Position numbers and translations under genes: made by a program. A DNA stretch of 64,000 nucleotides from Hongsoonwoonella zoysiae. Lineage in GTDB: Bacteria > Pseudomonadota > Alphaproteobacteria > Rhizobiales > Stappiaceae. This document shows positions 1 through 64,000 of this stretch, in pieces (the stretch's first letter is position 1; the number at the start of each line of letters is the position of its first letter). The notes under the pieces were generated by a model, which searched no databases, was not told the origin of the DNA, and was given only the letters and a program-made list of their open reading frames with translations. Where the stretch lies: contig NZ_JABRXF010000001.1 of NCBI RefSeq assembly GCF_013266695.1, positions 1,741,736 to 1,805,735 of the forward strand, in the 5' to 3' direction.

Positions 1-1
1 G

Positions 2-1276
2 CGTTACGGCGCGCGTAACGCGCAGATCAGCCTGTTTTCCATGACGGACAATTCAGGCCATCCCGTGCTTGGCGTGGTCTGGACGCTGGCGCAGGATAGC
101 GAAGCGATCGCCATCGTCAGCACCGATGCGCTGCTGTTCGATATCCTGCCGGCCGCCGTGCGCGACTTCGCGGACATGCGGATCGACCTGGGCGCGAGCA
201 CCGTCGTTGCGAGTTACGAACCGAGCACCGGCAGGCTTGCGGACGAGGATGTGGTCGAGCGATATCGGGCTGCCTCCGCCAGGTATCCGCTGACGTCGCT
301 GTTGCGGGTGAACCGAAACGCGACTTCGGGCTGGAACCGCGAGAGGCCCTTGTTCGTCGATATTGCGGCGATCATCGGCGCGATCATTGTCGGATCGCTC
401 ATCGGCAAGCTGCTTTCGCGCCCGCCGTCGCTTGCTGGCGACCTGAAGAACGCGATCCGTTCAGGCGAGATCAAGCCGTATTTCCAGCCGATTATCTCGC
501 TCGGCTCCAATGAAATCGTCGGCTGCGAACTGCTTGCACGCTGGCTGCGCCGCGACGGCACTATGGTTTCCCCGGCGGAGTTCATTCCGCTGGCGGAAAA
601 CTCCGGCCTCATCGACGGCGTGATGGAGGCGATCCTCACCGATGCCGGGCCGCAGCTCGCCGGCCTCATCGCCGAACGGCCGTCTTTGAAGGTCAGTTTC
701 AATGTGACGCCCCGCCAGTTCCTGAGCGAAGGCTTCGTGACGCGCCTCGGCGCGCTTATCCTCCAGTCGGGCCTTTCACGAGCCAGGCTGGTGGTCGAGG
801 TGACGGAACGCCAGCAAATCGAGGATATGGCGCGCGCGCGCACCGTTGCGGCGGAACTGCGCGAGCAGGGCATTCACGTCGCGATCGACGATGCGGGCAC
901 GGGGCACAACGGCCTTTCGGCGATCCAGACGCTCGGCGCGTCCTGTGTGAAGATCGACAAGCTCTTCGTCGACGGCGTGGTGACCGATCACCGGACACGC
1001 ACGCTGGTTGAGATGCTGGTGACCGTGGCGCGCGAATTCGGCATGACGACGGTTGCCGAAGGCATCGAGGATACCGAGCAGGTCGCCGTTCTCAAGGCGC
1101 TGGGCGTTCAGGAAGGGCAGGGCTTCCTCATCTCGCGCCCCGTTCCGGCGGCCGAGTTTCGCGAACAGGTGAACCGCTCCTCGCTGGCGGGAAAGGTCGT
1201 CGCCCTTGAAGGGGGCAGGCTTCCGAACGCGCCCGACCGGTCCGGCGCGCCGATGCGGCTGTCCGGTTGGCGGTAG
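2..1276 (+). CDS. EAL-domain cyclic-di-GMP phosphodiesterase-like protein (5' end cut by window)
   Basis: The reading frame is open to the left window edge, so the N-terminus is missing; the first ATG inside the window (41) is not necessarily the start. The visible part begins with the end of a probable periplasmic sensor region, then a hydrophobic membrane segment (DIAAIIGAIIVGSLIG, about 16 residues) and a full EAL domain, matching the layout of CSS-motif/EAL membrane phosphodiesterases. EAL-domain landmarks are visible: a PYFQPI start, the signature written here as ELL instead of EAL, a DDAGTGHNG segment, KIDK and the late VAEGIE motif. Known family role: hydrolysis of c-di-GMP to pGpG at the membrane. 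The EAL-to-ELL change keeps the metal-binding Glu. Whether the enzyme is active is inference. Confidence 0.85.
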   Translation, partial: RYGARNAQISLFSMTDNSGHPVLGVVWTLAQDSEAIAIVSTDALLFDILPAAVRDFADMRIDLGASTVVASYEPSTGRLADEDVVERYRAASARYPLTSLLRVNRNATSGWNRERPLFVDIAAIIGAIIVGSLIGKLLSRPPSLAGDLKNAIRSGEIKPYFQPIISLGSNEIVGCELLARWLRRDGTMVSPAEFIPLAENSGLIDGVMEAILTDAGPQLAGLIAERPSLKVSFNVTPRQFLSEGFVTRLGALILQSGLSRARLVVEVTERQQIEDMARARTVAAELREQGIHVAIDDAGTGHNGLSAIQTLGASCVKIDKLFVDGVVTDHRTRTLVEMLVTVAREFGMTTVAEGIEDTEQVAVLKALGVQEGQGFLISRPVPAAEFREQVNRSSLAGKVVALEGGRLPNAPDRSGAPMRLSGWR

Positions 1277-1329
1277 CACATCGCGCAAAGCAGCGCTTCC
1301 GCACTCGAAAGGCTTCGACAAAAACAAAA

Positions 1330-1358
1330 CCCGGCTTCCATGCGAAGCCGGGTTTTTT
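1330..1358. terminator. Bidirectional rho-independent terminator between the EAL gene and prs
   Basis: A 9-bp perfect stem, CCCGGCTTC at 1330-1338 and GAAGCCGGG at 1344-1352, is followed on the plus strand by six T (1353-1358). On the minus strand it is followed by GTTTTGTTTT. It sits between two convergent genes, so it can end transcription from both sides. Confidence 0.85.
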
Positions 1359-1394
1359 GTGTTTGCGTTCAGGCTGCCGGTATTGTCCGGCGGC

Positions 1395-2327
<933 letters not shown>

Positions 2328-2574
2328 GTCCCGCAAGTCCTTTTCGTGAAGCGCGCTGCCGTATCGATGCCACGGCGCCTGCGTGAAAGGTCACGCAATT
2401 ATGGTTTGTTGTCCGGATTTTCGCCGGGCCCGCGCGTCGGCTGTCACCCCGGCAGGCGGCGGCGTTTTAGCAACCGCACACACATCCGACAACCTGCCCT
2501 GTCGCGGGCGGGTGCATTTTTTGCATGAAAAGATCCGATAGACGCGTCCGGGACACGATTTACGAAGCCTTGAC

Positions 2575-3111
2575 CTATCGGTAGGTCCATGCCCTGAGCG
2601 CGGCGACGGTACGTTTGGCGGTGCGGGTCAGCGTGTCGCCGTCGATGCCGGACCACGGATCGCCCGATGTGCCCTCGGCGCTTTCCTGCCCGACAATACG
2701 GTGAACCCGGTTGCCGGCATTGTCGACGACGTCGAAGACGTAGAAGAGCGTTACCGAGGACTGGTCACCGGTTGCCGACAGGTATCCGTTCACACGATAG
2801 GTCGCCGGCGCACCGACGCGCCGGACCAGCGTCAGCCCCTGAGCGCGCGCTTCGGTGCCGATGTCGCTTGCCAGCGAATCGGCGATGTTGCCCGGCGCGC
2901 CGGTGAAAGGTTCGAACGCATAGGACGTCTTTTCCGGCGCCACCTGCGGCGGGTCGGAAATGACGGGCCCGCGCGTGGACGAGCCGATCTCGCCCGGAGG
3001 CGTCGTGTTCGCGCAGGCCGAAAGAACCAGCGCCGCGGCGGCCACGCAAGCCAGCGCAGCCGCCCGTCGCCGAAGCCTGGGAGTGCAAATACCTGCCGAA
3101 TTCAACGTCAT
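2575..3111 (-). CDS. Small lipoprotein, function unknown
   Basis: The product is 178 residues starting at an ATG at 3111. It has a basic N-terminus with several arginines, a hydrophobic stretch and a lipobox LSAC (about residues 30-33), so it should be a lipid-anchored envelope protein. After the cysteine comes a Pro/Ser-rich linker and then a domain of about 130 residues. I do not recognise a named domain; the pattern resembles the short lipoproteins with a repeated beta-rich fold common in Rhizobiales. It is the last gene of the minus-strand run starting at lgt, which installs the diacylglyceryl group on such lipoproteins. There are 50 bases between the upstream M24 gene and its start. Confidence 0.75.
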   Translation of the reverse strand: MTLNSAGICTPRLRRRAAALACVAAAALVLSACANTTPPGEIGSSTRGPVISDPPQVAPEKTSYAFEPFTGAPGNIADSLASDIGTEARAQGLTLVRRVGAPATYRVNGYLSATGDQSSVTLFYVFDVVDNAGNRVHRIVGQESAEGTSGDPWSGIDGDTLTRTAKRTVAALRAWTYR

Positions 3112-3161
3112 TCTCGTCTCGCCGCTTTCCAAATCAGCTCCGGACCCTACCGGATGATCGT

Positions 3162-4319
3162 TTATCCCGCCTTTACGGGCAGGTCGAGGGGCAGTTTCGA
3201 AAGGCATTCCGGATCGCCCTCGCCGGTGAGGTACGTCCGCCCGAGCGTCATCGCCGTGCCGGTGGCGGAATCGGCGAGGATCATATGCATGAAAATGGTC
3301 ATGTTCGGCACGATTTCGGCTGAGTTGGCGTGATAGGCCATGGGCCAGTCCATCCAGCTGGGCGAAAAGCGGGCGCCCAGCGAATAGCCGCAGGCGTTCA
3401 GCCTGTGTTGCTGCATCCCGTGCCTGTCCAGCACGACCGCATGGGCATCGAACAGATCGCCGAAGGTATGGCCCGGCTTCAGGCTCTTCTCCACGTGCCG
3501 CAGCGCATCTAGCGCGGCGGCATAGAGCCTTTCGTGTTCCGCCGTCGGCTTGCCGATGACGACGGTTTTCATCGACGCCGCGTGGTAGCGGCGATAAACG
3601 CCCGCCCATTCGAGTGTGAGCTGATCGTTTTGCGAAAGCCGGCGGCGGCCGGACTTGTAACGGCACAAAAGCGCGTCGCGGCCGGAGCCGATGATAAACT
3701 CGTTGCCGGGATAATCGCCGCCTCCCTCGAAGATCGCGCCCTGCATGGCGGCGAGAATGCGCCCTTCGTCGGCATCGGGCTTGATCTCTTCCATCGCGGC
3801 GAGCCAGGCATCGTCCGCCAGTTCCGCCGCCTTGCGGACGTATTCGATTTCCGCCGGGCTCTTGACCGCGCGCAAGAGCGGCACCAGCGAGGAGGCATCA
3901 TCGAGATCGGCAAAGGAGCGAAGCGTTTCGTCAAGATCCTTGCCGAGCCGCGCCGTGAGCCCGTGCGTGTCGTATTCCACGCCGAGGCGGCTTCCCAGCA
4001 GGTCCATCTCGAAGAGAAGGTCGCGCAGCTGTTCCGTTGGCGATGCTCCGCCACGGTCGACCCAGACGCGGATGTCGGACAGGATCGACGTCTGCTGCGC
4101 CTGGCGAAGGTCGGCGGAGCGGGTCAGGAGCACCGTGCGCCCGTCCCGCGTGACGACCATGCACTGGAAATGGCAGAAGCCGAAAGTGTCGTAGCCCGTA
4201 AGCCAGTACATGCTTTCCTGTGCGAAAAGGAGCATCGCGTCCAGGCCCTCGTCGGCCATGAGCGCGCAAAGTGAGGTCAGGCGCGATTCGAACTCCGCCT
4301 TGGTGAAATGAACGGCCAT
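3162..4319 (-). CDS. M24-family (Xaa-Pro peptidase-like) metallopeptidase
   Basis: The product is 385 residues with a creatinase/prolidase N-terminal domain (about 1-145, including a YWLTGYDTFG segment) followed by a pita-bread M24 catalytic domain. Known relatives are Xaa-Pro dipeptidases and the ectoine hydrolase DoeA-like enzymes; the substrate cannot be fixed from sequence. The usual acidic metal ligands are partly altered: LEWAGVYRRYHAA appears where D...D is expected. Such non-peptidase members exist, so it may not be a true prolidase. The ATG at 4319 lies two bases after the stop of pgeF, so translation is probably coupled. A longer upstream reading exists but would run inside pgeF. 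Confidence 0.85.
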   Translation of the reverse strand: MAVHFTKAEFESRLTSLCALMADEGLDAMLLFAQESMYWLTGYDTFGFCHFQCMVVTRDGRTVLLTRSADLRQAQQTSILSDIRVWVDRGGASPTEQLRDLLFEMDLLGSRLGVEYDTHGLTARLGKDLDETLRSFADLDDASSLVPLLRAVKSPAEIEYVRKAAELADDAWLAAMEEIKPDADEGRILAAMQGAIFEGGGDYPGNEFIIGSGRDALLCRYKSGRRRLSQNDQLTLEWAGVYRRYHAASMKTVVIGKPTAEHERLYAAALDALRHVEKSLKPGHTFGDLFDAHAVVLDRHGMQQHRLNACGYSLGARFSPSWMDWPMAYHANSAEIVPNMTIFMHMILADSATGTAMTLGRTYLTGEGDPECLSKLPLDLPVKAG

Positions 4320-4321
4320 TT

Positions 4322-5092
4322 TCAAGCCTCGCTCAGCACGATCGCCGACATGAGCCGCCCGTAGTCGTCTTCGCCCCGGTGGGTCGCGCGTCGATAGGAA
4401 TAGAAGCGCTCCTCGTCCGCATAGGTGCAAAGACCAAGGTTCACGGCCTCGCCGACGCCCGCGTTTTCGAGACGCCCGCCTATGAAGCCTGGAAGGTCGA
4501 ACATCGCGTGGCCGTCGCGTTCGGATGCGGTGAAATACCGCTCGCTTCCCGGCGCTTCGCGCCGAAACCTCTCCACGAACTCGGGACCGACCTCGTAGGC
4601 GGCGGAAGAGATTGTCGGCCCGAGGACGGCAGAAATTCGCTCACGCTTTGCTCCCAGCTTCTCCATCGCAGCGATCGTTGCTTCCAAGACGCCGGTAAGT
4701 GCGCCGCGCCAGCCGGCATGGGCCGCCCCGACGACGCGGGCGTGATGATCGGCAAACAGGACCGGACCGCAATCGGCGGTGGAAATGGCGATCGCAAGGC
4801 CGGGACGGTTTGTCACCAGGGCGTCCGCCTTCGGGCCCTTGCCGGGCGCCCAGGGCTCGTCCACCGTGATCACGTCGGCGGAATGATGCTGATAGGGCGA
4901 GACGAGGCGGGCGGGATCGACGGTGAGCGCTTGCGCGATCCTGCGGCGGTTTTCGAGCACCCGCGCACGATCGTCCTTCGAGCCGAGCCCGATGTTCAAG
5001 CTGCCGTATATGCCATCGGATACCCCGCCCATGCGCGTGAAATATCCGTGCTCTATTCCAGGTTTTTCTGCCAGTTGCGGCGCTTTGATCAT
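4322..5092 (-). CDS. pgeF: Purine nucleoside phosphorylase-like / peptidoglycan editing factor (PgeF, YfiH family)
   Basis: The product is 256 residues and belongs to the multicopper-polyphenol-oxidase (laccase domain) family. Visible hallmarks are GYFTRMGGVSDG near the N-terminus, HHSADV near residue 69, STADCGPVLFAD with its zinc-binding Cys near residue 106, and AHAGWRGALTG with its His near residue 125. In Escherichia coli PgeF/YfiH removes misincorporated L-Ser from UDP-MurNAc; other members have adenosine deaminase or nucleoside phosphorylase activity. A TTG at 5095 precedes the ATG at 5092, which I take as start. It sits 54 bases after the methyltransferase gene in the lgt operon, the usual alphaproteobacterial order. 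Confidence 0.92.
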   Translation of the reverse strand: MIKAPQLAEKPGIEHGYFTRMGGVSDGIYGSLNIGLGSKDDRARVLENRRRIAQALTVDPARLVSPYQHHSADVITVDEPWAPGKGPKADALVTNRPGLAIAISTADCGPVLFADHHARVVGAAHAGWRGALTGVLEATIAAMEKLGAKRERISAVLGPTISSAAYEVGPEFVERFRREAPGSERYFTASERDGHAMFDLPGFIGGRLENAGVGEAVNLGLCTYADEERFYSYRRATHRGEDDYGRLMSAIVLSEA

Positions 5093-5146
5093 CAACGGGA
5101 CTCGAAGCTTTTCGAAACGGGACGAGCGATGGTGACGGGCGGGCTG

Positions 5147-6250
5147 TCAGGTGTCAAATGGCGGGGGGGCGAGGTCGGCTTTCGTGACGCCAAGAACCTT
5201 GAAAAGCGTGCCCATTGCGTCCGGCCCGGCGAGGCGTTCCACATCCGCGCGGATGCGTTCCTGCACCTCGGCAGGTTTTCCCGAGCCGAGCTGTCCGGCG
5301 CGCTCAAGCAGCCCCAGCCCGATCAGGAATTCGCCCTGCGTCATGGGGCCGGAAATTTTCGCGCCCGTCGTGCGGAAAGCATGGCCGAGCGCCTCGAAAT
5401 TCACATGGGCCGTCAGGTCCGCATCGCCCGGGCGCGCGAGCACGGGATCGAACTCATGACGGTAAAGCGCCTGCAGCGTGTCGCCGGGTGTTGAGCGTGC
5501 GTAGCCGTAGTCGATCACAAGCGCCGCGCCGCCACGCATCGCGATCCTCGTGCCGATCGAGGCGGCGATGGCGTTGGCGAGGGGCTGCGTTTCCAGCACC
5601 GCGCCGGGCGCGGCCTTCCTCGCGGTGGGCGGAAGATCATCTTCCGAAAGGCTGGCCGGCCCGATGCCGAAGCAAAGCTCGCCCGCATCGTCCAGGCCGA
5701 TCATCCGTTCCCGCCATCCGCCTTCGGTCAGGACATGCTGGTGGATGGGAAGCGCATCGAAAAACTCGTTGGCGACGAGGAAGAGCGGCGCATCGTCGGG
5801 GATTTCGCCTGGGTTGGCGGCGAATTCGGGTTTCAGCGGCGAATTGGCAAGCGTTTCGGCCTGCTTTTCGCGCAGGCGCGGGCTCGTCTCGACAAGGGTA
5901 AGACGTGCGGCTCCGAGGAAGGCGCTATCGAGTTTTGCCACCCGCAGCGCATCGGCCATCAGCGTGCCACGTCCCGGCCCCAGTTCGACCAGATGGAAGC
6001 GCGCCGGCCTGCCTGCCATGTGCCAGACATGGACAAGCCAACCGCCGATCATTTCGCCAAAGAGTTGGCTCACTTCGGGGGCCGTCACGAAATCGCCGCC
6101 GGCGCCGAAGGGTTCTGCGGTCATGTAATAGCCGTCTTGCGGATCGGACAGGCAGGCGCTCATGAAATCGGCGACCGATATAGGCCCGTCCGTAGCGATC
6201 CGGCGCTTCAGGCGCTGCGCCAGCCGCGTTTCGGATTTTCGCCCGCTCAC
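5147..6250 (-). CDS. SAM-dependent methyltransferase, DUF185/MidA (NDUFAF7) family
   Basis: The product is 367 residues. The SAM-binding signature [14 protein letters not shown] is near residue 90, and [13 protein letters not shown] and [14 protein letters not shown] precede it as in the family. Its mitochondrial relative NDUFAF7 dimethylates an arginine of a complex I subunit. The bacterial target is not proven, so respiratory complex I assembly is inference. The start is GTG at 6250, chosen because GTGA overlaps the stop of lgt (6249-6247), a classic coupled junction. It is always found between lgt and pgeF in this group, as here. Confidence 0.93.
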
Positions 6251-7092
6251 CGGCTTTCGCCTTCCGCCGCCTCGCGGGCCGGGGCGCGCCGCGCCGCCCA
6301 TATGGCGAGCGCAAGGCCGGCGAGGATCATCGGAACGGAAAGCAGGATGCCCATGGTGAGCCCTCCCGTGAGAAAGCCGATGTGGGCGTCCGGCATGCGA
6401 AAAAGCTCGACGAAGGAGCGGGCGGTTCCGTATCCGGCGGCGAAGACGCCGGCGGCAAGGCCGGGCCGCGCGAGCCCGCCGAAGCGATGCGTGACGAGGC
6501 GAACGACAAGGAAAAGGACGATGCCTTCGAGGGCTGCCTCGTAAAGCTGGCTGGGGTGGCGCGGTTCCGGCCCCGCGCCGGGAAAGACCATCGCCCAGGG
6601 CACATCGCTCGCCCGGCCCCAAAGCTCGCCATTGATGAAATTCGCGATGCGCCCGAAGAAAAGGCCGATGGGGGCTGTCGCGCCGGCAAGGTCGAAAAGT
6701 GTGAGGACCGACAGCCCGCGACGCCAAGCGAAGAGGACCATGGCGGCCACAACGCCCAGAAAACCGCCGTGGAAGGACATGCCTCCGGACCATATGGCGA
6801 GGATATCGGCCGGGTTGGAGGCGTAATAGGCCGGGTTGTAGAATAAAACGTAGCCAAGCCGGCCGCCCAGGATGATGCCCAGCGTCGCCCAGATGACGAA
6901 ATCGTCGACGTCGAGAGGGGCGGGGTGTGTCGTGCCTGCCCAAAGCCTGTCATTGGCGACGAGCCTTCGCATGTAGCGCCATCCCAGAAGGATGCCGGCG
7001 ATGTAGGCAAGCGCATACCAGCGCACGGCGAGTGGGCCGAATTCGATCAGCACCGGGTCGATGGCGGGAAACGGCAGGACGAAAAGCGGCAT
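6247..7092 (-). CDS. lgt: Prolipoprotein diacylglyceryl transferase
   Basis: This inner-membrane enzyme transfers diacylglycerol from phosphatidylglycerol to the lipobox cysteine of prolipoproteins. The product is 281 residues with about seven hydrophobic segments. Family motifs are visible: [11 protein letters not shown], the catalytic HGGFLG (near residue 105), and [14 protein letters not shown] (near residue 147). The ATG at 7092 gives [14 protein letters not shown], a normal family start; the longer upstream reading has no family similarity. It leads a minus-strand operon whose last gene is a lipoprotein. Divergent from ubiK across a 239-base gap. Confidence 0.97.
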
Positions 7093-7331
7093 CTTTCGGC
7101 GGTCTCGATCAGGTGGCGACGGCGGCCTAGCGGCAATAGCGGTCTGCGCGCGACGTTGACGTTTTTTTTGCGCTTGCGTCAAGGTCGCAGGCGACGGGGG
7201 CTTGCGGATGCGGGCGGGGGCGCTTACTGCATCGGCGGAGGGCCTTGAACTCATTCGGTTCGTGCCCGAAATATGGTGCAAAGCGCGTGTCGCGGCCTGG
7301 AAAGGACGGGCCAGTGCGAAGGAGACGAACA

Positions 7332-7619
7332 ATGACGACTGGACCGAACCGCATTCTCGACGACTTCGCCAAGCTGATGACCGATGCAGCCGGCGTGGCG
7401 CAGGGCGCGCGCCGCGAAGTGGAAACCGCCTTCCGCTCCCAGGCCGAGAGGTTCCTCGCGGACATGGATCTGGTCAAGCGCGAGGATTACGAAACCGTGA
7501 AGGAAATGGCGGCAAAGGCGCTCGATCAGGTCGATGCGCTGGAAGAGCGTGTCGCAAAGCTCGAGGGCCAGCTTGCTAAAAAGCCGGGGAAAAAAACGGA
7601 AACAGGTGAAGGCCAATAA
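7332..7619 (+). CDS. ubiK: Accessory factor UbiK-like protein (BMFP domain)
   Basis: A 95-residue protein, almost wholly helical, with a C-terminal coiled coil ([29 protein letters not shown]) and a lysine-rich tail. This is the BMFP/YqiC pattern; YqiC is now called UbiK, an assembly factor in ubiquinone synthesis that also binds membranes. The ATG at 7332 has AGGAGA eight bases upstream. The earlier ATG at 7245 lies in frame, but its extra residues are unlike the family. Confidence 0.85.
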
Positions 7620-7993
7620 GTTATTTTTCCGGAATTCGTCTTTCCGGCCATTCATTTAGCTTTAATTCGACCGCTGATTTGCCGCCACTTAACCGCCGCA
7701 ATGGCATTATAGAGGGGCAATCACGTATCTTCGCTTGCGTCAGCGCGGGGAAACGATCCACAAGTTTCAATACTGTTAAGCAAAAGTGAACTTATTCGAA
7801 ACGGACTTGCGGATATATATTGATTCCATGGCAGGATTCGCATTGCGTCGTTCTTTTGGTCAATGATGGCGGCCAGTGACGGATTTCAGCAGGGCGGTAG
7901 CTTTTCCGGGCGACGGGCCCGTTCCTGCGGACCGAAGCGAGAGGGATGGCGGGCCTTGCGGCCGCCGGAACTCTCAAAACGAGAGGAACGATC
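7620..7993. other. Intergenic region without a recognised gene
   Basis: A 374-base gap between ubiK and the ybjN-like gene. The stretch around 7620-7830 is richer in A+T than the surrounding genes and contains several TTAA/TATA patches, so it probably carries the promoter of the ybjN-proC pair. I see no convincing ORF or strong hairpin. Confidence 0.5.
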
Positions 7994-8494
7994 ATGAGCC
8001 TCATCGACGTCGAGTACGAGCGGCCCGGAAATCCCGTCGACACGATCGAACATATCGCGGCAATCAACGACTGGTCGTTCGAGCGTTCGGGCGAGGATGA
8101 AATCACCATTTCGATCGCCGGTTACTGGTGCGACTACCATGTATCCTTCTCCTGGATGGAGGATCTGGAAGCGCTGCACCTTGCCTGCGCTTTCGACCTC
8201 AAGGTTCCCGAGCCGCGCAAGACGGAGATCATGCGCTTGCTTGCGCTCGTCAACGAGCAGCTGTGGATGGGCCATTTCGACCTGTGGAACCGAGAGGGGG
8301 TTGTGATATTCCGCCAGTCGCTGCTTCTGGCCGGCGGCGCGGACCCGACGTCCGCGCAGATCGAAGGTCTGCTTGCGAATGCGCTTGAAGCTTGCGAACG
8401 CTATTATCAGGCGTTCCAGTTCGTTGTCTGGGCCGGTAAATCCGCCTCCGAGGCCGTCGATACCGCCCTGTTCGAGACAGCAGGAGAAGCATGA
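7994..8494 (+). CDS. YbjN domain-containing protein
   Basis: A 166-residue acidic cytoplasmic protein with the YbjN fold pattern (NPVDTIEHIAAINDWSFERSGEDEI at the start, then alternating strands and helices). YbjN proteins resemble type III secretion chaperones and affect motility and stress responses in enterobacteria; the molecular role is unknown. The ATG at 7994 follows GAGAGGAACGATC. Its stop overlaps the proC start (ATGA at 8491-8494), a pairing conserved in Rhizobiales, so the two are translationally coupled. Confidence 0.85.
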   Translation: MSLIDVEYERPGNPVDTIEHIAAINDWSFERSGEDEITISIAGYWCDYHVSFSWMEDLEALHLACAFDLKVPEPRKTEIMRLLALVNEQLWMGHFDLWNREGVVIFRQSLLLAGGADPTSAQIEGLLANALEACERYYQAFQFVVWAGKSASEAVDTALFETAGEA

Positions 8495-9309
8495 CGTATA
8501 CCCCTCACCGCCCGCTGGTGCTTGTTGGCGCCGGGAAGATGGGCGGCGCGATGCTGGCTGGCTGGATTCAGAAAGGCGTAAATCCGAAATCTGTATTCGT
8601 CGTCGATCCTTCGCCCGCGCCTGAAATCGCCGATCTTATGAGCCGGGAGGGCATTGCCGGCGGAGAGGCTATGCCCGCCGACATGCGCCCGGCCATTCTG
8701 ATGCTTGCGGTAAAACCGCAGATGATGGACGCCGTCCTGCCCAACCTCGTGCACAACACGGCCGCCGACACGCTGGTCCTGTCGGTCGCAGCGGGAACGA
8801 CGATCGAGCGCTTTTCATCCGTATTCGGCGATGTGCCGATCGTCCGTGTCATGCCGAACACGCCGGCACAGGTGGGCCGCGGCATGAATGTCGCCTGCGC
8901 AAACGCACGCGTGGGCAAGGGTCAGAAAGACGATGTCACCACCCTTTTGAGCGCCATCGGCAAGGTCGCTTGGGTCGATGACGAGGCGCAGATGGATGCC
9001 GTGACCGCCGTCAGCGGATCCGGCCCGGCCTATGTCTTCTACCTGACGGAGGCGCTGGCCCAGGCGGGCGTGCGCGCAGGCCTGCCGGAAGACCTTGCAA
9101 ATACGATCGCTCGTCAGACGGTCGTGGGCGCGGGCGAACTGATGCACCAGTCCGACCTCGATGCGTCTACCTTGCGCGAAAACGTCACCTCTCCAAACGG
9201 CACGACGGCGGCCGCGCTGGCCGTTCTGATGGCCGAAAACGGCCTGCAGCCGCTTATGGACAGGGCGGTTGAAGCGGCGGCGAAGCGGTCAAGAGACCTC
9301 GCAGGCTGA
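8491..9309 (+). CDS. proC: Pyrroline-5-carboxylate reductase
   Basis: Last step of proline synthesis: NAD(P)H-dependent reduction of 1-pyrroline-5-carboxylate. The product is 272 residues, normal length. The Rossmann motif GAGKMGGAML is near residue 13, VKPQ near residue 73, RVMPNTPAQVGRG near residue 119 and the C-terminal signature TSPNGTTAAAL near residue 234. It is preceded by AGGAGA and overlaps the upstream ybjN-like gene by four bases. Confidence 0.97.
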   Translation: MTYTPHRPLVLVGAGKMGGAMLAGWIQKGVNPKSVFVVDPSPAPEIADLMSREGIAGGEAMPADMRPAILMLAVKPQMMDAVLPNLVHNTAADTLVLSVAAGTTIERFSSVFGDVPIVRVMPNTPAQVGRGMNVACANARVGKGQKDDVTTLLSAIGKVAWVDDEAQMDAVTAVSGSGPAYVFYLTEALAQAGVRAGLPEDLANTIARQTVVGAGELMHQSDLDASTLRENVTSPNGTTAAALAVLMAENGLQPLMDRAVEAAAKRSRDLAG

Positions 9310-9342
9310 CACGGCCGCCGTTTCCTCAACCCATGTGAGGCG

Positions 9343-9360
9343 GCATGTCGCACGACATGC
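9343..9360. repeat. Perfect palindrome after proC
   Basis: GCATGTCG at 9343-9350 and CGACATGC at 9353-9360 form an 8-bp perfect hairpin with a 2-base loop. The GCATGTC half-site is shared with the larger repeat at 32274-32378, so this may be a fragment of the same rhizobial palindromic family. No T-run follows it. Confidence 0.5.
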
Positions 9361-9424
9361 GCCCTCGCTCCGCGTGGTTTTCGCACTATTTTGTAAAGAT
9401 TGGGATTTTTGGCGGGAGGCCTGA

Positions 9425-10108
9425 ATGGCGACGCGAAAGACGCGCCACAAGATCGTGCGCGATTTTCTCCAGATTCTCGGTGACAAGGGGTGGGACGAGG
9501 CAACGCCCGCGGCGGTAGCGGCGCAATCCGGCGTGTCGCTCTCCGTCATGCGGGGAGAATTTCCCACCCGCCTGTCGCTTCTCGAAGGTGCAATGGCACA
9601 GATCGACCAGACGGTTTTGGAGAACATCGACGAGGACATGGGTGAGGAAGCGCCGCGCGACCGCCTGTTCGACGTCCTGATGAGCCGTCTTGACGCGATG
9701 ACGCCATACAAGGCTGCGATCCGCGCCTTGAAATCCGCCGTCGCGCGCGATCCCGTGCTTGCGCTGGAGGTGAACGGGATCGCCTCCGTTTCCATGCGCT
9801 GGATGCTGACGGCAGCTGCGATCGAGGGCAGGGGATGGCGCGGGCACATCATGGTACAGGGGCTGGTGGTCGCCTTCGCAAGGCTTCTCGACACCTGGCT
9901 TGAAGATGACGATGCGGGGCTTGCCCGCACCATGGCGAAGCTCGACCGGGAGCTTGAAAAGGGTGGCGAATGGATGGCGCGCCTCGACCGGGCGGCGGGC
10001 TTCGTCCGGCCCTTCGCCGAACGGGCGGAAAAGCGGCGCAAGAGGCGGCGCGATGCGATGCGGGAAAGCCACGAGGCCGACGAGATGGACGAGGGCGAAG
10101 GGATTTGA
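9425..10108 (+). CDS. TetR-family transcriptional regulator
   Basis: A 227-residue protein with a TetR-type N-terminal helix-turn-helix (RHKIVRDFLQILGDKGWDEATPAAVAAQSGVSLSVMRGEFPTRLSL) and an all-helical ligand/dimer domain that ends in a basic, then acidic tail (KRRKRRRDAM...). The C-terminal part also resembles COQ9-like proteins, which share the TetR fold, so a lipid-binding role is an alternative. The start ATG has GGGAGG seven bases upstream. No obvious divergent target gene; the next gene downstream is csaA-like. Confidence 0.8.
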   Translation: MATRKTRHKIVRDFLQILGDKGWDEATPAAVAAQSGVSLSVMRGEFPTRLSLLEGAMAQIDQTVLENIDEDMGEEAPRDRLFDVLMSRLDAMTPYKAAIRALKSAVARDPVLALEVNGIASVSMRWMLTAAAIEGRGWRGHIMVQGLVVAFARLLDTWLEDDDAGLARTMAKLDRELEKGGEWMARLDRAAGFVRPFAERAEKRRKRRRDAMRESHEADEMDEGEGI

Positions 10109-10193
10109 AGCCTGTATCGTAAGGTATGGGGCTTGATCGCGGAGCGCGTATTTCGTTTGCTTTGAACTTTCACCTGCAAAACAAGGAAACACC

Positions 10194-10538
10194 GTGGCTT
10201 CAGATCAGATTTCTTTCGATGACTTCCTGAAGGTCGACGTACGGGTCGGTACGATAATCGAGGCCGCGCCTTTCCCGGAAGCGCGAAAGCCGGCCATCAA
10301 GCTTATGATCGATTTCGGCGGGGAGATCGGTGTCAGAAAATCCTCCGCCCAGATCACCAAACACTATGACCCCGCCGAACTGGTGGGGATGCAGGTTCTG
10401 GCGGTCGTCAATTTTCCGCCTCGTCAGATCGGCCCGATGATGTCCGAGGTTCTGACGCTCGGCGTGCCGGATGAAGATGGCGAGGTTGTGCTGATCGCGC
10501 CGGACAAGCCCGTGCCCAACGGCGGGCGGCTTTACTGA
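10194..10538 (+). CDS. csaA: tRNA-binding protein, CsaA/YgjH type
   Basis: A single OB-fold EMAP/Trbp111-type domain of 114 residues: [15 protein letters not shown] at the start, then [26 protein letters not shown] and SEVLTLG. Known members bind tRNA structurally as dimers; Bacillus CsaA also behaves as a secretion-linked chaperone. The start is GTG at 10194, with AAGGAAA seven bases upstream; no ATG in frame lies nearby. Confidence 0.93.
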
Positions 10539-10593
10539 GTGACGGGCCCCAAGGCGGGTCTGGCGGAAGGGCATTCTGTCATGTCACCTGAAG

Positions 10594-11244
10594 TTGATTT
10601 TTTATGAGAAGTTCGGGAACGCTCCTGGAAAGGCGCTCGACGTCCTCGAAGCGTCGGAAATCTTAAACGGTTTCCCAATACCCGATGCCTGGAAGTTTTG
10701 TGGAAGGCTGATCAAGGAAGCCTTTACGCCGGATATTGGAAGGGCCATGGGGTATTCATCCGTGATGGACGCGCAAAGCTGGAATGAAATCTCCGATTAT
10801 ATTGAATTCCTGGAGTTTTCGGCGGAAGACAAAAAAAATGCGAGCGATGCGTGGGCGATCATGCAGCCGCGGATGCTGTCGATCCTCGATGAATTCTATT
10901 CGACGCGGAGGATAAATCTCGCAACGCGCAACTTCCCGGGTATCGACATTCAGAAGTTATCCCAGAAGCAATATGAGTACTGGGAAAAACTCTTTGCAGG
11001 CTCGCTCGACGAAATCTATGCAGCGCACGCCCGCGGCATCGGCGCGAAGCATCGGGCCTATGGTGTAACCATGACAGATTACATCATGGCATACGGCTGG
11101 TTCATGAACGCCTTCGAGCGCACCCTGGTGAAATGCGGCTGCGAGGACGCGGCGGTCAAACGTATGATGTCTTCGGTGCGCCGTCTTGTTTTCTTCGATC
11201 TGAGCATTGCTGCGTCGACCTATCACGTTGTCTATGTCGACTGA
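10594..11244 (+). CDS. Protoglobin-like / globin-sensor domain protein (start uncertain)
   Basis: About 216 residues. The stretch KLFAGSLDEIYAAHARGIGAKHRAYGVTMTDYIMAYGWFM carries the globin-coupled-sensor pattern in which a histidine (the first or second H here) is the proximal heme ligand. No output domain (methyl-accepting or GGDEF) follows, so it is a stand-alone sensor globin. Its likely ligand is O2, NO or CO bound to heme; the partner is unknown. The only start in frame is a TTG at 10594 without a good ribosome site. A normal ATG with GGAAGG upstream lies at 10581 in another frame, separated by a run of six T; see findings. Confidence 0.75.
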   Translation: MIFYEKFGNAPGKALDVLEASEILNGFPIPDAWKFCGRLIKEAFTPDIGRAMGYSSVMDAQSWNEISDYIEFLEFSAEDKKNASDAWAIMQPRMLSILDEFYSTRRINLATRNFPGIDIQKLSQKQYEYWEKLFAGSLDEIYAAHARGIGAKHRAYGVTMTDYIMAYGWFMNAFERTLVKCGCEDAAVKRMMSSVRRLVFFDLSIAASTYHVVYVD

Positions 11245-11391
11245 ATTTCGGGCCGCGCCAAGCACGGCTCAGGGGTTTCATTTCTTGCCCGCAGTCCCAT
11301 ATCACGTTAGGGAATCTCGAAACCTTTCCGGGTTTCGGGCGTCCACAGGCTGTGTGGCTGAAACAGAGAATCGACGGATCGATACTTCTTC

Positions 11392-12384
11392 ATGGACGGA
11401 TCCAGCGAGGCGAAAGGCGGGGCAGGTTTTCGCGAGCCGCCGTATCTGAAGAACCACGAAGGCGGGCTGCGCCGCGTTGGGGTCGAAATCGAGTTCGGCT
11501 CGGTTTCCGCGCGCGATGCGGCCGATCAGGTGCGCTCGCTTTTCGGCGGTGAGATCGAGGCGGAAGACGAGCATCGCCTGCATGTTCGTGGGACCGAGCT
11601 CGGCGATTTCCTGTCTGAACTGGATTCCCAATACGTCCATCGCTCGGGTCCGGCCAGAACGCCCGCGATCGAGGATCTGCAGGCCAAGCTGCGCAAGATC
11701 CTCGGCGATATCAGCTCGCTCGTCGTGCCTTGCGAGATCGTCTGTCCGCCGGTGGAGATCGATCGCCTGCCGCGCCTGCAAGACCTCGTCGACGCGCTGA
11801 GCGGGGCGGGTGCGCGCGGAACTTCGGCAAACCTTTTTTACGCCTTCGGCTTCCAGCTAAATCCGGAGATCGCAAGCCGGGATGCGGCCTATATCACGGC
11901 GATGCTGAAGGCCTACCTGCTGATGTCCGACTGGCTCAGGGCCATCATCCGGCTCGATATCACGCGGCAGATCATCGCCTTTGCCGATCCTTTCCCGAAG
12001 GATTATACGGCCCTCGTCGTCGATCCGGCCTATTGGCCGGACATGGCCGGGCTGATCGACGATTATCTGAGCTACAACAATACGCGGAATCGCGAGCTCG
12101 ACCTTCTGCCACTGTTTTCGTGGCTCGATGAAGGGCGCGTGCGCGAACGGGTTCAGGATATCCGCATCAAGGCCCGCCCCACCTTCCACTACCGCCTGCC
12201 GGATGCCAACATAGGCCAGAGCGACTGGAGCCTGAGGCTTGAGTGGAACCGCTGGTGCGTCGTGGAGCGTCTCGCCGCGGATCGCGAGCGGCTGGATGCG
12301 ATGAGCAAGGCGTTTATGGCCAACAACAGCCGCATCATCAGCGAAAACTGGGCCATCCGCTCCACGGAGTGGCTTCTGACATGA
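11392..12384 (+). CDS. Amidoligase (COOH-NH2 ligase) family protein
   Basis: A 330-residue protein with the amidoligase signature RRVGVEIEFG near residue 30, whose acidic residues bind metal/ATP in the glutamine-synthetase-like fold. Later landmarks are LFYAFGFQLNPEI near residue 149 and RPTFHYRLPD near residue 262. Established knowledge: this family (PF12224) is predicted to form amide or isopeptide bonds and is often encoded beside glutamine amidotransferases in peptide-tagging or small-molecule clusters. Here its stop overlaps the start of a class I amidotransferase by ATGA, so the two proteins are made together. The substrate is unknown. Confidence 0.88.
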   Translation: MDGSSEAKGGAGFREPPYLKNHEGGLRRVGVEIEFGSVSARDAADQVRSLFGGEIEAEDEHRLHVRGTELGDFLSELDSQYVHRSGPARTPAIEDLQAKLRKILGDISSLVVPCEIVCPPVEIDRLPRLQDLVDALSGAGARGTSANLFYAFGFQLNPEIASRDAAYITAMLKAYLLMSDWLRAIIRLDITRQIIAFADPFPKDYTALVVDPAYWPDMAGLIDDYLSYNNTRNRELDLLPLFSWLDEGRVRERVQDIRIKARPTFHYRLPDANIGQSDWSLRLEWNRWCVVERLAADRERLDAMSKAFMANNSRIISENWAIRSTEWLLT

Positions 12385-13067
12385 AGCGCACTCCGGTTGT
12401 GGGCGTCACGACTTCGCTCGGCGGCGGCCGCTACATGTGGTGGTTCTACTGGCTGTCGCTGCGGCTGTTCGGCGTCAGGCCGATCAGGCTGACGGCGCCG
12501 GGCGGTGCGGGCGTCCTGAAGCGGCTCGACGGGCTCGTGGTCGGTGGCGGCGACGATATCTCGGCGGAGATTTACAAAGGCGAGGCCGCGCTCGACATTC
12601 GCATTGATCCCGCCCGCGACCGGCTGGAGCTTCTGGCCCTTGAGGAAGCGGCAAAGCGCGACATTCCGGTGTTGGGCGTTTGCCGTGGCGCGCAGATGCT
12701 CAATGTCTTCGAAGGTGGTACGCTGCATCAGGATATCCGCCGGGCCTATGAGGGCGTCCCGGCCATGTGGTCGCCCCTGCCGCGCAAGATGGTGACGGTG
12801 GAGGAAGGCTCGAAACTTTCCTCGGTCATGAAGAGTCGGAAATTTCGCGCGAATTCGCTGCACCGTCAGTCGATCGACAGGCTCGGGCGGGGCCTGAGCG
12901 TTTGCGCGCACGACCGTTACGGGATCGTGCAAGGTGTGGAGGATCGCACCGCGCGCTTTCGCATCGGCGTGCAGTGGCACCCAGAGTTCATGATCTACCG
13001 CCGCGCGCAGCGCAGGCTCTTTCAGGCATTCGCCCGCGCGGTGCGCGAGCGAATGGAGGAAAGATAG
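12381..13067 (+). CDS. Class I glutamine amidotransferase (peptidase C26, gamma-glutamyl hydrolase type)
   Basis: A 228-residue protein. The nucleophile elbow is VLGVCRGAQMLNV (Cys near residue 100), and the catalytic His-Glu pair is in VQWHPEFM near residue 200, so the triad is complete. The nearest known group is PuuD-like gamma-glutamyl-GABA hydrolases. The ATG is embedded in the stop of the amidoligase gene. By context it either feeds ammonia to the amidoligase or cuts a gamma-glutamyl product; the latter suits the C26 family better. Both are inference. Confidence 0.88.
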   Translation: MKRTPVVGVTTSLGGGRYMWWFYWLSLRLFGVRPIRLTAPGGAGVLKRLDGLVVGGGDDISAEIYKGEAALDIRIDPARDRLELLALEEAAKRDIPVLGVCRGAQMLNVFEGGTLHQDIRRAYEGVPAMWSPLPRKMVTVEEGSKLSSVMKSRKFRANSLHRQSIDRLGRGLSVCAHDRYGIVQGVEDRTARFRIGVQWHPEFMIYRRAQRRLFQAFARAVRERMEER

Positions 13068-13079
13068 GGCTATTGCCGG

Positions 13080-13862
13080 TCAGTTTTCCGGTCCGACAAG
13101 GGCAAAAAAGCCGCCTTGCGGGTCCTTCCCGTGCAGGATCCAGCTTCCGCCCGGAACTTCCATCGGGCCGTGGACGATTTCGCCGCCCGCGGCCGAAATG
13201 CGTTTGGCGGCAGCGTCTATGCTTTCGACGTTGAAATAACAGTTCCACGTCGGGAACGGCATTTCGGCGGGTTTCGTCATGATTCCGCCGGCGGCGACAC
13301 CATCGATCTCGAAGATCTGGTAGATCCCCATGGGGCCCATGTCCATGGCCTCGCCCTTCGTCCAGCCGAACAAACCGGCGTAGAAATCGTAAGCGGCTGC
13401 GCCGTCTCCGGCCATGAGTTCATGCCAGCCGGCATGCCCGGGCGTTCCCGGCTCCACATTCGCGGCAGGCGGCTCGCCTTCACCCTTGAAAAGGCAAAAC
13501 ATCGCGCCATGCGGATCGGCAACCACGGCAAAGCGCCCCACACCCGGAATATCGGCGGGTGCGCGGTGCACGGCACCGCCCATGCCGGAAATCCTTTCTG
13601 CGTAGGCATCGACGTCGTCGACGGCAATATAGCAAATCCAGGACGGCGGAGCGCCTGCCTTGCTCACGTCCTCCGGCTGTTTCATCAACCCGGCGGCCGG
13701 CACGTCTGCAGCTTTCAAGATGGTGTATTCCATTCCTGTCGTTTCGCTCATGCCTGAATCTTCAGGCGTCCAGCCAACGACCTTTGCATAGAACCCCGCG
13801 GCGGCATCCGCGTCCGACGTCATGAGTTCGTACCAGACGAAGCTTCCGTTCCTCGTCGACAT
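13080..13862 (-). CDS. VOC family protein with two glyoxalase-like domains
   Basis: A 260-residue protein built from two tandem beta-alpha-beta-beta-beta units, each starting with the same pattern (FVWYELMTSDADAAAGFYAKVVGW and AGWHELMAGDGAAAYDFYAGLFGW). This is the layout of the CFP32-like VOC proteins. The first-unit glyoxalase metal ligands are not clearly kept, so no enzyme activity can be assigned. It is the only minus-strand gene between the amidotransferase and the two-component cluster, and convergent with the former by 12 bases. Confidence 0.85.
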   Translation of the reverse strand: MSTRNGSFVWYELMTSDADAAAGFYAKVVGWTPEDSGMSETTGMEYTILKAADVPAAGLMKQPEDVSKAGAPPSWICYIAVDDVDAYAERISGMGGAVHRAPADIPGVGRFAVVADPHGAMFCLFKGEGEPPAANVEPGTPGHAGWHELMAGDGAAAYDFYAGLFGWTKGEAMDMGPMGIYQIFEIDGVAAGGIMTKPAEMPFPTWNCYFNVESIDAAAKRISAAGGEIVHGPMEVPGGSWILHGKDPQGGFFALVGPEN

Positions 13863-13960
13863 CGCGTGCTCTCCCTTGTTTTTGTCCGGCAGTTGTTTGG
13901 GGAAATTTCGGGCAGTCTATTCCATTAAAACGTAGGAATTTTGAAGACTGGAAATTGTCT

Positions 13961-15400
13961 CTACGCCGGGATGCGAACCTTCGCACGCAATCCCCCCAGG
14001 GGGCTGTCGCCGAGCTGGATGTCGCCACCGTGACCGCGCGCGATGTCGAGCGCTATCGCGAGCCCGAGGCCGGTGCCGCCGGTTTCGCGCGCACGTGATT
14101 CCTCCAGCCGGTAGAACGGACGGAAGACGGTCTCGCGCTTGTCCGCCGGAATGCCCGGGCCATCGTCGTCGATGGTGATTGTCAGCCAGCGTTCGTCGTG
14201 CTTTGCCTTCAGGCGGATGGTTTCGGCATATCGCGCGGCGTTGGAAACGAGGTTGGTGAGGCAGCGTTTGAAGGCGATCGGCTTGACCAGGATATCGGGC
14301 GATCCCGTTATTTTCGACGAAACGCTGGCGCCGGCGATTTCCGCTTCGGCCTCCAGGTCCTCGAACATCAGAGCAAGGTCGGTGGGTTTTGCCTCCTCGT
14401 CCCCGTCGCCGCGCGCGAAGGCGAGATAATCCTCCAGCATGTGATGCATTTCATCGACGTCGCTCTTCAGGTCTGAAACCTCGGGCTTGTCGCCGAGCAG
14501 GGCAAGCTGCAGGCGAAAGCGCGTGAGTACGGTGCGCAGGTCGTGGCTCACGCCCGCCAGCATCGTCGTGCGCTGCTCGATTTGCCGCTCGATGCGTTTG
14601 CGCATCTCGATGAAAGCTTGTGCGGCCCTTCGAACCTCCAACGCGCCGCGCGGCCTGAAATCGCCGATCGGCCGTCCCTTGCCGAAGCTTTCGGCCGCGT
14701 TTGCCAGCCGTTCGATAGGTCGGATCTGGTTGCGCAGGAATATCAGCGCGACCACCATGAGGACGAAGGAAGTGGAAATCATCCAGACAATGAAGATATG
14801 CGAGTTCGAGGCGTATGTCTGGCTGCGCCGGGCGATGACCCGAAGGACGTGGTCGGGAAGCTGGATGCGCATTTCGACGTAGCTCGAGCGCCCGACTGTG
14901 TCGATCCAGAAGGGGCGTTTGATCTGCCGGCGGATTTCGTCGGAAAGGACCCTGTCCACGAAATCGAAGAAGGGTTTGGGGCGCGGCGGCGGAAGGGGCT
15001 CGGGCGGAAGGACGGATATGGAAAGTCCGAGCCTGGTGTTGGCGATGTCCGCCACGGTCGAGAAGTCGGCGTCCTGCGGGTAGCGCTCGATGACTTCGAC
15101 GAGTGTCGCCACCTCGCGGATCACGGCTTCGGAAAGGCGGCGCGTGACGAGATCGTAATGCCGTTCCATGAAAACGAAGGCGAGCACGGATTGCAGGATG
15201 AGGAAAGGCAGAACGACGATGAGGATCGCCCGCGTGAAGAGGCCCTTCGGCATCACGCGCCGCAGATGCCGCGCCACAAAGTTGTACGGCGCGGCGACAA
15301 CTGCGCGGGCGCGCCGGAAGGGTTCGCTCTGCCAGAACGCGGCAGCACGCTCCTTCGCGCCCGGCGGCAAAGCGGGAACCTTCAAGCTCTTCAGTCGCAT
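13961..15400 (-). CDS. Sensor histidine kinase, EnvZ-like
   Basis: A 479-residue inner-membrane sensor. Two membrane segments (about 56-75 and 206-225) flank a proline-rich periplasmic domain of some 130 residues. A HAMP region follows, then the H-box GVSHDLRTVLTRFRLQLALL, the N-box NLVSNAARYA, the G1 box DDDGPGIP and the G2 box GGTGLGLAIA. It autophosphorylates on the H-box His and passes phosphate to the regulator encoded just upstream. Its ATG overlaps the regulator gene end by 10 bases. The signal is unknown; the layout matches osmosensing or envelope sensors. Confidence 0.94.
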   Translation of the reverse strand: MRLKSLKVPALPPGAKERAAAFWQSEPFRRARAVVAAPYNFVARHLRRVMPKGLFTRAILIVVLPFLILQSVLAFVFMERHYDLVTRRLSEAVIREVATLVEVIERYPQDADFSTVADIANTRLGLSISVLPPEPLPPPRPKPFFDFVDRVLSDEIRRQIKRPFWIDTVGRSSYVEMRIQLPDHVLRVIARRSQTYASNSHIFIVWMISTSFVLMVVALIFLRNQIRPIERLANAAESFGKGRPIGDFRPRGALEVRRAAQAFIEMRKRIERQIEQRTTMLAGVSHDLRTVLTRFRLQLALLGDKPEVSDLKSDVDEMHHMLEDYLAFARGDGDEEAKPTDLALMFEDLEAEAEIAGASVSSKITGSPDILVKPIAFKRCLTNLVSNAARYAETIRLKAKHDERWLTITIDDDGPGIPADKRETVFRPFYRLEESRARETGGTGLGLAIALDIARGHGGDIQLGDSPLGGLRAKVRIPA

Positions 15401-16092
15401 ATCAGCCGGTAGCCGATGCCGCGCACCGTTTGCAGGTAGACCGGATTGCCGGGATCTTCCTCGATCTTGCGCCTGAGCCGGTTGATCTGAACGTCGACCG
15501 TGCGCTCGGCCATGCCGCTTTCGTCGCCGACGATGTCATTACGCGCGATCGTATCGCCAGGCTTTTCGGCGAAAAGCGTGAGGATCTGCTTTTCGCGGTC
15601 TGTAAGGCGCACCGTCGAGCTGCCGCGCTTCAGGTCGCCTCGCGCGCTGTCGAACACGAAGGGGCCGAAGCGGATTTCGGGTGGAGGGCCGGCCGGCGTG
15701 GCCGCCCGCCTCCGCAGAACCGCGCCTATGCGCAAAAGAAGCTCGCGCGGCTCGAATGGCTTGGAGAGATAGTCGTCGGCGCCCACTTCCAGGCCCTCGA
15801 TCCGGTCGGACGTCTCGGAGCGCGCGGTGAGCATCAGGATCGGGATATCGGAGGTTTCGCGCATGGACCGGGCAAGCTCCAGTCCGCTTTCTCCCGGCAT
15901 CATGATGTCGAGGATCAGCATGTCGAAGGCAAGGCCCTCCAGGCGGCGGCGCGCTTCGGCGGCCGTGCCGGCGGTCGTTACCCGGTAGGCGTTTTCGCTC
16001 AGGAACCGGCTCAGGAGATCGCGGATGCGCTTGTCGTCGTCGACGACCAGAAGATGTGCGGCATTGTCGTCGAGGGTCGTCACACTTGTCAT
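15391..16092 (-). CDS. OmpR-family response regulator
   Basis: A 233-residue regulator: receiver domain (1-120) with acidic pocket VVDDD, phospho-acceptor Asp in LILDIMMPG near residue 60, conserved Thr in MLTARSE and Lys in LSKPFEP; then a winged helix ending in TVRGIGYRLICD. Partner of the overlapping EnvZ-like kinase. The same marR-regulator order is known as petP-petR in Rhodobacter, so this gene may be the petR orthologue. That match is from memory of the family order, not from alignment. The start ATG is 25 bases downstream of the marR stop. Confidence 0.94.
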   Translation of the reverse strand: MTSVTTLDDNAAHLLVVDDDKRIRDLLSRFLSENAYRVTTAGTAAEARRRLEGLAFDMLILDIMMPGESGLELARSMRETSDIPILMLTARSETSDRIEGLEVGADDYLSKPFEPRELLLRIGAVLRRRAATPAGPPPEIRFGPFVFDSARGDLKRGSSTVRLTDREKQILTLFAEKPGDTIARNDIVGDESGMAERTVDVQINRLRRKIEEDPGNPVYLQTVRGIGYRLICD

Positions 16093-16117
16093 CCTTCTTC
16101 TTGTTGCCCGCGCCGGG

Positions 16118-16660
16118 TCAGCCCTTGTCGCGCTCGATCAGGCGGACGACGTCGCGCCGCTGGTCGGGGTCGATCATTTCGTAAAGGAATCGTCGGGCGA
16201 TTTCTTGACCGTCCTCGGGCAGGCCGGCAAGCGCGCGGGAAATCCGCCGCGTTTGCAGGTCGGTCAGCCGCATTGCCAGCGTGGCTCCCTTTTCCGTGGC
16301 ATAAAGCAGCCTTTCCCGCCGGTCGACCGGGCCCGGTTCCTGGACGATGAAATCCTCGTCGACAAGCTGCTTCAGCACGCGGCCGAGGCTTTGCTTGGTG
16401 ATCTTCAGGATCGCCAGAAGGTCCGTTACCCGAAGGCCCGGATTTCGGTTGACGAAATGCAACACGCGGTGGTGCGCGCGCCCGAAGCCGTATTCCGCCA
16501 GAACCTCATCGGGATCGGACGTGAAGTCGCGATAGGCGAAGAACAACAGTTCGATCAGGTCATAGGGCGGCTCGCCCGTGCCTTGCGCCGTGCGCGGGGG
16601 ATCGCCGTCCTTGTTCCGACCGCTTTTTACGGCGGTCGATTTGAAATTTATGTCAGTCAT
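16118..16660 (-). CDS. MarR-family transcriptional regulator (PetP-like)
   Basis: A 180-residue winged-helix protein with the MarR core: FGRAHHRVLHFVNRNPGLRVTDLLAILKITKQSLGRVLKQLVDEDFI (helix-turn-helix) and the wing PVDRRERLLYATEKG. It is the first gene of a marR-regulator-kinase operon. A 7-7-7 inverted repeat (TATGTCA...TGACATA, 16649-16669) covers its start codon and is a likely autoregulatory operator. The divergent neighbour across 300 bases is ilvE. The genes it controls beyond itself cannot be told. Confidence 0.9.
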   Translation of the reverse strand: MTDINFKSTAVKSGRNKDGDPPRTAQGTGEPPYDLIELLFFAYRDFTSDPDEVLAEYGFGRAHHRVLHFVNRNPGLRVTDLLAILKITKQSLGRVLKQLVDEDFIVQEPGPVDRRERLLYATEKGATLAMRLTDLQTRRISRALAGLPEDGQEIARRFLYEMIDPDQRRDVVRLIERDKG

Positions 16661-16669
16661 ATTGACATA
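16649..16669. promoter_or_regulatory. Candidate operator of the MarR-family gene
   Basis: A perfect inverted repeat, TATGTCA at 16649-16655 and TGACATA at 16663-16669, with a 7-base spacer. MarR dimers bind palindromes of this size. It overlaps the marR start codon (16658-16660), so bound repressor would block expression of the marR-regulator-kinase operon. Inference from position and symmetry. Confidence 0.55.
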
Positions 16670-16961
16670 TTTCGTGCCGATTGTTACTGGTGAGGGACCT
16701 CTGGAGAAAGGAATGAACGATTTGCCTTATTTTTGGGCAATGTTTCGACCATTTTGGCCCCCACAGGCGGTTGATCAGTATCACTGCGCCAGATCGCGCG
16801 TGACCTAGAATATCGACAGATTGGCCCCGGCGCAAAAGCGTTTGGGCGGAAAACACACAGTCCGCGCAATGGCTTCGCCGGTTGGTTGGCGAGGCGGGCT
16901 GGCAAGGCGGGATTTTGAAGGCTCGAGCGATAATGCGGACGGGCCGAGTGGAGTTATGAAA

Positions 16962-17864
16962 ATGGCTGGTATCGCATTCGATCAGCGTGACGGGGAGATC
17001 TGGTACAATGGCGACTTCGTTCCCTGGAAGGACGCCAAGCTGCATGTACTGACCCACGGTCTGCACTACGCAAGCTGTGTTTTCGAGGGTGAGCGCGCCT
17101 ACGGCGGGGAGGTTTTCAAGCTCGAGGAACATACGGAGCGGCTGCACACATCGGCTAATGTCCTCGGCTTCGAGCTGCCCTATTCCAGCAATGAGATCAA
17201 CGCGGCGACGCGCGAGCTTCTCGCCCGCCAGAACCTCGTCGATGCCTATGTGCGCCCCGTCGCCTGGCGCGGCAGCGAGATGATGGGCGTATCCGCCCAG
17301 CACAACCGCATTAACGTGGCGATCGCCGCCTGGGAATGGCCGAGCTACTTCAAGCCGGAAGAGCGGCTGAAGGGTATTCGCCTCGACATGGCCGAATACC
17401 GCCGGCCCGATCCGAAGACGGCGCCCTACAAGTCGAAGGCCGCGGGCCTTTACATGATCTGCACGCTGTCGAAACACGCCGCCGAGCGAAAAGGCTATGC
17501 CGACGCGCTGATGCTCGACTGGCGCGGCCAGGTGGCCGAGGCAACCGGCGCTAACGTTTTCTTCGTCAAGGACGGGAAGATCCATACTCCGACGCCGGAC
17601 TGCTTCCTTGACGGCATCACGCGGCGCACCGTGATCGATCTTGCCCGCGCGCGCGGGTTCGAAGTGATCGAGCGCGTAATCATGCCGGAGGAGATGGAAG
17701 GTTTCGAGCAGTGCTTCCTGACGGGCACCGCCGCCGAAGTGACGCCGGTTTCCGAGATCGGGCCGTATAATTTCCAGGTTGGCGAAATCGCGAAAGTGCT
17801 GATGGAAGACTATCACGCAGCCGTACAGCCGGCTGCCGACGTCAAGGCCGCTGCCGCCGGCTGA
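16962..17864 (+). CDS. ilvE: Branched-chain amino acid aminotransferase
   Basis: A class IV PLP aminotransferase of 300 residues catalysing the last transamination in leucine, isoleucine and valine synthesis. Visible motifs are THGLHYASCVFEG near residue 30, the PLP-Lys region around SKAAGLYMICTLSKHAA (catalytic Lys near residue 160) and LDWRGQVAEATGANVFFVKDG near residue 185. Two ATG codons lie in frame at 16956 and 16962. GGAG at 16950-16953 is eight bases from the second but only two from the first, so 16962 is the better start. The terminator at 17890 follows. Confidence 0.95.
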   Translation: MAGIAFDQRDGEIWYNGDFVPWKDAKLHVLTHGLHYASCVFEGERAYGGEVFKLEEHTERLHTSANVLGFELPYSSNEINAATRELLARQNLVDAYVRPVAWRGSEMMGVSAQHNRINVAIAAWEWPSYFKPEERLKGIRLDMAEYRRPDPKTAPYKSKAAGLYMICTLSKHAAERKGYADALMLDWRGQVAEATGANVFFVKDGKIHTPTPDCFLDGITRRTVIDLARARGFEVIERVIMPEEMEGFEQCFLTGTAAEVTPVSEIGPYNFQVGEIAKVLMEDYHAAVQPAADVKAAAAG

Positions 17865-17889
17865 GCATTCATTTCACGCGATCGAATGG

Positions 17890-17920
17890 AAAAGCCGCCC
17901 ATTGCGTGGGCGGCTTTTTT
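17890..17920. terminator. Rho-independent terminator after ilvE
   Basis: A 10-bp stem, AAAGCCGCCC at 17891-17900 and GGGCGGCTTT at 17908-17917, continues into a T-run to 17920. On the minus strand A-rich sequence mirrors it, so it may also end the convergent MFS gene. Confidence 0.85.
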
Positions 17921-17928
17921 GTGCCTGC

Positions 17929-19182
17929 TCAGGTCGGTTCGCGTTCCGCCGGCTGGAACATCCGCCCGCCTTCCGCGATGAAGACGACGAGGATCGACAG
18001 AAGGCCGAAACCCGCGTAGCCGAACGCGGTAGGCACGACCGTTCCATCGAAAAGCTGGCCTATGGCAAAGCCGAGGATCGCGCCGCCGAGCGTGGTCACG
18101 AAGCCGAGCACCGAGGATCCGGTTCCCGCGATATGGCCGAGCGGCTCCATGGCGAGCGCGTTGAAATTCGGCCCGACGAAACCGAAGAGGAACATCGTCG
18201 CGCCCAGTATGACCAGAAAGACGGGCAGGCTCGACAGCCCGGCAAGCGCAAGGCCCGCCTGCAAGAAACCAAGGAGGGTGAAGCCGACGAGGGCGGCGTG
18301 GGAAAGCGGGCGCATGCCGTAGCGTTCCACCAGCCGGGAATTGAGGAAGGATGCCGCCGAGATGCAAAGTGCCACGGCCGCGAAGACGACAGGAAACCAG
18401 ACGCCGAGATCGAATATTCCGACGAAGATCTGCTGCGCGGTGGCTATGAACCCCAAAAGCGCTCCGAAGACCAGCGCGGTGGCGCTCATGTAGCCGATGG
18501 TGATCCGGGTCGTCACCGTCGTGCGATAGGCGGCCAGAACCGAGGAGACTTCAAGGGTCCCCCGGTATTGCGGATGAAGCGTTTCGGGCAGGCGGATCGC
18601 GCACCATGCGAACATGGCGACCCCGCCCGCGGTCAGCATCAGGAATATCGCCCGCCAGGGGGCGGCCAGCAGGATCACCTGTCCCACCGAAGGCGCGATC
18701 ACGGGAACGGCCATGAACACCATCATGGCAAGCGACATGACGCGCCCCATCTGGCGCCCGTCGTAACAATCGCGCACGATCGAAAGCGCGACGACGCGCG
18801 GCGCGGCACAGCCGATACCCTGCAGAAGACGCGCAAGGAGCAGATGGTCGAAAGTGTCGGCGATCACGGAAAGGACGCTCGCCGCCGTGTAAAGGCCGAG
18901 GCCGGCGAGCAGGATGATGCGCCGTCCGAAACGATCCGAAAGCGGGCCGTAGAACAGTTGCGCCGCGCCGAAGCCGACCAGATAGACGATCAGGACCTTC
19001 TGGCGGTCGTTCTCATGCGCGACACCCAGCGCATCGCCAATGTTCGGCAGCGCCGGCAGCATCGCGTCGATCGCCAGCGCGTTTAGCGCCATCAGCGCGG
19101 CGATCATCGCCACGAATTCGGCAAAGGACATGCCGGGGTGCGGCGTGGCCGTCACGGCCTTGCCCTTGGTCAGCACATGCAT
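17929..19182 (-). CDS. Bcr/CflA-type multidrug efflux MFS transporter
   Basis: A 417-residue inner-membrane protein with about 12 hydrophobic helices. The MFS signature between helices 2 and 3 reads YGPLSDRFGRR (near residue 80), and LLLARLLQGIGCAAPRVVALSIVRD is typical of the Bcr/CflA drug:H+ antiporter family. Such pumps export bicyclomycin, sulfonamides or other small molecules; the substrate here is unknown. ATG at 19182 starts; an internal ATG (MSFAEFVAM, 17 residues later) is an alternative that would still keep all helices. Confidence 0.92.
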   Translation of the reverse strand: MHVLTKGKAVTATPHPGMSFAEFVAMIAALMALNALAIDAMLPALPNIGDALGVAHENDRQKVLIVYLVGFGAAQLFYGPLSDRFGRRIILLAGLGLYTAASVLSVIADTFDHLLLARLLQGIGCAAPRVVALSIVRDCYDGRQMGRVMSLAMMVFMAVPVIAPSVGQVILLAAPWRAIFLMLTAGGVAMFAWCAIRLPETLHPQYRGTLEVSSVLAAYRTTVTTRITIGYMSATALVFGALLGFIATAQQIFVGIFDLGVWFPVVFAAVALCISAASFLNSRLVERYGMRPLSHAALVGFTLLGFLQAGLALAGLSSLPVFLVILGATMFLFGFVGPNFNALAMEPLGHIAGTGSSVLGFVTTLGGAILGFAIGQLFDGTVVPTAFGYAGFGLLSILVVFIAEGGRMFQPAEREPT

Positions 19183-19355
19183 GGAACACCGTTAAAGAAA
19201 AGACGGCACGACAGGGAGCCGCCGTATAATGGAGAGCGGTTCGAAATCGAACCGTAAGGATGCCTTACGAATCGCACATTTATCCATTGACGATGCGCCG
19301 TCAAGGCGACAATCGCGCATGGCCGACAAGTTTTTACGTAGCGTATATTTCCAGC

Positions 19356-19847
19356 TTATCCGCCGGACCAGCGCGCGGCGTCGTCATCGTCCGCCGCCTT
19401 GGCCTCCACCCAGCCGCCGGCGCCAGCGTCCGCCATATGTTCCTTTTTCCAGAAAGGAGCGCGCGTCTTCAGGAAATCCATCATGAAATCTGCCGCCTCG
19501 AAGGCGGCTCGCCGGTGCCTGGAAGCCGCGACGACAAGGACGATATTGGCGCCCGGCGCGATCTTGCCGTGGCGGTGGATCACGGTCAGCCCCGTCAACG
19601 GCCAGCGCTGCGCCGCCTCGCGGGCGATGCGGCCGATCTCGCCCTCCGCCATGCCGGGGTAGTGTTCAAGTTCGAGAGCCGCAAGCCGCCCGTCCTCGTC
19701 GCGGCAAAGGCCTGTGAAGGTGACCACCGCGCCGATATCGCGCCGGCCTTCGCAAAGCCGCGCAACCTCCTGCGTGACGTCGAAATCCTCCGCCTGTACG
19801 CGTACGAGCGGGACAATCCGCTCTCCCGATTGCGCATTCGCGTCCAT
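19356..19847 (-). CDS. moaE: Molybdopterin synthase catalytic subunit
   Basis: The large subunit of molybdopterin synthase, which adds two sulfurs to cyclic pyranopterin monophosphate using MoaD-thiocarboxylate. Visible motifs are GAVVTFTGLCR near residue 40, HRHGKI near residue 90 and the catalytic-lysine region FLKTRAPFWKKE near residue 127. The C-terminus has a short acidic extension. The ATG at 19847 lies ten bases after the moaD stop. A GTG at 19853 is an alternative start. Confidence 0.95.
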   Translation of the reverse strand: MDANAQSGERIVPLVRVQAEDFDVTQEVARLCEGRRDIGAVVTFTGLCRDEDGRLAALELEHYPGMAEGEIGRIAREAAQRWPLTGLTVIHRHGKIAPGANIVLVVAASRHRRAAFEAADFMMDFLKTRAPFWKKEHMADAGAGGWVEAKAADDDDAARWSGG

Positions 19848-19857
19848 GGCCACCCCG

Positions 19858-20109
19858 TCAACCGCCGGTCATGGGCGGGAAAAAGGCGATTTCGCTCGCC
19901 TTGCCGATCGGCGCGTCGTGCTCCACATGCGTCTGGTCGATCGCGACACGGATCACCTCGGGTTCGACGAAGGCGGCGGCATAGCCTTCGTCTCGTTCGG
20001 ACAGCCAGCCGATCAGATCGGACACCGTGGCGACGTTTCCGGGCACTTCAACTGTCTCTTCCTCAAGGCCGATGCGCTCGCGCACCCAGGCGAAATAACG
20101 AACCTTCAT
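19858..20109 (-). CDS. moaD: Molybdopterin synthase sulfur carrier subunit
   Basis: An 83-residue ubiquitin-like protein ending in the obligatory di-glycine (PPMTGG), which is adenylated and thiocarboxylated to carry sulfur for moaE. The N-terminus MKVRYFAWVRERIG is typical. Order on the minus strand is pgsA, moaD, moaE, common in Rhizobiales. A 267-bp MITE-like element now separates pgsA from moaD, ending 27 bases upstream of this start, so moaD may have lost or changed its transcription from pgsA. Confidence 0.95.
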   Translation of the reverse strand: MKVRYFAWVRERIGLEEETVEVPGNVATVSDLIGWLSERDEGYAAAFVEPEVIRVAIDQTHVEHDAPIGKASEIAFFPPMTGG

Positions 20110-20136
20110 AAGCGTGATCCCGATAGTTCGTGGCTA

Positions 20137-20403
20137 GGGTCTGTTGAGTATCAGGTTTCGGACGTGGCGCGTGATGGATTTCGGGGCTGAACAGGCGGAG
20201 AGACCGCGGTGGTGTATTCCACCACAAGGGCTCTTCAACGCATTCAGGGCCGAATTCCACCGCGTCCCGAAGGGATATGGCGGAAATCGCCCAGCTTGGT
20301 GTCGCACGACCTTGAAAGGAGGCTGTCCTTCCTGCGGTCCTGCTCCTGAAGCTAAACGATTTCTGCTCATACCACGTTCCAAACCCTGACACTCAACAGA
20401 CCC
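20137..20403. mobile_element. MITE-like element, 267 bp, with imperfect terminal inverted repeats
   Basis: Both ends start with GGGTCTGTTGAGT and stay similar for about 30 bases inward (left continues TCAGGTTTCGGACGTGG). The element is flanked by TA on each side (20135-20136 and 20404-20405), a TA target-site duplication as made by IS630/Tc1-like and some IS5-group transposases. The interior has no transposase ORF, only short ORFs, so the element would be moved in trans. It sits exactly at the 3' end of pgsA: that gene's TAG stop spans the element boundary. No second copy was seen in this window. Confidence 0.8.
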
Positions 20404-20999
20404 TAATCGGCCATGAGATGGCCGATACCGGCGCGGAAATAATCGTAGCCAGTATATAGCGTCAAGGTTGCGGCGATCCACAGCGCGATCAGGCCGACGA
20501 GAATCGTTCCCGGCAGAAGCGCTTCTCCGGCCGGACCCGCGATGAGAAGGGCAAGTGCGATGAGTTGGACGGCCGTCTTCCATTTCGCAAGCCGGGTAAC
20601 GGGCACGCTGACCCTCAGCTCCGCCAGGAATTCGCGCAGGCCCGAGACCAGGATCTCCCGGCACAGGATGATGATCGCGGCGATCATCGACCAGCCGCCG
20701 ATAGTGCCGTCGCCCGCCATCATCAGAAGGCTGACCGCGACGAGAAGCTTGTCGGCGATCGGGTCCAGCATCTGGCCAAGGCGCGACTGCTGCTGCCAAG
20801 CGCGGGCGAGATAGCCGTCGAGAAAATCGGTCAAGGCGGCGATAACGAAAATCGCAAGCGCGGTCCATCGCGCGCCGTGTCCAGGGAAGTAGAAGCAGAA
20901 CGCCAGCGCGGGCACAGCGAGAATTCGCCCGTATGTCAGGAGGTTGGGCAGGCTCCAGGCGATCGATCGCTGCGTCGGGCGAATGGGTGTCTCAGACAA
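20403..20999 (-). CDS. pgsA: CDP-diacylglycerol--glycerol-3-phosphate 3-phosphatidyltransferase
   Basis: Inner-membrane enzyme making phosphatidylglycerophosphate, the committed step to phosphatidylglycerol and cardiolipin. The CDP-alcohol phosphotransferase signature, D(x)2DG(x)2AR(x)8G(x)3D(x)3D, is visible as DFLDGYLARAWQQQSRLGQMLDPIAD. The product is 198 residues from a TTG at 20999 (MSETPIRP...), the only start giving family length; no ATG precedes the first conserved block. Its TAG stop is built from the MITE's outermost base plus the TA duplication; the pre-insertion sequence would have given the same stop. Confidence 0.9.
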   Translation of the reverse strand: MSETPIRPTQRSIAWSLPNLLTYGRILAVPALAFCFYFPGHGARWTALAIFVIAALTDFLDGYLARAWQQQSRLGQMLDPIADKLLVAVSLLMMAGDGTIGGWSMIAAIIILCREILVSGLREFLAELRVSVPVTRLAKWKTAVQLIALALLIAGPAGEALLPGTILVGLIALWIAATLTLYTGYDYFRAGIGHLMAD

Positions 21000-21180
21000 G
21001 GCTCGGCCAGTACTCGTGGTGCGTGAACAGGCTTCGATAACGACTTGAAGCACGGTCCGCGGCGCGCCGTCAATGCGCGAGAGGGGCCGGATCGGGAGAA
21101 CGTCGCAAACCGGGCCTTTTTCCGTCGCTTCGCTCCTGCGATTGTGAACCCGATGGAATCGAACAAACGGATGTCGCGCG

Positions 21181-21903
21181 ATGGATGAAGCGAAACCGGA
21201 CCATGTGAACGATCTGGGCCAGCCGATCGGCTTTCCCGTGCCCGGCTGGACGCCCGCCGCCCGCCCGCCGGAAACGCCGATGCGTGGGCGCACCTGCGAT
21301 GTCGTGCCGCTCGGCCAAGATCACGCGGAGGATCTGTTCAAGGCTTTTTCGGCGGATCGGGAGAACCGGATCTGGACCTATCTGCCTTATGGGCCGTTCG
21401 ACAGCCCATCCTCATTGCGCCAATGGATCGAGGCGACCTGCCTCGGCGAAGATCCGTTGTTTCATGCCGTAATCGACAAGGAGACGGGCAGGGCGCTGGG
21501 TGTGGCGAGCTTTCTGAGGATCGAACCGGCGACGGGCGTGATTGAAGTCGGCCACATCAATTTCTCGCCTGCACTCCAGAAAACCGTCATGACGAGCGAG
21601 GCGATGTTCCTGATGATGGCCCGCGTCTTCGACGAACTAGGATACCGGCGTTACGAGTGGAAGTGCGATGCCCTCAACGCCGCTTCGATGGCGGCCGCGC
21701 GCCGCCTCGGTTTCGTTTACGAGGGTACGTTCCGGCAGGCCACGATGTATAAGGGGCGCAACCGCGATACGGCGTGGTTTTCAATCGTCGACCGGGAATG
21801 GCCGAAGCTCAGGCAAGCATTCGCAGCCTGGCTCGATCCGGGTAATTTCGACGCAAACGGCCGTCAGCGCCGCACGCTCGCCGGGTTTCGGGAGAACGGG
21901 TGA
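21181..21903 (+). CDS. GNAT-family N-acetyltransferase, RimJ/RimL type
   Basis: A 240-residue protein with a RimL-like GNAT fold: VVPLGQDHAEDLFKAF at the start of the domain, then GVIEVGHINFSPALQKTVMTSEAMFLMMARVFDELGYRRYEWKCDALNAASMAAARRLGFVYEGTFRQ, the hallmark of this subgroup. Members acetylate N-termini of ribosomal proteins or small molecules; the substrate here is unknown. About 40 N-terminal residues rich in proline precede the domain. Divergent from pgsA with 181 bases between. Confidence 0.9.
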   Translation: MDEAKPDHVNDLGQPIGFPVPGWTPAARPPETPMRGRTCDVVPLGQDHAEDLFKAFSADRENRIWTYLPYGPFDSPSSLRQWIEATCLGEDPLFHAVIDKETGRALGVASFLRIEPATGVIEVGHINFSPALQKTVMTSEAMFLMMARVFDELGYRRYEWKCDALNAASMAAARRLGFVYEGTFRQATMYKGRNRDTAWFSIVDREWPKLRQAFAAWLDPGNFDANGRQRRTLAGFRENG

Positions 21904-21929
21904 CGCGAGGCTTCATCCGGTAGAGGCAT

Positions 21930-22223
21930 TCACGACGAAAAAAGGCGCATGCCCTGTTCGTCGATGATCTGCCGGCCTTTTCTCAGCGTCACTTCGACGG
22001 CTTCGTCGGCGGAGGCGCATTTGTCGGCGCGGATGAAGGTTTCCTCCCGCGTTTCGCCGTCGACATCCCTGGAGATGACGCCAACGACCTGCCACTGGCC
22101 ATCGGCCTGTCGAGGAGTCGGGCGGATGGTGAAGCCTTTGTGCTCAACGGTTATGCCGCTGCCCGGGGCGCTTTCGCCGCTTTTGCCGCCGAACAAGCCG
22201 GCAAATATTTTTCCAAGTCCCAT
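21930..22223 (-). CDS. HlyU-family protein
   Basis: A 97-residue protein with the HlyU pattern: short lead MGLGKIFAGLFGG, EHKGFTIRPTP, then GQWQVVGVISRDVDGETREETFIRADKCASADEAVEVTLRKGRQIIDEQG. Vibrio HlyU is a DNA-binding activator of hemolysin, but the alphaproteobacterial members are distant and their role is unproven. I chose ATG 22223 because the family starts with a GLFGG-like lead; in-frame ATGs at 22250 and 22256 would add about 10 residues. Confidence 0.82.
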   Translation of the reverse strand: MGLGKIFAGLFGGKSGESAPGSGITVEHKGFTIRPTPRQADGQWQVVGVISRDVDGETREETFIRADKCASADEAVEVTLRKGRQIIDEQGMRLFSS

Positions 22224-22322
22224 GGTGGTGCTCGTTTTTTCGTTGTTCATCACCATCACTATGGAGCAGCCACCGCCGGGTGCAACCTCACGAACCCGGC
22301 AACGGCGACGTGGCGAGCGCCT

Positions 22323-23891
22323 TCAGTCCTTTTTCGGGCCGTAGGGGCCAAGCGCCTCGACAAGCTCGCCGACCTGGGCTTCGTAGCGTTTCCAGCGGTT
22401 GACGGACGATTTGTAGATCGGCCGGCGCACCTGGTCGATACTGAAAGTCGTCACCTGCCTGTCGCCCTTGTAGAACTCAAGGCAGGCGTCGTCCCACGGC
22501 AGGCCGACGTGGTCGATCAGCGCCCGGCTTTCGCGCTCCTGATCCTCCACCATCGCCTCGTAGGATTGCTCGCGGATCTTGACGGGCAGGACTTCCACCC
22601 AGTGGTCCATCAGCTCGCGGTACATGCAGTAGTACTCGCCAAGGTTCTTCTGGCTGCTGGCGTAATTGTGGCCGTCGCGAAGCGGTGTCGTGTAGATCGA
22701 GATGCAGTTGTCGATCGGATTGCGGTTCAGGTGGATGAAGCTTGCGTTCGGGAAAAGCAGCGCCATCATCCAGAGGTTTTCGAAGTTGTGCGGCATCTTG
22801 TCGACGACGCGGGCAGCCTTGCCGCCAATGGAATCGAGAAGCGAAAGATAGCCCTTGCCGGCCCGGCGGAACGCCTTCGGGTCCATGGCGAGGATGTTCT
22901 TGAAAAACTCCGGCGTCACCTTCGCGCCGTCACGCAATTTCACCATTTCGGAGTGAAAATACGTAAGCTCCCCTGCACCCACTGCCTTGGGGTGGCGGCC
23001 TATGATCTGCTCTGTCAGCGTGGTTCCCGAGCGCGGCATGCCGAAGACGAAAACCGGCTTCGCGCTTTCCAGCGCGACTTCCCTTCGCGCCTCGAAGAAC
23101 TCCTTGTTGAAGAACTCCTTAAAGGCATCGATCTGCCAGCGCCTGCGCTTGGAACTGTAGGGTGAATAGAGGAACTTGCGGCCCGCTTCGAAATGGCGGA
23201 AGGCATCGTCCATTTCGCCCAGATCGTCGTAGATCTTGGCCGCCGCATAATGTAGATGGGCCCGCTGGTTGCGCTTGAATTCCTTCTCCTCGTCGCCAAG
23301 CACTTCCTCGATCGTGTCGAGGTTTTCCGGCTTTTCCTTGTATTTGGCGGCGATGGCCTCTTGGTAGAGTACCGAAGGGTTTTTCGGAGAAACGTCCCTG
23401 GCCTTATCCAGGTATTCCTGGGCCTTTTTCTTGTCGCCGAGGGATTTTTCCAGCAGATGAAGCGCAAGATAGGCTCCCGGGAATTCGGGTTCCAGCTTGA
23501 TCGCCTTTTGGAGCGCCTGGCGGGCAAGAACCGGCCTTTGCAGCTTGGCATAGGCATCGCCGAGCGCTTTGTAGCTGGCGCCCACGTTCGGGTCGAGCTT
23601 GACGGCCTTTCGCGCCGCCTCCAGCGCCTCGTCGTATTCGCCGGCGCGTATCAGGATCTGCGCAAGCTCTTCGAAGACGATCGATTTCTTCTTGGCGACT
23701 TCGGCGGCCCGGCGCAAATGGGCGAGGCTCAGCTCGACTTCGTCGGCGTCGTCATAAACGAGCCCGAGCGAGAAGTTGATCCGCGCGTTCATCGGGTCGC
23801 GGTCGTGCAGATCAAGGAGGATGGGTTCAGCCTCCTTGTAGCGCTTTTGTTCGATGAGATCCAAGGCATGGTCGAATGCCGCGGGATTCAT
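22323..23891 (-). CDS. Tetratricopeptide-repeat sulfotransferase
   Basis: A 522-residue protein. The first 260 residues hold about six TPR units (for example LGLVYDDADEVELSLAHLRRAAEV and ALGDAYAKLQRPVLARQALQKAIKLEPEF). The second half is a P-loop sulfotransferase: the 5'-phosphosulfate loop FVFGMPRSGTTLTEQIIGRHP is near residue 281, and the 3'-phosphate-binding strand FIHLNRNPIDNCISIY near residue 398. It should use PAPS to sulfate a protein, glycan or lipid held by the TPR part; the substrate is unknown. Confidence 0.92.
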   Translation of the reverse strand: MNPAAFDHALDLIEQKRYKEAEPILLDLHDRDPMNARINFSLGLVYDDADEVELSLAHLRRAAEVAKKKSIVFEELAQILIRAGEYDEALEAARKAVKLDPNVGASYKALGDAYAKLQRPVLARQALQKAIKLEPEFPGAYLALHLLEKSLGDKKKAQEYLDKARDVSPKNPSVLYQEAIAAKYKEKPENLDTIEEVLGDEEKEFKRNQRAHLHYAAAKIYDDLGEMDDAFRHFEAGRKFLYSPYSSKRRRWQIDAFKEFFNKEFFEARREVALESAKPVFVFGMPRSGTTLTEQIIGRHPKAVGAGELTYFHSEMVKLRDGAKVTPEFFKNILAMDPKAFRRAGKGYLSLLDSIGGKAARVVDKMPHNFENLWMMALLFPNASFIHLNRNPIDNCISIYTTPLRDGHNYASSQKNLGEYYCMYRELMDHWVEVLPVKIREQSYEAMVEDQERESRALIDHVGLPWDDACLEFYKGDRQVTTFSIDQVRRPIYKSSVNRWKRYEAQVGELVEALGPYGPKKD

Positions 23892-24030
23892 GGCAATGTC
23901 CTCAGCAGTCTTTGTCCCGGCGGGGAACGCGCGGAAAATCGATCTTTACGGAATACGGAGATCACCGCTCCGACGCAAGCCGAATGCCGCAATTCGATGG
24001 CGGCATTAGGGCAGGTCTGCGGAGAAAATT

Positions 24031-26067
24031 TTATTCGTGGAAGTGATCGTAGATCAGCTTGGCAACCGCCTCGGATATGCCCGGCACGGCCATCAGGTCT
24101 TCTATGCCGGCCTTGGAAACGGCCTTGGCGGTGCCGAAATGCCGCAAGAGCGCGCGTTTTCGCGTGGGCCCGATGCCGGCGATCTCATCCAGCGGGCTCT
24201 TGGCGATGTCTTTCTTGCGTCTGGCGCGGTGGGTTCCGATGGCGAAGCGATGCGCCTCGTCGCGCAGGCGCTGCACGAAATAAAGCACCGGATCGCGCTC
24301 CGGCAGCATGAAGGAATCCTTGCCCGGCATGAAAAACTTCTCGCGGCCCGCGTCGCGGTCCGGCCCCTTGGCGATGCCGACGAGCGGCACATCCTCGATC
24401 CCCAGTTCCTTGAGGATCTCGCGCGCGGCGTTGAGTTGCCCCAGCCCCCCGTCGATGAAGACGAGGTCGGGCCACGCCGGAATCGCCGCGCTGTCGTTTT
24501 CCTCCACATCGGCGGTGGCCTCGGGTGTGTCGCCGGCCTGTGCAGGCCTCTCGCTCTTGGCTGCGGAGGGGCGCTCCTCGCCGTGCTCCTTTAGAAGACG
24601 CGAAAAACGCCGCGTCATCACTTCGCGCATCATTCCGTAGTCGTCGCCTGGCGTAAGATCCTCTGACTTGATGTTGAACTTGCGGTAATGCGCCTTGGCG
24701 AAGCCCTCGCGCCCGGCCACGATCATGCAACCGACGGCATTCGTGCCCATGATGTGCGAATTGTCATAGACCTCGATCCGGCGCGGCGGCGCATCGAGGC
24801 CGAACACCTCGCCGACGCCCTTGAGAAGCCGGGTCTGCGAAGACGTTTCGGCAAGCCTGCGCCCCAGCGCCTCGCGCGCGTTCTTGGCCGCATAGTCGGC
24901 CAGTTCCTTCTTTTCTCCGCGTTTAGGCACGGCAACCTCAACCCGGTGGCCGGAACGTTCGCTGAGCGCCAGAGACAAAAGCTCGCGCTCCTCCACGTCG
25001 TGCGACAGCAGCACAAGGCGCGGGCAGGGCTTGTCGTCATAGAACTGCGTGAGGAAACTTTGCAGCACCTCGCGCTCGTCCATGGATTTGTCGGCCTTGG
25101 GAAAATGCGCGTGGTTGCCCCAGTTCTGGCCGGTGCGGAAGAAGAACACCTGGATGCAGCTTTGCCCGCCTTCCTGGTGGATGGCGAAGACGTCGGCTTC
25201 CTCCACCGACTGGGGGTTTATGCCCTGGTGCGACTGAACGTGCGAAAGGGCTGCGAGGCGGTCGCGGTAGACGGCGGCTTGTTCATAGTCGAGGTTTTCC
25301 GCCGCGCTTTCCATCTGCCGGGCAAGTTCGGTCTTGATGAGCTGGCTCTTGCCGGAAAGAAACGATTTCGCCTCCGCCACCAGCCCGGCGTAGTCGTCGA
25401 GCGAGATTTCCCCGGTGCAGGGCGCGGCGCACCGCTTGATCTGGTGCAAAAGGCAGGGCCTCGTGCGGTTCGCGTAGAAGCTGTCCGTGCAGTTGCGGAT
25501 CAGGAAGGCTTTTTGCAGCGCGTTGATCGTCCGGTTGACCGCGCCGGCGGAAGCGAAGGGGCCGAAATAGCTGCCCTTTCGCCGCCTCGCGCCGCGATGC
25601 TTGACCAGCGCCGGCGCTTCGTGATCCCCCGTCACCAGGATATAGGGAAACGACTTGTCGTCGCGCAAAAGCACGTTGAAACGCGGCCGCAGCCGCTTGA
25701 TGAGGTTCGCCTCCAGAAGCAGGGCTTCCGTCTCGGTGTTCGTGGTGACGAATTCCATGGAAGCGGTGGCCAGGATCATCCGCATGATCCGGTTCGGCTG
25801 GCCCTGCAGGCGGGTATAGCTCGTCACGCGTTTTTTGAGCGAGCGCGCCTTGCCGACGTAAAGAACCTCGCCCTCCCGGTCGAGCATGCGGTAGACGCCC
25901 GGCCCCATCGGCAGGTGCTTGACGAAATGGGAAATCACCTCCGCGCCGGAAAGCTCGCTCTCGCGCGGGGCGGGAGCGGCCTCGAAGTGAACCGGGCCGA
26001 TCGGTGAGTCGCCGGTTTCTTCGGCCGCTTCGGGCCTGTCGGCGGAAGGTATTGGTGTGTTGTTCAT
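24031..26067 (-). CDS. uvrC: Excinuclease ABC subunit C
   Basis: Makes the two incisions in nucleotide excision repair, with UvrA and UvrB. The product is 678 residues: GIY-YIG nuclease near residues 60-140 ([26 protein letters not shown]), UVR motif near 240 ([22 protein letters not shown]), the RNase H-like endonuclease region with [12 protein letters not shown] near 425 and [12 protein letters not shown] near 545, and tandem helix-hairpin-helix at the C-terminus ([15 protein letters not shown] and [16 protein letters not shown]). An insertion of about 40 acidic residues ([11 protein letters not shown]) sits before the FIDGG block. The ATG overlaps the SDR gene stop (ATGA). uvrB lies 21 kb away in this window. 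Confidence 0.97.
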
Positions 26068-26840
26068 TCCCGGATGCCTACGACGTCCGGCGTCTCCCAC
26101 GCAAGATGTTGTCCACCGTCGAGCGCAATCATCTGCCCCGTTATCGAGGGTGTGCGCCAGAGATAGAGGATCGTGTTCGCGAATTCCGTCAATTCGGGCC
26201 CCTTGCGGAGCGGAACGGCTTCCTGCTGGCGGCGGAAGTCCTCGGCCCTTTGGCGTGCATTGGCCAGGGTGGGGCCGGGGCCGATGGCATTGACGCGAAT
26301 GCGCGGCGCAAGGCCTTGCGCCAGCACGCGCGTTGCCGACCAGAGTGCCGATTTGGAAAGCGTGTAGGAGAGGAATTTCGGCGTTGGCCGCCACACTCTC
26401 TGGTCGATGATGTTGACGACCAGACCGTTTCCCGACGCGGGAAGTTGCTCGGCGAACGCCTGCGTGAGAAAAACGGGCGCGCGCGTGTGGATCGCGAAAT
26501 GCCGGTCGAAGCGTTCGATGTCGAGCGTTTCGATCTCGTCGGGCTCGAAGATGGAGGCATTGTTCACCAGCATCGACAGTGGGCCGATTTCGCTCGCCGC
26601 ATCGCTGACGATCCGCGAAAGGCCCTGGGCGCTCGTCAGGTCGCCGGTGACGACGGCGGCCCGCCCGCCGGAGGCGCGGATCGAGGCCGCGGTTTCTTCT
26701 GCCTCGGCAAGGGCGGCGTTCGCGTGCACCGCCACGCCAAAGCCCGCTGTCGCGAGATCCGTCGCAATCGCCGCTCCGATGCGCCGTCCGGCGCCTGTCA
26801 CCAGAACGTTCGATGAGGTTTCGCTGAGTCTGCCGAGCAT
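26064..26840 (-). CDS. SDR-family oxidoreductase (pteridine-reductase-like)
   Basis: A 258-residue Rossmann protein. NAD(P) motif [12 protein letters not shown] near residue 15, the structural NNAS near residue 92, and the catalytic Tyr-Lys pair as SYTLSKSAL near residue 158. Serine of the tetrad is replaced: [23 protein letters not shown] shows D where S is usual, as in pteridine reductase/FolM-like proteins, so dihydropterin reduction is a fair guess. Its stop overlaps the uvrC start by four bases, a common Rhizobiales pairing, so the two are cotranslated. Confidence 0.88.
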
Positions 26841-26902
26841 GTTTTCGGGTCCCGCCGGGCGTACAGTCTAAATGATTCGTACGTAACGGGATGCGGGCTC
26901 GA

Positions 26903-27952
26903 TCAGCCGGCCTGTCCGAGAGCGAAGCTGGTGGCCATGTAAATTGCGTAAAATGTCACCAGTGCCATGCCGGCGGGGCGGCGAAGCGTCGTGCGCAATG
27001 CCGCGAGCGCCAGCACCAGAAACGCGCAGGCCAGCATCACCCAAAGTTCGAAGGAAAGGATTTCGGGCGGGATGCGCACCGGCGTCACAAGGCCGGTTAT
27101 CCCCATGATGGCGAGAATGTTGAAGACGTTGGAGCCGATGATATTGCCGAGCGCCACCGCCGAATGGTTGCGAAGCGCGGCCATGAGGGATGTCGCAAGT
27201 TCGGGCAGGGAAGTGCCAAGGGCGACGACCGTCAGGCCGATCACGGCTTCCGTCACGCCCCAGGATCGTGCCAGCGCCGAAGCGCCTTCGATCGTGAAGT
27301 GGGCGCCGAGCGGCAGCCCGACAAGGCCGAGGACGACGAATACGGCCGCCAGCGCGATGTTCTCCGGCACGCCCTCCACTTCCTCGAAAGGGGCGGTGCA
27401 GGCGTCGTCTTCGTCTCTTGCGTCCGCGCTTGCCTCCTTGCTTGTGACAACGGCGGATGCGCTCAGGTCGCGGGCGGGGCGCGCCTTGCGGTTCTCGCGC
27501 TTGTGCTTTCGCGTCGCAAGCACCGAATCCGCCAGGAAGACCGCAAGCAGAATGACGAGGAAGCCGCCTGTCGTGCGTGTGATCGTGCCGGTGAAGCAGA
27601 TAAAGACGAAGATGATGCTGACACCGGTCATGAAGACGGCGTTTCGCAGCGCGCCTTTTTCCTGGCATGAAGTGGCCGCCACCAGCGCGGGCAGGCCGAG
27701 CACCAGCAGCACATTGGCGACGTTGGAGCCTACGACATTGCCCACTGCGATACCCGGAAGGCCGTTCAGCGCCGCGTCGAGCGAAATAACGAGCTCCGGA
27801 GCCGACGTCCCGAAGGCGACGATGGTGAGCCCGATGATGAGGGAAGGGATGCCGAGCCGTTCCGCGATGCCGACCGAGCCCCGCACAAGCACATCACCGG
27901 CGACGATGAGCACGACGAGGCCTCCGAGAAGGCTGACATATTCGATGAGCAT
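26903..27952 (-). CDS. Calcium/sodium antiporter, YrbG (CaCA) family
   Basis: A 349-residue inner-membrane exchanger of the K+-dependent Na+/Ca2+ type. The two inverted alpha-repeats are visible: [23 protein letters not shown] near residue 40 and [23 protein letters not shown] near residue 240, each with a following [10 protein letters not shown] / [10 protein letters not shown]. The centre is a charged cytoplasmic loop of about 60 residues. Start ATG at 27952; the longer reading upstream is unlike the family. Confidence 0.94.
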
Positions 27953-28413
27953 GGAACGTGCGGCCGGTGCGTTGGAATCTTCTGGGTTTTTGTGTCTTGT
28001 GCGCTCGAAAGCCACCGCGCGCAACGAAAGAAGCGGCCTGTCCAGATGGCGGCCGCATTCTGCGCATGGGTCGTTCCGATCAACGGACCGTATATAAGCA
28101 TTCCTTCGTGCCGGAAAACCCCATGTTCCGGGGCCGATGGTGCCGCGTTTCGGTTTCCCGCAGCGTCATCCGGCCGTTAACCCTGATCGAGCACGCGTGG
28201 AAATGTCACTGAAAATCCATAATTCACCTGCGATGCAGCCATAATTTTCAGCGACAACAGATGTGTAAGGGGTCTGAATCCGTGGATTCAGGCCGGTTTT
28301 CGCTCGTTGAGGCGAAAGGTCCACCTGGAATCCATCGGTTCAGGCCCCTGCTGCGGTAAGGCATCATGCCCGCCGCAACTTCACGCGTCAGTTTGATTGT
28401 GGAGAAACAGGTA
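27953..28413. other. Intergenic region upstream of the Omp gene
   Basis: A 461-base gap between the antiporter and the Omp gene that holds the divergent promoters. Apart from the palindromic repeats at 28274-28346 I see no gene; a short plus-strand ORF here reads across the antiporter start and is not protein-like. Confidence 0.45.
28274..28346. repeat. Imperfect direct repeats with palindromic core upstream of the Omp gene
   Basis: CTGAATCC at 28274-28281 and GGATTCAG at 28284-28291 form a perfect hairpin. The 19-base stretch beginning GAATCCGTGG (28276-28294) recurs as GAATCCATCG (28328-28346) with three mismatches, 51 bases downstream. They end about 67 bases before the Omp start, where a regulator could act, or they may be a rhizobial intergenic repeat. 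Confidence 0.5.
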
Positions 28414-29085
28414 ATGAAGCGTATCTTTTTGACCGGCGTAGCGTTGGTCATGGCCTCGGCCGTATCCGGGCCTGTCCTCGCGGCTGACCTCCCGCAGCCC
28501 GTCGCGGAGCCGGTCTACAAGGAACCCGTCCCGGCGGCCCGGTTCTTCTGGACCGGTTTTTACTTCGGCGGCCAGCTCGGTTGGGCCTGGGCCCAGTTCG
28601 ACAATTCCGCTCCCGTTCCCTTCAGCGTCAACACCGACGCCAATGGCGTGACGGGCGGCGTTTACGGCGGCTACAACTATCAGTTCAACGACAATTTCGT
28701 GCTCGGCCTCGAAGGCGATTTTTCGCTGTCGAACCTTGATGAATCGTCCACTGCCGCCGGCATCAGGCTGCGGACCAGCAGCGACTGGAACAGCAACATC
28801 CGTGCCCGCGCGGGCTTCGTTTTCGACCGGTTCATGATCTACGGCGCCGGCGGTATGGCGATCGCCGACCTTTCGACAAGTTATGCCGGCCAGAGCGACG
28901 ACACCACGAAAGTCGGCTGGACGGCGGGCGGCGGCGTCGAAGGTGCGATCACCAACAACATCACCGCGCGCGTCGAATACCTTTATCAGGACTTCGGCGA
29001 CGAGGACTTCACGGTGGGTGGCACGACGGTCAACACCGATTATACGAACAACATCGTCCGCTTCGGCATGGCCTACAAGTTCTGA
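28414..29085 (+). CDS. Outer membrane beta-barrel protein, Omp25/Omp31 family
   Basis: A 223-residue protein with a Sec signal peptide (MKRIFLTGVALVMASAVSGPVLAADLP; cleavage after VLA) followed by an 8-strand barrel pattern: FYFGGQLGWAWAQF, GVYGGYNYQFNDNFVLGLEGDFSLS, GFVFDRFMIYGAGGMAIADL, ARVEYLYQDFGDEDF and the terminal VRFGMAYKF ending in Phe. Such proteins are abundant in the outer membrane of Brucella and relatives. GGAGAAAC lies 13 to 6 bases before the ATG. Own terminator follows. Confidence 0.93.
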   Translation: MKRIFLTGVALVMASAVSGPVLAADLPQPVAEPVYKEPVPAARFFWTGFYFGGQLGWAWAQFDNSAPVPFSVNTDANGVTGGVYGGYNYQFNDNFVLGLEGDFSLSNLDESSTAAGIRLRTSSDWNSNIRARAGFVFDRFMIYGAGGMAIADLSTSYAGQSDDTTKVGWTAGGGVEGAITNNITARVEYLYQDFGDEDFTVGGTTVNTDYTNNIVRFGMAYKF

Positions 29086-29110
29086 GCCACGTGACGGTTA
29101 TCCTTCAAGG

Positions 29111-29135
29111 CCCGCCTTTCCGGCGGGTCTTTTTT
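29111..29135 (+). terminator. Rho-independent terminator after the Omp gene
   Basis: CCCGCC at 29111-29116 pairs with GGCGGG at 29122-29127; TCTTTTTT follows to 29135. It overlaps the 3' end of the convergent tetR-like gene. Confidence 0.75.
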
Positions 29136-29700
29136 CATGCGCGGCATGACTTGTCGCAGTTCGCTTCCAGCATCTTGAGGATCGCCGGGAATTGCGACAC
29201 GTCGTTTGTGGCGCGCGCCATGATGATGGCGCCTTGAATTCCGGCAATCATATAGCTTGCGATTTCCTTTGCCTGCGCGGGCAATGCGCCCTTGCGCCGG
29301 AAGTAGGCCGAAAGCGCTTCGAGCCATCGGTGGAAATAATGCGCTACCTCGGCTGAAAAGCGGTTGCGCGTTTCCTCCAGCGCGAGGGCGCCGACGAGGC
29401 AGATGCGCCGGCCCGACTGGAAGTAGGCCGACACGCCCTCGAACATTTGCCGGATTGCGGCGTCCGGCTCCTGCGTTTCCAGCGGGCGGTAGATGTTTTC
29501 CTCGAACCATCGATGAATGTCGGCCAGCACGGCTTCCGTCATTTCCTCTTTTCCGCCGGGAAAGAAGTTGTAGAGGCTGCCCTTGCCAAGGCCGGTTTCT
29601 TCGGTGATGCGCGCGATGCTGGCTCCTTCATAGCCGTAACGGCGGAAGATCTCGCCAAGGGCGGGAATGACGTCCGCCCTTCGGCGATGATCCGTGACAT
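29135..29700 (-). pseudogene. TetR-family regulator, interrupted by a single-base frameshift
   Basis: Reading from the ATG at 29700, the first eight codons (MSRIIAEG) fit the start of a TetR helix-turn-helix, but the frame then fails. In the next frame the HTH continues correctly: DVIPALGEIFRRYGYEGASIARITEETGLGKGSLYNFF, running into the full ligand domain to 29135. Adding one base near 29674-29679 (a CCGCCC run on the plus strand) restores a single 188-residue protein. The ATG at 29700 overlaps the stop of the HPP gene (TGATG), supporting it as the original start. A start at 29542 gives only the C-terminal domain without DNA binding. Either a real loss or a sequencing slip. Confidence 0.75.
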
Positions 29701-30188
29701 CAGGTTTTCCTCATCGGATAGGGCGTGCCGCTCAGCCGGTGAAAGATGGTCGCTCCGGCCACGAGAATGCCGGCTCCCGAAAGCACGGGCGTCAGAAGAT
29801 AGCCGATTTCGGGGTCGGCCGCGAAAATGACGAGCGGGTTCGCTCCGGCGGGGGGGTGGGTAATGCGCAGCGCCGCCATGGCGGCAATCGCGATGCCGAC
29901 CGTAAGACCCGCCGCCCACCAGACATCGGGCAAGAGGGTGCGGAGCGCCAGGCCGATCAAAGCCGAAAGGGCATGCCCACCGATTACGTTGGCGGGCTGG
30001 GAAAGCGGGCTGTTCGGCACGGAGAAAAGCAGTACGCAGCTCGCGCCGAAGGGCGCCATCATCAGCGACAGCTGCGTCGTGTCGGTGAGAAGGGCAAGCC
30101 CTGCGATGGCGATGAGCCCGCCAAGGCCGGCGAGTGCGACGGATCTGGCGGTCGGATGTGGTTGGAGCCTGGTAAAGAACGAAAGCAT
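29700..30188 (-). CDS. HPP-family membrane protein
   Basis: A 162-residue protein with four to five hydrophobic helices and the family name motif HPPAGANPL near residue 110. Some HPP proteins transport nitrite in plastids and cyanobacteria; the bacterial stand-alone role is unknown. ATG at 30188 has AAAGGA upstream. It is the first gene of a two-gene unit with the TetR-like gene. Two TACCGATCGGTA operators at 30201-30231 lie directly upstream, so repression by that regulator is likely. Confidence 0.85.
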   Translation of the reverse strand: MLSFFTRLQPHPTARSVALAGLGGLIAIAGLALLTDTTQLSLMMAPFGASCVLLFSVPNSPLSQPANVIGGHALSALIGLALRTLLPDVWWAAGLTVGIAIAAMAALRITHPPAGANPLVIFAADPEIGYLLTPVLSGAGILVAGATIFHRLSGTPYPMRKT

Positions 30189-30200
30189 GACGGTCCTTTT

Positions 30201-30231
30201 TACCGATCGGTATAAACTGTACCGATCGGTA
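30201..30231. promoter_or_regulatory. Tandem TetR-type operators
   Basis: The palindrome TACCGATCGGTA occurs twice without a mismatch, at 30201-30212 and 30220-30231, with centres 19 bases apart, 13 bases upstream of the HPP start. Similar TACCGATCGGTA half-sites are typical of TetR repressors of efflux or detoxification genes. By position the target is the HPP/tetR unit. Confidence 0.75.
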
Positions 30232-30319
30232 AAGTTTCGTCGAAATCCGGACAAGACACGTTTTCGAGAGGTTGCGCGCACCTCGTCTCCCGTCAGGTGC
30301 CGCGCGGCGGCCGGATCCG

Positions 30320-31231
30320 TCAGGCGGCGGTTTTTCGCGCCGGCAACTTCACGAATCCGGTGACGATCGCGACGCCCGCAAAGATCGTCACAAGGCCCAG
30401 AAGCAACGTGCCGGTGAGCGCCTCGCCAAGAAGCAGCGCACCGAGCAGGACGCTGAAGGCGGCCCTCATATATCCTCCCGTGGCAACGCCAAGGGGGCCA
30501 AGCGTGCGCACGAGGCGGAAGTAGATCGTCATGGCAAGTGCGGTTGAAAAGACGCCAAGGCCGATGACCGCGGCAACGGAGGATATCGGCGGAGAGAGGC
30601 TCAGGGGGTCGTCGGCCCAGGCCGAAAGGGGCAGCATCACGAGGGCGGCGAATGTCATGGAGCAGGCCGCGGTCACCACGGGCGACTGGTCGGAAAACCG
30701 CCTAGCGTAAAGAGCGGCCGTCGCATAGCTGAGGCTCGCGCCGATAACGGCCAGTTGGCCGGCTACGGAGCTTTCCTCTCCCGCCAGGGCCGCGGGCCCC
30801 ATTATGACGAGAACGCCTGCGAAGCCGAGTAGGATGCCGGCGAATTGCTGCAATCCGGCGGAGCGGTCTTTCAGCAGGAAAAATCCGATCAGGAACACGA
30901 ACAGCGGCGGCGTGGTGTTCAAAAGCCCCGCAAGGCCGCTGTCGATATGCTGTTGGCCCCAGCTTATCAGCGTGAAGGGCAATGCGCTCTGCAATATCCC
31001 CTGGACCAGCAAGTGTCCCCAACGGGAGGGTGATCTTGGAAAGGCCGCTCCGCTCCAGAATGCCATGAGCATCAAGAGTGAAGCGCCGATGGAAAGCCTG
31101 CCGAAAACCATCGTCGCAGGCGGGATCGTGTCGATGGCGAATTCGATGAGCGTGAACGACGATCCCCACAGGAAGGACAGCAGTACCAGGAGGCCGATTT
31201 CAGTATATGCGCGTTGCGATTGCCGAGACAT
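30320..31231 (-). CDS. EamA-family (DMT) transporter
   Basis: A 303-residue inner-membrane protein with ten hydrophobic helices arranged as two EamA repeats (LLSFLWGSSFTLIEFAIDTIPPATMVFGRL at the start; ATAALYARRFSDQSP opening the second half). Family members export amino acids, purines or other metabolites; the substrate is unknown. It is a single gene, divergent from the substrate-binding-like gene at 31457. Confidence 0.9.
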   Translation of the reverse strand: MSRQSQRAYTEIGLLVLLSFLWGSSFTLIEFAIDTIPPATMVFGRLSIGASLLMLMAFWSGAAFPRSPSRWGHLLVQGILQSALPFTLISWGQQHIDSGLAGLLNTTPPLFVFLIGFFLLKDRSAGLQQFAGILLGFAGVLVIMGPAALAGEESSVAGQLAVIGASLSYATAALYARRFSDQSPVVTAACSMTFAALVMLPLSAWADDPLSLSPPISSVAAVIGLGVFSTALAMTIYFRLVRTLGPLGVATGGYMRAAFSVLLGALLLGEALTGTLLLGLVTIFAGVAIVTGFVKLPARKTAA

Positions 31232-31456
31232 GAAACACCTTGAAATTTAACGAGCTATCGCATGCCGCGCAGGCTTTGGTCCTCTCACAAGCCATGCACG
31301 AATCAGTGATCTGCGGCGCTCCGGTGCGTTCGAAGCCGGCCGTTTCGCCTCTTCCCGGAATGATGTCGCGGACGAGATTTCGCGTGGGCACGTTTTCTGT
31401 ATGCTTTCCGAGCGAACCGATTTCGATGGCCGATTCCGATGGAAAGCCGACCGACC

Positions 31457-32263
31457 ATGCCTGCCAACACCACGCTTGCCGTTTTGCCCATGTACGACTG
31501 GCCTGAAGTTCGCGCCGAGACGGACCGGCTTTGGCAGGCGCTTGCGCATGAACTGCGCGACGCGGACTTCGATTCGCCATCGGGCCTTTGCCGGGAAATC
31601 GATGCGCAGGCGGCATGGGCCGATCCGCACCTTCTTATCGGTCAGACTTGTGGCCTGCCGTTCGTAAGCCGGCTCAAGGGGCGTGTGTCGCTCGTCGGCG
31701 CCCCGGCCTATGCGCTGGAGGATTGTGGGCCGGGGGAATATTGCAGCGCGCTGGTTGTTCGCGCTGACGATCCGGCGGGTGGCCTTGGCGGCCTGCGCGG
31801 GCGGCGGGTTGCCTATAATATGGAAGGCTCGCAATCCGGCCATGCGGCGATGCTCGCGGCGGTTGCGCCGTTTGCGCGCGGGGGGAGGTTTTTTGCCGAA
31901 GCGCTGGCCACAGGTTCCCATCGCGCTTCCGTTCGTGCGGTGGCGCAAGGCAAGGCGGATATCGCGGCGGTGGATGCTGTAAGCTGGGAACTGGCGAAGC
32001 GGCATGAGCCTTCGGCGTCACGCCTGAGGGTGCTTTTGCGCACGTACCCGACGCCGGGTCTGCCGTTCATCACCGCATTGAGGCCGGCTGATGAGCTTCG
32101 CCGCATCGCCGAGGCTGTGGCCGAGGGTATTGGCGGTCTTGATCGCGGGACGAAGGAAGCGTTGTTGCTGACCGGCTTCGTGCCATTCTCCGAAGCGGAT
32201 TACGATGTGATATCGGCAAGGCTCGCCGAGGCGCAACGCCTCGGCTATGCCGAACTTTGCTGA
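31457..32263 (+). CDS. PhnD-like phosphate/phosphonate-type substrate-binding protein, no signal peptide
   Basis: About 268 residues with the PhnD/transferrin-like pattern: LAVLPMYDWPEVRAETDRLWQAL, LLIGQTCGLPFVSRL, GLRGRRVAYNMEGSQSGHAAM, VAQGKADIAAVDAVSWELAKRH and RTYPTPGLPFIT. The ATG at 31457 or an in-frame ATG at 31439 gives no signal peptide or lipobox, so it may be cytoplasmic rather than a transporter component. No permease or ATPase gene is nearby. The ligand is unknown. Confidence 0.82.
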   Translation: MPANTTLAVLPMYDWPEVRAETDRLWQALAHELRDADFDSPSGLCREIDAQAAWADPHLLIGQTCGLPFVSRLKGRVSLVGAPAYALEDCGPGEYCSALVVRADDPAGGLGGLRGRRVAYNMEGSQSGHAAMLAAVAPFARGGRFFAEALATGSHRASVRAVAQGKADIAAVDAVSWELAKRHEPSASRLRVLLRTYPTPGLPFITALRPADELRRIAEAVAEGIGGLDRGTKEALLLTGFVPFSEADYDVISARLAEAQRLGYAELC

Positions 32264-32273
32264 TCTTCCCTTA

Positions 32274-32378
32274 GAGCATGTCCCCCAAAAGTGGGAACCG
32301 GTTTTGGGACAAGGACATGCGAACTATCAAATAGATAGAGCGCGTCCGGTGATTCCGGTCAAACAAGACGCGCTCTAG
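32274..32378. repeat. RIME-like rhizobial intergenic palindromic element
   Basis: Two nested hairpins. The first has GCATGTCC near 32276 and GGACATGC near 32313, with an inner AAAAGTGGGAACCGGTTTTG region. The second has GAGCGCGTC near 32339 and GACGCGCTC near 32368. This is the layout of the repeats known as RIME in Rhizobium. The right edge reaches the stop codon of the convergent GST gene (TAG at 32375-32377), so the element supplies or abuts that stop. Confidence 0.8.
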
Positions 32379-32992
32379 CTCTTCATCCGGGTCTGTTCGA
32401 AGGCGGGAATGGCGGCGGCGAAATCGTCCAGCCATTTGACGAGGGTGGGGTAGCTATCGCGCCATTTTCCTTCGAAGCGCAGGTCCAGATAGCCGAGCGC
32501 GCAGGCAACTGCGATCCGGGCGGCGTCAGGCACATCCCCGGGCGAAACGGTCGCCGGCGGCAGGGCTTCCAGGACGGCAAGGGCGCGGCTGACCTTTTCC
32601 GCCTGATAGGAAAGCCATTTTTCGCTGCGCTCGGCCTCTTCCCGGAAGCGGCCTTCGTAAACCTGGAGCAGCGCTGCGTCCATCAGGCCGTTTGCCAGCG
32701 CCAGCAGCGTCAGTGTCTTGTAGCGTTCTTCGCCCTTCGCGGGGATCAGGCGGTTTCCCCCGTCCAGTTCGTTCAGATAGTCGAGGATCACCCGGCTGTC
32801 GTAGAGGACATCGCCATTGTCCAGAACGAGCGCGGGAATCTTGCCGAGCGGGTTCTGCTTGCGGATTGTGTCGCCCGGATCGTTCGTGTCCGTCATTTCC
32901 ACGGTGATCTTATCGGAAAGCCCAAGCACGCTTGCCGCGATCTTGATCTGGCGGCCGAAGGGGGAGGCGGGAGACGAGCGAAGGACAGGCAT
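32375..32992 (-). CDS. Glutathione S-transferase family protein
   Basis: A 205-residue protein. The thioredoxin-like N-domain starts MPVLRSSPASPFGRQIKIAASVLG with the catalytic Ser/Cys region SPASPFGR, and continues with NPLGKIPALVLDNGDVLYDSRVILDYL (cis-Pro and glutathione-binding Asp-Ser). The helical C-domain follows. It resembles the bacterial YibF-like group. The TAG stop lies in the edge of the RIME-like element, so the 3' end may have been shaped by the insertion. Confidence 0.92.
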   Translation of the reverse strand: MPVLRSSPASPFGRQIKIAASVLGLSDKITVEMTDTNDPGDTIRKQNPLGKIPALVLDNGDVLYDSRVILDYLNELDGGNRLIPAKGEERYKTLTLLALANGLMDAALLQVYEGRFREEAERSEKWLSYQAEKVSRALAVLEALPPATVSPGDVPDAARIAVACALGYLDLRFEGKWRDSYPTLVKWLDDFAAAIPAFEQTRMKS

Positions 32993-33323
32993 TGATGGCT
33001 CCGTTGAAAAAAGCTCAAGACATTGATTTTGGATCGATTTCTTTTCACGGAAGCGACTTTGCCTTCGTGAAAAGCGCTCTGGGCTCTAGGCCCTGGGGCA
33101 TATCTGCACCGATCCGCGGCGAATGCGCAAGTCTGCGTCTGCCTTTCACTGGAATATTGAATGTTTGATGCTTTCTTGTAATTTTCTAGTATTCATTTAA
33201 ATTTTATAAAATATGTATTTGCCAATTTAATAGGTGTGTAGGACTTATTCTTCAAGATGTCCCCAAATGGTAACGCGTATTTTTACGGGTGGATGCACCG
33301 TACCTCCGATGGGAGTGCCTGGA
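32993..33323. other. AT-rich intergenic stretch
   Basis: The part 33150-33240 is markedly AT-rich (ATTCATTTAAATTTTATAAA and similar) in an otherwise GC-rich region and probably holds the promoter for the gene at 33324. No coding frame is apparent. Confidence 0.4.
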
Positions 33324-33578
33324 ATGCGTGATGCGGTGAAATTGCTGATGAAGGCGACGGCCAAGGCGGGCGTGCTCGTGGTTGTGGTCTATGCCTATGG
33401 GTCGCCGATGGCGGGATCCTTGCGGCCGAAGGCTCTTGATGCACCTTTCGCCGGCTTTCACCATGCCGTGGATCTTGCCGTTTTCGGCGGAGATCTGGGC
33501 CTGGGCGATCCCAGGACGGCTATTGTTCGCGCCAGCGATAATGTGAAGGACAAACTTTCCGACAGTATGCCAAAGTAG
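33324..33578 (+). CDS. Small protein with N-terminal signal-like segment, hypothetical
   Basis: An 84-residue ORF starting at an ATG with GGGAG eight bases upstream (33311-33315). The first 35 residues are basic then hydrophobic (KAGVLVVVVYAYGSPMAG), like a signal peptide or single membrane helix; the rest is soluble and unremarkable. The frame is also open upstream to a GTG at 33234, but that start lacks a ribosome site. No family recognised. Confidence 0.5.
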   Translation: MRDAVKLLMKATAKAGVLVVVVYAYGSPMAGSLRPKALDAPFAGFHHAVDLAVFGGDLGLGDPRTAIVRASDNVKDKLSDSMPK

Positions 33579-33592
33579 TGCTAGCCTGGTCT

Positions 33593-34621
33593 TCAGGGGT
33601 AGATCCGCTCCAGCCGGGCGCTGTCAGCGCATGTTCGCGGCGCCTGAAATTCGACAAGCCGAAACGCGTAGTCCCGCCATTTCCATTTCGCCCGGTAGCC
33701 GCAGTGCCTGTCGGACCGCCTTTGTGCGACGGCGTTGAGCGTTCCTTCCTCCTCGTCGAATTTCACGCCATCAAGAATATCCGTGCCAAGCCAGCCGAAC
33801 CGTGGGTCGTAAAGCGCGAAATAAAGCGTTTCCAACCCGCCGATCTCTCCTGAATCACGCAGGTAAAGACGGTAGGTCGTCCGCCCCGCCCCGCGCGTGC
33901 AGGGAATCGCATAAAGCGTGGACGTCTGCGACAAGACGGCGATGACCGGTGCAGCCTGGCCCATGTTCTCGCTTTGCGGATCCTCGCAGCTGGATGTGAG
34001 CCGGTGGGCCTCCAATACGGGGTGCGGAATGCCGAGCGTCTCAACCATTTCCGCCCGGGAAGGGGGCGCGACAGGGTCTTCGTCCTCGGGCGCCTCGATG
34101 TCTTCGCCGCGCGCGCCCTGCACATCGTTCATCTTTTCGAGCGCCGCGCTCAGGCCGAAAAGGGAAAAACTTGCCTCATGCGGCGCGCCGAGCGCGTCGA
34201 TGTAGGAGATCCTCAGCCGCTCTCCCTGGTTCAGCTCCGGAAGAAGGGTCGTTCGTTGGTCTTCGCCGGTCACGAAGAAAGCGTTTTCATGCCCGAAATT
34301 GCCCAGGCCCGCTTCTCCGAGGACGCGCGGGCCATGCTCGTCGATCCGCCATTGCTGCTTGCGGAGGTGGTCGGGGCGTTCGCCGTTGACGTCGAAGGAA
34401 AGTGCGAATGTCTCGTCCGGCGGCGGGCCGCGCTTGATCCGCAGGCGGTAGAGCGGGCGGCCGTTCGCCTTTTCGCCGCTTAGCGTGAACGCGGTGCAGG
34501 CGTTCGTTCCGTCGCAGTCGAGTTTCCAGTCCCGGAACTGCCCCGACACCGGTTCCGCAGCAAAGGCGGCTCCCGCCCACAGAAGAATTGCCACCGTACC
34601 CCAGCTTGCGATGGCGCTCAT
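33593..34621 (-). CDS. DUF1176 domain protein, secreted
   Basis: A 342-residue protein with a signal peptide (MSAIASWGTVAILLWAGAAFAAEPV). The rest fits DUF1176: FRDWKLDCDGTNACTAFTLSG, a middle acidic segment, TLGIPHPVLEAHRLTSSCEDPQSEN and SDRHCGYRAKWKWRDYAFRLVEFQAPRTCAD. Four to six cysteines suggest disulfides in the periplasm. Third gene of a coupled operon; its ATG overlaps the RNase T2 stop (ATGA). Confidence 0.85.
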   Translation of the reverse strand: MSAIASWGTVAILLWAGAAFAAEPVSGQFRDWKLDCDGTNACTAFTLSGEKANGRPLYRLRIKRGPPPDETFALSFDVNGERPDHLRKQQWRIDEHGPRVLGEAGLGNFGHENAFFVTGEDQRTTLLPELNQGERLRISYIDALGAPHEASFSLFGLSAALEKMNDVQGARGEDIEAPEDEDPVAPPSRAEMVETLGIPHPVLEAHRLTSSCEDPQSENMGQAAPVIAVLSQTSTLYAIPCTRGAGRTTYRLYLRDSGEIGGLETLYFALYDPRFGWLGTDILDGVKFDEEEGTLNAVAQRRSDRHCGYRAKWKWRDYAFRLVEFQAPRTCADSARLERIYP

Positions 34622-35277
34622 CGGCCTGGCGCCGGAACGAAAATATTCGACGCCCGGCAGCCGCGCCGGTCGATTGCGGGGCAGGAGCGGAAGGCAAGGT
34701 CCCGCGTCAGGCAGATACGCACCTCCTTGAGCCGGCCGTTCGCGCAATCGACGGCGATCGCATTGTCCCGCAAGCCGGGATTGGCAAGCCTGAAGGCCGT
34801 TTCCACCGCGTCGGGCGTCATCCGGTTTCCGTCGGCGACGGAGTTGAAGGCGGGCGGGATTTTCACCCGCTCGAAGGCTGCCCGCGTCGTCTCAAAGTAG
34901 GCGTAAGGCGTGAGGCCGGAGCAGGTGCCGTGCTTGCGCCATTCGTGGCGGGCAAGGCCCCGGCTTGGCATGATGTCGAGAATGGAATCGACCGCGCCGC
35001 GCGGCGCGTCCCTCGGTCCGGCGCGGCAGAACGCCGGGTAGCCGCGTTCGTGCTGCGGCCACAGGCCATGCACGATGAAGCGGTAAGGCTTGGCCGCCCG
35101 GCACTGCATTGGGTCGCCGCCGCGCCCGGCGCTCGCGCAATAGGTCGGCGACCATGACAGCGCCAGCACGTAGAAATCGAATTCGCCCGCGCGCTCGGCC
35201 GCAGCAGTTCCGGCCGAAAGAAGAAACGCCGTCAGAAGCAGGACGGGCAGACGTAACAAGTCCCGCGCCCGGATCAC
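34618..35277 (-). CDS. Secreted ribonuclease T2
   Basis: A 219-residue protein with a signal peptide (VIRARDLLRLPVLLLTAFLLSAGTAAAE). Both catalytic segments are present: FIVHGLWPQHERG (CAS I His) near residue 68 and HEWRKHGTCSG (CAS II His/Glu/Lys) near residue 112. T2 enzymes cut single-stranded RNA to 2',3'-cyclic phosphates, usually to feed on external RNA. The start is GTG at 35277, chosen since GTGA overlaps the upstream gene's stop. Confidence 0.92.
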   Translation of the reverse strand: MIRARDLLRLPVLLLTAFLLSAGTAAAERAGEFDFYVLALSWSPTYCASAGRGGDPMQCRAAKPYRFIVHGLWPQHERGYPAFCRAGPRDAPRGAVDSILDIMPSRGLARHEWRKHGTCSGLTPYAYFETTRAAFERVKIPPAFNSVADGNRMTPDAVETAFRLANPGLRDNAIAVDCANGRLKEVRICLTRDLAFRSCPAIDRRGCRASNIFVPAPGR

Positions 35278-35738
35278 TGCGGGCGCACGGTCCTGCAGTT
35301 TCCGTCGTAGACGCGCCAGCGGTCGAGGCCGGCAAGGCAGGCTTCCACGTTCCATCGGATGCCGACGAAGCCCTGATGCTCGACCACCTTGTAGTAGACG
35401 CGGTGGATGTTGCCGTCGCTCAGCGTGGCGTGGCCTTCGCAGTAGCGCCGCGCAAGCGGGCTCGGGTTGCCGATCTGGTAGCCCGTTTCGACCACACGGT
35501 CGAGGTTCATGATCGTGCGGCCGTCGTAATAGCCGGGGTAGGCGCGCGCCACCCTGCGCGACACCGCCTTCTGCACGGACGTATCGAGGCAGTCGGGAAC
35601 TCGCGGTTCCTTGTTCCTGGAGAAATAGACATGGTCCGGACTGTCGCCGGCGCCGGGGTAGTTTCCGTTCGCGCCCGCTGGCATTGCAAGGCCAGCGGCA
35701 AGTGCGGCGGCAAGGGTTACTCTGGCAATCGCGGACAT
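35274..35738 (-). CDS. Secreted protein of unknown function, first gene of the RNase T2 operon
   Basis: A 154-residue protein with a signal peptide (MSAIARVTLAAALAAGLAMPAGANG). The mature part has five cysteines (CLDTSV, RYCEGH, VEACLAG, DGNCRT) and repeated tyrosines. No domain recognised; it is conserved-looking by composition and is coupled to the RNase T2 gene by a four-base overlap, so it may help fold, inhibit or anchor the RNase (inference). Confidence 0.75.
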   Translation of the reverse strand: MSAIARVTLAAALAAGLAMPAGANGNYPGAGDSPDHVYFSRNKEPRVPDCLDTSVQKAVSRRVARAYPGYYDGRTIMNLDRVVETGYQIGNPSPLARRYCEGHATLSDGNIHRVYYKVVEHQGFVGIRWNVEACLAGLDRWRVYDGNCRTVRPQ

Positions 35739-35852
35739 GTCTGTTCACTCCGGCGCGCATGGGCGGATTTTCCTTGATCTGACGATGCGGTAAGCATGAT
35801 GAAGGGTCAACCCGCGCGCGCAGGCGCGCCGAATATTTCGCGATTGTTGTTG

Positions 35853-36701
35853 CTATTCGTCCACAATCGATACGCATTTCCATGCCGAACCCGGTCCCTC
35901 ACGCAGGGTTTTGCTGAGAAACGGCAAGGCCGATCGCATGTTTTCCGCGAAAGTCCAGGGCGGATTGACGATCACGAGGCCGCTCGAAATCATCGGTTTG
36001 TCGCTCGCCGGCCGCCCGGCTGAAAGTTCAAGCGAAAGGACGTCTCGCATTCCGCTGTCGCGAAGCGTTGCGTGGAGCCGGTCGACGGCCCTCCTGTCCT
36101 TGACCGGATACCAGGCGAGAAAAATCCCGCTCGACCAGCGTTTCCATCCCTCGATGAGCCCCCGGCCGAGCGTTTCGAACTCCCGGGCGTCTTCGAATGC
36201 GGGGTCGATGATGACGAGCCCGCGCCTTTCCTTTGGCGGCAGGAAGCTTTTCAGCGCAAGCCAGCCATCAAGCTCGATCGTCTTGACCTGGATATCGCCC
36301 GCGTAAAGGGCTGAAAGCGTTTCGAAGTCGCGGGCGTGCAGTTCGGTCAGCGTCAGCCGGTCCTGACGCCGGATCAGGCGCCGGGCAATCTCGGGCGATC
36401 CGGGATAACACATAAGCGGCCCGCCCTGGTTCACCGAGGATATCGCCTCCAGCCAGGGCGCAAGCACGCCGCGCACCGTTTCCGGCATTTCCGCTTCCAG
36501 AACGCGGCCAACGCCGCGCCGCCATTCGCCGGTTTTTTGCGCCTCGTCGCTTGAAAGGTCGTAAAGGCCCAGCCCCGCATGCGTGTCGATCACGCGGAAC
36601 GCGGCCGGCTTTCGTTTCAGATAGTCGATGACGAGGGCAAGGGCGATATGCTTGAGCACGTCGCCGATGTTGCCCGCGTGGTAGATGTGGCGGTAGTTCA
36701 C
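35853..36701 (-). CDS. rlmJ: 23S rRNA (adenine(2030)-N6)-methyltransferase
   Basis: A 282-residue protein matching RlmJ from its start (MNYRHIYHAGNIGDVLKHIALALVIDYL) through DTHAGLGLYDL (SAM motif I) to the late NPPWTFAENM. It methylates N6 of A2030 in the 50S subunit before assembly. The catalytic motif IV, normally DPPYE or DPPFE, reads DPAFE here. Its ATG overlaps the GNAT gene stop by ATGA. Confidence 0.93.
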   Translation of the reverse strand: MNYRHIYHAGNIGDVLKHIALALVIDYLKRKPAAFRVIDTHAGLGLYDLSSDEAQKTGEWRRGVGRVLEAEMPETVRGVLAPWLEAISSVNQGGPLMCYPGSPEIARRLIRRQDRLTLTELHARDFETLSALYAGDIQVKTIELDGWLALKSFLPPKERRGLVIIDPAFEDAREFETLGRGLIEGWKRWSSGIFLAWYPVKDRRAVDRLHATLRDSGMRDVLSLELSAGRPASDKPMISSGLVIVNPPWTFAENMRSALPFLSKTLREGPGSAWKCVSIVDE

Positions 36702-37222
36702 GCGTTTTCCGTTTCAGTGGCGGTGCGGGCCGGGATTAGCTCGCGCGCGAGATAGACCACGGCCTTGTCGCCAAGGTCCTGCCGCCCGACTTCCAGAAAG
36801 CCCAGACGTTTGTGAAAGCGCAGCGAGCCGGGGTTGGGCGGGCGTTCGTTGACCTCGCAGGTCAGCGGCGCGCCGGCGCATGTGCCATCGGCCGAAGTTT
36901 CCCCGACAAGCGCGTCATAGAGCTTTTCACCGAGGCCGAGACCGCGCGCCTCCGGCGATACGGCGATCCTGTCGACGTAGAAGAACCGCTCGAAATTTCG
37001 CTTGAGCCACAGGAAATTGCGGCTGTCGTAGTCCGCCGTTTCATCCAGGCAAAGCACGAAGCCGGCCGGCTTTTCATTGCGCTCGCTCACGAGCGTCCTT
37101 GCGGACATGGCGATGAGCCTGGCGAGTTCCGCCGCCTCCAGGCTGTTCACGGCCGGCACGGCGGCCTCGTTGATGGCGATCAGGTTTTCGATGTCGCGGG
37201 GTTCGGCGGGTCGGATGCTCAT
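36698..37222 (-). CDS. GNAT-family N-acetyltransferase
   Basis: A 174-residue protein with the GNAT core: FYVDRIAVSPEARGLGLGEKLYDALVG (acetyl-CoA loop) and NPGSLRFHKRLGFLEVGRQ. The order GNAT-rlmJ, coupled by overlapping ATGA, is seen in related genomes. Substrate unknown. Confidence 0.88.
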   Translation of the reverse strand: MSIRPAEPRDIENLIAINEAAVPAVNSLEAAELARLIAMSARTLVSERNEKPAGFVLCLDETADYDSRNFLWLKRNFERFFYVDRIAVSPEARGLGLGEKLYDALVGETSADGTCAGAPLTCEVNERPPNPGSLRFHKRLGFLEVGRQDLGDKAVVYLARELIPARTATETENA

Positions 37223-37282
37223 ATGTCTCGGTCATGCAGATTTTCGTATGAAATCATGACCTAGCCAGTCGGGTGTCTGGCG

Positions 37283-37325
37283 TCAAAACAAAAAAGCGGC
37301 GGACCTTGGAGCCAGGCCGCCGCTT
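37283..37325 (-). terminator. Rho-independent terminator after the cold-shock gene
   Basis: On the minus strand AAGCGGCGG (37325-37317) pairs with CCGCCGCTT (37302-37294), loop of 14 bases, and is followed by TTTTGTTTTG. It lies 29 bases beyond the stop of the gene at 37354. Confidence 0.8.
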
Positions 37326-37353
37326 CTTTCATTTCGGCTGGTGCGTTGCCGCT

Positions 37354-38169
37354 TCAGTCGTCGAAGCCGCTGTCGCCCGGCTGGTCGTCGTCATCGCCGG
37401 ACGGTTCGGGCGCATCCTCAAGCTTGAGGTCGACGGCCTTGGGTCCCTTGCCGCGCCGGTCCGGCTCCGTCTCGAAGGTCACCCGCTGGCCGCTGTCGAG
37501 CGTGGTAAGGCCGGAGCGTTCGACCGCCGAAATATGCACGAACACATCCGCATCGCCCTCATCGGGCGTGATGAAGCCGAAGCCCTTATCCGCCTTGAAG
37601 AACTTGACCGTGCCGGGCTGGCGCGGTCCGCGTTCCACTGGCGCTCTCGGTCCGCGCGGGCCCCGGTCCTGATAGCCTCCTTCGCCGCGTGGCCCGCCGA
37701 AGCCGCCGCCACCGCGCGGGCTGCCATATCCGCCGCCGCCCGGGCCTCCACGGTCTCCGCTGCCGCCGTATCCACCACGGTCGCCGCCGCCGCCGTATCC
37801 ACCACGGTCGCCGCCGCCGCCGTATCCACCACGGTCGCCGCCGCCGCCATATCCGCCACGGTCTCCACCGCCACGCTGGCCGCCGTAACCGCCGCTCCGC
37901 TGGCCGCCGTAGCCGCCGCCGCGTTGCCCGCCATAGCCGCCGCCACGGTCGTCACGCTCGTTGTTGTAGCCGCCGCGTCCTGCGTCGCGGTTGCCGTATC
38001 TGTCGTTGCCGCCGCTGAAATCGCGGTTTCCGAAGTCTTGTCCGCCGAAGTCGCCGAAATAATCCTGCGGGCCTCCAAATTCACGCTTGCCGCCGCGGCG
38101 GCCGCGCGAACGGCGGTCCGAATTCCCGTCATCCATCTTGCCGATCACCCTGCTGGAGCGGAGCCGCAT
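37354..38169 (-). CDS. Cold-shock domain protein with long glycine-rich N-terminal region
   Basis: About 271 residues. The last third is a cold-shock domain: [36 protein letters not shown] with RNP1 (KGFGFI) and RNP2 (VFVHI) RNA-binding motifs, then an acidic tail. The first 160 residues are an intrinsically disordered RGG-type region with [10 protein letters not shown] and GGGDRGGYG repeats, unusual for a bacterial cold-shock protein and like eukaryotic RNA-binding proteins. Start at ATG 38169 ([11 protein letters not shown]) or 38136; both precede the same domain. The 27-base repeat is listed separately. Confidence 0.88.
37755..37865. repeat. Tandem 27-bp repeat coding for GGGGDRGGY
   Basis: TATCCACCACGG recurs at 37769, 37796 and 37823, with a variant at 37850: four copies at an exact period of 27 bases. 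Copy number is likely variable between strains. It encodes the Gly-rich region of the cold-shock protein. Confidence 0.85.
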
Positions 38170-38674
38170 TGTCCTTTGCTCGCCGGCCCGCCTGTCTTGC
38201 CGATTTAAATGGCCGAAACGCACCGAACACTTTGTGCCACCTGAATTTGCGACACCCCCGACGCGATCCGATTTATCGTCCGGAAGTTGCAACGTGCCGC
38301 AGGGGCCATTCCCCGCCTGGACCGCGCTTGTCTTCCGGTTCGGGCCTCTTGGCCCCTGGCGTCGATCACCCCGACAAACTCCGGATTGTGCCCGCATACA
38401 GGCAGGCCATGCCGGATCGCCGGTCGGTGAACGACCGCGCGGCATCATAAGATTTCCACAGGCTTTTTCGCAAGCGAAACTCAGCGTTAATTTATGAAGA
38501 TACGTAAAAAACGGACCTGAATTATCCCCAACGTCACTTTCCGGCGGCCAAGCCGGCCCGAAGTGCCGCATTTGTTCGCATTTGCATCGTTTGCGGTCAA
38601 TTGAAAGTGTGCCGGTTGTCACCGGTTCGGGGAAGCTATAGGCCGTTTCCTTCGACCAAATAAGGAGCCGGTCC
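38170..38674. other. Long intergenic region between the cold-shock and MBL genes
   Basis: 505 bases without a convincing gene. The region 38450-38560 is AT-richer (for example GTTAATTTATGAAG). It probably holds divergent promoters and a 5' leader of the cold-shock mRNA, which is often long and structured in this family. Inference. Confidence 0.4.
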
Positions 38675-39331
38675 ATGAGTGCTGCCCCCGCCGAACCGCC
38701 GATCCAGATCGCCGTCATCCCCGTCACGCCCTTTCAGCAGAACTGTTCTGTCGTTTTCGACCGCCAGACGAAGGCGGGCGCGGTGGTCGATCCAGGCGGC
38801 GATGTGGATGCCATTCGCAAGGTCATCTCGCAGTACGGCGTCAAGGTGGAAAAGATCGTGCTCACCCATGGACATATCGACCATGTCGGCGGGGCTGCGG
38901 ATCTAGCGGCGGCGCTGGGCGTACCGGTCGAAGGCCCGCATGAGGACGACCGCCAGCTGATTGCCCGCGTTGCGGATCAGGCCGCAAGTTTCGGCCTTGA
39001 AGGGGCAAAGCCGGTCGAGCCGGACAAATGGCTGAAAGAGGGCGACACGATAGACTTCGCCGGCCGCACGTTCGAGGTTCTCCATTGTCCGGGGCATTCG
39101 CCCGGCCATCTCGTTTATTTCGAGCGTGACCTTCGTTTCGCGATTTCCGGCGACGTTCTCTTTGCGGGGTCCGTCGGGCGCACCGACCTACCGGGCGGCG
39201 ATCACGACACGCTCATCCGCTCGATTAAGGAAAAGCTCTTGCCGCTGGGCGATGATGTCGCCTTCCTGCCGGGGCACGGTCCAGGCTCGACGTTCGGGCA
39301 CGAGCGGCAAACAAATTCCTTCCTGAAGTAA
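38675..39331 (+). CDS. MBL-fold metallo-hydrolase (glyoxalase II-like)
   Basis: A 218-residue protein with the beta-lactamase-fold metal motif [10 protein letters not shown] (HxHxDH, near residue 66), then HCPGHSPGH near residue 136, [18 protein letters not shown] near residue 157 (Asp bridging the metals) and FLPGHGPGS near residue 201. It fits the YcbL-like glyoxalase II group. ATG has AAGGAG eight bases upstream. Confidence 0.94.
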
Positions 39332-39447
39332 AAACACCCATTCGCCCGAATTGTGATGCCGGTTACACCCGTCTTTCTCCTTCCGTCCTAATTAAAGGGC
39401 GTAGAGGGCGCGCAATCGCCGCGTTCTTGAACGAGGGAGACAAGACG

Positions 39448-39723
39448 ATGAAACGCATTCGTTCCGCCGTTGCCGTTGCAGTGCTTTCCGCCGTGGTTGT
39501 CGGGCCGGCCGGCCAGGCTTTCGCCGGCAGCGACTATTGGGACCGTTCCGCCACGCTCCGCGATCTTGAGCGTTCCGAAGCGCGCGGCGGGCCTTACATC
39601 AAGGGCGGGCGCTCGGGCTTCCAGACGCGCTTTCGCGTCTGCAACATCCTGCCGACGCCCACCCGCGACCCTCAGACGGGCGAGCGCATCTACGTGAACA
39701 AGGAAGTCTGCTGGTTCGAATGA
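39448..39723 (+). CDS. Small secreted protein, hypothetical
   Basis: A 91-residue protein with a clear signal peptide (MKRIRSAVAVAVLSAVVVGPAGQAFAG; cleavage after AFA). The mature part is basic with two cysteines (RVCNIL, KEVCWFE). An ATG with GGGAGA seven bases before it is the likely start; the in-frame start at 39427 is inferior. Family not recognised. Confidence 0.7.
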   Translation: MKRIRSAVAVAVLSAVVVGPAGQAFAGSDYWDRSATLRDLERSEARGGPYIKGGRSGFQTRFRVCNILPTPTRDPQTGERIYVNKEVCWFE

Positions 39724-39803
39724 ACGCGGCAGCCTCTCCATGACGGTCCGCGCCGGCGGCATGTCCGCCCGCGCCCGTCACGACGCCCCGTCAAAATGCC
39801 CCA

Positions 39804-40712
39804 TCACATTGCAAAATCCGCGACGTCTTTCGCGGATTCTTCAAAAATCCAGTCCCTGAAGGCTTCCACCATCGGGTCGCTCCATTTGTCATCGCGTCCG
39901 ATCAGGCAAAGCCATCCGTCCGTTTCGCATTTCATGTCCTGAAACGGCATGACGAGCGTTCCGGCCCTGATCTCTTCCTGGCAAAGCATCAGGTCGCCCA
40001 TCACGATGCCGGTGCCCATCACGGCCGCTTTCACCGCCATGTCGAGGTTTGGAAAGGCATCGCCGCTTTCCGGGTCGACCCCTTCCACCTTGAAGTGCGT
40101 CAGCCACGCTTTCCAGTCTTCATGCTTCGGGCTTTCGTGAAGAAGCTTTTTGCCGGCAAGGTCCGATGGCTTGTCGAAGGGTCCATGCTCGCGAAGGAAT
40201 CGCGGTGCGCAGGCCGGTGAAAGGGCGGTCGGCAACAGCGGCAGCGAGCGGATGTCGGCGGGCCGCTTGCGCCTGTTGTCCATGGCGAAACCAAGGTCGT
40301 ATTCGCTCGCGTCGAAGCCCGCCTCGCCATAGAAATCCGTCGTCAGCCGTATGTGGATGTCCGGATATTCGATGCGGAATCGGTCGAGCTTGGGGATGAG
40401 CCAGCGAATGGAGAACGTCGGCGGGCAGATGATGCGCAGATCCGCGCCGCTGCGCGAAATGCGTCGCGCTTCCTCGGCGATCCAGCCGAAAGCCTCCGTC
40501 AGGACAGGAAGGAACTTCCGGCCGTGTTCGGTCAACTCCAGGCCCTTCGGCAGTCTCTTGAACAGCGCGACGCCAAGGTGTTCTTCCAGGAGCTTGACAT
40601 GCCGGCTCACCGCCCCGCGCGTCACGTGAAGTTCTTCCGCGGCACCAACATAGCCGCGGTGGCGGGCCGCCGCCTCGAAGGCGCGTAACGAATTGAGGGG
40701 AGGCAGCCTCAA
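39804..40712 (-). CDS. LysR-family transcriptional regulator (GcvA-like)
   Basis: A 302-residue regulator: N-terminal winged helix (RLPPLNSLRAFEAAARHRGYVGAAEELHVTRGAVSRHVKLLEEHLGVALFKR) and a periplasmic-binding-like effector domain. The start is TTG at 40712, preceded by AAAGGAGG seven bases upstream, an unusually strong site for a TTG start. Divergent from the DUF1127 gene with 121 bases between; LysR proteins commonly regulate such a neighbour. Confidence 0.93.
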   Translation of the reverse strand: MRLPPLNSLRAFEAAARHRGYVGAAEELHVTRGAVSRHVKLLEEHLGVALFKRLPKGLELTEHGRKFLPVLTEAFGWIAEEARRISRSGADLRIICPPTFSIRWLIPKLDRFRIEYPDIHIRLTTDFYGEAGFDASEYDLGFAMDNRRKRPADIRSLPLLPTALSPACAPRFLREHGPFDKPSDLAGKKLLHESPKHEDWKAWLTHFKVEGVDPESGDAFPNLDMAVKAAVMGTGIVMGDLMLCQEEIRAGTLVMPFQDMKCETDGWLCLIGRDDKWSDPMVEAFRDWIFEESAKDVADFAM

Positions 40713-40833
40713 CGATCCTCCTTTAATGGATCATGAAACCTGATCCATCCTGACAGATATCTTGGTTTGAAACGCGTTTGCGTTGCCCATAATTAAAACG
40801 CTTCCGAATGTCGTTATGTCAACGGAGGCCTAA

Positions 40834-41169
40834 ATGAAAGCCGATGCGACATGCCCTCGTCAGACGGCGGGCCCTGCGCTTTCAACAGCCGCGTGGCTTG
40901 TTGCCGTAATCAGGAAATTTCAACGCTCCGCAGCGCGGCGCGCGTGTCGGCATAAACGTCTTGCCGATCTTCAGCGTCTTGCGGATACGTCGCCGCATTT
41001 GCTTGAGGATATCGGTTACGGCCTGGGGGATGAAAACGGCAGATTCGCAAGGTCGGCCCCGCCGGCAAGGTGGCCGAACCCTTCCTATCTGGGAAGGACT
41101 GGGTGCGGGCGAAAGTTTATCCGCAGGCGATGCGAGAACGATTTGTTCGCACGTCCGCCCGTGCTGTGA
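40834..41169 (+). CDS. DUF1127-type small protein
   Basis: A 111-residue ORF whose middle (RAARRACRHKRLADLQRLADTSPHLLEDIGYGLGDE) fits the DUF1127 pattern, L..L.D..L.DIG. Known DUF1127 proteins bind RNA and link phosphate, arginine and stress regulation in Agrobacterium and Rhodobacter. GGAGG lies six bases before the ATG. The last 35 residues after the domain look atypical; the natural protein may end earlier or have shifted frame. Divergent from lysR. Confidence 0.65.
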   Translation: MKADATCPRQTAGPALSTAAWLVAVIRKFQRSAARRACRHKRLADLQRLADTSPHLLEDIGYGLGDENGRFARSAPPARWPNPSYLGRTGCGRKFIRRRCENDLFARPPVL

Positions 41170-41201
41170 GCATGCGTTTCACATCATTGAAAGATGAGGG
41201 A

Positions 41202-42212
41202 TCAAAGCAGGCTTCGAAGCGTGTCGAGCCGCGCGTTGACGAGCCAGCCGTAGTAGTTTTCCTGGGGCCACGTCACCTTGCCGGCGGCTTTCTGCCGGCG
41301 GAAGTTTGATGCCCGCGCCCATGGATCGCCAAGGTTGTAAAGCGTCGCCGTTATGCCGGGGTTTTTCGAAATATCCACCTTCGCGACCGATTTATAGGCC
41401 TGGATCGCATCCCTTATCACCGCCGCCATGTAGTGGAGCGAACGGTTCGGATCCATCGTCGAACGGTAGATCTCGTTGGCATCGCGCGGGGACAGCTTTT
41501 CGAAGCCGCTGGTGCGCGACACCGCGTCCGACATCTTCAGCACCGTCAGTGGCGAGAGCTGGCCAAGGCCGAAGCTCTGGCCGGCGAAAAGCGGCTGGAA
41601 GAATGTCTCGTTGAAGTTCTTGTCGGGATAGCGCACCCCGTTTACCCGCTTGTTGCGAAAGACCTGCTCCCAAAGCCGCTCGTAGCAGGTCCACAGGTGG
41701 TTGCTGTCCCGTCTCCTGGCGCGGCAGGAATCGAACGCGGGCCTTGCGACAAATTCCTCCACGTTCTCGCCGCGGTACTCGAAGTCGAGACGGATGCCGG
41801 CATAGCTCAGCGCCTTGACGTAGTAGGACTGCGCGCTGTCCAGGCTGTCGTAATTATAGGTATGTTCGCCGATGATCGCGCCCAGCATATGCACCGGGTC
41901 GATGCCGTATTGCGCCGAAACCTGCTTGATGTCGCGGATCAGCCGGGTGTCGCGGCGCAATACGCCAATCACCCTGTCGAATTTCGCGTCGTAGCTGGAG
42001 CGGCTCGCCGCCGTGCGCCTTGCCGATGCGAAGGGGATTTCCGGTTGCTCCGCACTTCGGTTTCCCTCCGGCACCACCTGCATCGCCGCGAATGCCACAG
42101 CCGGGGCGGGAAGCGGTGCTGCCGCAAATACGAACGCGCCGAGCGCAATCAGCCGGAAGACGGCGGGCGCTCTCGTGAAGCGGTTCGCAATCGACGGGGC
42201 ATCGGTCGGCAT
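41202..42212 (-). CDS. DUF1402 family protein, secreted
   Basis: A 336-residue protein with a basic then hydrophobic start (MPTDAPSIANRFTRAPAVFRLIALGAFVFAAAPLPAPAVAF), signal-like. The body fits DUF1402 as described in rhizobia: RLIRDIKQVSAQYGIDPVHMLGAIIGEHTYNYDSLDSAQSYYVKAL and GQSFGLGQLSPLTVLKM, reminiscent of the goose-lysozyme/lytic transglycosylase fold (Glu in GAIIGEHTYN), so a peptidoglycan-cutting role is possible. GGAGAG precedes the ATG at 42212. Confidence 0.8.
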   Translation of the reverse strand: MPTDAPSIANRFTRAPAVFRLIALGAFVFAAAPLPAPAVAFAAMQVVPEGNRSAEQPEIPFASARRTAASRSSYDAKFDRVIGVLRRDTRLIRDIKQVSAQYGIDPVHMLGAIIGEHTYNYDSLDSAQSYYVKALSYAGIRLDFEYRGENVEEFVARPAFDSCRARRRDSNHLWTCYERLWEQVFRNKRVNGVRYPDKNFNETFFQPLFAGQSFGLGQLSPLTVLKMSDAVSRTSGFEKLSPRDANEIYRSTMDPNRSLHYMAAVIRDAIQAYKSVAKVDISKNPGITATLYNLGDPWARASNFRRQKAAGKVTWPQENYYGWLVNARLDTLRSLL

Positions 42213-42394
42213 CGATCTCTCCAGAGGGAAGCGAACGCGGGATATCTCTTTTCGAAAAATGACGCTAGTGCAAGGGCGACACATCCGCCATGGGTTCACG
42301 GTCGGACGATTCGCAAAAACTAGCGATTTTTGCGAAGCGATGGAATTGGTCGAAGGGGACATGCCCCGTCAAATTTCTCGTTACCCGGCATCGT

Positions 42395-42760
42395 TCACGC
42401 ATTCCGGAGCGAGGCCGGCCCCATGCTCAGGCGCACGCGCTTAGGCACGCTCATCTCGCGCATCAGCCCGTCGTGGCGGTGCAGGCCGCAAAGTTCGCGC
42501 TGGATGATGACATGCCACAGCGCCTCGCCGGCTTCCGCGATCAGCCTTTGCCGCCGGGCCGGGTCGGGCGGTTCGGCGTTCGCGGCCTGCGCTTGCGCGA
42601 TGCGCTCCTCGTGTGCGGCGAGCCTTGCCAGAGCCTTTTCCAGCTTGGTCATCAGGCGGGCGAGCGTATCGGCCTTCTCGCTCATCACCTCCTGTTCCAG
42701 CGCCTTCGCCAGAGGGTCTTTCTCGGAAGCCGTGAACTGTCGCGGCGGTCTGACGGACAT
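42395..42760 (-). CDS. DUF6665-like small helical protein
   Basis: A 121-residue helical protein (PLAKALEQEVMSEKADTLARLMTKLEKALARLAAHEERI, then GEALWHVIIQRELCGLHRHDGLMREMSVPKRVRLSMG). I recall this as the DUF6665 family, found beside anmK in Rhizobiales; the anmK stop is five bases before its start, so the two share a transcript. Function unknown. Confidence 0.7.
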   Translation of the reverse strand: MSVRPPRQFTASEKDPLAKALEQEVMSEKADTLARLMTKLEKALARLAAHEERIAQAQAANAEPPDPARRQRLIAEAGEALWHVIIQRELCGLHRHDGLMREMSVPKRVRLSMGPASLRNA

Positions 42761-42764
42761 CGTC

Positions 42765-43895
42765 CTACCGTTCCTCGTTGGCGCGGGCGGTCCTGCCGCC
42801 CGTCATGGGCTGCGGCGCGCCCGTCGTTTCGGGAAAGCTGATCGGCAGGCCGCGAAGCGCGCGCACCGCCAGGAAGGCGAAGCATTCCGCCTCCACGGCG
42901 TCGCCGCGAAGTCCCGCGTCCTCCGCCATCACGGGCTCCACCTTCGCGCGTTCCCTGAGGGCCGCCATGAAGGCCGGGTTCTTGCGCCCCCCGCCGCTGA
43001 CGATCACCCGCTCGGGCCGGCGGGGAAGGATGTCGAGGCCCTTGCCCACGGCGGCGGCGGAAAAGGCGGTCAGCGTCGCCGCCCCGTCTTCCAGCGTCAG
43101 CCCGTCGGCCATTGCGGCGGTGAAGCCGTTGCGGTCTAGGGACTTGGGGTAAGGCGCGCTCAGGTAAGGGTGCTGGAGGAGCCGGGCAAGCCGGGCCTCG
43201 TCCACTGTGCCCGCTGCCGCCAGCCGGCCGTCTTCGTCGTATGGGCCGGCGCCGTGTTTCGCCACCCAGTCGTTGATCGGCGCATTGGCGGGTCCGGTGT
43301 CGAATGCCGCCAGCTTCTCGGCTCCGCCCCACCATGTGATGTTGGCGACGCCGCCGAGGTTCAGCACCGCCGAGCCGGGTTTCGCGCCCGCCTTCTTGAG
43401 GAGGGCCGCGTGATAGATCGGCGCCAGCGGCGCGCCCTGTCCCCCTGCCGCCACATCGGCCGAGCGGAAATCGTAAACCGTGTCGATGCCGGTGATCTCC
43501 GCCATCAGCGCCCCGTCGCCGAGCTGGCGCGTCGCGCCTTTTTGCTCATGCGATGGCGCACGGTGCAGCACCGTCTGCCCGTGAAAGCCGATCGCGGCGA
43601 TGTCGCGGGCGGGAATGCCCTCGTCCTTCAGGAAGGTGTTGACGGCTTCGCCTTGCGCGCGCGTCAGCATGGCCTCGGCTTCAGCGAATATCGCCGGTTC
43701 CGGCCCCTCGAAGTTCCAGGCGGCTGCGGTGCTCATCGCCTCGCGCAGAACGGGGGCGAGGTCCGGCGGATAGGGCGCAAGTCGCCACGGCCCGAATTCG
43801 GCGATTTCCTCGCCGTCGGTGCGGATCATGGCGATGTCGATGTTGCCGTCCAGCACCGTGCCGGTCATCAGCCCGACCGCCCAAACCGGGTTCAT
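42765..43895 (-). CDS. anmK: Anhydro-N-acetylmuramic acid kinase
   Basis: Converts 1,6-anhydro-MurNAc plus ATP to MurNAc-6-phosphate in cell-wall recycling. The product is 376 residues with the family start [27 protein letters not shown] near residue 100, [10 protein letters not shown] near residue 185 and [11 protein letters not shown] near residue 290. ATG 43895 has AGGGAG six bases upstream; an earlier ATG at 43913 is less favoured. Confidence 0.95.
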
Positions 43896-44499
43896 AGGCG
43901 TCTCCCTGTTCATGCTGGCTGGGAGAATAGCGGCGTGACCAGCGCGGGCAAGCGCGCATGTTCCGTCAACGGTTTTATCGCATTTCCCGACGGCAGGTTG
44001 CATTAATCGTTAATCTATCAAATTGTTTGCAACTGCCGCGCGATGCGTTAGCAATTCATTAAACACAGATCAGCCCGCGCCGGTTATATCGCCGGGATGC
44101 GGAAAAGCTGATCGCCTGAAAAATGTGGCGGGGGGCACCGCCATAGAGCACTTCGAAAACCGGATTCTTCTGCCGCCGGACGCATTTCCGGCGAACGGTA
44201 CACTATTGCGTGGAGTGGATGTTATGACTTCGAGCCTTGCGGACCAGATCGGCCTCACCCTTCTTTTCGGCGCGCTTTTGGGCGCGATCAGCATGACGGC
44301 GGAAGCCGAAGCGATGATCACCGCCGCACGGCTGTTTGCTTTTTGAGGGCGGCACAACCTCGACGTCACGAAGAACGTCACCCCGGACCAGTGAGGCGAA
44401 GCCGCGCGCCGATCCGGGGCCCAGATATCTGATGCGGGCTTTGCCCGCGCATTATTGCACAGCAGCGGGCCCAGACCCGGCGATCCATGGGCAATGGCG
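43896..44499. other. Intergenic region with palindromic repeat DNA, one doubtful small ORF
   Basis: 604 bases. The 3' part, 44370-44490, is made of alternating GC-rich palindromic pieces (CCGGGGCC, GGGCTTTGCCCG) of rhizobial-repeat character. A 40-codon ORF lies at 44224-44346. No other gene was seen. Confidence 0.5.
44224..44346 (+). CDS. Possible 40-residue hydrophobic peptide
   Basis: ORF of 41 codons with GGAG eight bases before ATG. The product (MTSSLADQIGLTLLFGALLGAISM...) has one hydrophobic helix. It lies in repeat-adjacent DNA and could be chance. Confidence 0.3.
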   Translation: MTSSLADQIGLTLLFGALLGAISMTAEAEAMITAARLFAF

Positions 44500-44787
44500 T
44501 CAGGCCAACTCCTCATAGAGATCGCGCCATTCCGGGTTCATCGCTCGGATCAGGTCGATCTTCCACCGTCTCGGCCAATGCTTGATGTTTTTCTCGCGCT
44601 GGATGGCAAGCGGCATCGTCTCGTGGCGTTCGTACCAGACAAGCTGGACGACGCCGTAGCGGCTGGTGAAGCCGGGCGTCAGTTGGTTTCGGTGTTCATG
44701 GATGCGGCGGCGGGAAAGGTCGTTCGTCACCCCGGTGTACAGCGTCCCGTTCCGCTTCGAAGCGGTAATGTAAGCCCACCCTTCCAT
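44500..44787 (-). CDS. GIY-YIG nuclease family protein
   Basis: A 95-residue single-domain protein: WAYITASKRNGTLYTGVTNDLSRRRIHEH (GIY-YIG strands written AYI and LYTG, with the catalytic Arg) and VQLVWYERHETMPLAIQREKNIKHWPRRWKIDLI (the conserved Glu region). The tail ends PEWRDLYEELA. This is the common small UPF0213-like group often found next to rhizobial repeats. The in-frame ATG at 44823 would start inside repeat A and is less likely. Confidence 0.85.
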   Translation of the reverse strand: MEGWAYITASKRNGTLYTGVTNDLSRRRIHEHRNQLTPGFTSRYGVVQLVWYERHETMPLAIQREKNIKHWPRRWKIDLIRAMNPEWRDLYEELA

Positions 44788-44808
44788 AAGCGGATGCAAC
44801 TGCTGATT

Positions 44809-44862
44809 GGGTGCCCGGGTCATGCCCGGACTTGATCCGGGTACCGGGCATGACGAATTGAG
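44809..44862. repeat. Repeat A, copy 1
   Basis: A 54-bp palindromic sequence (GGGTGCCCGGGTCATGCCCG ... TACCGGGCATGACGAATTGAG). It recurs at 45021-45074 with two mismatches. It lies just upstream of the AT-rich island. Confidence 0.85.
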
Positions 44863-44930
44863 GGGCTATCGGTTCAATCTCCATCGCTGCGTGGTTCGTG
44901 GCGGGGCCTCCCTCCACACGCTGTGTCCTC

Positions 44931-44970
44931 TCCTCCGTCATCGCCGCCTGTCCCCGACCTGATCGGGGAG
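44931..44970. repeat. Repeat B, copy 1
   Basis: A 40-bp sequence ending ACCTGATCGGGGAG; recurs at 45115-45154 with a few mismatches. Copies A and B alternate (A-B-A-B). Confidence 0.8.
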
Positions 44971-45020
44971 GCTTGACCCGGCGACCCATAAAACGCTCAC
45001 CAAACACGCGGAAGCTGCAT

Positions 45021-45074
45021 GGGTGCCCGGGTCTTGCCCGGATTTGATCCGGGTACCGGGCATGACGAATTGAG
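45021..45074. repeat. Repeat A, copy 2
   Basis: Second copy of the 54-bp repeat, differing from copy 1 at two positions (ATGCCCGGAC against TTGCCCGGAT). Confidence 0.85.
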
Positions 45075-45114
45075 AAGTTTCGGCAAGATATTCGGAGCTA
45101 GAGCGCACCGCCTC

Positions 45115-45154
45115 TCCCCCGTCATTGCCGCCTGTCCTCGACCTGATCGGGGAG
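45115..45154. repeat. Repeat B, copy 2
   Basis: Second copy of the 40-bp repeat; closes the A-B-A-B block about 80 bases before the base composition turns AT-rich. Confidence 0.8.
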
Positions 45155-45284
45155 CCGCTCGCGCGGGCACGCGGGCCAGTATGGCACCTGTCGCGCACCG
45201 CTATCGCCGTATCGCACCTGTCATCCGGGCTTGACTGGTAGTATCAAGTAGTGCGCGGAACCGTGGTTGCATGGGTGGATTCCC

Positions 45285-45316
45285 AATAAGCATTGAATCG
45301 GAACAATTCACTTATT
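45285..45316. other. Imperfect inverted repeat at the edge of the AT-rich island
   Basis: AATAAG at 45285-45290 and CTTATT at 45311-45316 enclose GAAT...ATTC. It lies at the left edge of the island. It could be an end sequence, a terminator for the minus-strand ORF, or chance. Confidence 0.35.
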
Positions 45317-45362
45317 AGAGCGGAAGGCCTACCCCAAACGAGAATATTCGATGCCACGTGTT

Positions 45363-45536
45363 TTATTTTTTTATCTTGTCGCGGCTTTCATTTGTATGCT
45401 GCGAAAGCTTCTTTTGGCTTCTTTCTATTTGAGTAGACTGCCAATTGGAATAGGATGCGTTCTGTCGCTTAATCAAGCGATTAATCTTTGTGTCTATCCT
45501 ATCGTTCATACGGACAGCGCCCTTTAAACTGTGCAT
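45363..45536 (-). CDS. Divergent 57-residue basic peptide beside the dCTP deaminase, hypothetical
   Basis: ORF of 58 codons, below the size of most ORF lists. The product is hydrophilic and basic (MHSLKGAVRMNDRIDTKINR then a Lys/Gln/Ser-rich tail ending RDKIKK), with one likely helix. GGGAGG lies nine bases before the ATG (45536), followed by a second GGAG, a strong ribosome site. It is transcribed away from the deaminase gene; the two starts are 104 bases apart. A 58-codon hydrophobic ORF on the other strand (45351-45527) overlaps it but has no ribosome site. No family recognised; an antitoxin-like or regulatory role is only a guess. Confidence 0.5.
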   Translation of the reverse strand: MHSLKGAVRMNDRIDTKINRLIKRQNASYSNWQSTQIERSQKKLSQHTNESRDKIKK

Positions 45537-45569
45537 AGCTCCAATCCTCCCAGAATCAGATTATTAACA

Positions 45570-45595
45570 TAATATGAACCTATCGTTAATATGAA
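45570..45595. promoter_or_regulatory. Direct repeat TAATATGAA between the divergent genes
   Basis: TAATATGAA occurs at 45570-45578 and at 45587-45595, 17 bases apart, 45 bases upstream of the deaminase ATG and 33 upstream of the minus-strand ORF start. It includes TAATAT, which could be a -10 element, so the pair may be an operator or two -10 boxes. Confidence 0.4.
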
Positions 45596-45640
45596 ATCTA
45601 GTGACGTATCTATTGAATTCACATAAAATTTGGAGGGAAA

Positions 45641-47167
45641 ATGAACGATTTACTTACAAACATGGAATTTCCAGAAATATTTATTGGTTTCGTTGCGCCA
45701 ATCGGTGTTGATCTTGATGAAACCATTTCTGCTTTTGAAGCATATTTCTCTTCTTGCGATTATGATGTCGTAAAAATTAGAATCACAGATCATTTTGAAG
45801 AATATGCGGACCTAATTCCACCAATAGAAAAACTTAGTAATTCATCATTTGAGAAACGTTATCAAACTCATATTGCTTATGGAAATCAGCTTAGGAGAAA
45901 ATTTAACGATAATGCTATATTGGCATCCGCCGCGATATTCGAGATTGTTTCAAATAGAGATGAAATAAAAAGAAAAAGGAAAAAGGATAGGAGAAAAATT
46001 GATGATTTTACAAAGACGGTCTACCTAATTAGGCAGTTTAAACGCCAGGAAGAGGTTGAATTATTTAGGTCTGTTTATAGAGAAAATTTCTTTCAAGTCT
46101 CAGTATATTCTCGTAGAGGGGCGAGGGTCGATTACCTCTCACGAAGGATTGCTGAGAGTCGCGGATCGGCAAATATTACTGATTTTAGATCTATGGCAGA
46201 AGAGCTTGTTTCTATTGACGAAAATGAACGTGATAAATTTGGCCAAAAGGTAGGAAAAATTTTCCATGATGCAGATTTAATAATTAATTCAGATATTGCT
46301 GAGCCTGAGGTCTCATCGCAAGTCGAACGATTTTGTGAGTTACTATTTTCATCAAATGTAATTTCTCCAAGTAAACTGGAGTATGGAATGTTTGCAGCTA
46401 AGGCTGCAGCTCTTAGGACTCTTGATCTGTCACGTCAGGTTGGGGCGGCAATATTCTCCGCCAATGGAGAAATAATTTGTCTTGGTTCAAATGAGGTCCC
46501 TAAAGCGCTGGGTGGAACATACTGGGAGTCTGACGGAAAGATTGATGACAGGGACTATAAAAGAAAAAAAGACACCAATTATATTAGAAAGGTGGAGATT
46601 GTTCGCGAGGTATTAAAGGCCATATTGCCGAATGAAAATATTGAAGAATTAGTAAAATCAAAAAAAGTACAGGATTTACAAATTATGGATGCCTTAGAAT
46701 ATGGGCGAATTATACATGCGGAGATGGCGGCAATCTCAGATGCCGCTAGATTGGGGAGAGAGCTAAAAGATTCCATCCTTTATTGTACGACTTTTCCCTG
46801 TCATATGTGCGCAAGGCACATCGTATCTTCCGGAATTAAGAAGGTATATTTTCTAGAGCCTTATCCAAAAAGTTTGTCGGTTAATTTGCACACAGATTCA
46901 ATATCTTTTGAGGGAGAAGATAGAGGCGAATATAGCGAGTATCCGATGGTGGAGTTTTTACATTTTTATGGTGTAACTCCTAGAAGATACAGAGAGTTAT
47001 TCGAAAGAAGTAAGCGCAAAAATGATGACGGTATTTTGGAGTCATATATCAATAATCATAAGAGGCCAAATATAAACATAAAAACGCCAAACTACTCAGA
47101 ATATGAAGTTTTTATTCTCAATAATCTCAGAGCCGCTTGGAAGACAATAAGAAATGCAGAAGTGTAG
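45641..47167 (+). CDS. Anti-phage dCTP deaminase (AvcD/DCD type)
   Basis: A 508-residue two-domain protein. The N-terminal domain (1-220) resembles a P-loop kinase whose Walker A is degenerate (GFVAPIGVDLDE, no GKT lysine). The C-terminal part is a zinc deoxycytidylate deaminase: Zn ligands His359, Cys387 and Cys390 and catalytic Glu361 are visible as IIHAEMAAI and TFPCHMCARHI. This is the layout of the bacterial dCTP deaminases reported in 2022 as phage defence (AvcD, DCD). They empty the dCTP pool on infection; in Vibrio a small RNA upstream (AvcI) keeps the enzyme silent. Codon use is AT-rich (many AGA, ATA, TTA), unlike all neighbours, so it is probably transferred. GGAGGG lies nine bases before the ATG. 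Confidence 0.92.
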   Translation: MNDLLTNMEFPEIFIGFVAPIGVDLDETISAFEAYFSSCDYDVVKIRITDHFEEYADLIPPIEKLSNSSFEKRYQTHIAYGNQLRRKFNDNAILASAAIFEIVSNRDEIKRKRKKDRRKIDDFTKTVYLIRQFKRQEEVELFRSVYRENFFQVSVYSRRGARVDYLSRRIAESRGSANITDFRSMAEELVSIDENERDKFGQKVGKIFHDADLIINSDIAEPEVSSQVERFCELLFSSNVISPSKLEYGMFAAKAAALRTLDLSRQVGAAIFSANGEIICLGSNEVPKALGGTYWESDGKIDDRDYKRKKDTNYIRKVEIVREVLKAILPNENIEELVKSKKVQDLQIMDALEYGRIIHAEMAAISDAARLGRELKDSILYCTTFPCHMCARHIVSSGIKKVYFLEPYPKSLSVNLHTDSISFEGEDRGEYSEYPMVEFLHFYGVTPRRYRELFERSKRKNDDGILESYINNHKRPNINIKTPNYSEYEVFILNNLRAAWKTIRNAEV

Positions 47168-47181
47168 AATTACATCGGAAT

Positions 47182-50103
47182 TCACCTCCCCGCTCTCCCC
47201 GTCTTCTTCGGCCTGCCCCTGTGCCCTTTCTCCTCCTCGGAGCCGACACCGGGCCTTGCGCGAGGCAGGGGCACTTCCGTCCGTCCGACAGTCATCTCGT
47301 CCAGCGTATTCTTTCTTACCTTGCCGCTCACGGCCGCATCGGGCTCGCGCCCTGGCCTCCGCGAGGGCGCGCCATCAGGCGCGACGCCCGCTTGGGCTTG
47401 CGCGCTATCGCGCGATGAACGTCCCTTGCCGGGCACAGCCCCGCCGCCCTTCGCCTTCCGCTTGCCTGAAGCCCCTTCCAGCGTGCCGCCGGCGCCGAAT
47501 TTCCGCTCGCCTTTGTAGCCGCCGGTCTTGTCCTCGATCTGAGATTGCCTTGCCAGCGGATCGTCGGAGATCGCCAGTTCCGTCTCGCGCAGGCGCTTGA
47601 CCTCGTCGCGCAGCCGCGCCGCCGTCTCGAAGTCGAGGTCGGCCGCCGCCTCGCGCATCTTCTTCTCCAGGTCCTCGATATGCGCCTGAAGGTTGTGGCC
47701 GATCATGCCCTCCGCCGCCTCGGCCATTCCCTTGTCGACCGTGACGTGGTCCTGCTCGTAGACGCTTTCCATGATGTCGCCGATGGAGCGGCGCACGCTT
47801 TCCGGCGTGATGCCGTGTTCCACGTTATAGGCGACCTGCTTTTCGCGGCGGCGGTTCGTCTCGGCAATCGCGCGTTCCATCGATCCGGTGCGATGGTCGG
47901 CATAAAGGATCACGCGCCCGTCGACGTTTCGCGCCGCGCGGCCGATGGTCTGGATCAGCGAGGTTTCGGAGCGCAGGAAACCCTCCTTGTCGGCATCCAG
48001 AATGGCGACAAGCCCGCATTCGGGAATGTCCAGCCCCTCGCGCAAGAGGTTGATGCCCACCAGCACGTCGAACGCGCCGAGGCGAAGATCGCGGATGATC
48101 TCGATGCGCTCCAGCGTGTCGATGTCGGAGTGCATGTAGCGCACGCGCACGCCGTTTTCGTGCAGATATTCCGTCAGGTCCTCGGCCATGCGCTTGGTCA
48201 GGGTCGTGACCAGCGTGCGGTAGCCCTTCTGCGCCACCTCGCGCACCTCGCCCAAGAGGTCGTCCACCTGGGTGGAGGCGGGCCGCACGTCGATCTCCGG
48301 GTCGACAAGGCCTGTCGGGCGGATCACCTGTTCCGCGAAGACGCCGCCGGCCTCTTCCATCTCCCAGCCGCCGGGTGTGGCGGACACGGCGACGGTCTGC
48401 GGGCGCATGGCGTCCCACTCCTCGAAGCGCAGCGGGCGGTTATCCATGCAGGAGGGAAGGCGGAAGCCGTATTCGGCAAGTGTGGCCTTGCGGCGGAAGT
48501 CGCCCCGGTACATGCCGCCGATCTGCGGAATGGTGACATGGCTTTCATCGACGAAGACGATAGCGTTGTCCGGCAGGTATTCAAACAGCGTGGGCGGCGG
48601 TTCGCCCGGCGCGCGGCCCGTGAGATAGCGCGAATAGTTCTCGATGCCGGCGCAGGAGCCGGTCGCCTCCAGCATTTCAATGTCGAAGATCGTGCGCTGC
48701 TCCAGCCGCTGCGCCTCCAGCAGGCGGCCGTGGTTGTGCAGTTCCTCCAGCCGCTGCTTGAGTTCGGCCTTGATGGATTTGATCGCCTGGTTCAGCGTCG
48801 GCTTCGGCGTCACATAGTGCGAATTGGCGTAGATCTTGACCGACTTCATCTCGCCGGATTTTCTGCCCGTCAGCGGGTCGAACTCGGTGATCGCTTCCAC
48901 CTCGTCGCCGAAGAGGGACACACGCCAGGCCCGGTCCTCATAGTGCGCGGGGAAGATTTCCACCGTGTCGCCGCGCACGCGGAAAGATCCGCGCTGGAAG
49001 GCGGCGTCGTTGCGCTTGTACTGCAGCGCGACGAGGTCGGCGAGCAACTGGCGCTGGTCGATGCGCTCGCCCACCTCCAGCGCGAAGGTCATGGCGGTAT
49101 AGGTCTCCACCGAGCCGATACCGTAGATGCAGGAGACGGAAGCGACGATCACCACATCGTCGCGCTCCAGCAGCGCGCGCGTGGCGGAGTGGCGCATGCG
49201 GTCGATCTGCTCGTTGATCGAGCTTTCCTTCTCGATATAGGTGTCCGTGCGCGGGACGTAGGCTTCCGGCTGGTAATAGTCGTAGTAGGAAACGAAATAT
49301 TCCACCGCGTTATCGGGGAAGAAGTTCTTGAACTCGCCGTAGAGCTGGGCGGCCAGCGTCTTGTTGGGCGCCAGGATCAGGGCGGGGCGCTGCGTGCGCT
49401 CGATCACCTGCGCCATGGTGTAGGTCTTGCCGGAGCCGGTGACGCCCAGCAGCACCTGCGTCTTGTCCTGGTCCTTCAGCCCCTGCACGAGGTCGGCGAT
49501 GGCCGTCGGCTGGTCGCCCTTCGGCTCGTATTCGGAGGCGAGCACGAGGCGCACCCCGCCTTCGGATTTCTCGGGCCGCGGCGGGCGGTGCGGCGTCCAC
49601 GGCGTGCCGTCGCGGTGCAGCGGGTTGCCGTGCTCGATGAGGTCCGAAAGCGCCTTCACCGTTTCAGTGTGGCCGGTGGTGCCGTCGGAAAGTTCGGGCC
49701 GCTCCTTCTTTTTCTTCTTGTTGGCCTTGGTGTGTTTGGCCAGAAGCTCCTCGGCTTCTTCCAGCGAGACATCGAGCCCGGCGATCGGGTTCAGTCCGCC
49801 CGCCGCGCGCTCGCGCGGGCTGGAGCTGTCGCCCATGGAGGTGCCGCGCGCGGAGCGGGCAGGGGCTTTCTGCTTCTTCGGCTTTTCGGCGGTTTTGGGC
49901 TTCGCCTTTTTCGCCGGCTTGGGCGCGGCGTCCGTCGCGTCGGAAATCTCCTTCGCCCAGTCGGAAATGGAGCCGGACAGCGGCGCGCCGGAAAGCTCGC
50001 CCAGCGGCGCTTCGCCCAGGCCGTCGCCCGCGCGGGTTTCGCGCGCCTGCGGCAGGGTGTCTTCGCTCTCGGGATTCGTCGCTGGGGAGGGTCGCTTGGC
50101 CAT
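47182..50103 (-). CDS. uvrB: Excinuclease ABC subunit B, long form
   Basis: The helicase-like damage-verifying subunit of nucleotide excision repair. From the ATG at 50103 the product is 973 residues, against about 670 in E. coli. Landmarks: Walker A GVTGSGKT, the beta-hairpin [46 protein letters not shown] and the C-terminal UVR motif [28 protein letters not shown]. The extra length is a Lys/Ala-rich N-terminal extension of about 200 residues and a C-terminal tail of about 110, typical of Rhizobiales. No SOS box was recognised upstream. Confidence 0.96.
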
Positions 50104-50218
50104 GGCCGCAAATATGGATAATTCCATATCGTATGGAAACCCCGCGTTCGCCATTCGTCCCGCAATCCACCGTCCCTGCTGACACAACGGTGGCGGCAGG
50201 GGCGGTTGTGTTTCTTTT

Positions 50219-50761
50219 CTAGCGGCAGTAGGGGCCGGTGGTGTCCATCGCCTCCGCCGCGCCGTTCAGCGAAAACCGTCCGTAGGTCTCGAAAGGGCTT
50301 CCGTCCGGTGCCGCCTCCGGCAAAAGGTCGAACCGCAGTTCCAGGCTGTTGCCACTGCGCAGGGCGGCGGCCAGCGGCGGCGAGATCGGCGCAAGGTAGT
50401 TCTGCGCTTCCCGGCCTTCGGAGAAAAGCACCGTCGTCGCTTCCGCCCCGGCAGCGGCCAGCGGAAAGGCCTCGCCGTCGATCACGGCCAGCACCTTGCC
50501 GGGCAGATACTGGAATTCGCTGGTCTCGCCCGTGTCGGCGTGGAAGATCGGCCCGTCGTTTGCGGCATAGATTTCCAGCTTCATCTCGTCGGCGCATTGC
50601 ACGGCCAGCGCCACCATCGTCGAGTTCGTCTCCAGAACCCGCGTAAAGGCGGTGTCGCTCACCGTTTCCCAATCGCTTGCGGAGGCGGCGCTGGCGAATG
50701 TCGTCAGGCTTACGGCAAGGGCGAGGGAAAGCTTGAGGGCGGAGAGGCGGAAATGTTGCAT
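50219..50761 (-). CDS. Secreted protein of unknown function
   Basis: A 180-residue protein with a signal peptide ([30 protein letters not shown]). The mature part has a [14 protein letters not shown] segment and ends TTGPYC R with a terminal cysteine that could pair with the internal Cys. No family recognised. GGAA is eight bases before the ATG at 50761; earlier in-frame ATGs lack a site. Confidence 0.7.
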
Positions 50762-50896
50762 GGCCGGCTGTTCCGTGAAACGCATGCGGGGCATAACCTG
50801 TTTGCGGGCGCGTATCCGTTCTTGCAATTGACGTTAGTGTGAAACGCGAATGCGATTTCTTTGCGACGCCGGGAAATTTGGCGGAAAGGAAAAGGC

Positions 50897-51832
50897 ATGA
50901 ATTCTTCCGGTGTCTTTCCGCTTGGCGAGATTTCCCGCGCGCTTTCCGCCGCCGGGCTGGCGGATCGTGTCGGGGCGGATGACGTCTCGCCGCTCTCGGG
51001 CCTTACCAACCGCGTTTTCCGGGTCGATCTCCCCGAAGGCGCGGGTGTTGTCGTGCGCCTGCCGAGGCCGGAAACGGCCGGGCTCATCGACCGGCGGCGC
51101 GAATTGCATAACGCAAGGGAAGCTGAACGCGTCGGCATCGGGCCGCAGATCCTCCATGCCGATCCCGAAAGCGGCGTCATGGTCACGCGGCTGGTGGCGG
51201 GTGCGCGGGAGCTTGTCCCCGTCGCGGCGGGCCATGATATGTTGGCGCGCGTCGGCGCCGCCTTCGCCCGGTTGCATCGCTCGGGCGCTGTGTTCGAGGG
51301 GCGGCTCGATCCCTTCGCCCTGATCTCGGATGCGGCTGCGCGCCTGCCCGGTCTCGATTCCGCCTGGCGCGGTCTGGTCGCCGACGTGGTGGCACTTCGG
51401 GGTGGTGATGTAACGTATGGGAAGGAGTTGGCGCCCTGCCACTGCGATCCGGTGCCCGGCAACGTCCTCGAAAGGCGCCCTGAAAGCCATGAGGGAATTA
51501 AAGATACCCCTTTCGGAACCTTTTCCGACCCTTCCGGAATTCTCCTGGTGGACTGGGAATATTCGGCGATGGCCGATCCCGCCTGGGATCTCGCCTATTT
51601 CGCGCTGGAGGCGGAGCTTTGCGAAAATTCGCTGGTTCATCTGCTCGAAGGTTACGGCGGCGGCGCGGGGATGGGTCAAAGGGTCGCCCGAATGAAGCCG
51701 GTCTGTGACTGCCTGTCGGGCCTCTGGGCGCTCGAGCAATTTCACGCCGGAAATTCCGCAACGGATTTCCATACTTACGCGGAAAAACGCCTTGATCGCG
51801 CAAATCGGGCACTGGCGGCGCTCAGCGGCTGA
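50897..51832 (+). CDS. Choline kinase-like phosphotransferase (APH family)
   Basis: A 311-residue kinase-fold protein: LSGLTNRVFRVDL (ATP loop), VVVRLPRPETAG, the catalytic loop CHCDPVPGNVLE near residue 180 (HxDxxxxN) and the metal-binding ILLVDWEYSAMADPAWDLAYF near residue 215. The set matches choline/ethanolamine and related small-molecule kinases. Choline is a fair guess for a rhizobial with phosphatidylcholine synthesis but is not proven. It overlaps the next convergent gene by 11 bases. Confidence 0.88.
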   Translation: MNSSGVFPLGEISRALSAAGLADRVGADDVSPLSGLTNRVFRVDLPEGAGVVVRLPRPETAGLIDRRRELHNAREAERVGIGPQILHADPESGVMVTRLVAGARELVPVAAGHDMLARVGAAFARLHRSGAVFEGRLDPFALISDAAARLPGLDSAWRGLVADVVALRGGDVTYGKELAPCHCDPVPGNVLERRPESHEGIKDTPFGTFSDPSGILLVDWEYSAMADPAWDLAYFALEAELCENSLVHLLEGYGGGAGMGQRVARMKPVCDCLSGLWALEQFHAGNSATDFHTYAEKRLDRANRALAALSG

Positions 51833-52808
51833 ATTCGCGCGCCTCGCACATGGCGTAAGTGTCGCGCATCCGCGTCGTCAGCCGGTCGTCCTGCGGGTTC
51901 GCCAGCAGCCCGACCCATGTTCCTTCGTTCTTCATCGTATTGAGGGTGCAGCGGCAAATTTTCTTGCAATCAGCATCGTCATGCGAAACCGAGCAGGACA
52001 TCCGGCAATTGTCGGTAAAGTCGATCTCCGCCGGGGAATTTGTCAGTCCCAGCGCGATCATGGACCAGACGAGGCCGTACAGCAGGGGCTGGTGCAGCAG
52101 ATAGACGGCAAGTGAGTGCCGCCCTGCGAAGGCGAACCCTCGCCAAACCACATTGCGCGCCTGCCATCTTGCGAGAAAGTCGAATAACCCGAAGGACTTG
52201 CCGATCCTGGCAAGCGCAATGCCGGTCAGCACGAACCCGAACCAGGGGACCATCGGAACATAATCGACCGCCGGCGGCGGGGCGGTGGCAAGCCCGGTCC
52301 AGAGCAGCGCCGGGTCGTTGAAGACCTCGGCCCGCGCCCAGAACGGCATCGAAAACACGAATGCCGTCGCCGCGACGGCACCGAAAATCGGGAACCTCAA
52401 AAACGGCAGCGCGAGCAGGCTCGAAAGCGCGATGCAATGCAGGATGCCGAAGCGCACGAACTGGTCGCCAAGCGCATACCAGGTGCCGATCGTCACGGCG
52501 CCGGCGGCAAGCGCGATCTTGCCGAAGCGGATGAAAATCGCCTTCCAGCGGAAGGATCTGGCGTGCGCGAGCACCAGGCTGACGCCCACCAGAAAAATAA
52601 AGCTTGCCGCGATCGCGACCGCGAAAGTCCGCCATCCCGCGCCGCGCGCTACGTCCCAGTCGACCAGGCGGAACCAGAACAGGTCCCACGACAGGTGGTA
52701 GATGGCCATGGCCAGCAGGGCGAGCCCGCGCGCGATATCGACAGCGTCGATCCGGCTTTTCTTTCCGGCGGTTGAATTTCGCACGCTGGCGTATGTGGTC
52801 TGGTCCAT
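51822..52808 (-). CDS. DUF1624 / heparan-alpha-glucosaminide acetyltransferase-like membrane protein
   Basis: A 328-residue protein with about eight helices starting with the family motif RIDAVDIARGLALLAMAIYHLSWDLFWF. LGDQFVRFGILHCIALSSLLALPFLRF and AGRHSLAVYLLHQPLLYG are also typical. The C-terminal 50 residues are soluble and hold seven cysteines (CRMSCSVSHDDADCKKICRCTL), a dense cluster not usual for the family. It may transfer acyl groups to a periplasmic glycan; unproven. Confidence 0.85.
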   Translation of the reverse strand: MDQTTYASVRNSTAGKKSRIDAVDIARGLALLAMAIYHLSWDLFWFRLVDWDVARGAGWRTFAVAIAASFIFLVGVSLVLAHARSFRWKAIFIRFGKIALAAGAVTIGTWYALGDQFVRFGILHCIALSSLLALPFLRFPIFGAVAATAFVFSMPFWARAEVFNDPALLWTGLATAPPPAVDYVPMVPWFGFVLTGIALARIGKSFGLFDFLARWQARNVVWRGFAFAGRHSLAVYLLHQPLLYGLVWSMIALGLTNSPAEIDFTDNCRMSCSVSHDDADCKKICRCTLNTMKNEGTWVGLLANPQDDRLTTRMRDTYAMCEAREFSR

Positions 52809-53151
52809 GGCCTCACATTTGCCGTGGGGCTGCGGTCCGTGCCACGGCAGTTATTTAAAGGGTAATTGGCTTCTTCCGGACACTCCAACCGAAAAGCGGC
52901 ATGATCTGGACGGCGACGGTCGACAGGAGAATTAAACCACAGCCGTTCACGCCGGGGACAGATAACCGGTCGCCCGGGAGAAGCGCGCGTAAAACGGCGG
53001 CGAAGACGGATTTTGAAAAGAGGAAAAGCACCGTTCCGGCGGGCCGCGGGATTCGAACATTGATATGCCCGATTACCCGGAGGCGTTCAGCAAAAGATAA
53101 ACCGGCCGAGCGTCCTAGAGGACCTATGGAACGGGGATGAAGCCGGAATCG
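52809..53151. other. Intergenic region without a recognised gene
   Basis: 343 bases with several short GC-rich palindromes. GGGATTCGAAC at about 53048 resembles a tRNA T-loop on the minus strand but no complete tRNA fold can be drawn. Confidence 0.4.
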
Positions 53152-53280
53152 TTACGGAAAGCCGATGAAGAGGATGAACACGACGACCGAGGCAAGGAAC
53201 GTCGCCTTGAAGGCGAGCGGCCAGGGTGAAGGCTTGACGACGGTGAACATGTCCTGTTCGGTCCGATCCGCAAGGCTCAT
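53152..53280 (-). CDS. Small single-helix membrane protein, 42 residues
   Basis: A 43-codon ORF too short for usual lists. Product MSLADRTEQDMFTVVKPSPW followed by a helix-forming hydrophobic stretch (ATFLASVVVFILFIGFP at the end), so an N-in, C-membrane anchor. AGGAGA lies five bases before the ATG. No family recognised. It is flanked by non-coding DNA on both sides and could be a stress or respiratory-chain accessory peptide (guess). Confidence 0.55.
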   Translation of the reverse strand: MSLADRTEQDMFTVVKPSPWPLAFKATFLASVVVFILFIGFP

Positions 53281-53522
53281 GACGGTCTCCTGGAAGACTT
53301 GTGGAAGCCGAACGATTAGGAATTATGGTTACCAATTCGTAAATAACGCTCACGACACACTCACGCGTTATCCCGAAGTTTTGAGCGATCGAGATCGGAT
53401 ATTCGTGAATTTTTTGAGGCTTGTTGCGTAAAGGACACGCTACGGCCGATGAAAACCAGCCATCGCGACGATGTGCCGCAACGGCGCCGGCTTTAAGGTC
53501 GGGGTCGGCTGATTCGCCGGGT

Positions 53523-53933
53523 TCAGAGATCGAGCGTATCCAGGCCCGCCTCCAGGTAGTCCGCCAGCAGCGGCATTCCCAAAAGGTATTTCGCGGTCGG
53601 CCCCACTGCGCGTTCGCGGGCGTCCTCAATGGCCTGTTCGAAGTCGCCTGAATCGTAGTCGCCGCGCCCGACCCAGCAGATGGCGACGAGTTCGGCCGCC
53701 TCGTCGACGTTGAGATCCTCGATCAGTTCGCGCAGTTCCTCTTCGGAGAGGTCTTCGCTTTCCTCCTCCGCAAGCCCGTCATGGGCGTGGGTGTCGCTCA
53801 ACGAATCGCTGTCGAATTCGATCTCGCCGTCGTGTCCGTCCTCCAGGCTTTCGTCCACGCCCGAATAGGCGCCACGCGCCTTGTTGATCAGCATGCGCAC
53901 CGTTTCCGGCGAAATGGACAGGTCGACCGCCAT
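53523..53933 (-). CDS. DUF3775 domain protein
   Basis: A 136-residue very acidic protein (SISPETVRMLINKARGAYSGVDES, then a run of Glu/Asp, then EDLNVDEAAELVAICWVGRGDYD). This fits DUF3775, a Rhizobiales family of unknown function. GGAG is seven bases before the ATG at 53933. Confidence 0.78.
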   Translation of the reverse strand: MAVDLSISPETVRMLINKARGAYSGVDESLEDGHDGEIEFDSDSLSDTHAHDGLAEEESEDLSEEELRELIEDLNVDEAAELVAICWVGRGDYDSGDFEQAIEDARERAVGPTAKYLLGMPLLADYLEAGLDTLDL

Positions 53934-54146
53934 GGCCACACTCCTCATTCGAGATGACAATCATCTCGTATCGATGAAATTTGCGCAATCGTCGGCATGT
54001 TCCGGCGTTGGCGCCTTGCCGAACCGTGCATAGCCCAAAGAAGAAACAAGGCCTTGATCGAACGCAAGGAGGGGACGTGCAGGATCGTTCCCGGAATCAT
54101 TTTCCGGGGAAACGATCCGCCAGGCGCGCAGTGTCCGGGGGCAGCG

Positions 54147-54524
54147 CTATTGCAGGAAAGTCATGCGCTGATGGTCGAGCGGGGTGTCGGCGGAGCCTTT
54201 TTCCTGCTGCCGTGCGGCTTCGCGGATGACCGGGTGGCGGCGCTGGAACTTGCGGACTGCTATCGGGCGGGCTTCGGATTTTGGCGCTATAGGGGGCGCT
54301 GCCGTCTCCGGAAGATCGGAAACGGCAGCGCCAACCGGGGTCCCGGTTTCCGTCGGCGAAGAACCGGATTCGGCCCCGCCGCTGGCGCCGGACAGCGATT
54401 GGCCGAACAGCGCGATAGCCAGCGCAAGACCAAGGCCAAGCGCGATGGCAATGGAAAGGTGACGGCCCGTGCGCGGGCTGTCGGCGCCGACGTGAAAGTC
54501 GTTTCGTTGTATCTGCGAATTCAT
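54147..54524 (-). CDS. Membrane-anchored small protein, hypothetical
   Basis: A 125-residue protein with one central helix (LSIAIALGLGLALAIALFG at about 23-41), a Pro/Ser/Ala-rich middle and a basic end. Operon-like with the gene starting 54805 (17-base gap). Function unknown. Confidence 0.6.
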   Translation of the reverse strand: MNSQIQRNDFHVGADSPRTGRHLSIAIALGLGLALAIALFGQSLSGASGGAESGSSPTETGTPVGAAVSDLPETAAPPIAPKSEARPIAVRKFQRRHPVIREAARQQEKGSADTPLDHQRMTFLQ

Positions 54525-54541
54525 GACCTGGTGATGCTGTC

Positions 54542-54805
54542 TTAGCGAAAGCGATCCTGGCTGCGGCGGGCAGCGGCACGGAGGCTTTTCGTCAGATGGC
54601 GGGCCAATACGGCGCTCAACGTCAACATTGCCGAAAAGGCGATGCTGATAATGCCGATGGCCCAGTCTTCGCCGAGGCTGAGCGGCCCGGCCCGGGCGCT
54701 CGACGCCAGCAATGCCGGCGGCAACGCGGCTGCAATGGCGAATGCGGAATAGCGCAAAATGGCGCGAAATTTCTGCAATGCGGTTTTTTCAGTTTTGTCG
54801 ACCAT
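54542..54805 (-). CDS. Small two-helix membrane protein, hypothetical
   Basis: An 87-residue protein with two hydrophobic segments (about 16-35 and 50-68) and a basic end (RRSQDRFR). GGGGAG lies eight bases upstream of the ATG at 54805; a GTG at 54808 is an alternative. No family recognised. Confidence 0.6.
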   Translation of the reverse strand: MVDKTEKTALQKFRAILRYSAFAIAAALPPALLASSARAGPLSLGEDWAIGIISIAFSAMLTLSAVLARHLTKSLRAAARRSQDRFR

Positions 54806-55416
54806 CACCGTTACTCCCCAACCAGGTCACGGACGCATAAATAGGGTTGAAATGGTATGAGCGGATTTGTTCGGATACGAGGCGCAAACCTGCGGGAAAC
54901 CATCCGATTTTCAAAGGGTTGCAACGACGTTGCCGGGCAAATCCGACATATCCTGAAAGGACGCGAAAACGGCTTCGACCTGCTTTGTCGAAGCGCTTGA
55001 CCGGTTGGCAAACCCGCTCTGCGCGCTTCTCCTTGCATCTCTTTGCCGTTTGTTGTGCCATTCCAGCCTTATTTATGAGCGTGTGCCCTAACCGGCATTG
55101 GCTCCATGCGGCGCACATTCGCTGCCGAAAAGGACGGTTCGATGCCCGCAATCGGGCGGGGGCGGTGTGATTTCGTGGAGAGTTTGTGGCGAGCTAACGC
55201 AACGATATCTGCAGCCGACGCGCGGAACGGACGAAAATGCAATCGAACCTCTTTACCGCTTTTTCATCGCTTGCAGGCACTCTTGGCACAAAATCGCCCG
55301 AACTGGAGAAGGATCGGGAAGCGTCTTGAAAAATCGGGAACGGAGCGACTTCCGCTGCCGGCCCGAGTTACTTTCGGACCGAATATCCCGGCGCCTTGCG
55401 AGTATGCGGTAGACCC
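54806..55416. other. Intergenic region before the PAS-domain gene
   Basis: 611 bases without a convincing gene; several ORFs occur but look like random frames. A hairpin CTTCGAC / GTCGAAG lies near 54981-55002. Promoter and leader of the PAS gene should be here. Confidence 0.4.
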
Positions 55417-56535
55417 ATGGAAGCTTTGGAACGCGCAGCCGAACCCGAAATGAAAGAAGAGCAGGCCGGGCCCGCCGATGCCGCGCCCGCGCGGGCGGAC
55501 GATGCACCTGCAATCAGCCTTGCGGGGCTCACTTTCTTCGTGGTGGACGCCGTTGCGAAGCAGGTTATCTGGATGGAGCCGGAGGGGCTCGACTTCGAGG
55601 GCGAGGCGGGCCTCAAGGAAGCGCCGCTTGCAAGCGCCTTGCGCCGGCTTTCCCAGGGCGACCAGAAGCAGGTGCTTTCGCTTATCCAGCGAGCCATGCA
55701 AAAGGGCACGGCCGGCCCGATCGACCTCGGCGGGGACGACATAGGCCACGGCCTGTCGCTTTCCGCGCGTCGCTATGAGACGTCGGGCGGCGGAGCGATG
55801 GTCATCGCGGCAGCCGACGGCGACGGCGTGGTGGAAACGGGTGGTGCTGCCGTGCGCGGCGTCGCTCCGCTCATTCGGCATCTCGTCGAAGGCAGTTCGA
55901 AGTCGGTTCTGGTGGTCGACAGTTTCGGCTACGTGCGCTACGCGAACGACCACTTCTTCCGCATGTTCCAGATCGCCGACAAGCAATTTTGCATCGGCCG
56001 CAACATCGCCCATATTCCTAACCGTCTCGGCAAGACGCTGCCCTCGCTGATCCTGACCGGGCTTGCCCGCAGGGCGCCGGAGCATGCCGCGCGCCGGTTT
56101 CTGCTTTCGAGCGGAGACGCGGTGTCGCTGAGCTTTTCACTGGTGCCGTTCCGTGTTTCGGCGGGTCTGGGCGGAGCGGTTTTCACTGCCGAACGCCAAC
56201 TTGCCGGCGGTGTCGATTTCCAGCGGGTTATGGACCTTCTGGTGACCAATATCCTCGTCGTCGATGTAAAGACGCGCATGATGGTGGCGGCGAACGAAGC
56301 TGCTCGCCGCGCATTCGCAATGTCGCAGCAGATGATGGAATCCGCGCCGATCACCGAAACGCTTCTTCACCCGAAGACGTTCAAAAGCCTGATCGACCAC
56401 GCCCAGCAAGGCAGCCAGACGCCCGTGCAGGCGACGATCAGCGGTTTCGACGGTATCACGCGTTCCAAGCGGCTCAAGGCCACGCTGATGCATCAGGACG
56501 AGAGCATTTACCTCGTCATCGAAAGCAAGCACTGA
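55417..56535 (+). CDS. Multi-PAS domain sensor-like protein
   Basis: A 372-residue soluble protein with at least two PAS-like folds: SVLVVDSFGYVRYANDHFFRMFQIADKQFCIGRNIAHIPNRL (about 165-210) and NILVVDVKTRMMVAANEAARRAFAM (about 280-310), with a less clear one near residue 50. No kinase, cyclase or EAL domain follows, so it is a stand-alone sensor whose output partner is unknown. Confidence 0.8.
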   Translation: MEALERAAEPEMKEEQAGPADAAPARADDAPAISLAGLTFFVVDAVAKQVIWMEPEGLDFEGEAGLKEAPLASALRRLSQGDQKQVLSLIQRAMQKGTAGPIDLGGDDIGHGLSLSARRYETSGGGAMVIAAADGDGVVETGGAAVRGVAPLIRHLVEGSSKSVLVVDSFGYVRYANDHFFRMFQIADKQFCIGRNIAHIPNRLGKTLPSLILTGLARRAPEHAARRFLLSSGDAVSLSFSLVPFRVSAGLGGAVFTAERQLAGGVDFQRVMDLLVTNILVVDVKTRMMVAANEAARRAFAMSQQMMESAPITETLLHPKTFKSLIDHAQQGSQTPVQATISGFDGITRSKRLKATLMHQDESIYLVIESKH

Positions 56536-56856
56536 GAAGCCGGTTTCCGGTGGAATCCCTCGTCGAGGCGAGCCCGCCGGACAAGCCGAATTCACCCTTC
56601 GCCCTCAGGCGTTCGCCCCACAAGGCATTCAATGGACGTCTTGCCCGGTAAGCGCGAAAAACGAAGTTTTGCCGGGGCAAATACGCGAAAACGTGCGACG
56701 GCGCCTTGCGCATTGCTAGCGTTGACAAACGATTTGCGTCTCAACGTAGCAGTCCGCCAAATCGCGTTCGCGATACGGATGGCACGTCGCCGGGCGGACG
56801 GTGCGGGCCGTTCGAAGCCTTCATGAATATGACAGACCCTGAACGGAGACACTTGC
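56536..56856. other. Intergenic region between the PAS gene and the hydrolase
   Basis: 321 bases with no gene I can support; a minus-strand ORF here is a chance frame. Probable promoter of the hydrolase. Confidence 0.4.
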
Positions 56857-58747
<1,891 letters not shown>

Positions 58748-58776
58748 TTAGCCCTTTCGGCAAGCGAGAAATTTCG

Positions 58777-58803
58777 AAGGGCGGCCTCGTGCCGCCCTTT
58801 TAT
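58777..58803 (+). terminator. Rho-independent terminator after aatA
   Basis: AAGGGCGGC at 58777-58785 and GCCGCCCTT at 58791-58799 form a 9-bp stem with a 5-base loop, followed by TTATTTT. Confidence 0.85.
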
Positions 58804-58887
58804 TTTGGAAATCGCCTTTTTGTGCTTTTACTCTATTTAGAGGTGTCTGGACCAAGCGCTTTTATGCTGAATAGGTGGAGAAAAGCC

Positions 58888-59358
58888 ATGCTGCGATTCC
58901 TGTTGGTGGTTCTGTTTTCCTGCGCACCGGTTATGGTGCTTGCCCAAAGCGGACCGGGCGTGGAAGCTGGTGTTTTAAGATGCAACGTCAGTAGTGGCGG
59001 ATCTTTCATCTTCGGATCGACGAAGGGCCTTATTTGCACCTTCAAGCCTGTGGGCAGCCGTCCTGAGGAGCCCTACACGGGAACCATCAACAAGTTCGGG
59101 ATCGATATTGGCGAAGTCAAAGCGGCGGAATTCATCTGGGCGGTTCTGGCTCCATCGGCCAACCTTGACCCCGGCGCGCTTGAAGGAAACTACGCCGGTG
59201 TTTCCGCCGGTGCGGCGGTTGGGGCCGGCATTGAAGCCAATGCCCTGATCGGCGGTTTCGACAAGTCGATCGCACTCAATCCGCTAAGCGTGGCGGGCAC
59301 GCAAGGTCTCAACATCCAGGCCGGCGTCGCCTCTCTGTCTTTGAAAGCCGGGAGATAG
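58888..59358 (+). CDS. DUF992 domain protein, secreted
   Basis: A 156-residue protein with signal peptide MLRFLLVVLFSCAPVMVLAQ. The mature part fits DUF992: VEAGVLRCNVSSGGSFIFGSTKGLICTFKP, EPYTGTINKFGIDIG, NLDPGALEGNYAGVSAGAAVGAGIEANALIGG. Two Cys likely pair. Function unknown; common in Rhizobiales. GGAG precedes ATG 58888. Confidence 0.9.
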   Translation: MLRFLLVVLFSCAPVMVLAQSGPGVEAGVLRCNVSSGGSFIFGSTKGLICTFKPVGSRPEEPYTGTINKFGIDIGEVKAAEFIWAVLAPSANLDPGALEGNYAGVSAGAAVGAGIEANALIGGFDKSIALNPLSVAGTQGLNIQAGVASLSLKAGR

Positions 59359-59371
59359 CGTCTGACGGATC

Positions 59372-59397
59372 GCTTCACGTAATAGCTTCACGTAATA
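59372..59397. repeat. Tandem 13-bp direct repeat
   Basis: GCTTCACGTAATA occurs twice in tandem (59372-59384 and 59385-59397). It lies between DUF992 and the avidin gene. A GTTAC/GTAAC pair at 59506-59518 is in the same upstream region. Confidence 0.5.
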
Positions 59398-59559
59398 AAA
59401 GAAGCAGCCCCTCTGTGTTCGCGGCCGCCAAAGTGATCGAAAGGCGGTTCGCGAACTTGATAGCATTGATTGCAAAGAAAAATTATGCGACCGTTATTTG
59501 TATAAGTTACGTAGTAACAGATTGGTTTTTCTCTATCGAAACGGATATTGGAGATTATT

Positions 59560-59991
59560 ATGCGACGCCTTTCCAGTCTCGCCTTGATCGCGGCATTCTC
59601 CTGCGTCAGCACCATAGCCGCTGCGGAAGAAGCCTCTTTGACGGCGCTCTCGGTTTGGGAAAACCAGAGAGGATCCAAGCTGACGATCCAGACCATCGAT
59701 CCGGCTTCCGGTCTACTGACGGGAAATTACATCAATAGTGCGGCCGGTTACGGGTGTATCGGGTCGCCTTATCCAGTGGTTGGATACGTTTACGGCAATC
59801 TGATCAGCTGGTCCGTCCGCTGGAGCAATGCCCAGCAGGATTGCCAATCGATCACGGCATGGACCGGCTATTATCAGAACGGGAAGATAACCACCGAGTG
59901 GGAACTGGTCTATGGTGACCAGATCGACGGGGGATCCGATACTTTTTCTCCGATCGCCAAGACGGAAATAAAGGGTCTGAAGCTTCAGTAA
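59560..59991 (+). CDS. Avidin family protein (rhizavidin-like), secreted
   Basis: A 143-residue protein with signal peptide MRRLSSLALIAAFSCVSTIA (cleavage near Ala22). The avidin pattern is unmistakable: WENQRGS (33-39; W and the biotin-ring Asn/Ser), Y57, a Cys66 and Cys95 pair matching the disulfide of dimeric rhizavidin, W84 and W88 in SWSVRWSN, S97 and W101 in QSITAWTG, W114 in TTEWEL and D127 in GSDTF. Biotin ligands of rhizavidin map to these positions. It should bind biotin in the periplasm or outside. Start ATG 59560 with GGAG six bases upstream. Confidence 0.92.
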   Translation: MRRLSSLALIAAFSCVSTIAAAEEASLTALSVWENQRGSKLTIQTIDPASGLLTGNYINSAAGYGCIGSPYPVVGYVYGNLISWSVRWSNAQQDCQSITAWTGYYQNGKITTEWELVYGDQIDGGSDTFSPIAKTEIKGLKLQ

Positions 59992-60431
59992 GAATATATA
60001 CGTGAAAATTCAGAATGTTTAATTCTCCGCCTCGTTAAAAAAAGAGGCGGCGAAGTTGTTATACATACAGGTTCAAGCATTTCCGGTCCGCGAAAGACCT
60101 TTTGTTCGATCATCGTGGGAAATTCATTCGGGCACGATCTCGTGATGCGAAAAGGGGGAATCCGCGGCGATTGGGGCGGTATTCCTGAGCATTCGAATTG
60201 CCGTCTTTCCAGCAGGTTCTTCGTCGAAACAATTCGCTGCATGCCGCGCCAAGGCGTATTTCGCGCTGCGGCATTGGTTTTCCTTGCGTTCGCGGGCGGA
60301 TCGGCGCGACCATAAACGACCGCCCGCACACCGGCGGACGGCGGCGCGGATCACGCTACGTCGAATGCGGCGTCGCGCGCTCCGCGGCCGGGCTGCATCC
60401 GCAGACCGGATAAACCAACGGAGGCGACACC
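59992..60431. other. Intergenic region before the EF-G-like gene
   Basis: 440 bases. Contains the hairpin at 60027-60050 and GC-rich DNA before the EF-G start. Two short ORFs near 60115-60315 are not convincing. Confidence 0.45.
60027..60050 (+). terminator. Hairpin after the avidin gene, weak terminator
   Basis: CCGCCTC at 60027-60033 pairs with GAGGCGG at 60044-60050, loop GTTAAAAAAA. The A-run in the loop makes the minus-strand reading hold T in the loop, and no T-run follows, so it is a weak candidate. Confidence 0.4.
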
Positions 60432-62501
60432 ATGGGAGAAGACGGTAAAGGGGGACAGGCCGGCGGCAGACGAGAGGGGCCCCGGTGCATCGCGATAATC
60501 GGGCCGTTCGCCAGTGGCAAGACCACACTGCTCGAGGCCATCCTCGCCCGCACGGGGGCCATTCACAGACAGGGGACGATTTCCGACGGAAACACCGTCG
60601 GCGACGGCGCGCCCGAAGCGCGCGATCATTCCATGAGCGTCGAGGTCAACGTGGCCGAGATCGACTATCTGGGGGACACCTATACGTTTCTTGATTGCCC
60701 TGGCTCCGTCGAGTTCCTGAGCGAGGCGGATGGCGTGTTGGCGGGCGTCGACATGGCGATCGTCGTCGCCGAAGCCGACGAGAAGAAGGTTCCCGCGCTG
60801 CAGGTGCTTTTGAAGAAGCTTGAGGATCGCGGAATCCCAAGGGTTTTATTCCTGAACAAGATCGACAAGACGACGATGCGCGTGAGAGATGCCCTGTCGC
60901 TGCTGCAGCCGGCGTCGAGCGTGCCGATGGTGCTGCGCCAGATCCCGATCTGGAAGGACGGCATCGCGATAGGCTTCATCGATCTCGCGCTGGAACGCGC
61001 CTTCGTCTATCGAGAACATGCCGAAAGCCTTGTCATCGACATGCCGGATGACGATCAGGCGCGCGAGGTGGAAGCACGCTTCGAGATGCTGGAGAAGCTT
61101 GCCGATCATGACGATGTTCTCATGGAAGCGCTTCTTGAGGATATCGCGCCCGGCAAGGAACGTGTGTTCGGCGACCTTGTCGACGAATTGCGCCAGGGCA
61201 TCATCTGTCCGGTCTTCATCGGATCCGCCGAGCACGGCAACGGCATTCAGCGCCTGTTGAAGGCTTTGCGCCATGAAGCGCCGGACATCGAAATCACGCG
61301 TGAGAGGCTTGGCCTCGACAGCGGCGCGGATACGACGCTTCAGGTGCTGAAGACACTGAACACATTGCACGCCGGCAAACTTTCAATCGCGCGTGTGCTG
61401 ACCGGTTCGGTCGGCGATGGCGAGGTGCTGCACCGTCACGACGGGTCGGAAGCCAAGGTTTCCGGCCTTTTCAGGCTGATGGGCCAGCAGGCGACGAAGC
61501 GCGAGCGCGCCGGTGTCGGCGAGACCGTGGGCCTTGGCAAGCTCGACAAGGTGCAGACCGGCGAAACGCTGGGCGGGTCGGCGCCGGCAAGGCAGCTATA
61601 CACCCTGGAGCCGCCGCCGCCCGTTCTTGCGCTGGCTGTCGCGCCGAAGGAGCGCCGGGACGAGGTGAAACTGTCATCGGCTCTCGCCAAGATCGCCGAA
61701 GAGGACAAAGGCCTTATCGTCAGCCACACCCAGGATACCGCCGAGACGATCATCGAAGGGCAGGGCGAGATGCACCTTCGCGTGGCACTGGAGCGTCTGG
61801 CCGGCAAATACGGGCTTGAGGTCGAAAAGCGGCCGGCCCTCGTTCCCTATCGTGAGACGATCCGCAACGGCACCACTGTGCGCGGGCGGCACAAGAAACA
61901 ATCCGGCGGCCACGGCCAGTTCGGTGATGCCGTTTTGGAGATACGCCCGCTCGAGCGCGGCGCGGGGTTCGTCTTCGACGACCGCATTACCGGCGGCGTC
62001 GTGCCGAAGCAGTATATTCCCGCCGTCGGCGAAGGCGTGAAGGAAGCGCTTCAGCACGGTCCGCTGGGCTTCCCCGTGGTCGATGTCGGCGTGACGCTGA
62101 CCGACGGGTCGTATCACTCGGTAGATTCCTCCGACCAGGCGTTCCGCATGGCCGCCATCCTTGGCATGCGCGAAGGCCTGCCGCAGTGCAATCCCGTGCT
62201 GCTGGAGCCGATCTATCAGGTGTCCATCTACTGCCCGAACGATGCGACAGCGAAGGTCAACGCGATCGTGTCGTCACGCAGAGGCCAGATCCTCGGCTTC
62301 GACGCTCGCGAAGGCTGGAGCGGCTGGGACGAGGTGAAGGCGACGATGCCGGAAGCGGAGATCGGCGAACTCATCATCGAACTTCGCTCGGCAACGGCTG
62401 GTGTGGCCAGCTACACCAAGCGTTTCGACCATATGGCCGAACTTTCCGGCAAGACGGCGGAAGAAATATGCAATCGTTTCGGCCGCAGTCAGGCGGCGTA
62501 A
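60432..62501 (+). CDS. Elongation factor G-like GTPase (EF-G paralogue)
   Basis: A 689-residue EF-G paralogue with all five domains. G1 loop GPFASGKTT near residue 24, G4 NKIDK near residue 142 and domain IV GRHKKQSGGHGQFGDAVLEIRPL near residue 478 are visible. The switch II motif, DTPGHVDF in EF-G, reads DCPGSVEF (88-95), so the catalytic His is Ser92. A paralogue of this type is known in alphaproteobacteria; its role, translocation, ribosome recycling or other, is unknown. GGAGG lies seven bases before the ATG. Confidence 0.9.
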   Translation: MGEDGKGGQAGGRREGPRCIAIIGPFASGKTTLLEAILARTGAIHRQGTISDGNTVGDGAPEARDHSMSVEVNVAEIDYLGDTYTFLDCPGSVEFLSEADGVLAGVDMAIVVAEADEKKVPALQVLLKKLEDRGIPRVLFLNKIDKTTMRVRDALSLLQPASSVPMVLRQIPIWKDGIAIGFIDLALERAFVYREHAESLVIDMPDDDQAREVEARFEMLEKLADHDDVLMEALLEDIAPGKERVFGDLVDELRQGIICPVFIGSAEHGNGIQRLLKALRHEAPDIEITRERLGLDSGADTTLQVLKTLNTLHAGKLSIARVLTGSVGDGEVLHRHDGSEAKVSGLFRLMGQQATKRERAGVGETVGLGKLDKVQTGETLGGSAPARQLYTLEPPPPVLALAVAPKERRDEVKLSSALAKIAEEDKGLIVSHTQDTAETIIEGQGEMHLRVALERLAGKYGLEVEKRPALVPYRETIRNGTTVRGRHKKQSGGHGQFGDAVLEIRPLERGAGFVFDDRITGGVVPKQYIPAVGEGVKEALQHGPLGFPVVDVGVTLTDGSYHSVDSSDQAFRMAAILGMREGLPQCNPVLLEPIYQVSIYCPNDATAKVNAIVSSRRGQILGFDAREGWSGWDEVKATMPEAEIGELIIELRSATAGVASYTKRFDHMAELSGKTAEEICNRFGRSQAA

Positions 62502-62573
62502 GCCGCTGATGCTCCGCTGTCCGGCGACCTCCGATTGCCGGGCAGCCGCACTATCCGGCCTGCGGCGTAACGC

Positions 62574-63008
62574 CTACCGCCCGCCGCTGATGTAATTCAC
62601 GAGTTGATCGATATCGAATTCCCTGTCGGTGACGAGGCTGCGCAGCACGTCGCCGATCGTCACGACACCGCAGATCTTGCCATGATCCAGAACGGGTAGA
62701 TGGCGCACGTTCTTTTCCGACATTACGAACATGCATTCCTGGATCGTCTGTTCCGGGCGGAGAAAAAGACGATCCGTCCGCATGACATCCCGGATCGGAG
62801 TGCTGGGCGAGGCGCGCCCCTTGAGGAACACGTTCCTGGCGTATTGGCGCTCCGTGAAGATGCCCACATATTCACCGTTGTCGACCACGATCAACCCGCC
62901 AATGTCCTTGGCGGCCATTTCCTCCAGGGCATGAAGAACAGTGTCATCCGGTTGGATTGTCCAGACTTCGTGCCCCTTACTTTCCAGAAGATGGCGTATC
63001 TGTGTCAT
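62574..63008 (-). CDS. Two-CBS-domain protein
   Basis: A 144-residue protein made of two CBS units (VWTIQPDDTVLHALEEMAAKDIGGLIVVDNGEYVGIFTERQY and FLRPEQTIQECMFVMSEKNVRHLPVLDHGKICGVVTIGDVLR). Such pairs bind adenine nucleotides or act as stress switches. Stand-alone, single gene, partner unknown. Confidence 0.92.
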   Translation of the reverse strand: MTQIRHLLESKGHEVWTIQPDDTVLHALEEMAAKDIGGLIVVDNGEYVGIFTERQYARNVFLKGRASPSTPIRDVMRTDRLFLRPEQTIQECMFVMSEKNVRHLPVLDHGKICGVVTIGDVLRSLVTDREFDIDQLVNYISGGR

Positions 63009-63152
63009 CGGACTGCTCCGAGCGTTTCAACCTGGAAAATCTATCGAAATAAAAATCTTTTGAGAAAAGGACTGGCCGCGAGGTTTTCGGATTTTACGCA
63101 AAATCCCATGGTCGGCTATTGAAGGCGCCCCGCGAATTTAGCCGGAAAGGCA

Positions 63153-63338
63153 ATGATAAACGATCGCGGCTCTGCGGGCAAAGTCCGGTTTCATGATACG
63201 CCAATCGAGAAAAGGTGCTGGAAGTCCGGCGTTGCGTCTTCGGCGGGCCACGCAAGTTCTTTTGAAGTGCGTATGGAACTTGATCCCGGCGGCCATATCT
63301 TCCTGAGCAATCTGCATCCGGAGAGGAGGCCCACGTGA
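63153..63338 (+). CDS. Possible 61-residue protein coupled to the sugar dehydrogenase, uncertain
   Basis: The ORF starts at an ATG with GGAAAGG four bases upstream and ends in GTGA overlapping the dehydrogenase start (63335). It might be a leader ORF or a chance frame. The product has no recognised domain. Confidence 0.35.
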   Translation: MINDRGSAGKVRFHDTPIEKRCWKSGVASSAGHASSFEVRMELDPGGHIFLSNLHPERRPT

Positions 63339-64000
63339 AGAGATTCCAGCTTGCCGCAGTCTTCGCGGTGGCATTTGCGCTGAATGCGGGTGCCAAATCC
63401 GAAGCCGGGGACGTCCATAATGCGGCGTCCGCGACATTCGGCGTAACGCGGATGACGCAGCCGCTCGACCACCCTTGGGGGTTCGATTTCCTGCCCGATG
63501 GCGCTGTTCTTGTGAATGAGCGCGATGGCCGGATGCATTATTTACCGCCGGATTTCGGACAAGTAACGCAGGTTGAAGGCGTGCCGGAGGTCAGGGCATC
63601 GGGGCAGGGCGGGTTGCTTGATCTGGTAGTCGCGCTGGATTTCGAAACGTCGCGTCGGATTTATTTCACCTTTTCCGAACCGGGGCCGGGCGGCGCCGGG
63701 ACGGCGGCGGCAACTGCCGAATTCATGCAGGATGACGCGGGCCCGCGCCTTGAGAACGTACGCGTGATCGCGCGTATGACCAGGAAGACGAGCGCCGGGC
63801 GGCATTTCGGCTCGCGCATCGTGCCTGCGCCCGATGGCACGGTCTATGTCACGACCGGCGACAGGGGCGATAGCGACAGGGCGCAGGACCCTTTTGACCA
63901 TGCGGGCTCGGTCCTGCGGGTGAGGGCCGACGGCTCGATTCCGGCGGACAATCCGTTTGCGGACGGAAAAAAGGGATTGCCCGAGCTTTGGTCCATGGGC
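63335..64000 (+). CDS. PQQ-dependent aldose sugar dehydrogenase, YliI type (3' end cut by window)
   Basis: 222 residues visible. Start GTG at 63335 with GGAGAGGAGG upstream, giving a signal peptide-like VKRFQLAAVFAVAFALNAGAKSEAG. The soluble glucose dehydrogenase propeller pattern follows: LDHPWGFDFLPDGAVLVNERDGRMHYL, GQGGLLDLVVALDF, IYFTFSEPGPGGAGTA, GRHFGSRIVPAPDGTVYVTTGDRGDSDRAQD (catalytic-histidine region), and ends at the window edge. Periplasmic oxidation of aldoses with PQQ; the rest lies outside. Confidence 0.85.
   Translation, partial: MKRFQLAAVFAVAFALNAGAKSEAGDVHNAASATFGVTRMTQPLDHPWGFDFLPDGAVLVNERDGRMHYLPPDFGQVTQVEGVPEVRASGQGGLLDLVVALDFETSRRIYFTFSEPGPGGAGTAAATAEFMQDDAGPRLENVRVIARMTRKTSAGRHFGSRIVPAPDGTVYVTTGDRGDSDRAQDPFDHAGSVLRVRADGSIPADNPFADGKKGLPELWSMG

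Follow-up and report, generated by a model that had tools for sequence, protein, structure and literature searches.

In the AvcID defence system of Vibrio, the element that controls the deaminase AvcD is AvcI, which, according to the founding papers of 2022, reportedly acts without being translated. One account (PMC10511110) states that AvcD deaminates dCTP and dCMP after infection, that the labile AvcI RNA keeps AvcD inactive until phage-induced shut-off of transcription removes it, and that the minimum functional AvcI is about 171 bases long. Three papers describe AvcI of Vibrio as a noncoding RNA that is encoded beside avcD (PMC9455884, PMC10511110, PMC12409362). Control by a protein is described (PMC12249575) for Sofic, a defence enzyme for which a counteracting short protein, AS1, encoded by a neighbouring small gene, came to light later. 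Few cases are known of how nucleotide-depleting defence enzymes are silenced in healthy cells, and no small-protein partner of dCTP deaminases is found among the matches listed in the open-licence PMC literature.

The window, i.e., the whole 64,000-nucleotide stretch of Hongsoonwoonella zoysiae DNA analysed here, contains an anti-phage dCTP/dCMP deaminase gene (45641..47167, plus strand) and, 104 nt upstream of it and in divergent orientation, a gene for a protein of 57 aa (45363..45536, minus strand; GC 0.40) that lies within the same AT-rich block and was overlooked in an earlier sequence-only reading of this DNA. We consider it fairly probable that the two genes form an acquired anti-phage cassette, in which the small divergent protein most likely holds the deaminase inactive as long as the cell is uninfected. 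A defence enzyme of known type that sits in a variable slot looks ordinary; the conserved, dedicated small-protein gene, apparently a component of the system in this branch, is less so.

Both genes have recognisable translation signals, GGGAGG at 45546..45551 (minus strand), nine bases before the ATG of the small gene, and GGAGGG at 45632..45637 (plus strand) for the deaminase. The divergent intergenic region of 104 nt (45537..45640) is, from the gene layout, the putative promoter site for both genes; promoter-like matches in 45200-47300 do not exceed those in shuffled sequence (6 vs. a shuffled mean of 5.6). The same region includes an imperfect direct repeat (45564-45595, TTAA...TATGAA twice), a possible operator.

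When the upstream ORFs of the relatives were compared all against all, on both strands, minus-strand ORFs of about 55-75 codons proved to be conserved at the position of the small gene. For profile searches, 123 loci were reduced by 18 (3 duplicates, and 15 that were truncated, had no full-length gene or had less than 300 nt upstream) to 105, and the upstream ORFs of these full-length, non-duplicate loci were searched with three profiles made from 27 seed ORFs picked by eye; the searches added 16 members to the seeds, some of them already noticed in the earlier comparisons. A profile-recognised small protein is present in 43 of the 105 deaminase loci, 16 of type A, 15 of type B and 12 of type C (some of the type C rows are near-copies), and all 43 small ORFs are on the minus strand. 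Type A, which includes the window protein, is characterised by a Trp that is invariant in all 15 aligned sequences (Trp32 in the window), type B by an RRGP motif, and type C by an AYxxALxDFR-like motif. Leave-one-out searches recovered 42 of the 43 members at E < 0.01, the one missed being L016 at 0.043. A type A profile built without the window ORF and run against 1285 upstream ORFs still matched it at E 5e-4, and no unassigned ORF scored better than E 0.38; with the window ORF included, the match in the genome has E 1.2e-15.

Homology among the three types was considered and set aside as not significant (hhalign E 0.08-0.13), although types A and C align in the register that had been noticed by eye. 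Given that the types cannot be significantly aligned, one shared function of A, B and C is an assumption. Pfam, PHROGs, PADLOC and NCBIfam contain no match for the window small protein and no convincing match for representatives of the three types, for which the only two matches were weak: one to a Pfam coiled-coil model, below its cut-off (E 0.017), and one to a PHROG without an assigned function (E 0.096). The small protein of Pararhizobium gei is recorded at NCBI as the hypothetical protein WP_275791396.1, indicating that members of these families are already present in databases without a function.

The distribution of the small gene follows the deaminase phylogeny. In a 105-row tree of the deaminases, the 43 loci with a small protein all fall in one 57-member group (SH-aLRT 97), with none among the 48 rows outside. 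Types B and C occupy one branch each (99 and 95), type A needs 5 changes, being scattered across the remainder of its subgroup, and all type labels together require 7 changes on the tree vs. a mean of 39.9 for shuffled labels, a value as low being reached in 0 of 200 shuffles. The same association emerges without profiles: 51 of the 57 group members, vs. 7 of the 48 others, have a divergent ORF that starts with ATG, is 45-95 codons long and lies 15-170 nt upstream; for co-directional ORFs of 45-95 codons, the counts are 17 of 57 and 11 of 48.

The 14 group members that lack a profile match are heterogeneous. In four of them (L005, L007, L015, L056), the divergent ORF encodes a Trp in a comparable context, in another four (L027, L034, L079, L080) it shows a GW motif recognised by eye, and two (L075, L082) have some other divergent ORF; L069 has an unrelated ORF, and L020 a weak type C match that lies farther off (E 0.04). 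The remaining two, L006 and L017, come from two metagenome genomes, encode deaminases that are 92% identical, and have no divergent ORF, which indicates that the partner is not always kept. In both, the GC content of the deaminase gene (L006 5001-6476, L017 4247-5722) is 0.62-0.63, close to that of the flanks, and the stretch before the gene resembles what we take to be the end of a P-type ATPase. They are perhaps settled, partnerless copies.

In 377 genomes of the order, the two strong matches of the type A profile (window and G128) are training rows that adjoin a deaminase; the type B profile has five, all of them beside a deaminase, with those in G095 and G186 not being training rows. For the two types together, 7 of 7 strong matches adjoin a deaminase, and, as five of these are training rows, the worth of the genome searches is that no strong match occurs anywhere else. 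Weak matches that do not adjoin any of the deaminases found in the order at E <= 1e-20, three for type A (E 0.003-0.007) and four for type B (E 0.005-0.01), were taken as chance. As in type II-like toxin-antitoxin systems, an adjacent small-protein gene is associated with its partner, and the partnership of the small gene with the deaminase is strongly supported.

With respect to mechanism, we propose that the deaminase would convert dCTP and dCMP to dUTP and dUMP, starving phage DNA synthesis, and that the small helical protein from the divergent 57-aa gene would be a dedicated part of the system. It would keep the deaminase inactive in uninfected cells, taking as a protein the part that the AvcI RNA plays in Vibrio; once a phage shuts off host gene expression, the labile small protein would be the first to be lost, and the enzyme would be released. 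That the small protein inhibits the deaminase and that it is unstable are both suggested here by analogy. The AlphaFold2 model of the small protein, a single helix spanning residues 2-56 (pLDDT 85, 17 sequences), speaks neither for nor against inhibition and gives it no preference over activation.

Activation is indeed what the main alternative envisages: the small protein might be a trigger, an activator or a phage-sensing subunit that is altered by infection and then switches the deaminase on. Such a role would account for the strong association between the small gene and the deaminase, and the existence of three small-protein types is what one would expect under phage pressure or if the small protein is bound to a diverging enzyme. 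We nevertheless regard it as unlikely, given that the control described for this family (PMC10511110) is release from an inhibitor. L006 and L017, with an enzyme and no partner, also count against an activator, although they fit an inhibitor no more cleanly.

Inhibition by the small protein, the reading that we prefer, is also to be weighed against inhibition by RNA, and here the substitution pattern is informative. Substitutions at codon positions 1/2/3 of the small ORFs number 210/154/288 in type A, 424/341/710 in type B and 481/374/798 in type C. The dN/dS ratio is 0.08 to 0.58 in the 23 unsaturated pairs out of 59 counted, the other 36 being saturated at synonymous sites; the pairs have 40-97% amino-acid identity, which favours low ratios, and are not independent. 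In a frame control, the frame of the small ORF scored best of the six in 12 of 12 chosen pairs, and an ATG with a ribosome-site-like 4-mer was found by a lenient search in 37 of the 43 small ORFs. This pattern of substitutions indicates selection on the small protein.

A second alternative holds that the inhibitor is an AvcI-like noncoding RNA produced from the upstream region, with the divergent ORF serving some other role, e.g., transcriptional self-repression. The precedent is the Vibrio AvcI, an RNA encoded beside avcD (PMC9455884, PMC10511110, PMC12409362), and a plus-strand RNA antisense to the small ORF, or an unstructured RNA, would be compatible with the data. However, the minus-strand ORF is conserved as a protein, with an excess of third-position changes. 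Likewise, RNAalifold gave a weak result for 10 type C upstream regions (6 pairs at -0.69 kcal/mol, of which a hairpin that follows the small gene and resembles a terminator accounts for half), and no match at the gathering score was found with Rfam in 44300-47300. We consider an RNA inhibitor at this locus, with another role for the ORF, to be rather unlikely. A known RNA element was also rejected as a candidate, the only Rfam match being sub-threshold and irrelevant.

The identity of the enzyme itself is clear. The ORF at 45641-47167 (plus strand) starts with ATG and has 508 codons, exactly as in the sequence-only reading, which had also assigned the product to the anti-phage dCTP deaminases and recognised in it the two-domain AvcD/DCD layout, a degenerate P-loop and the residues His359, Glu361, Cys387 and Cys390; each of these points is borne out. 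The protein matches the NCBIfam model NF041025 (anti-phage dCTP deaminase) over its whole length with 429.2 bits, above the curated cut-off of 400, the PADLOC dCTPase model with 513 bits, and Pfam PF00383 at 1.2e-18. AvcD itself presumably belongs to NF041025 as well. A scan of genome contigs for deaminase relatives yielded 65 loci, and His359 and Glu361 (HAE motif, codons within 46715..46723, plus strand) and Cys387 and Cys390 (PCHMC motif, codons within 46799..46810, plus strand) do not vary among the aligned full-length proteins (60 of 60), a set that includes the window protein.

The AlphaFold2 model of the deaminase (65 sequences; pLDDT 93.7, pTM 0.92) consists of two domains. The predicted fold of the N-domain (residues 13-236; 45677..46348, plus strand) is P-loop-kinase-like and matches that of the adenylate-kinase-related structure 3lw7_A (VIA-align Z 16.2, 170 residues, rmsd 2.4), whereas the C-domain (residues 243-452; 46367..46996, plus strand) has a predicted dCMP/dCTP deaminase fold matching the dCMP deaminase 2hvv_A (VIA-align Z 18.6, 143 residues). 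According to the column frequencies, residue 23, the Walker lysine site as placed here, is lysine in 0 of the 59 proteins that have a residue there, T, V, A or S in 57 and I in two, which implies that degeneration of the P-loop characterises the whole family and does not mark the window copy as defective. Family models, active site and predicted fold confirm the window protein as an AvcD/DCD-type anti-phage dCTP deaminase, and we infer that it depletes dCTP and defends against phages.

The deaminase gene differs sharply in composition from its surroundings, with a GC content of 0.37, and 0.32 in the preceding 104 nt, between flanks of about 0.6-0.7 on both sides, and with a GC3 of 0.31 vs. 0.85 in uvrB and 0.83 in anmK. 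Its stop codon ends at 47167, and the stop codon of the convergent uvrB gene starts at 47182, leaving a gap of 14 bases. The sister species G002 is syntenic on both sides by BLASTN (82% identity over 33596-44349, 90% over 47443-51282); on the uvrB side, the match restarts at 47184, beside the uvrB stop (86% over 47184-47337). Comparison with the corresponding G002 region (L115) delimits a variable slot from the conserved left flank to the uvrB stop (44350..47183), in which G002 has different DNA, AT-rich in parts and devoid of the deaminase, sharing with the window only short repeats. REP-like copies of such repeats occur at 44900-45154 in the window, and several are present in the G002 slot (L115 11308-11667 and 12655-12845). 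The G002 slot also contains at least two AT-rich ORFs (L115 12053-12532, 159 aa, and 13140-13796, 218 aa), possibly some unknown cargo, for both of which a Pfam search gave no match.

The deaminase is patchy, with matches at E <= 1e-20 in 25 of the 397 sampled genomes of the order, at E <= 1e-40 in 13 of 385 genomes of the class, and in two of three genomes of the genus, the window's own genome being included in each count. The deaminase of the congener G001 (L002 1516-2970) is 34% identical to that of the window and belongs to a different tree group; as judged from this divergence, it is an independent acquisition within the genus. In G001, the deaminase and uvrB are located on separate contigs (C60 vs. 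C49), the DNA behind uvrB is AT-rich (GC 0.35-0.47), and the first 1.5 kb contains no deaminase match. In five of 19 profiled relatives, the 250 nt that follow uvrB have a GC content no higher than 0.41. Together, the different slot content of G002, the AT-rich DNA of G001 and the low GC content in these five show that the 3' side of uvrB is a variable slot in the genus, and perhaps in the family; it resembles a place where the genus takes up cargo. A tRNA search of the window found none, and tRNA-guided insertion was accordingly rejected.

By composition and synteny, then, the deaminase gene is a horizontally acquired gene in the variable slot behind uvrB. The sequence-only reading had likewise described an AT-rich gene and upstream DNA amid GC-rich neighbours, ending 14 bases short of the uvrB stop, and had deemed acquisition probable; GC3, the patchy spread and the other DNA of the sister species at this site agree with acquisition. 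The comparison with close relatives that it had proposed as a check did not, in its sequence part, refute acquisition, since G002 has no deaminase at the syntenic site. Where that reading stands corrected is the acquired unit, which comprises two genes and not one. A GC content below that of the flanks typifies the deaminase genes of the family in general, being found in 102 of the 105 loci.

Relatives of the deaminase are found in 17 viral-contig loci and 57 plasmid records, and the E. coli C11 relative is surrounded by genes that carry the annotation of an integrative element. The pair of deaminase and small gene in Pararhizobium gei comes after AbiEii-type, ATP-binding and UvrD-type genes, a neighbourhood with the look of a defence island. 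A phage origin was considered and rejected, full-length relatives being few (in two of 60 matching phage records, the match spans at least 80% of the query); the other phage rows listed are short matches, mostly annotated as dCMP deaminase. That the deaminase is instead an acquired pyrimidine-salvage enzyme with no role in defence is highly improbable, for even though the C-domain fold is nearest to ordinary dCMP deaminases, the full-length score above the curated anti-phage cut-off, the kinase-like N-domain, the patchy spread, the occurrence of relatives in plasmids, in viral contigs and in an integrative element, and the defence-like neighbours in P. gei all argue against it.

Compared with Sofic and AS1, the proposed pair in the window is alike in combining a defence enzyme with an adjoining small-protein gene, but Sofic is an unrelated FIC AMPylase, and the AS1 gene is located downstream of it, whereas the small gene of the window is divergent and upstream. 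The anti-phage dCTP deaminases of E. coli and Klebsiella, plasmid-borne as well as chromosomal, are homologous over 90% or more of the query, with 32-33% identity in the plasmid rows listed, and L070 and L071 fall in a tree group separate from that of the window. In place of the divergent ORF of the window, these enzymes have a co-directional ORF of 60-62 codons, which is present upstream in 9 of 10 enterobacterial loci (E. coli, Klebsiella, Pantoea) in five distinct sequences (L070 705-887, L152 1716-1898, L071 2688-2873, L167 1849-2037, L169 1670-1855); the Pantoea locus has no such ORF within the stretch read. In the most informative pair, L070 and L152, dN/dS is 0.29 over 60 codons, and the ORF looks protein-coding. 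By position, this ORF sits where AvcI would be, making the coding question worth asking there too.

We put forward, more tentatively and with somewhat less than even confidence, that control in a large alphaproteobacterial branch of these deaminases is exerted not by RNA but by exchangeable divergent small proteins of at least three unrelated-looking types, in effect a protein-antitoxin version of AvcID, and the ORFs of E. coli and Klebsiella suggest that such a partner may be family-wide. If so, what appears as a single gene in the lists of defence finders would be a two-gene system in this branch, assays of the enzyme gene alone would omit the part that controls it, and the three small-protein types would provide a ready set for work on partner specificity. 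As in AvcID of Vibrio, the window encodes a deaminase of the same family, judging by the curated model and the motifs, and has a putative control element beside the deaminase gene; in AvcID this element is a noncoding RNA, whereas the element upstream of the deaminase in the window is a divergent gene whose protein is under selection.
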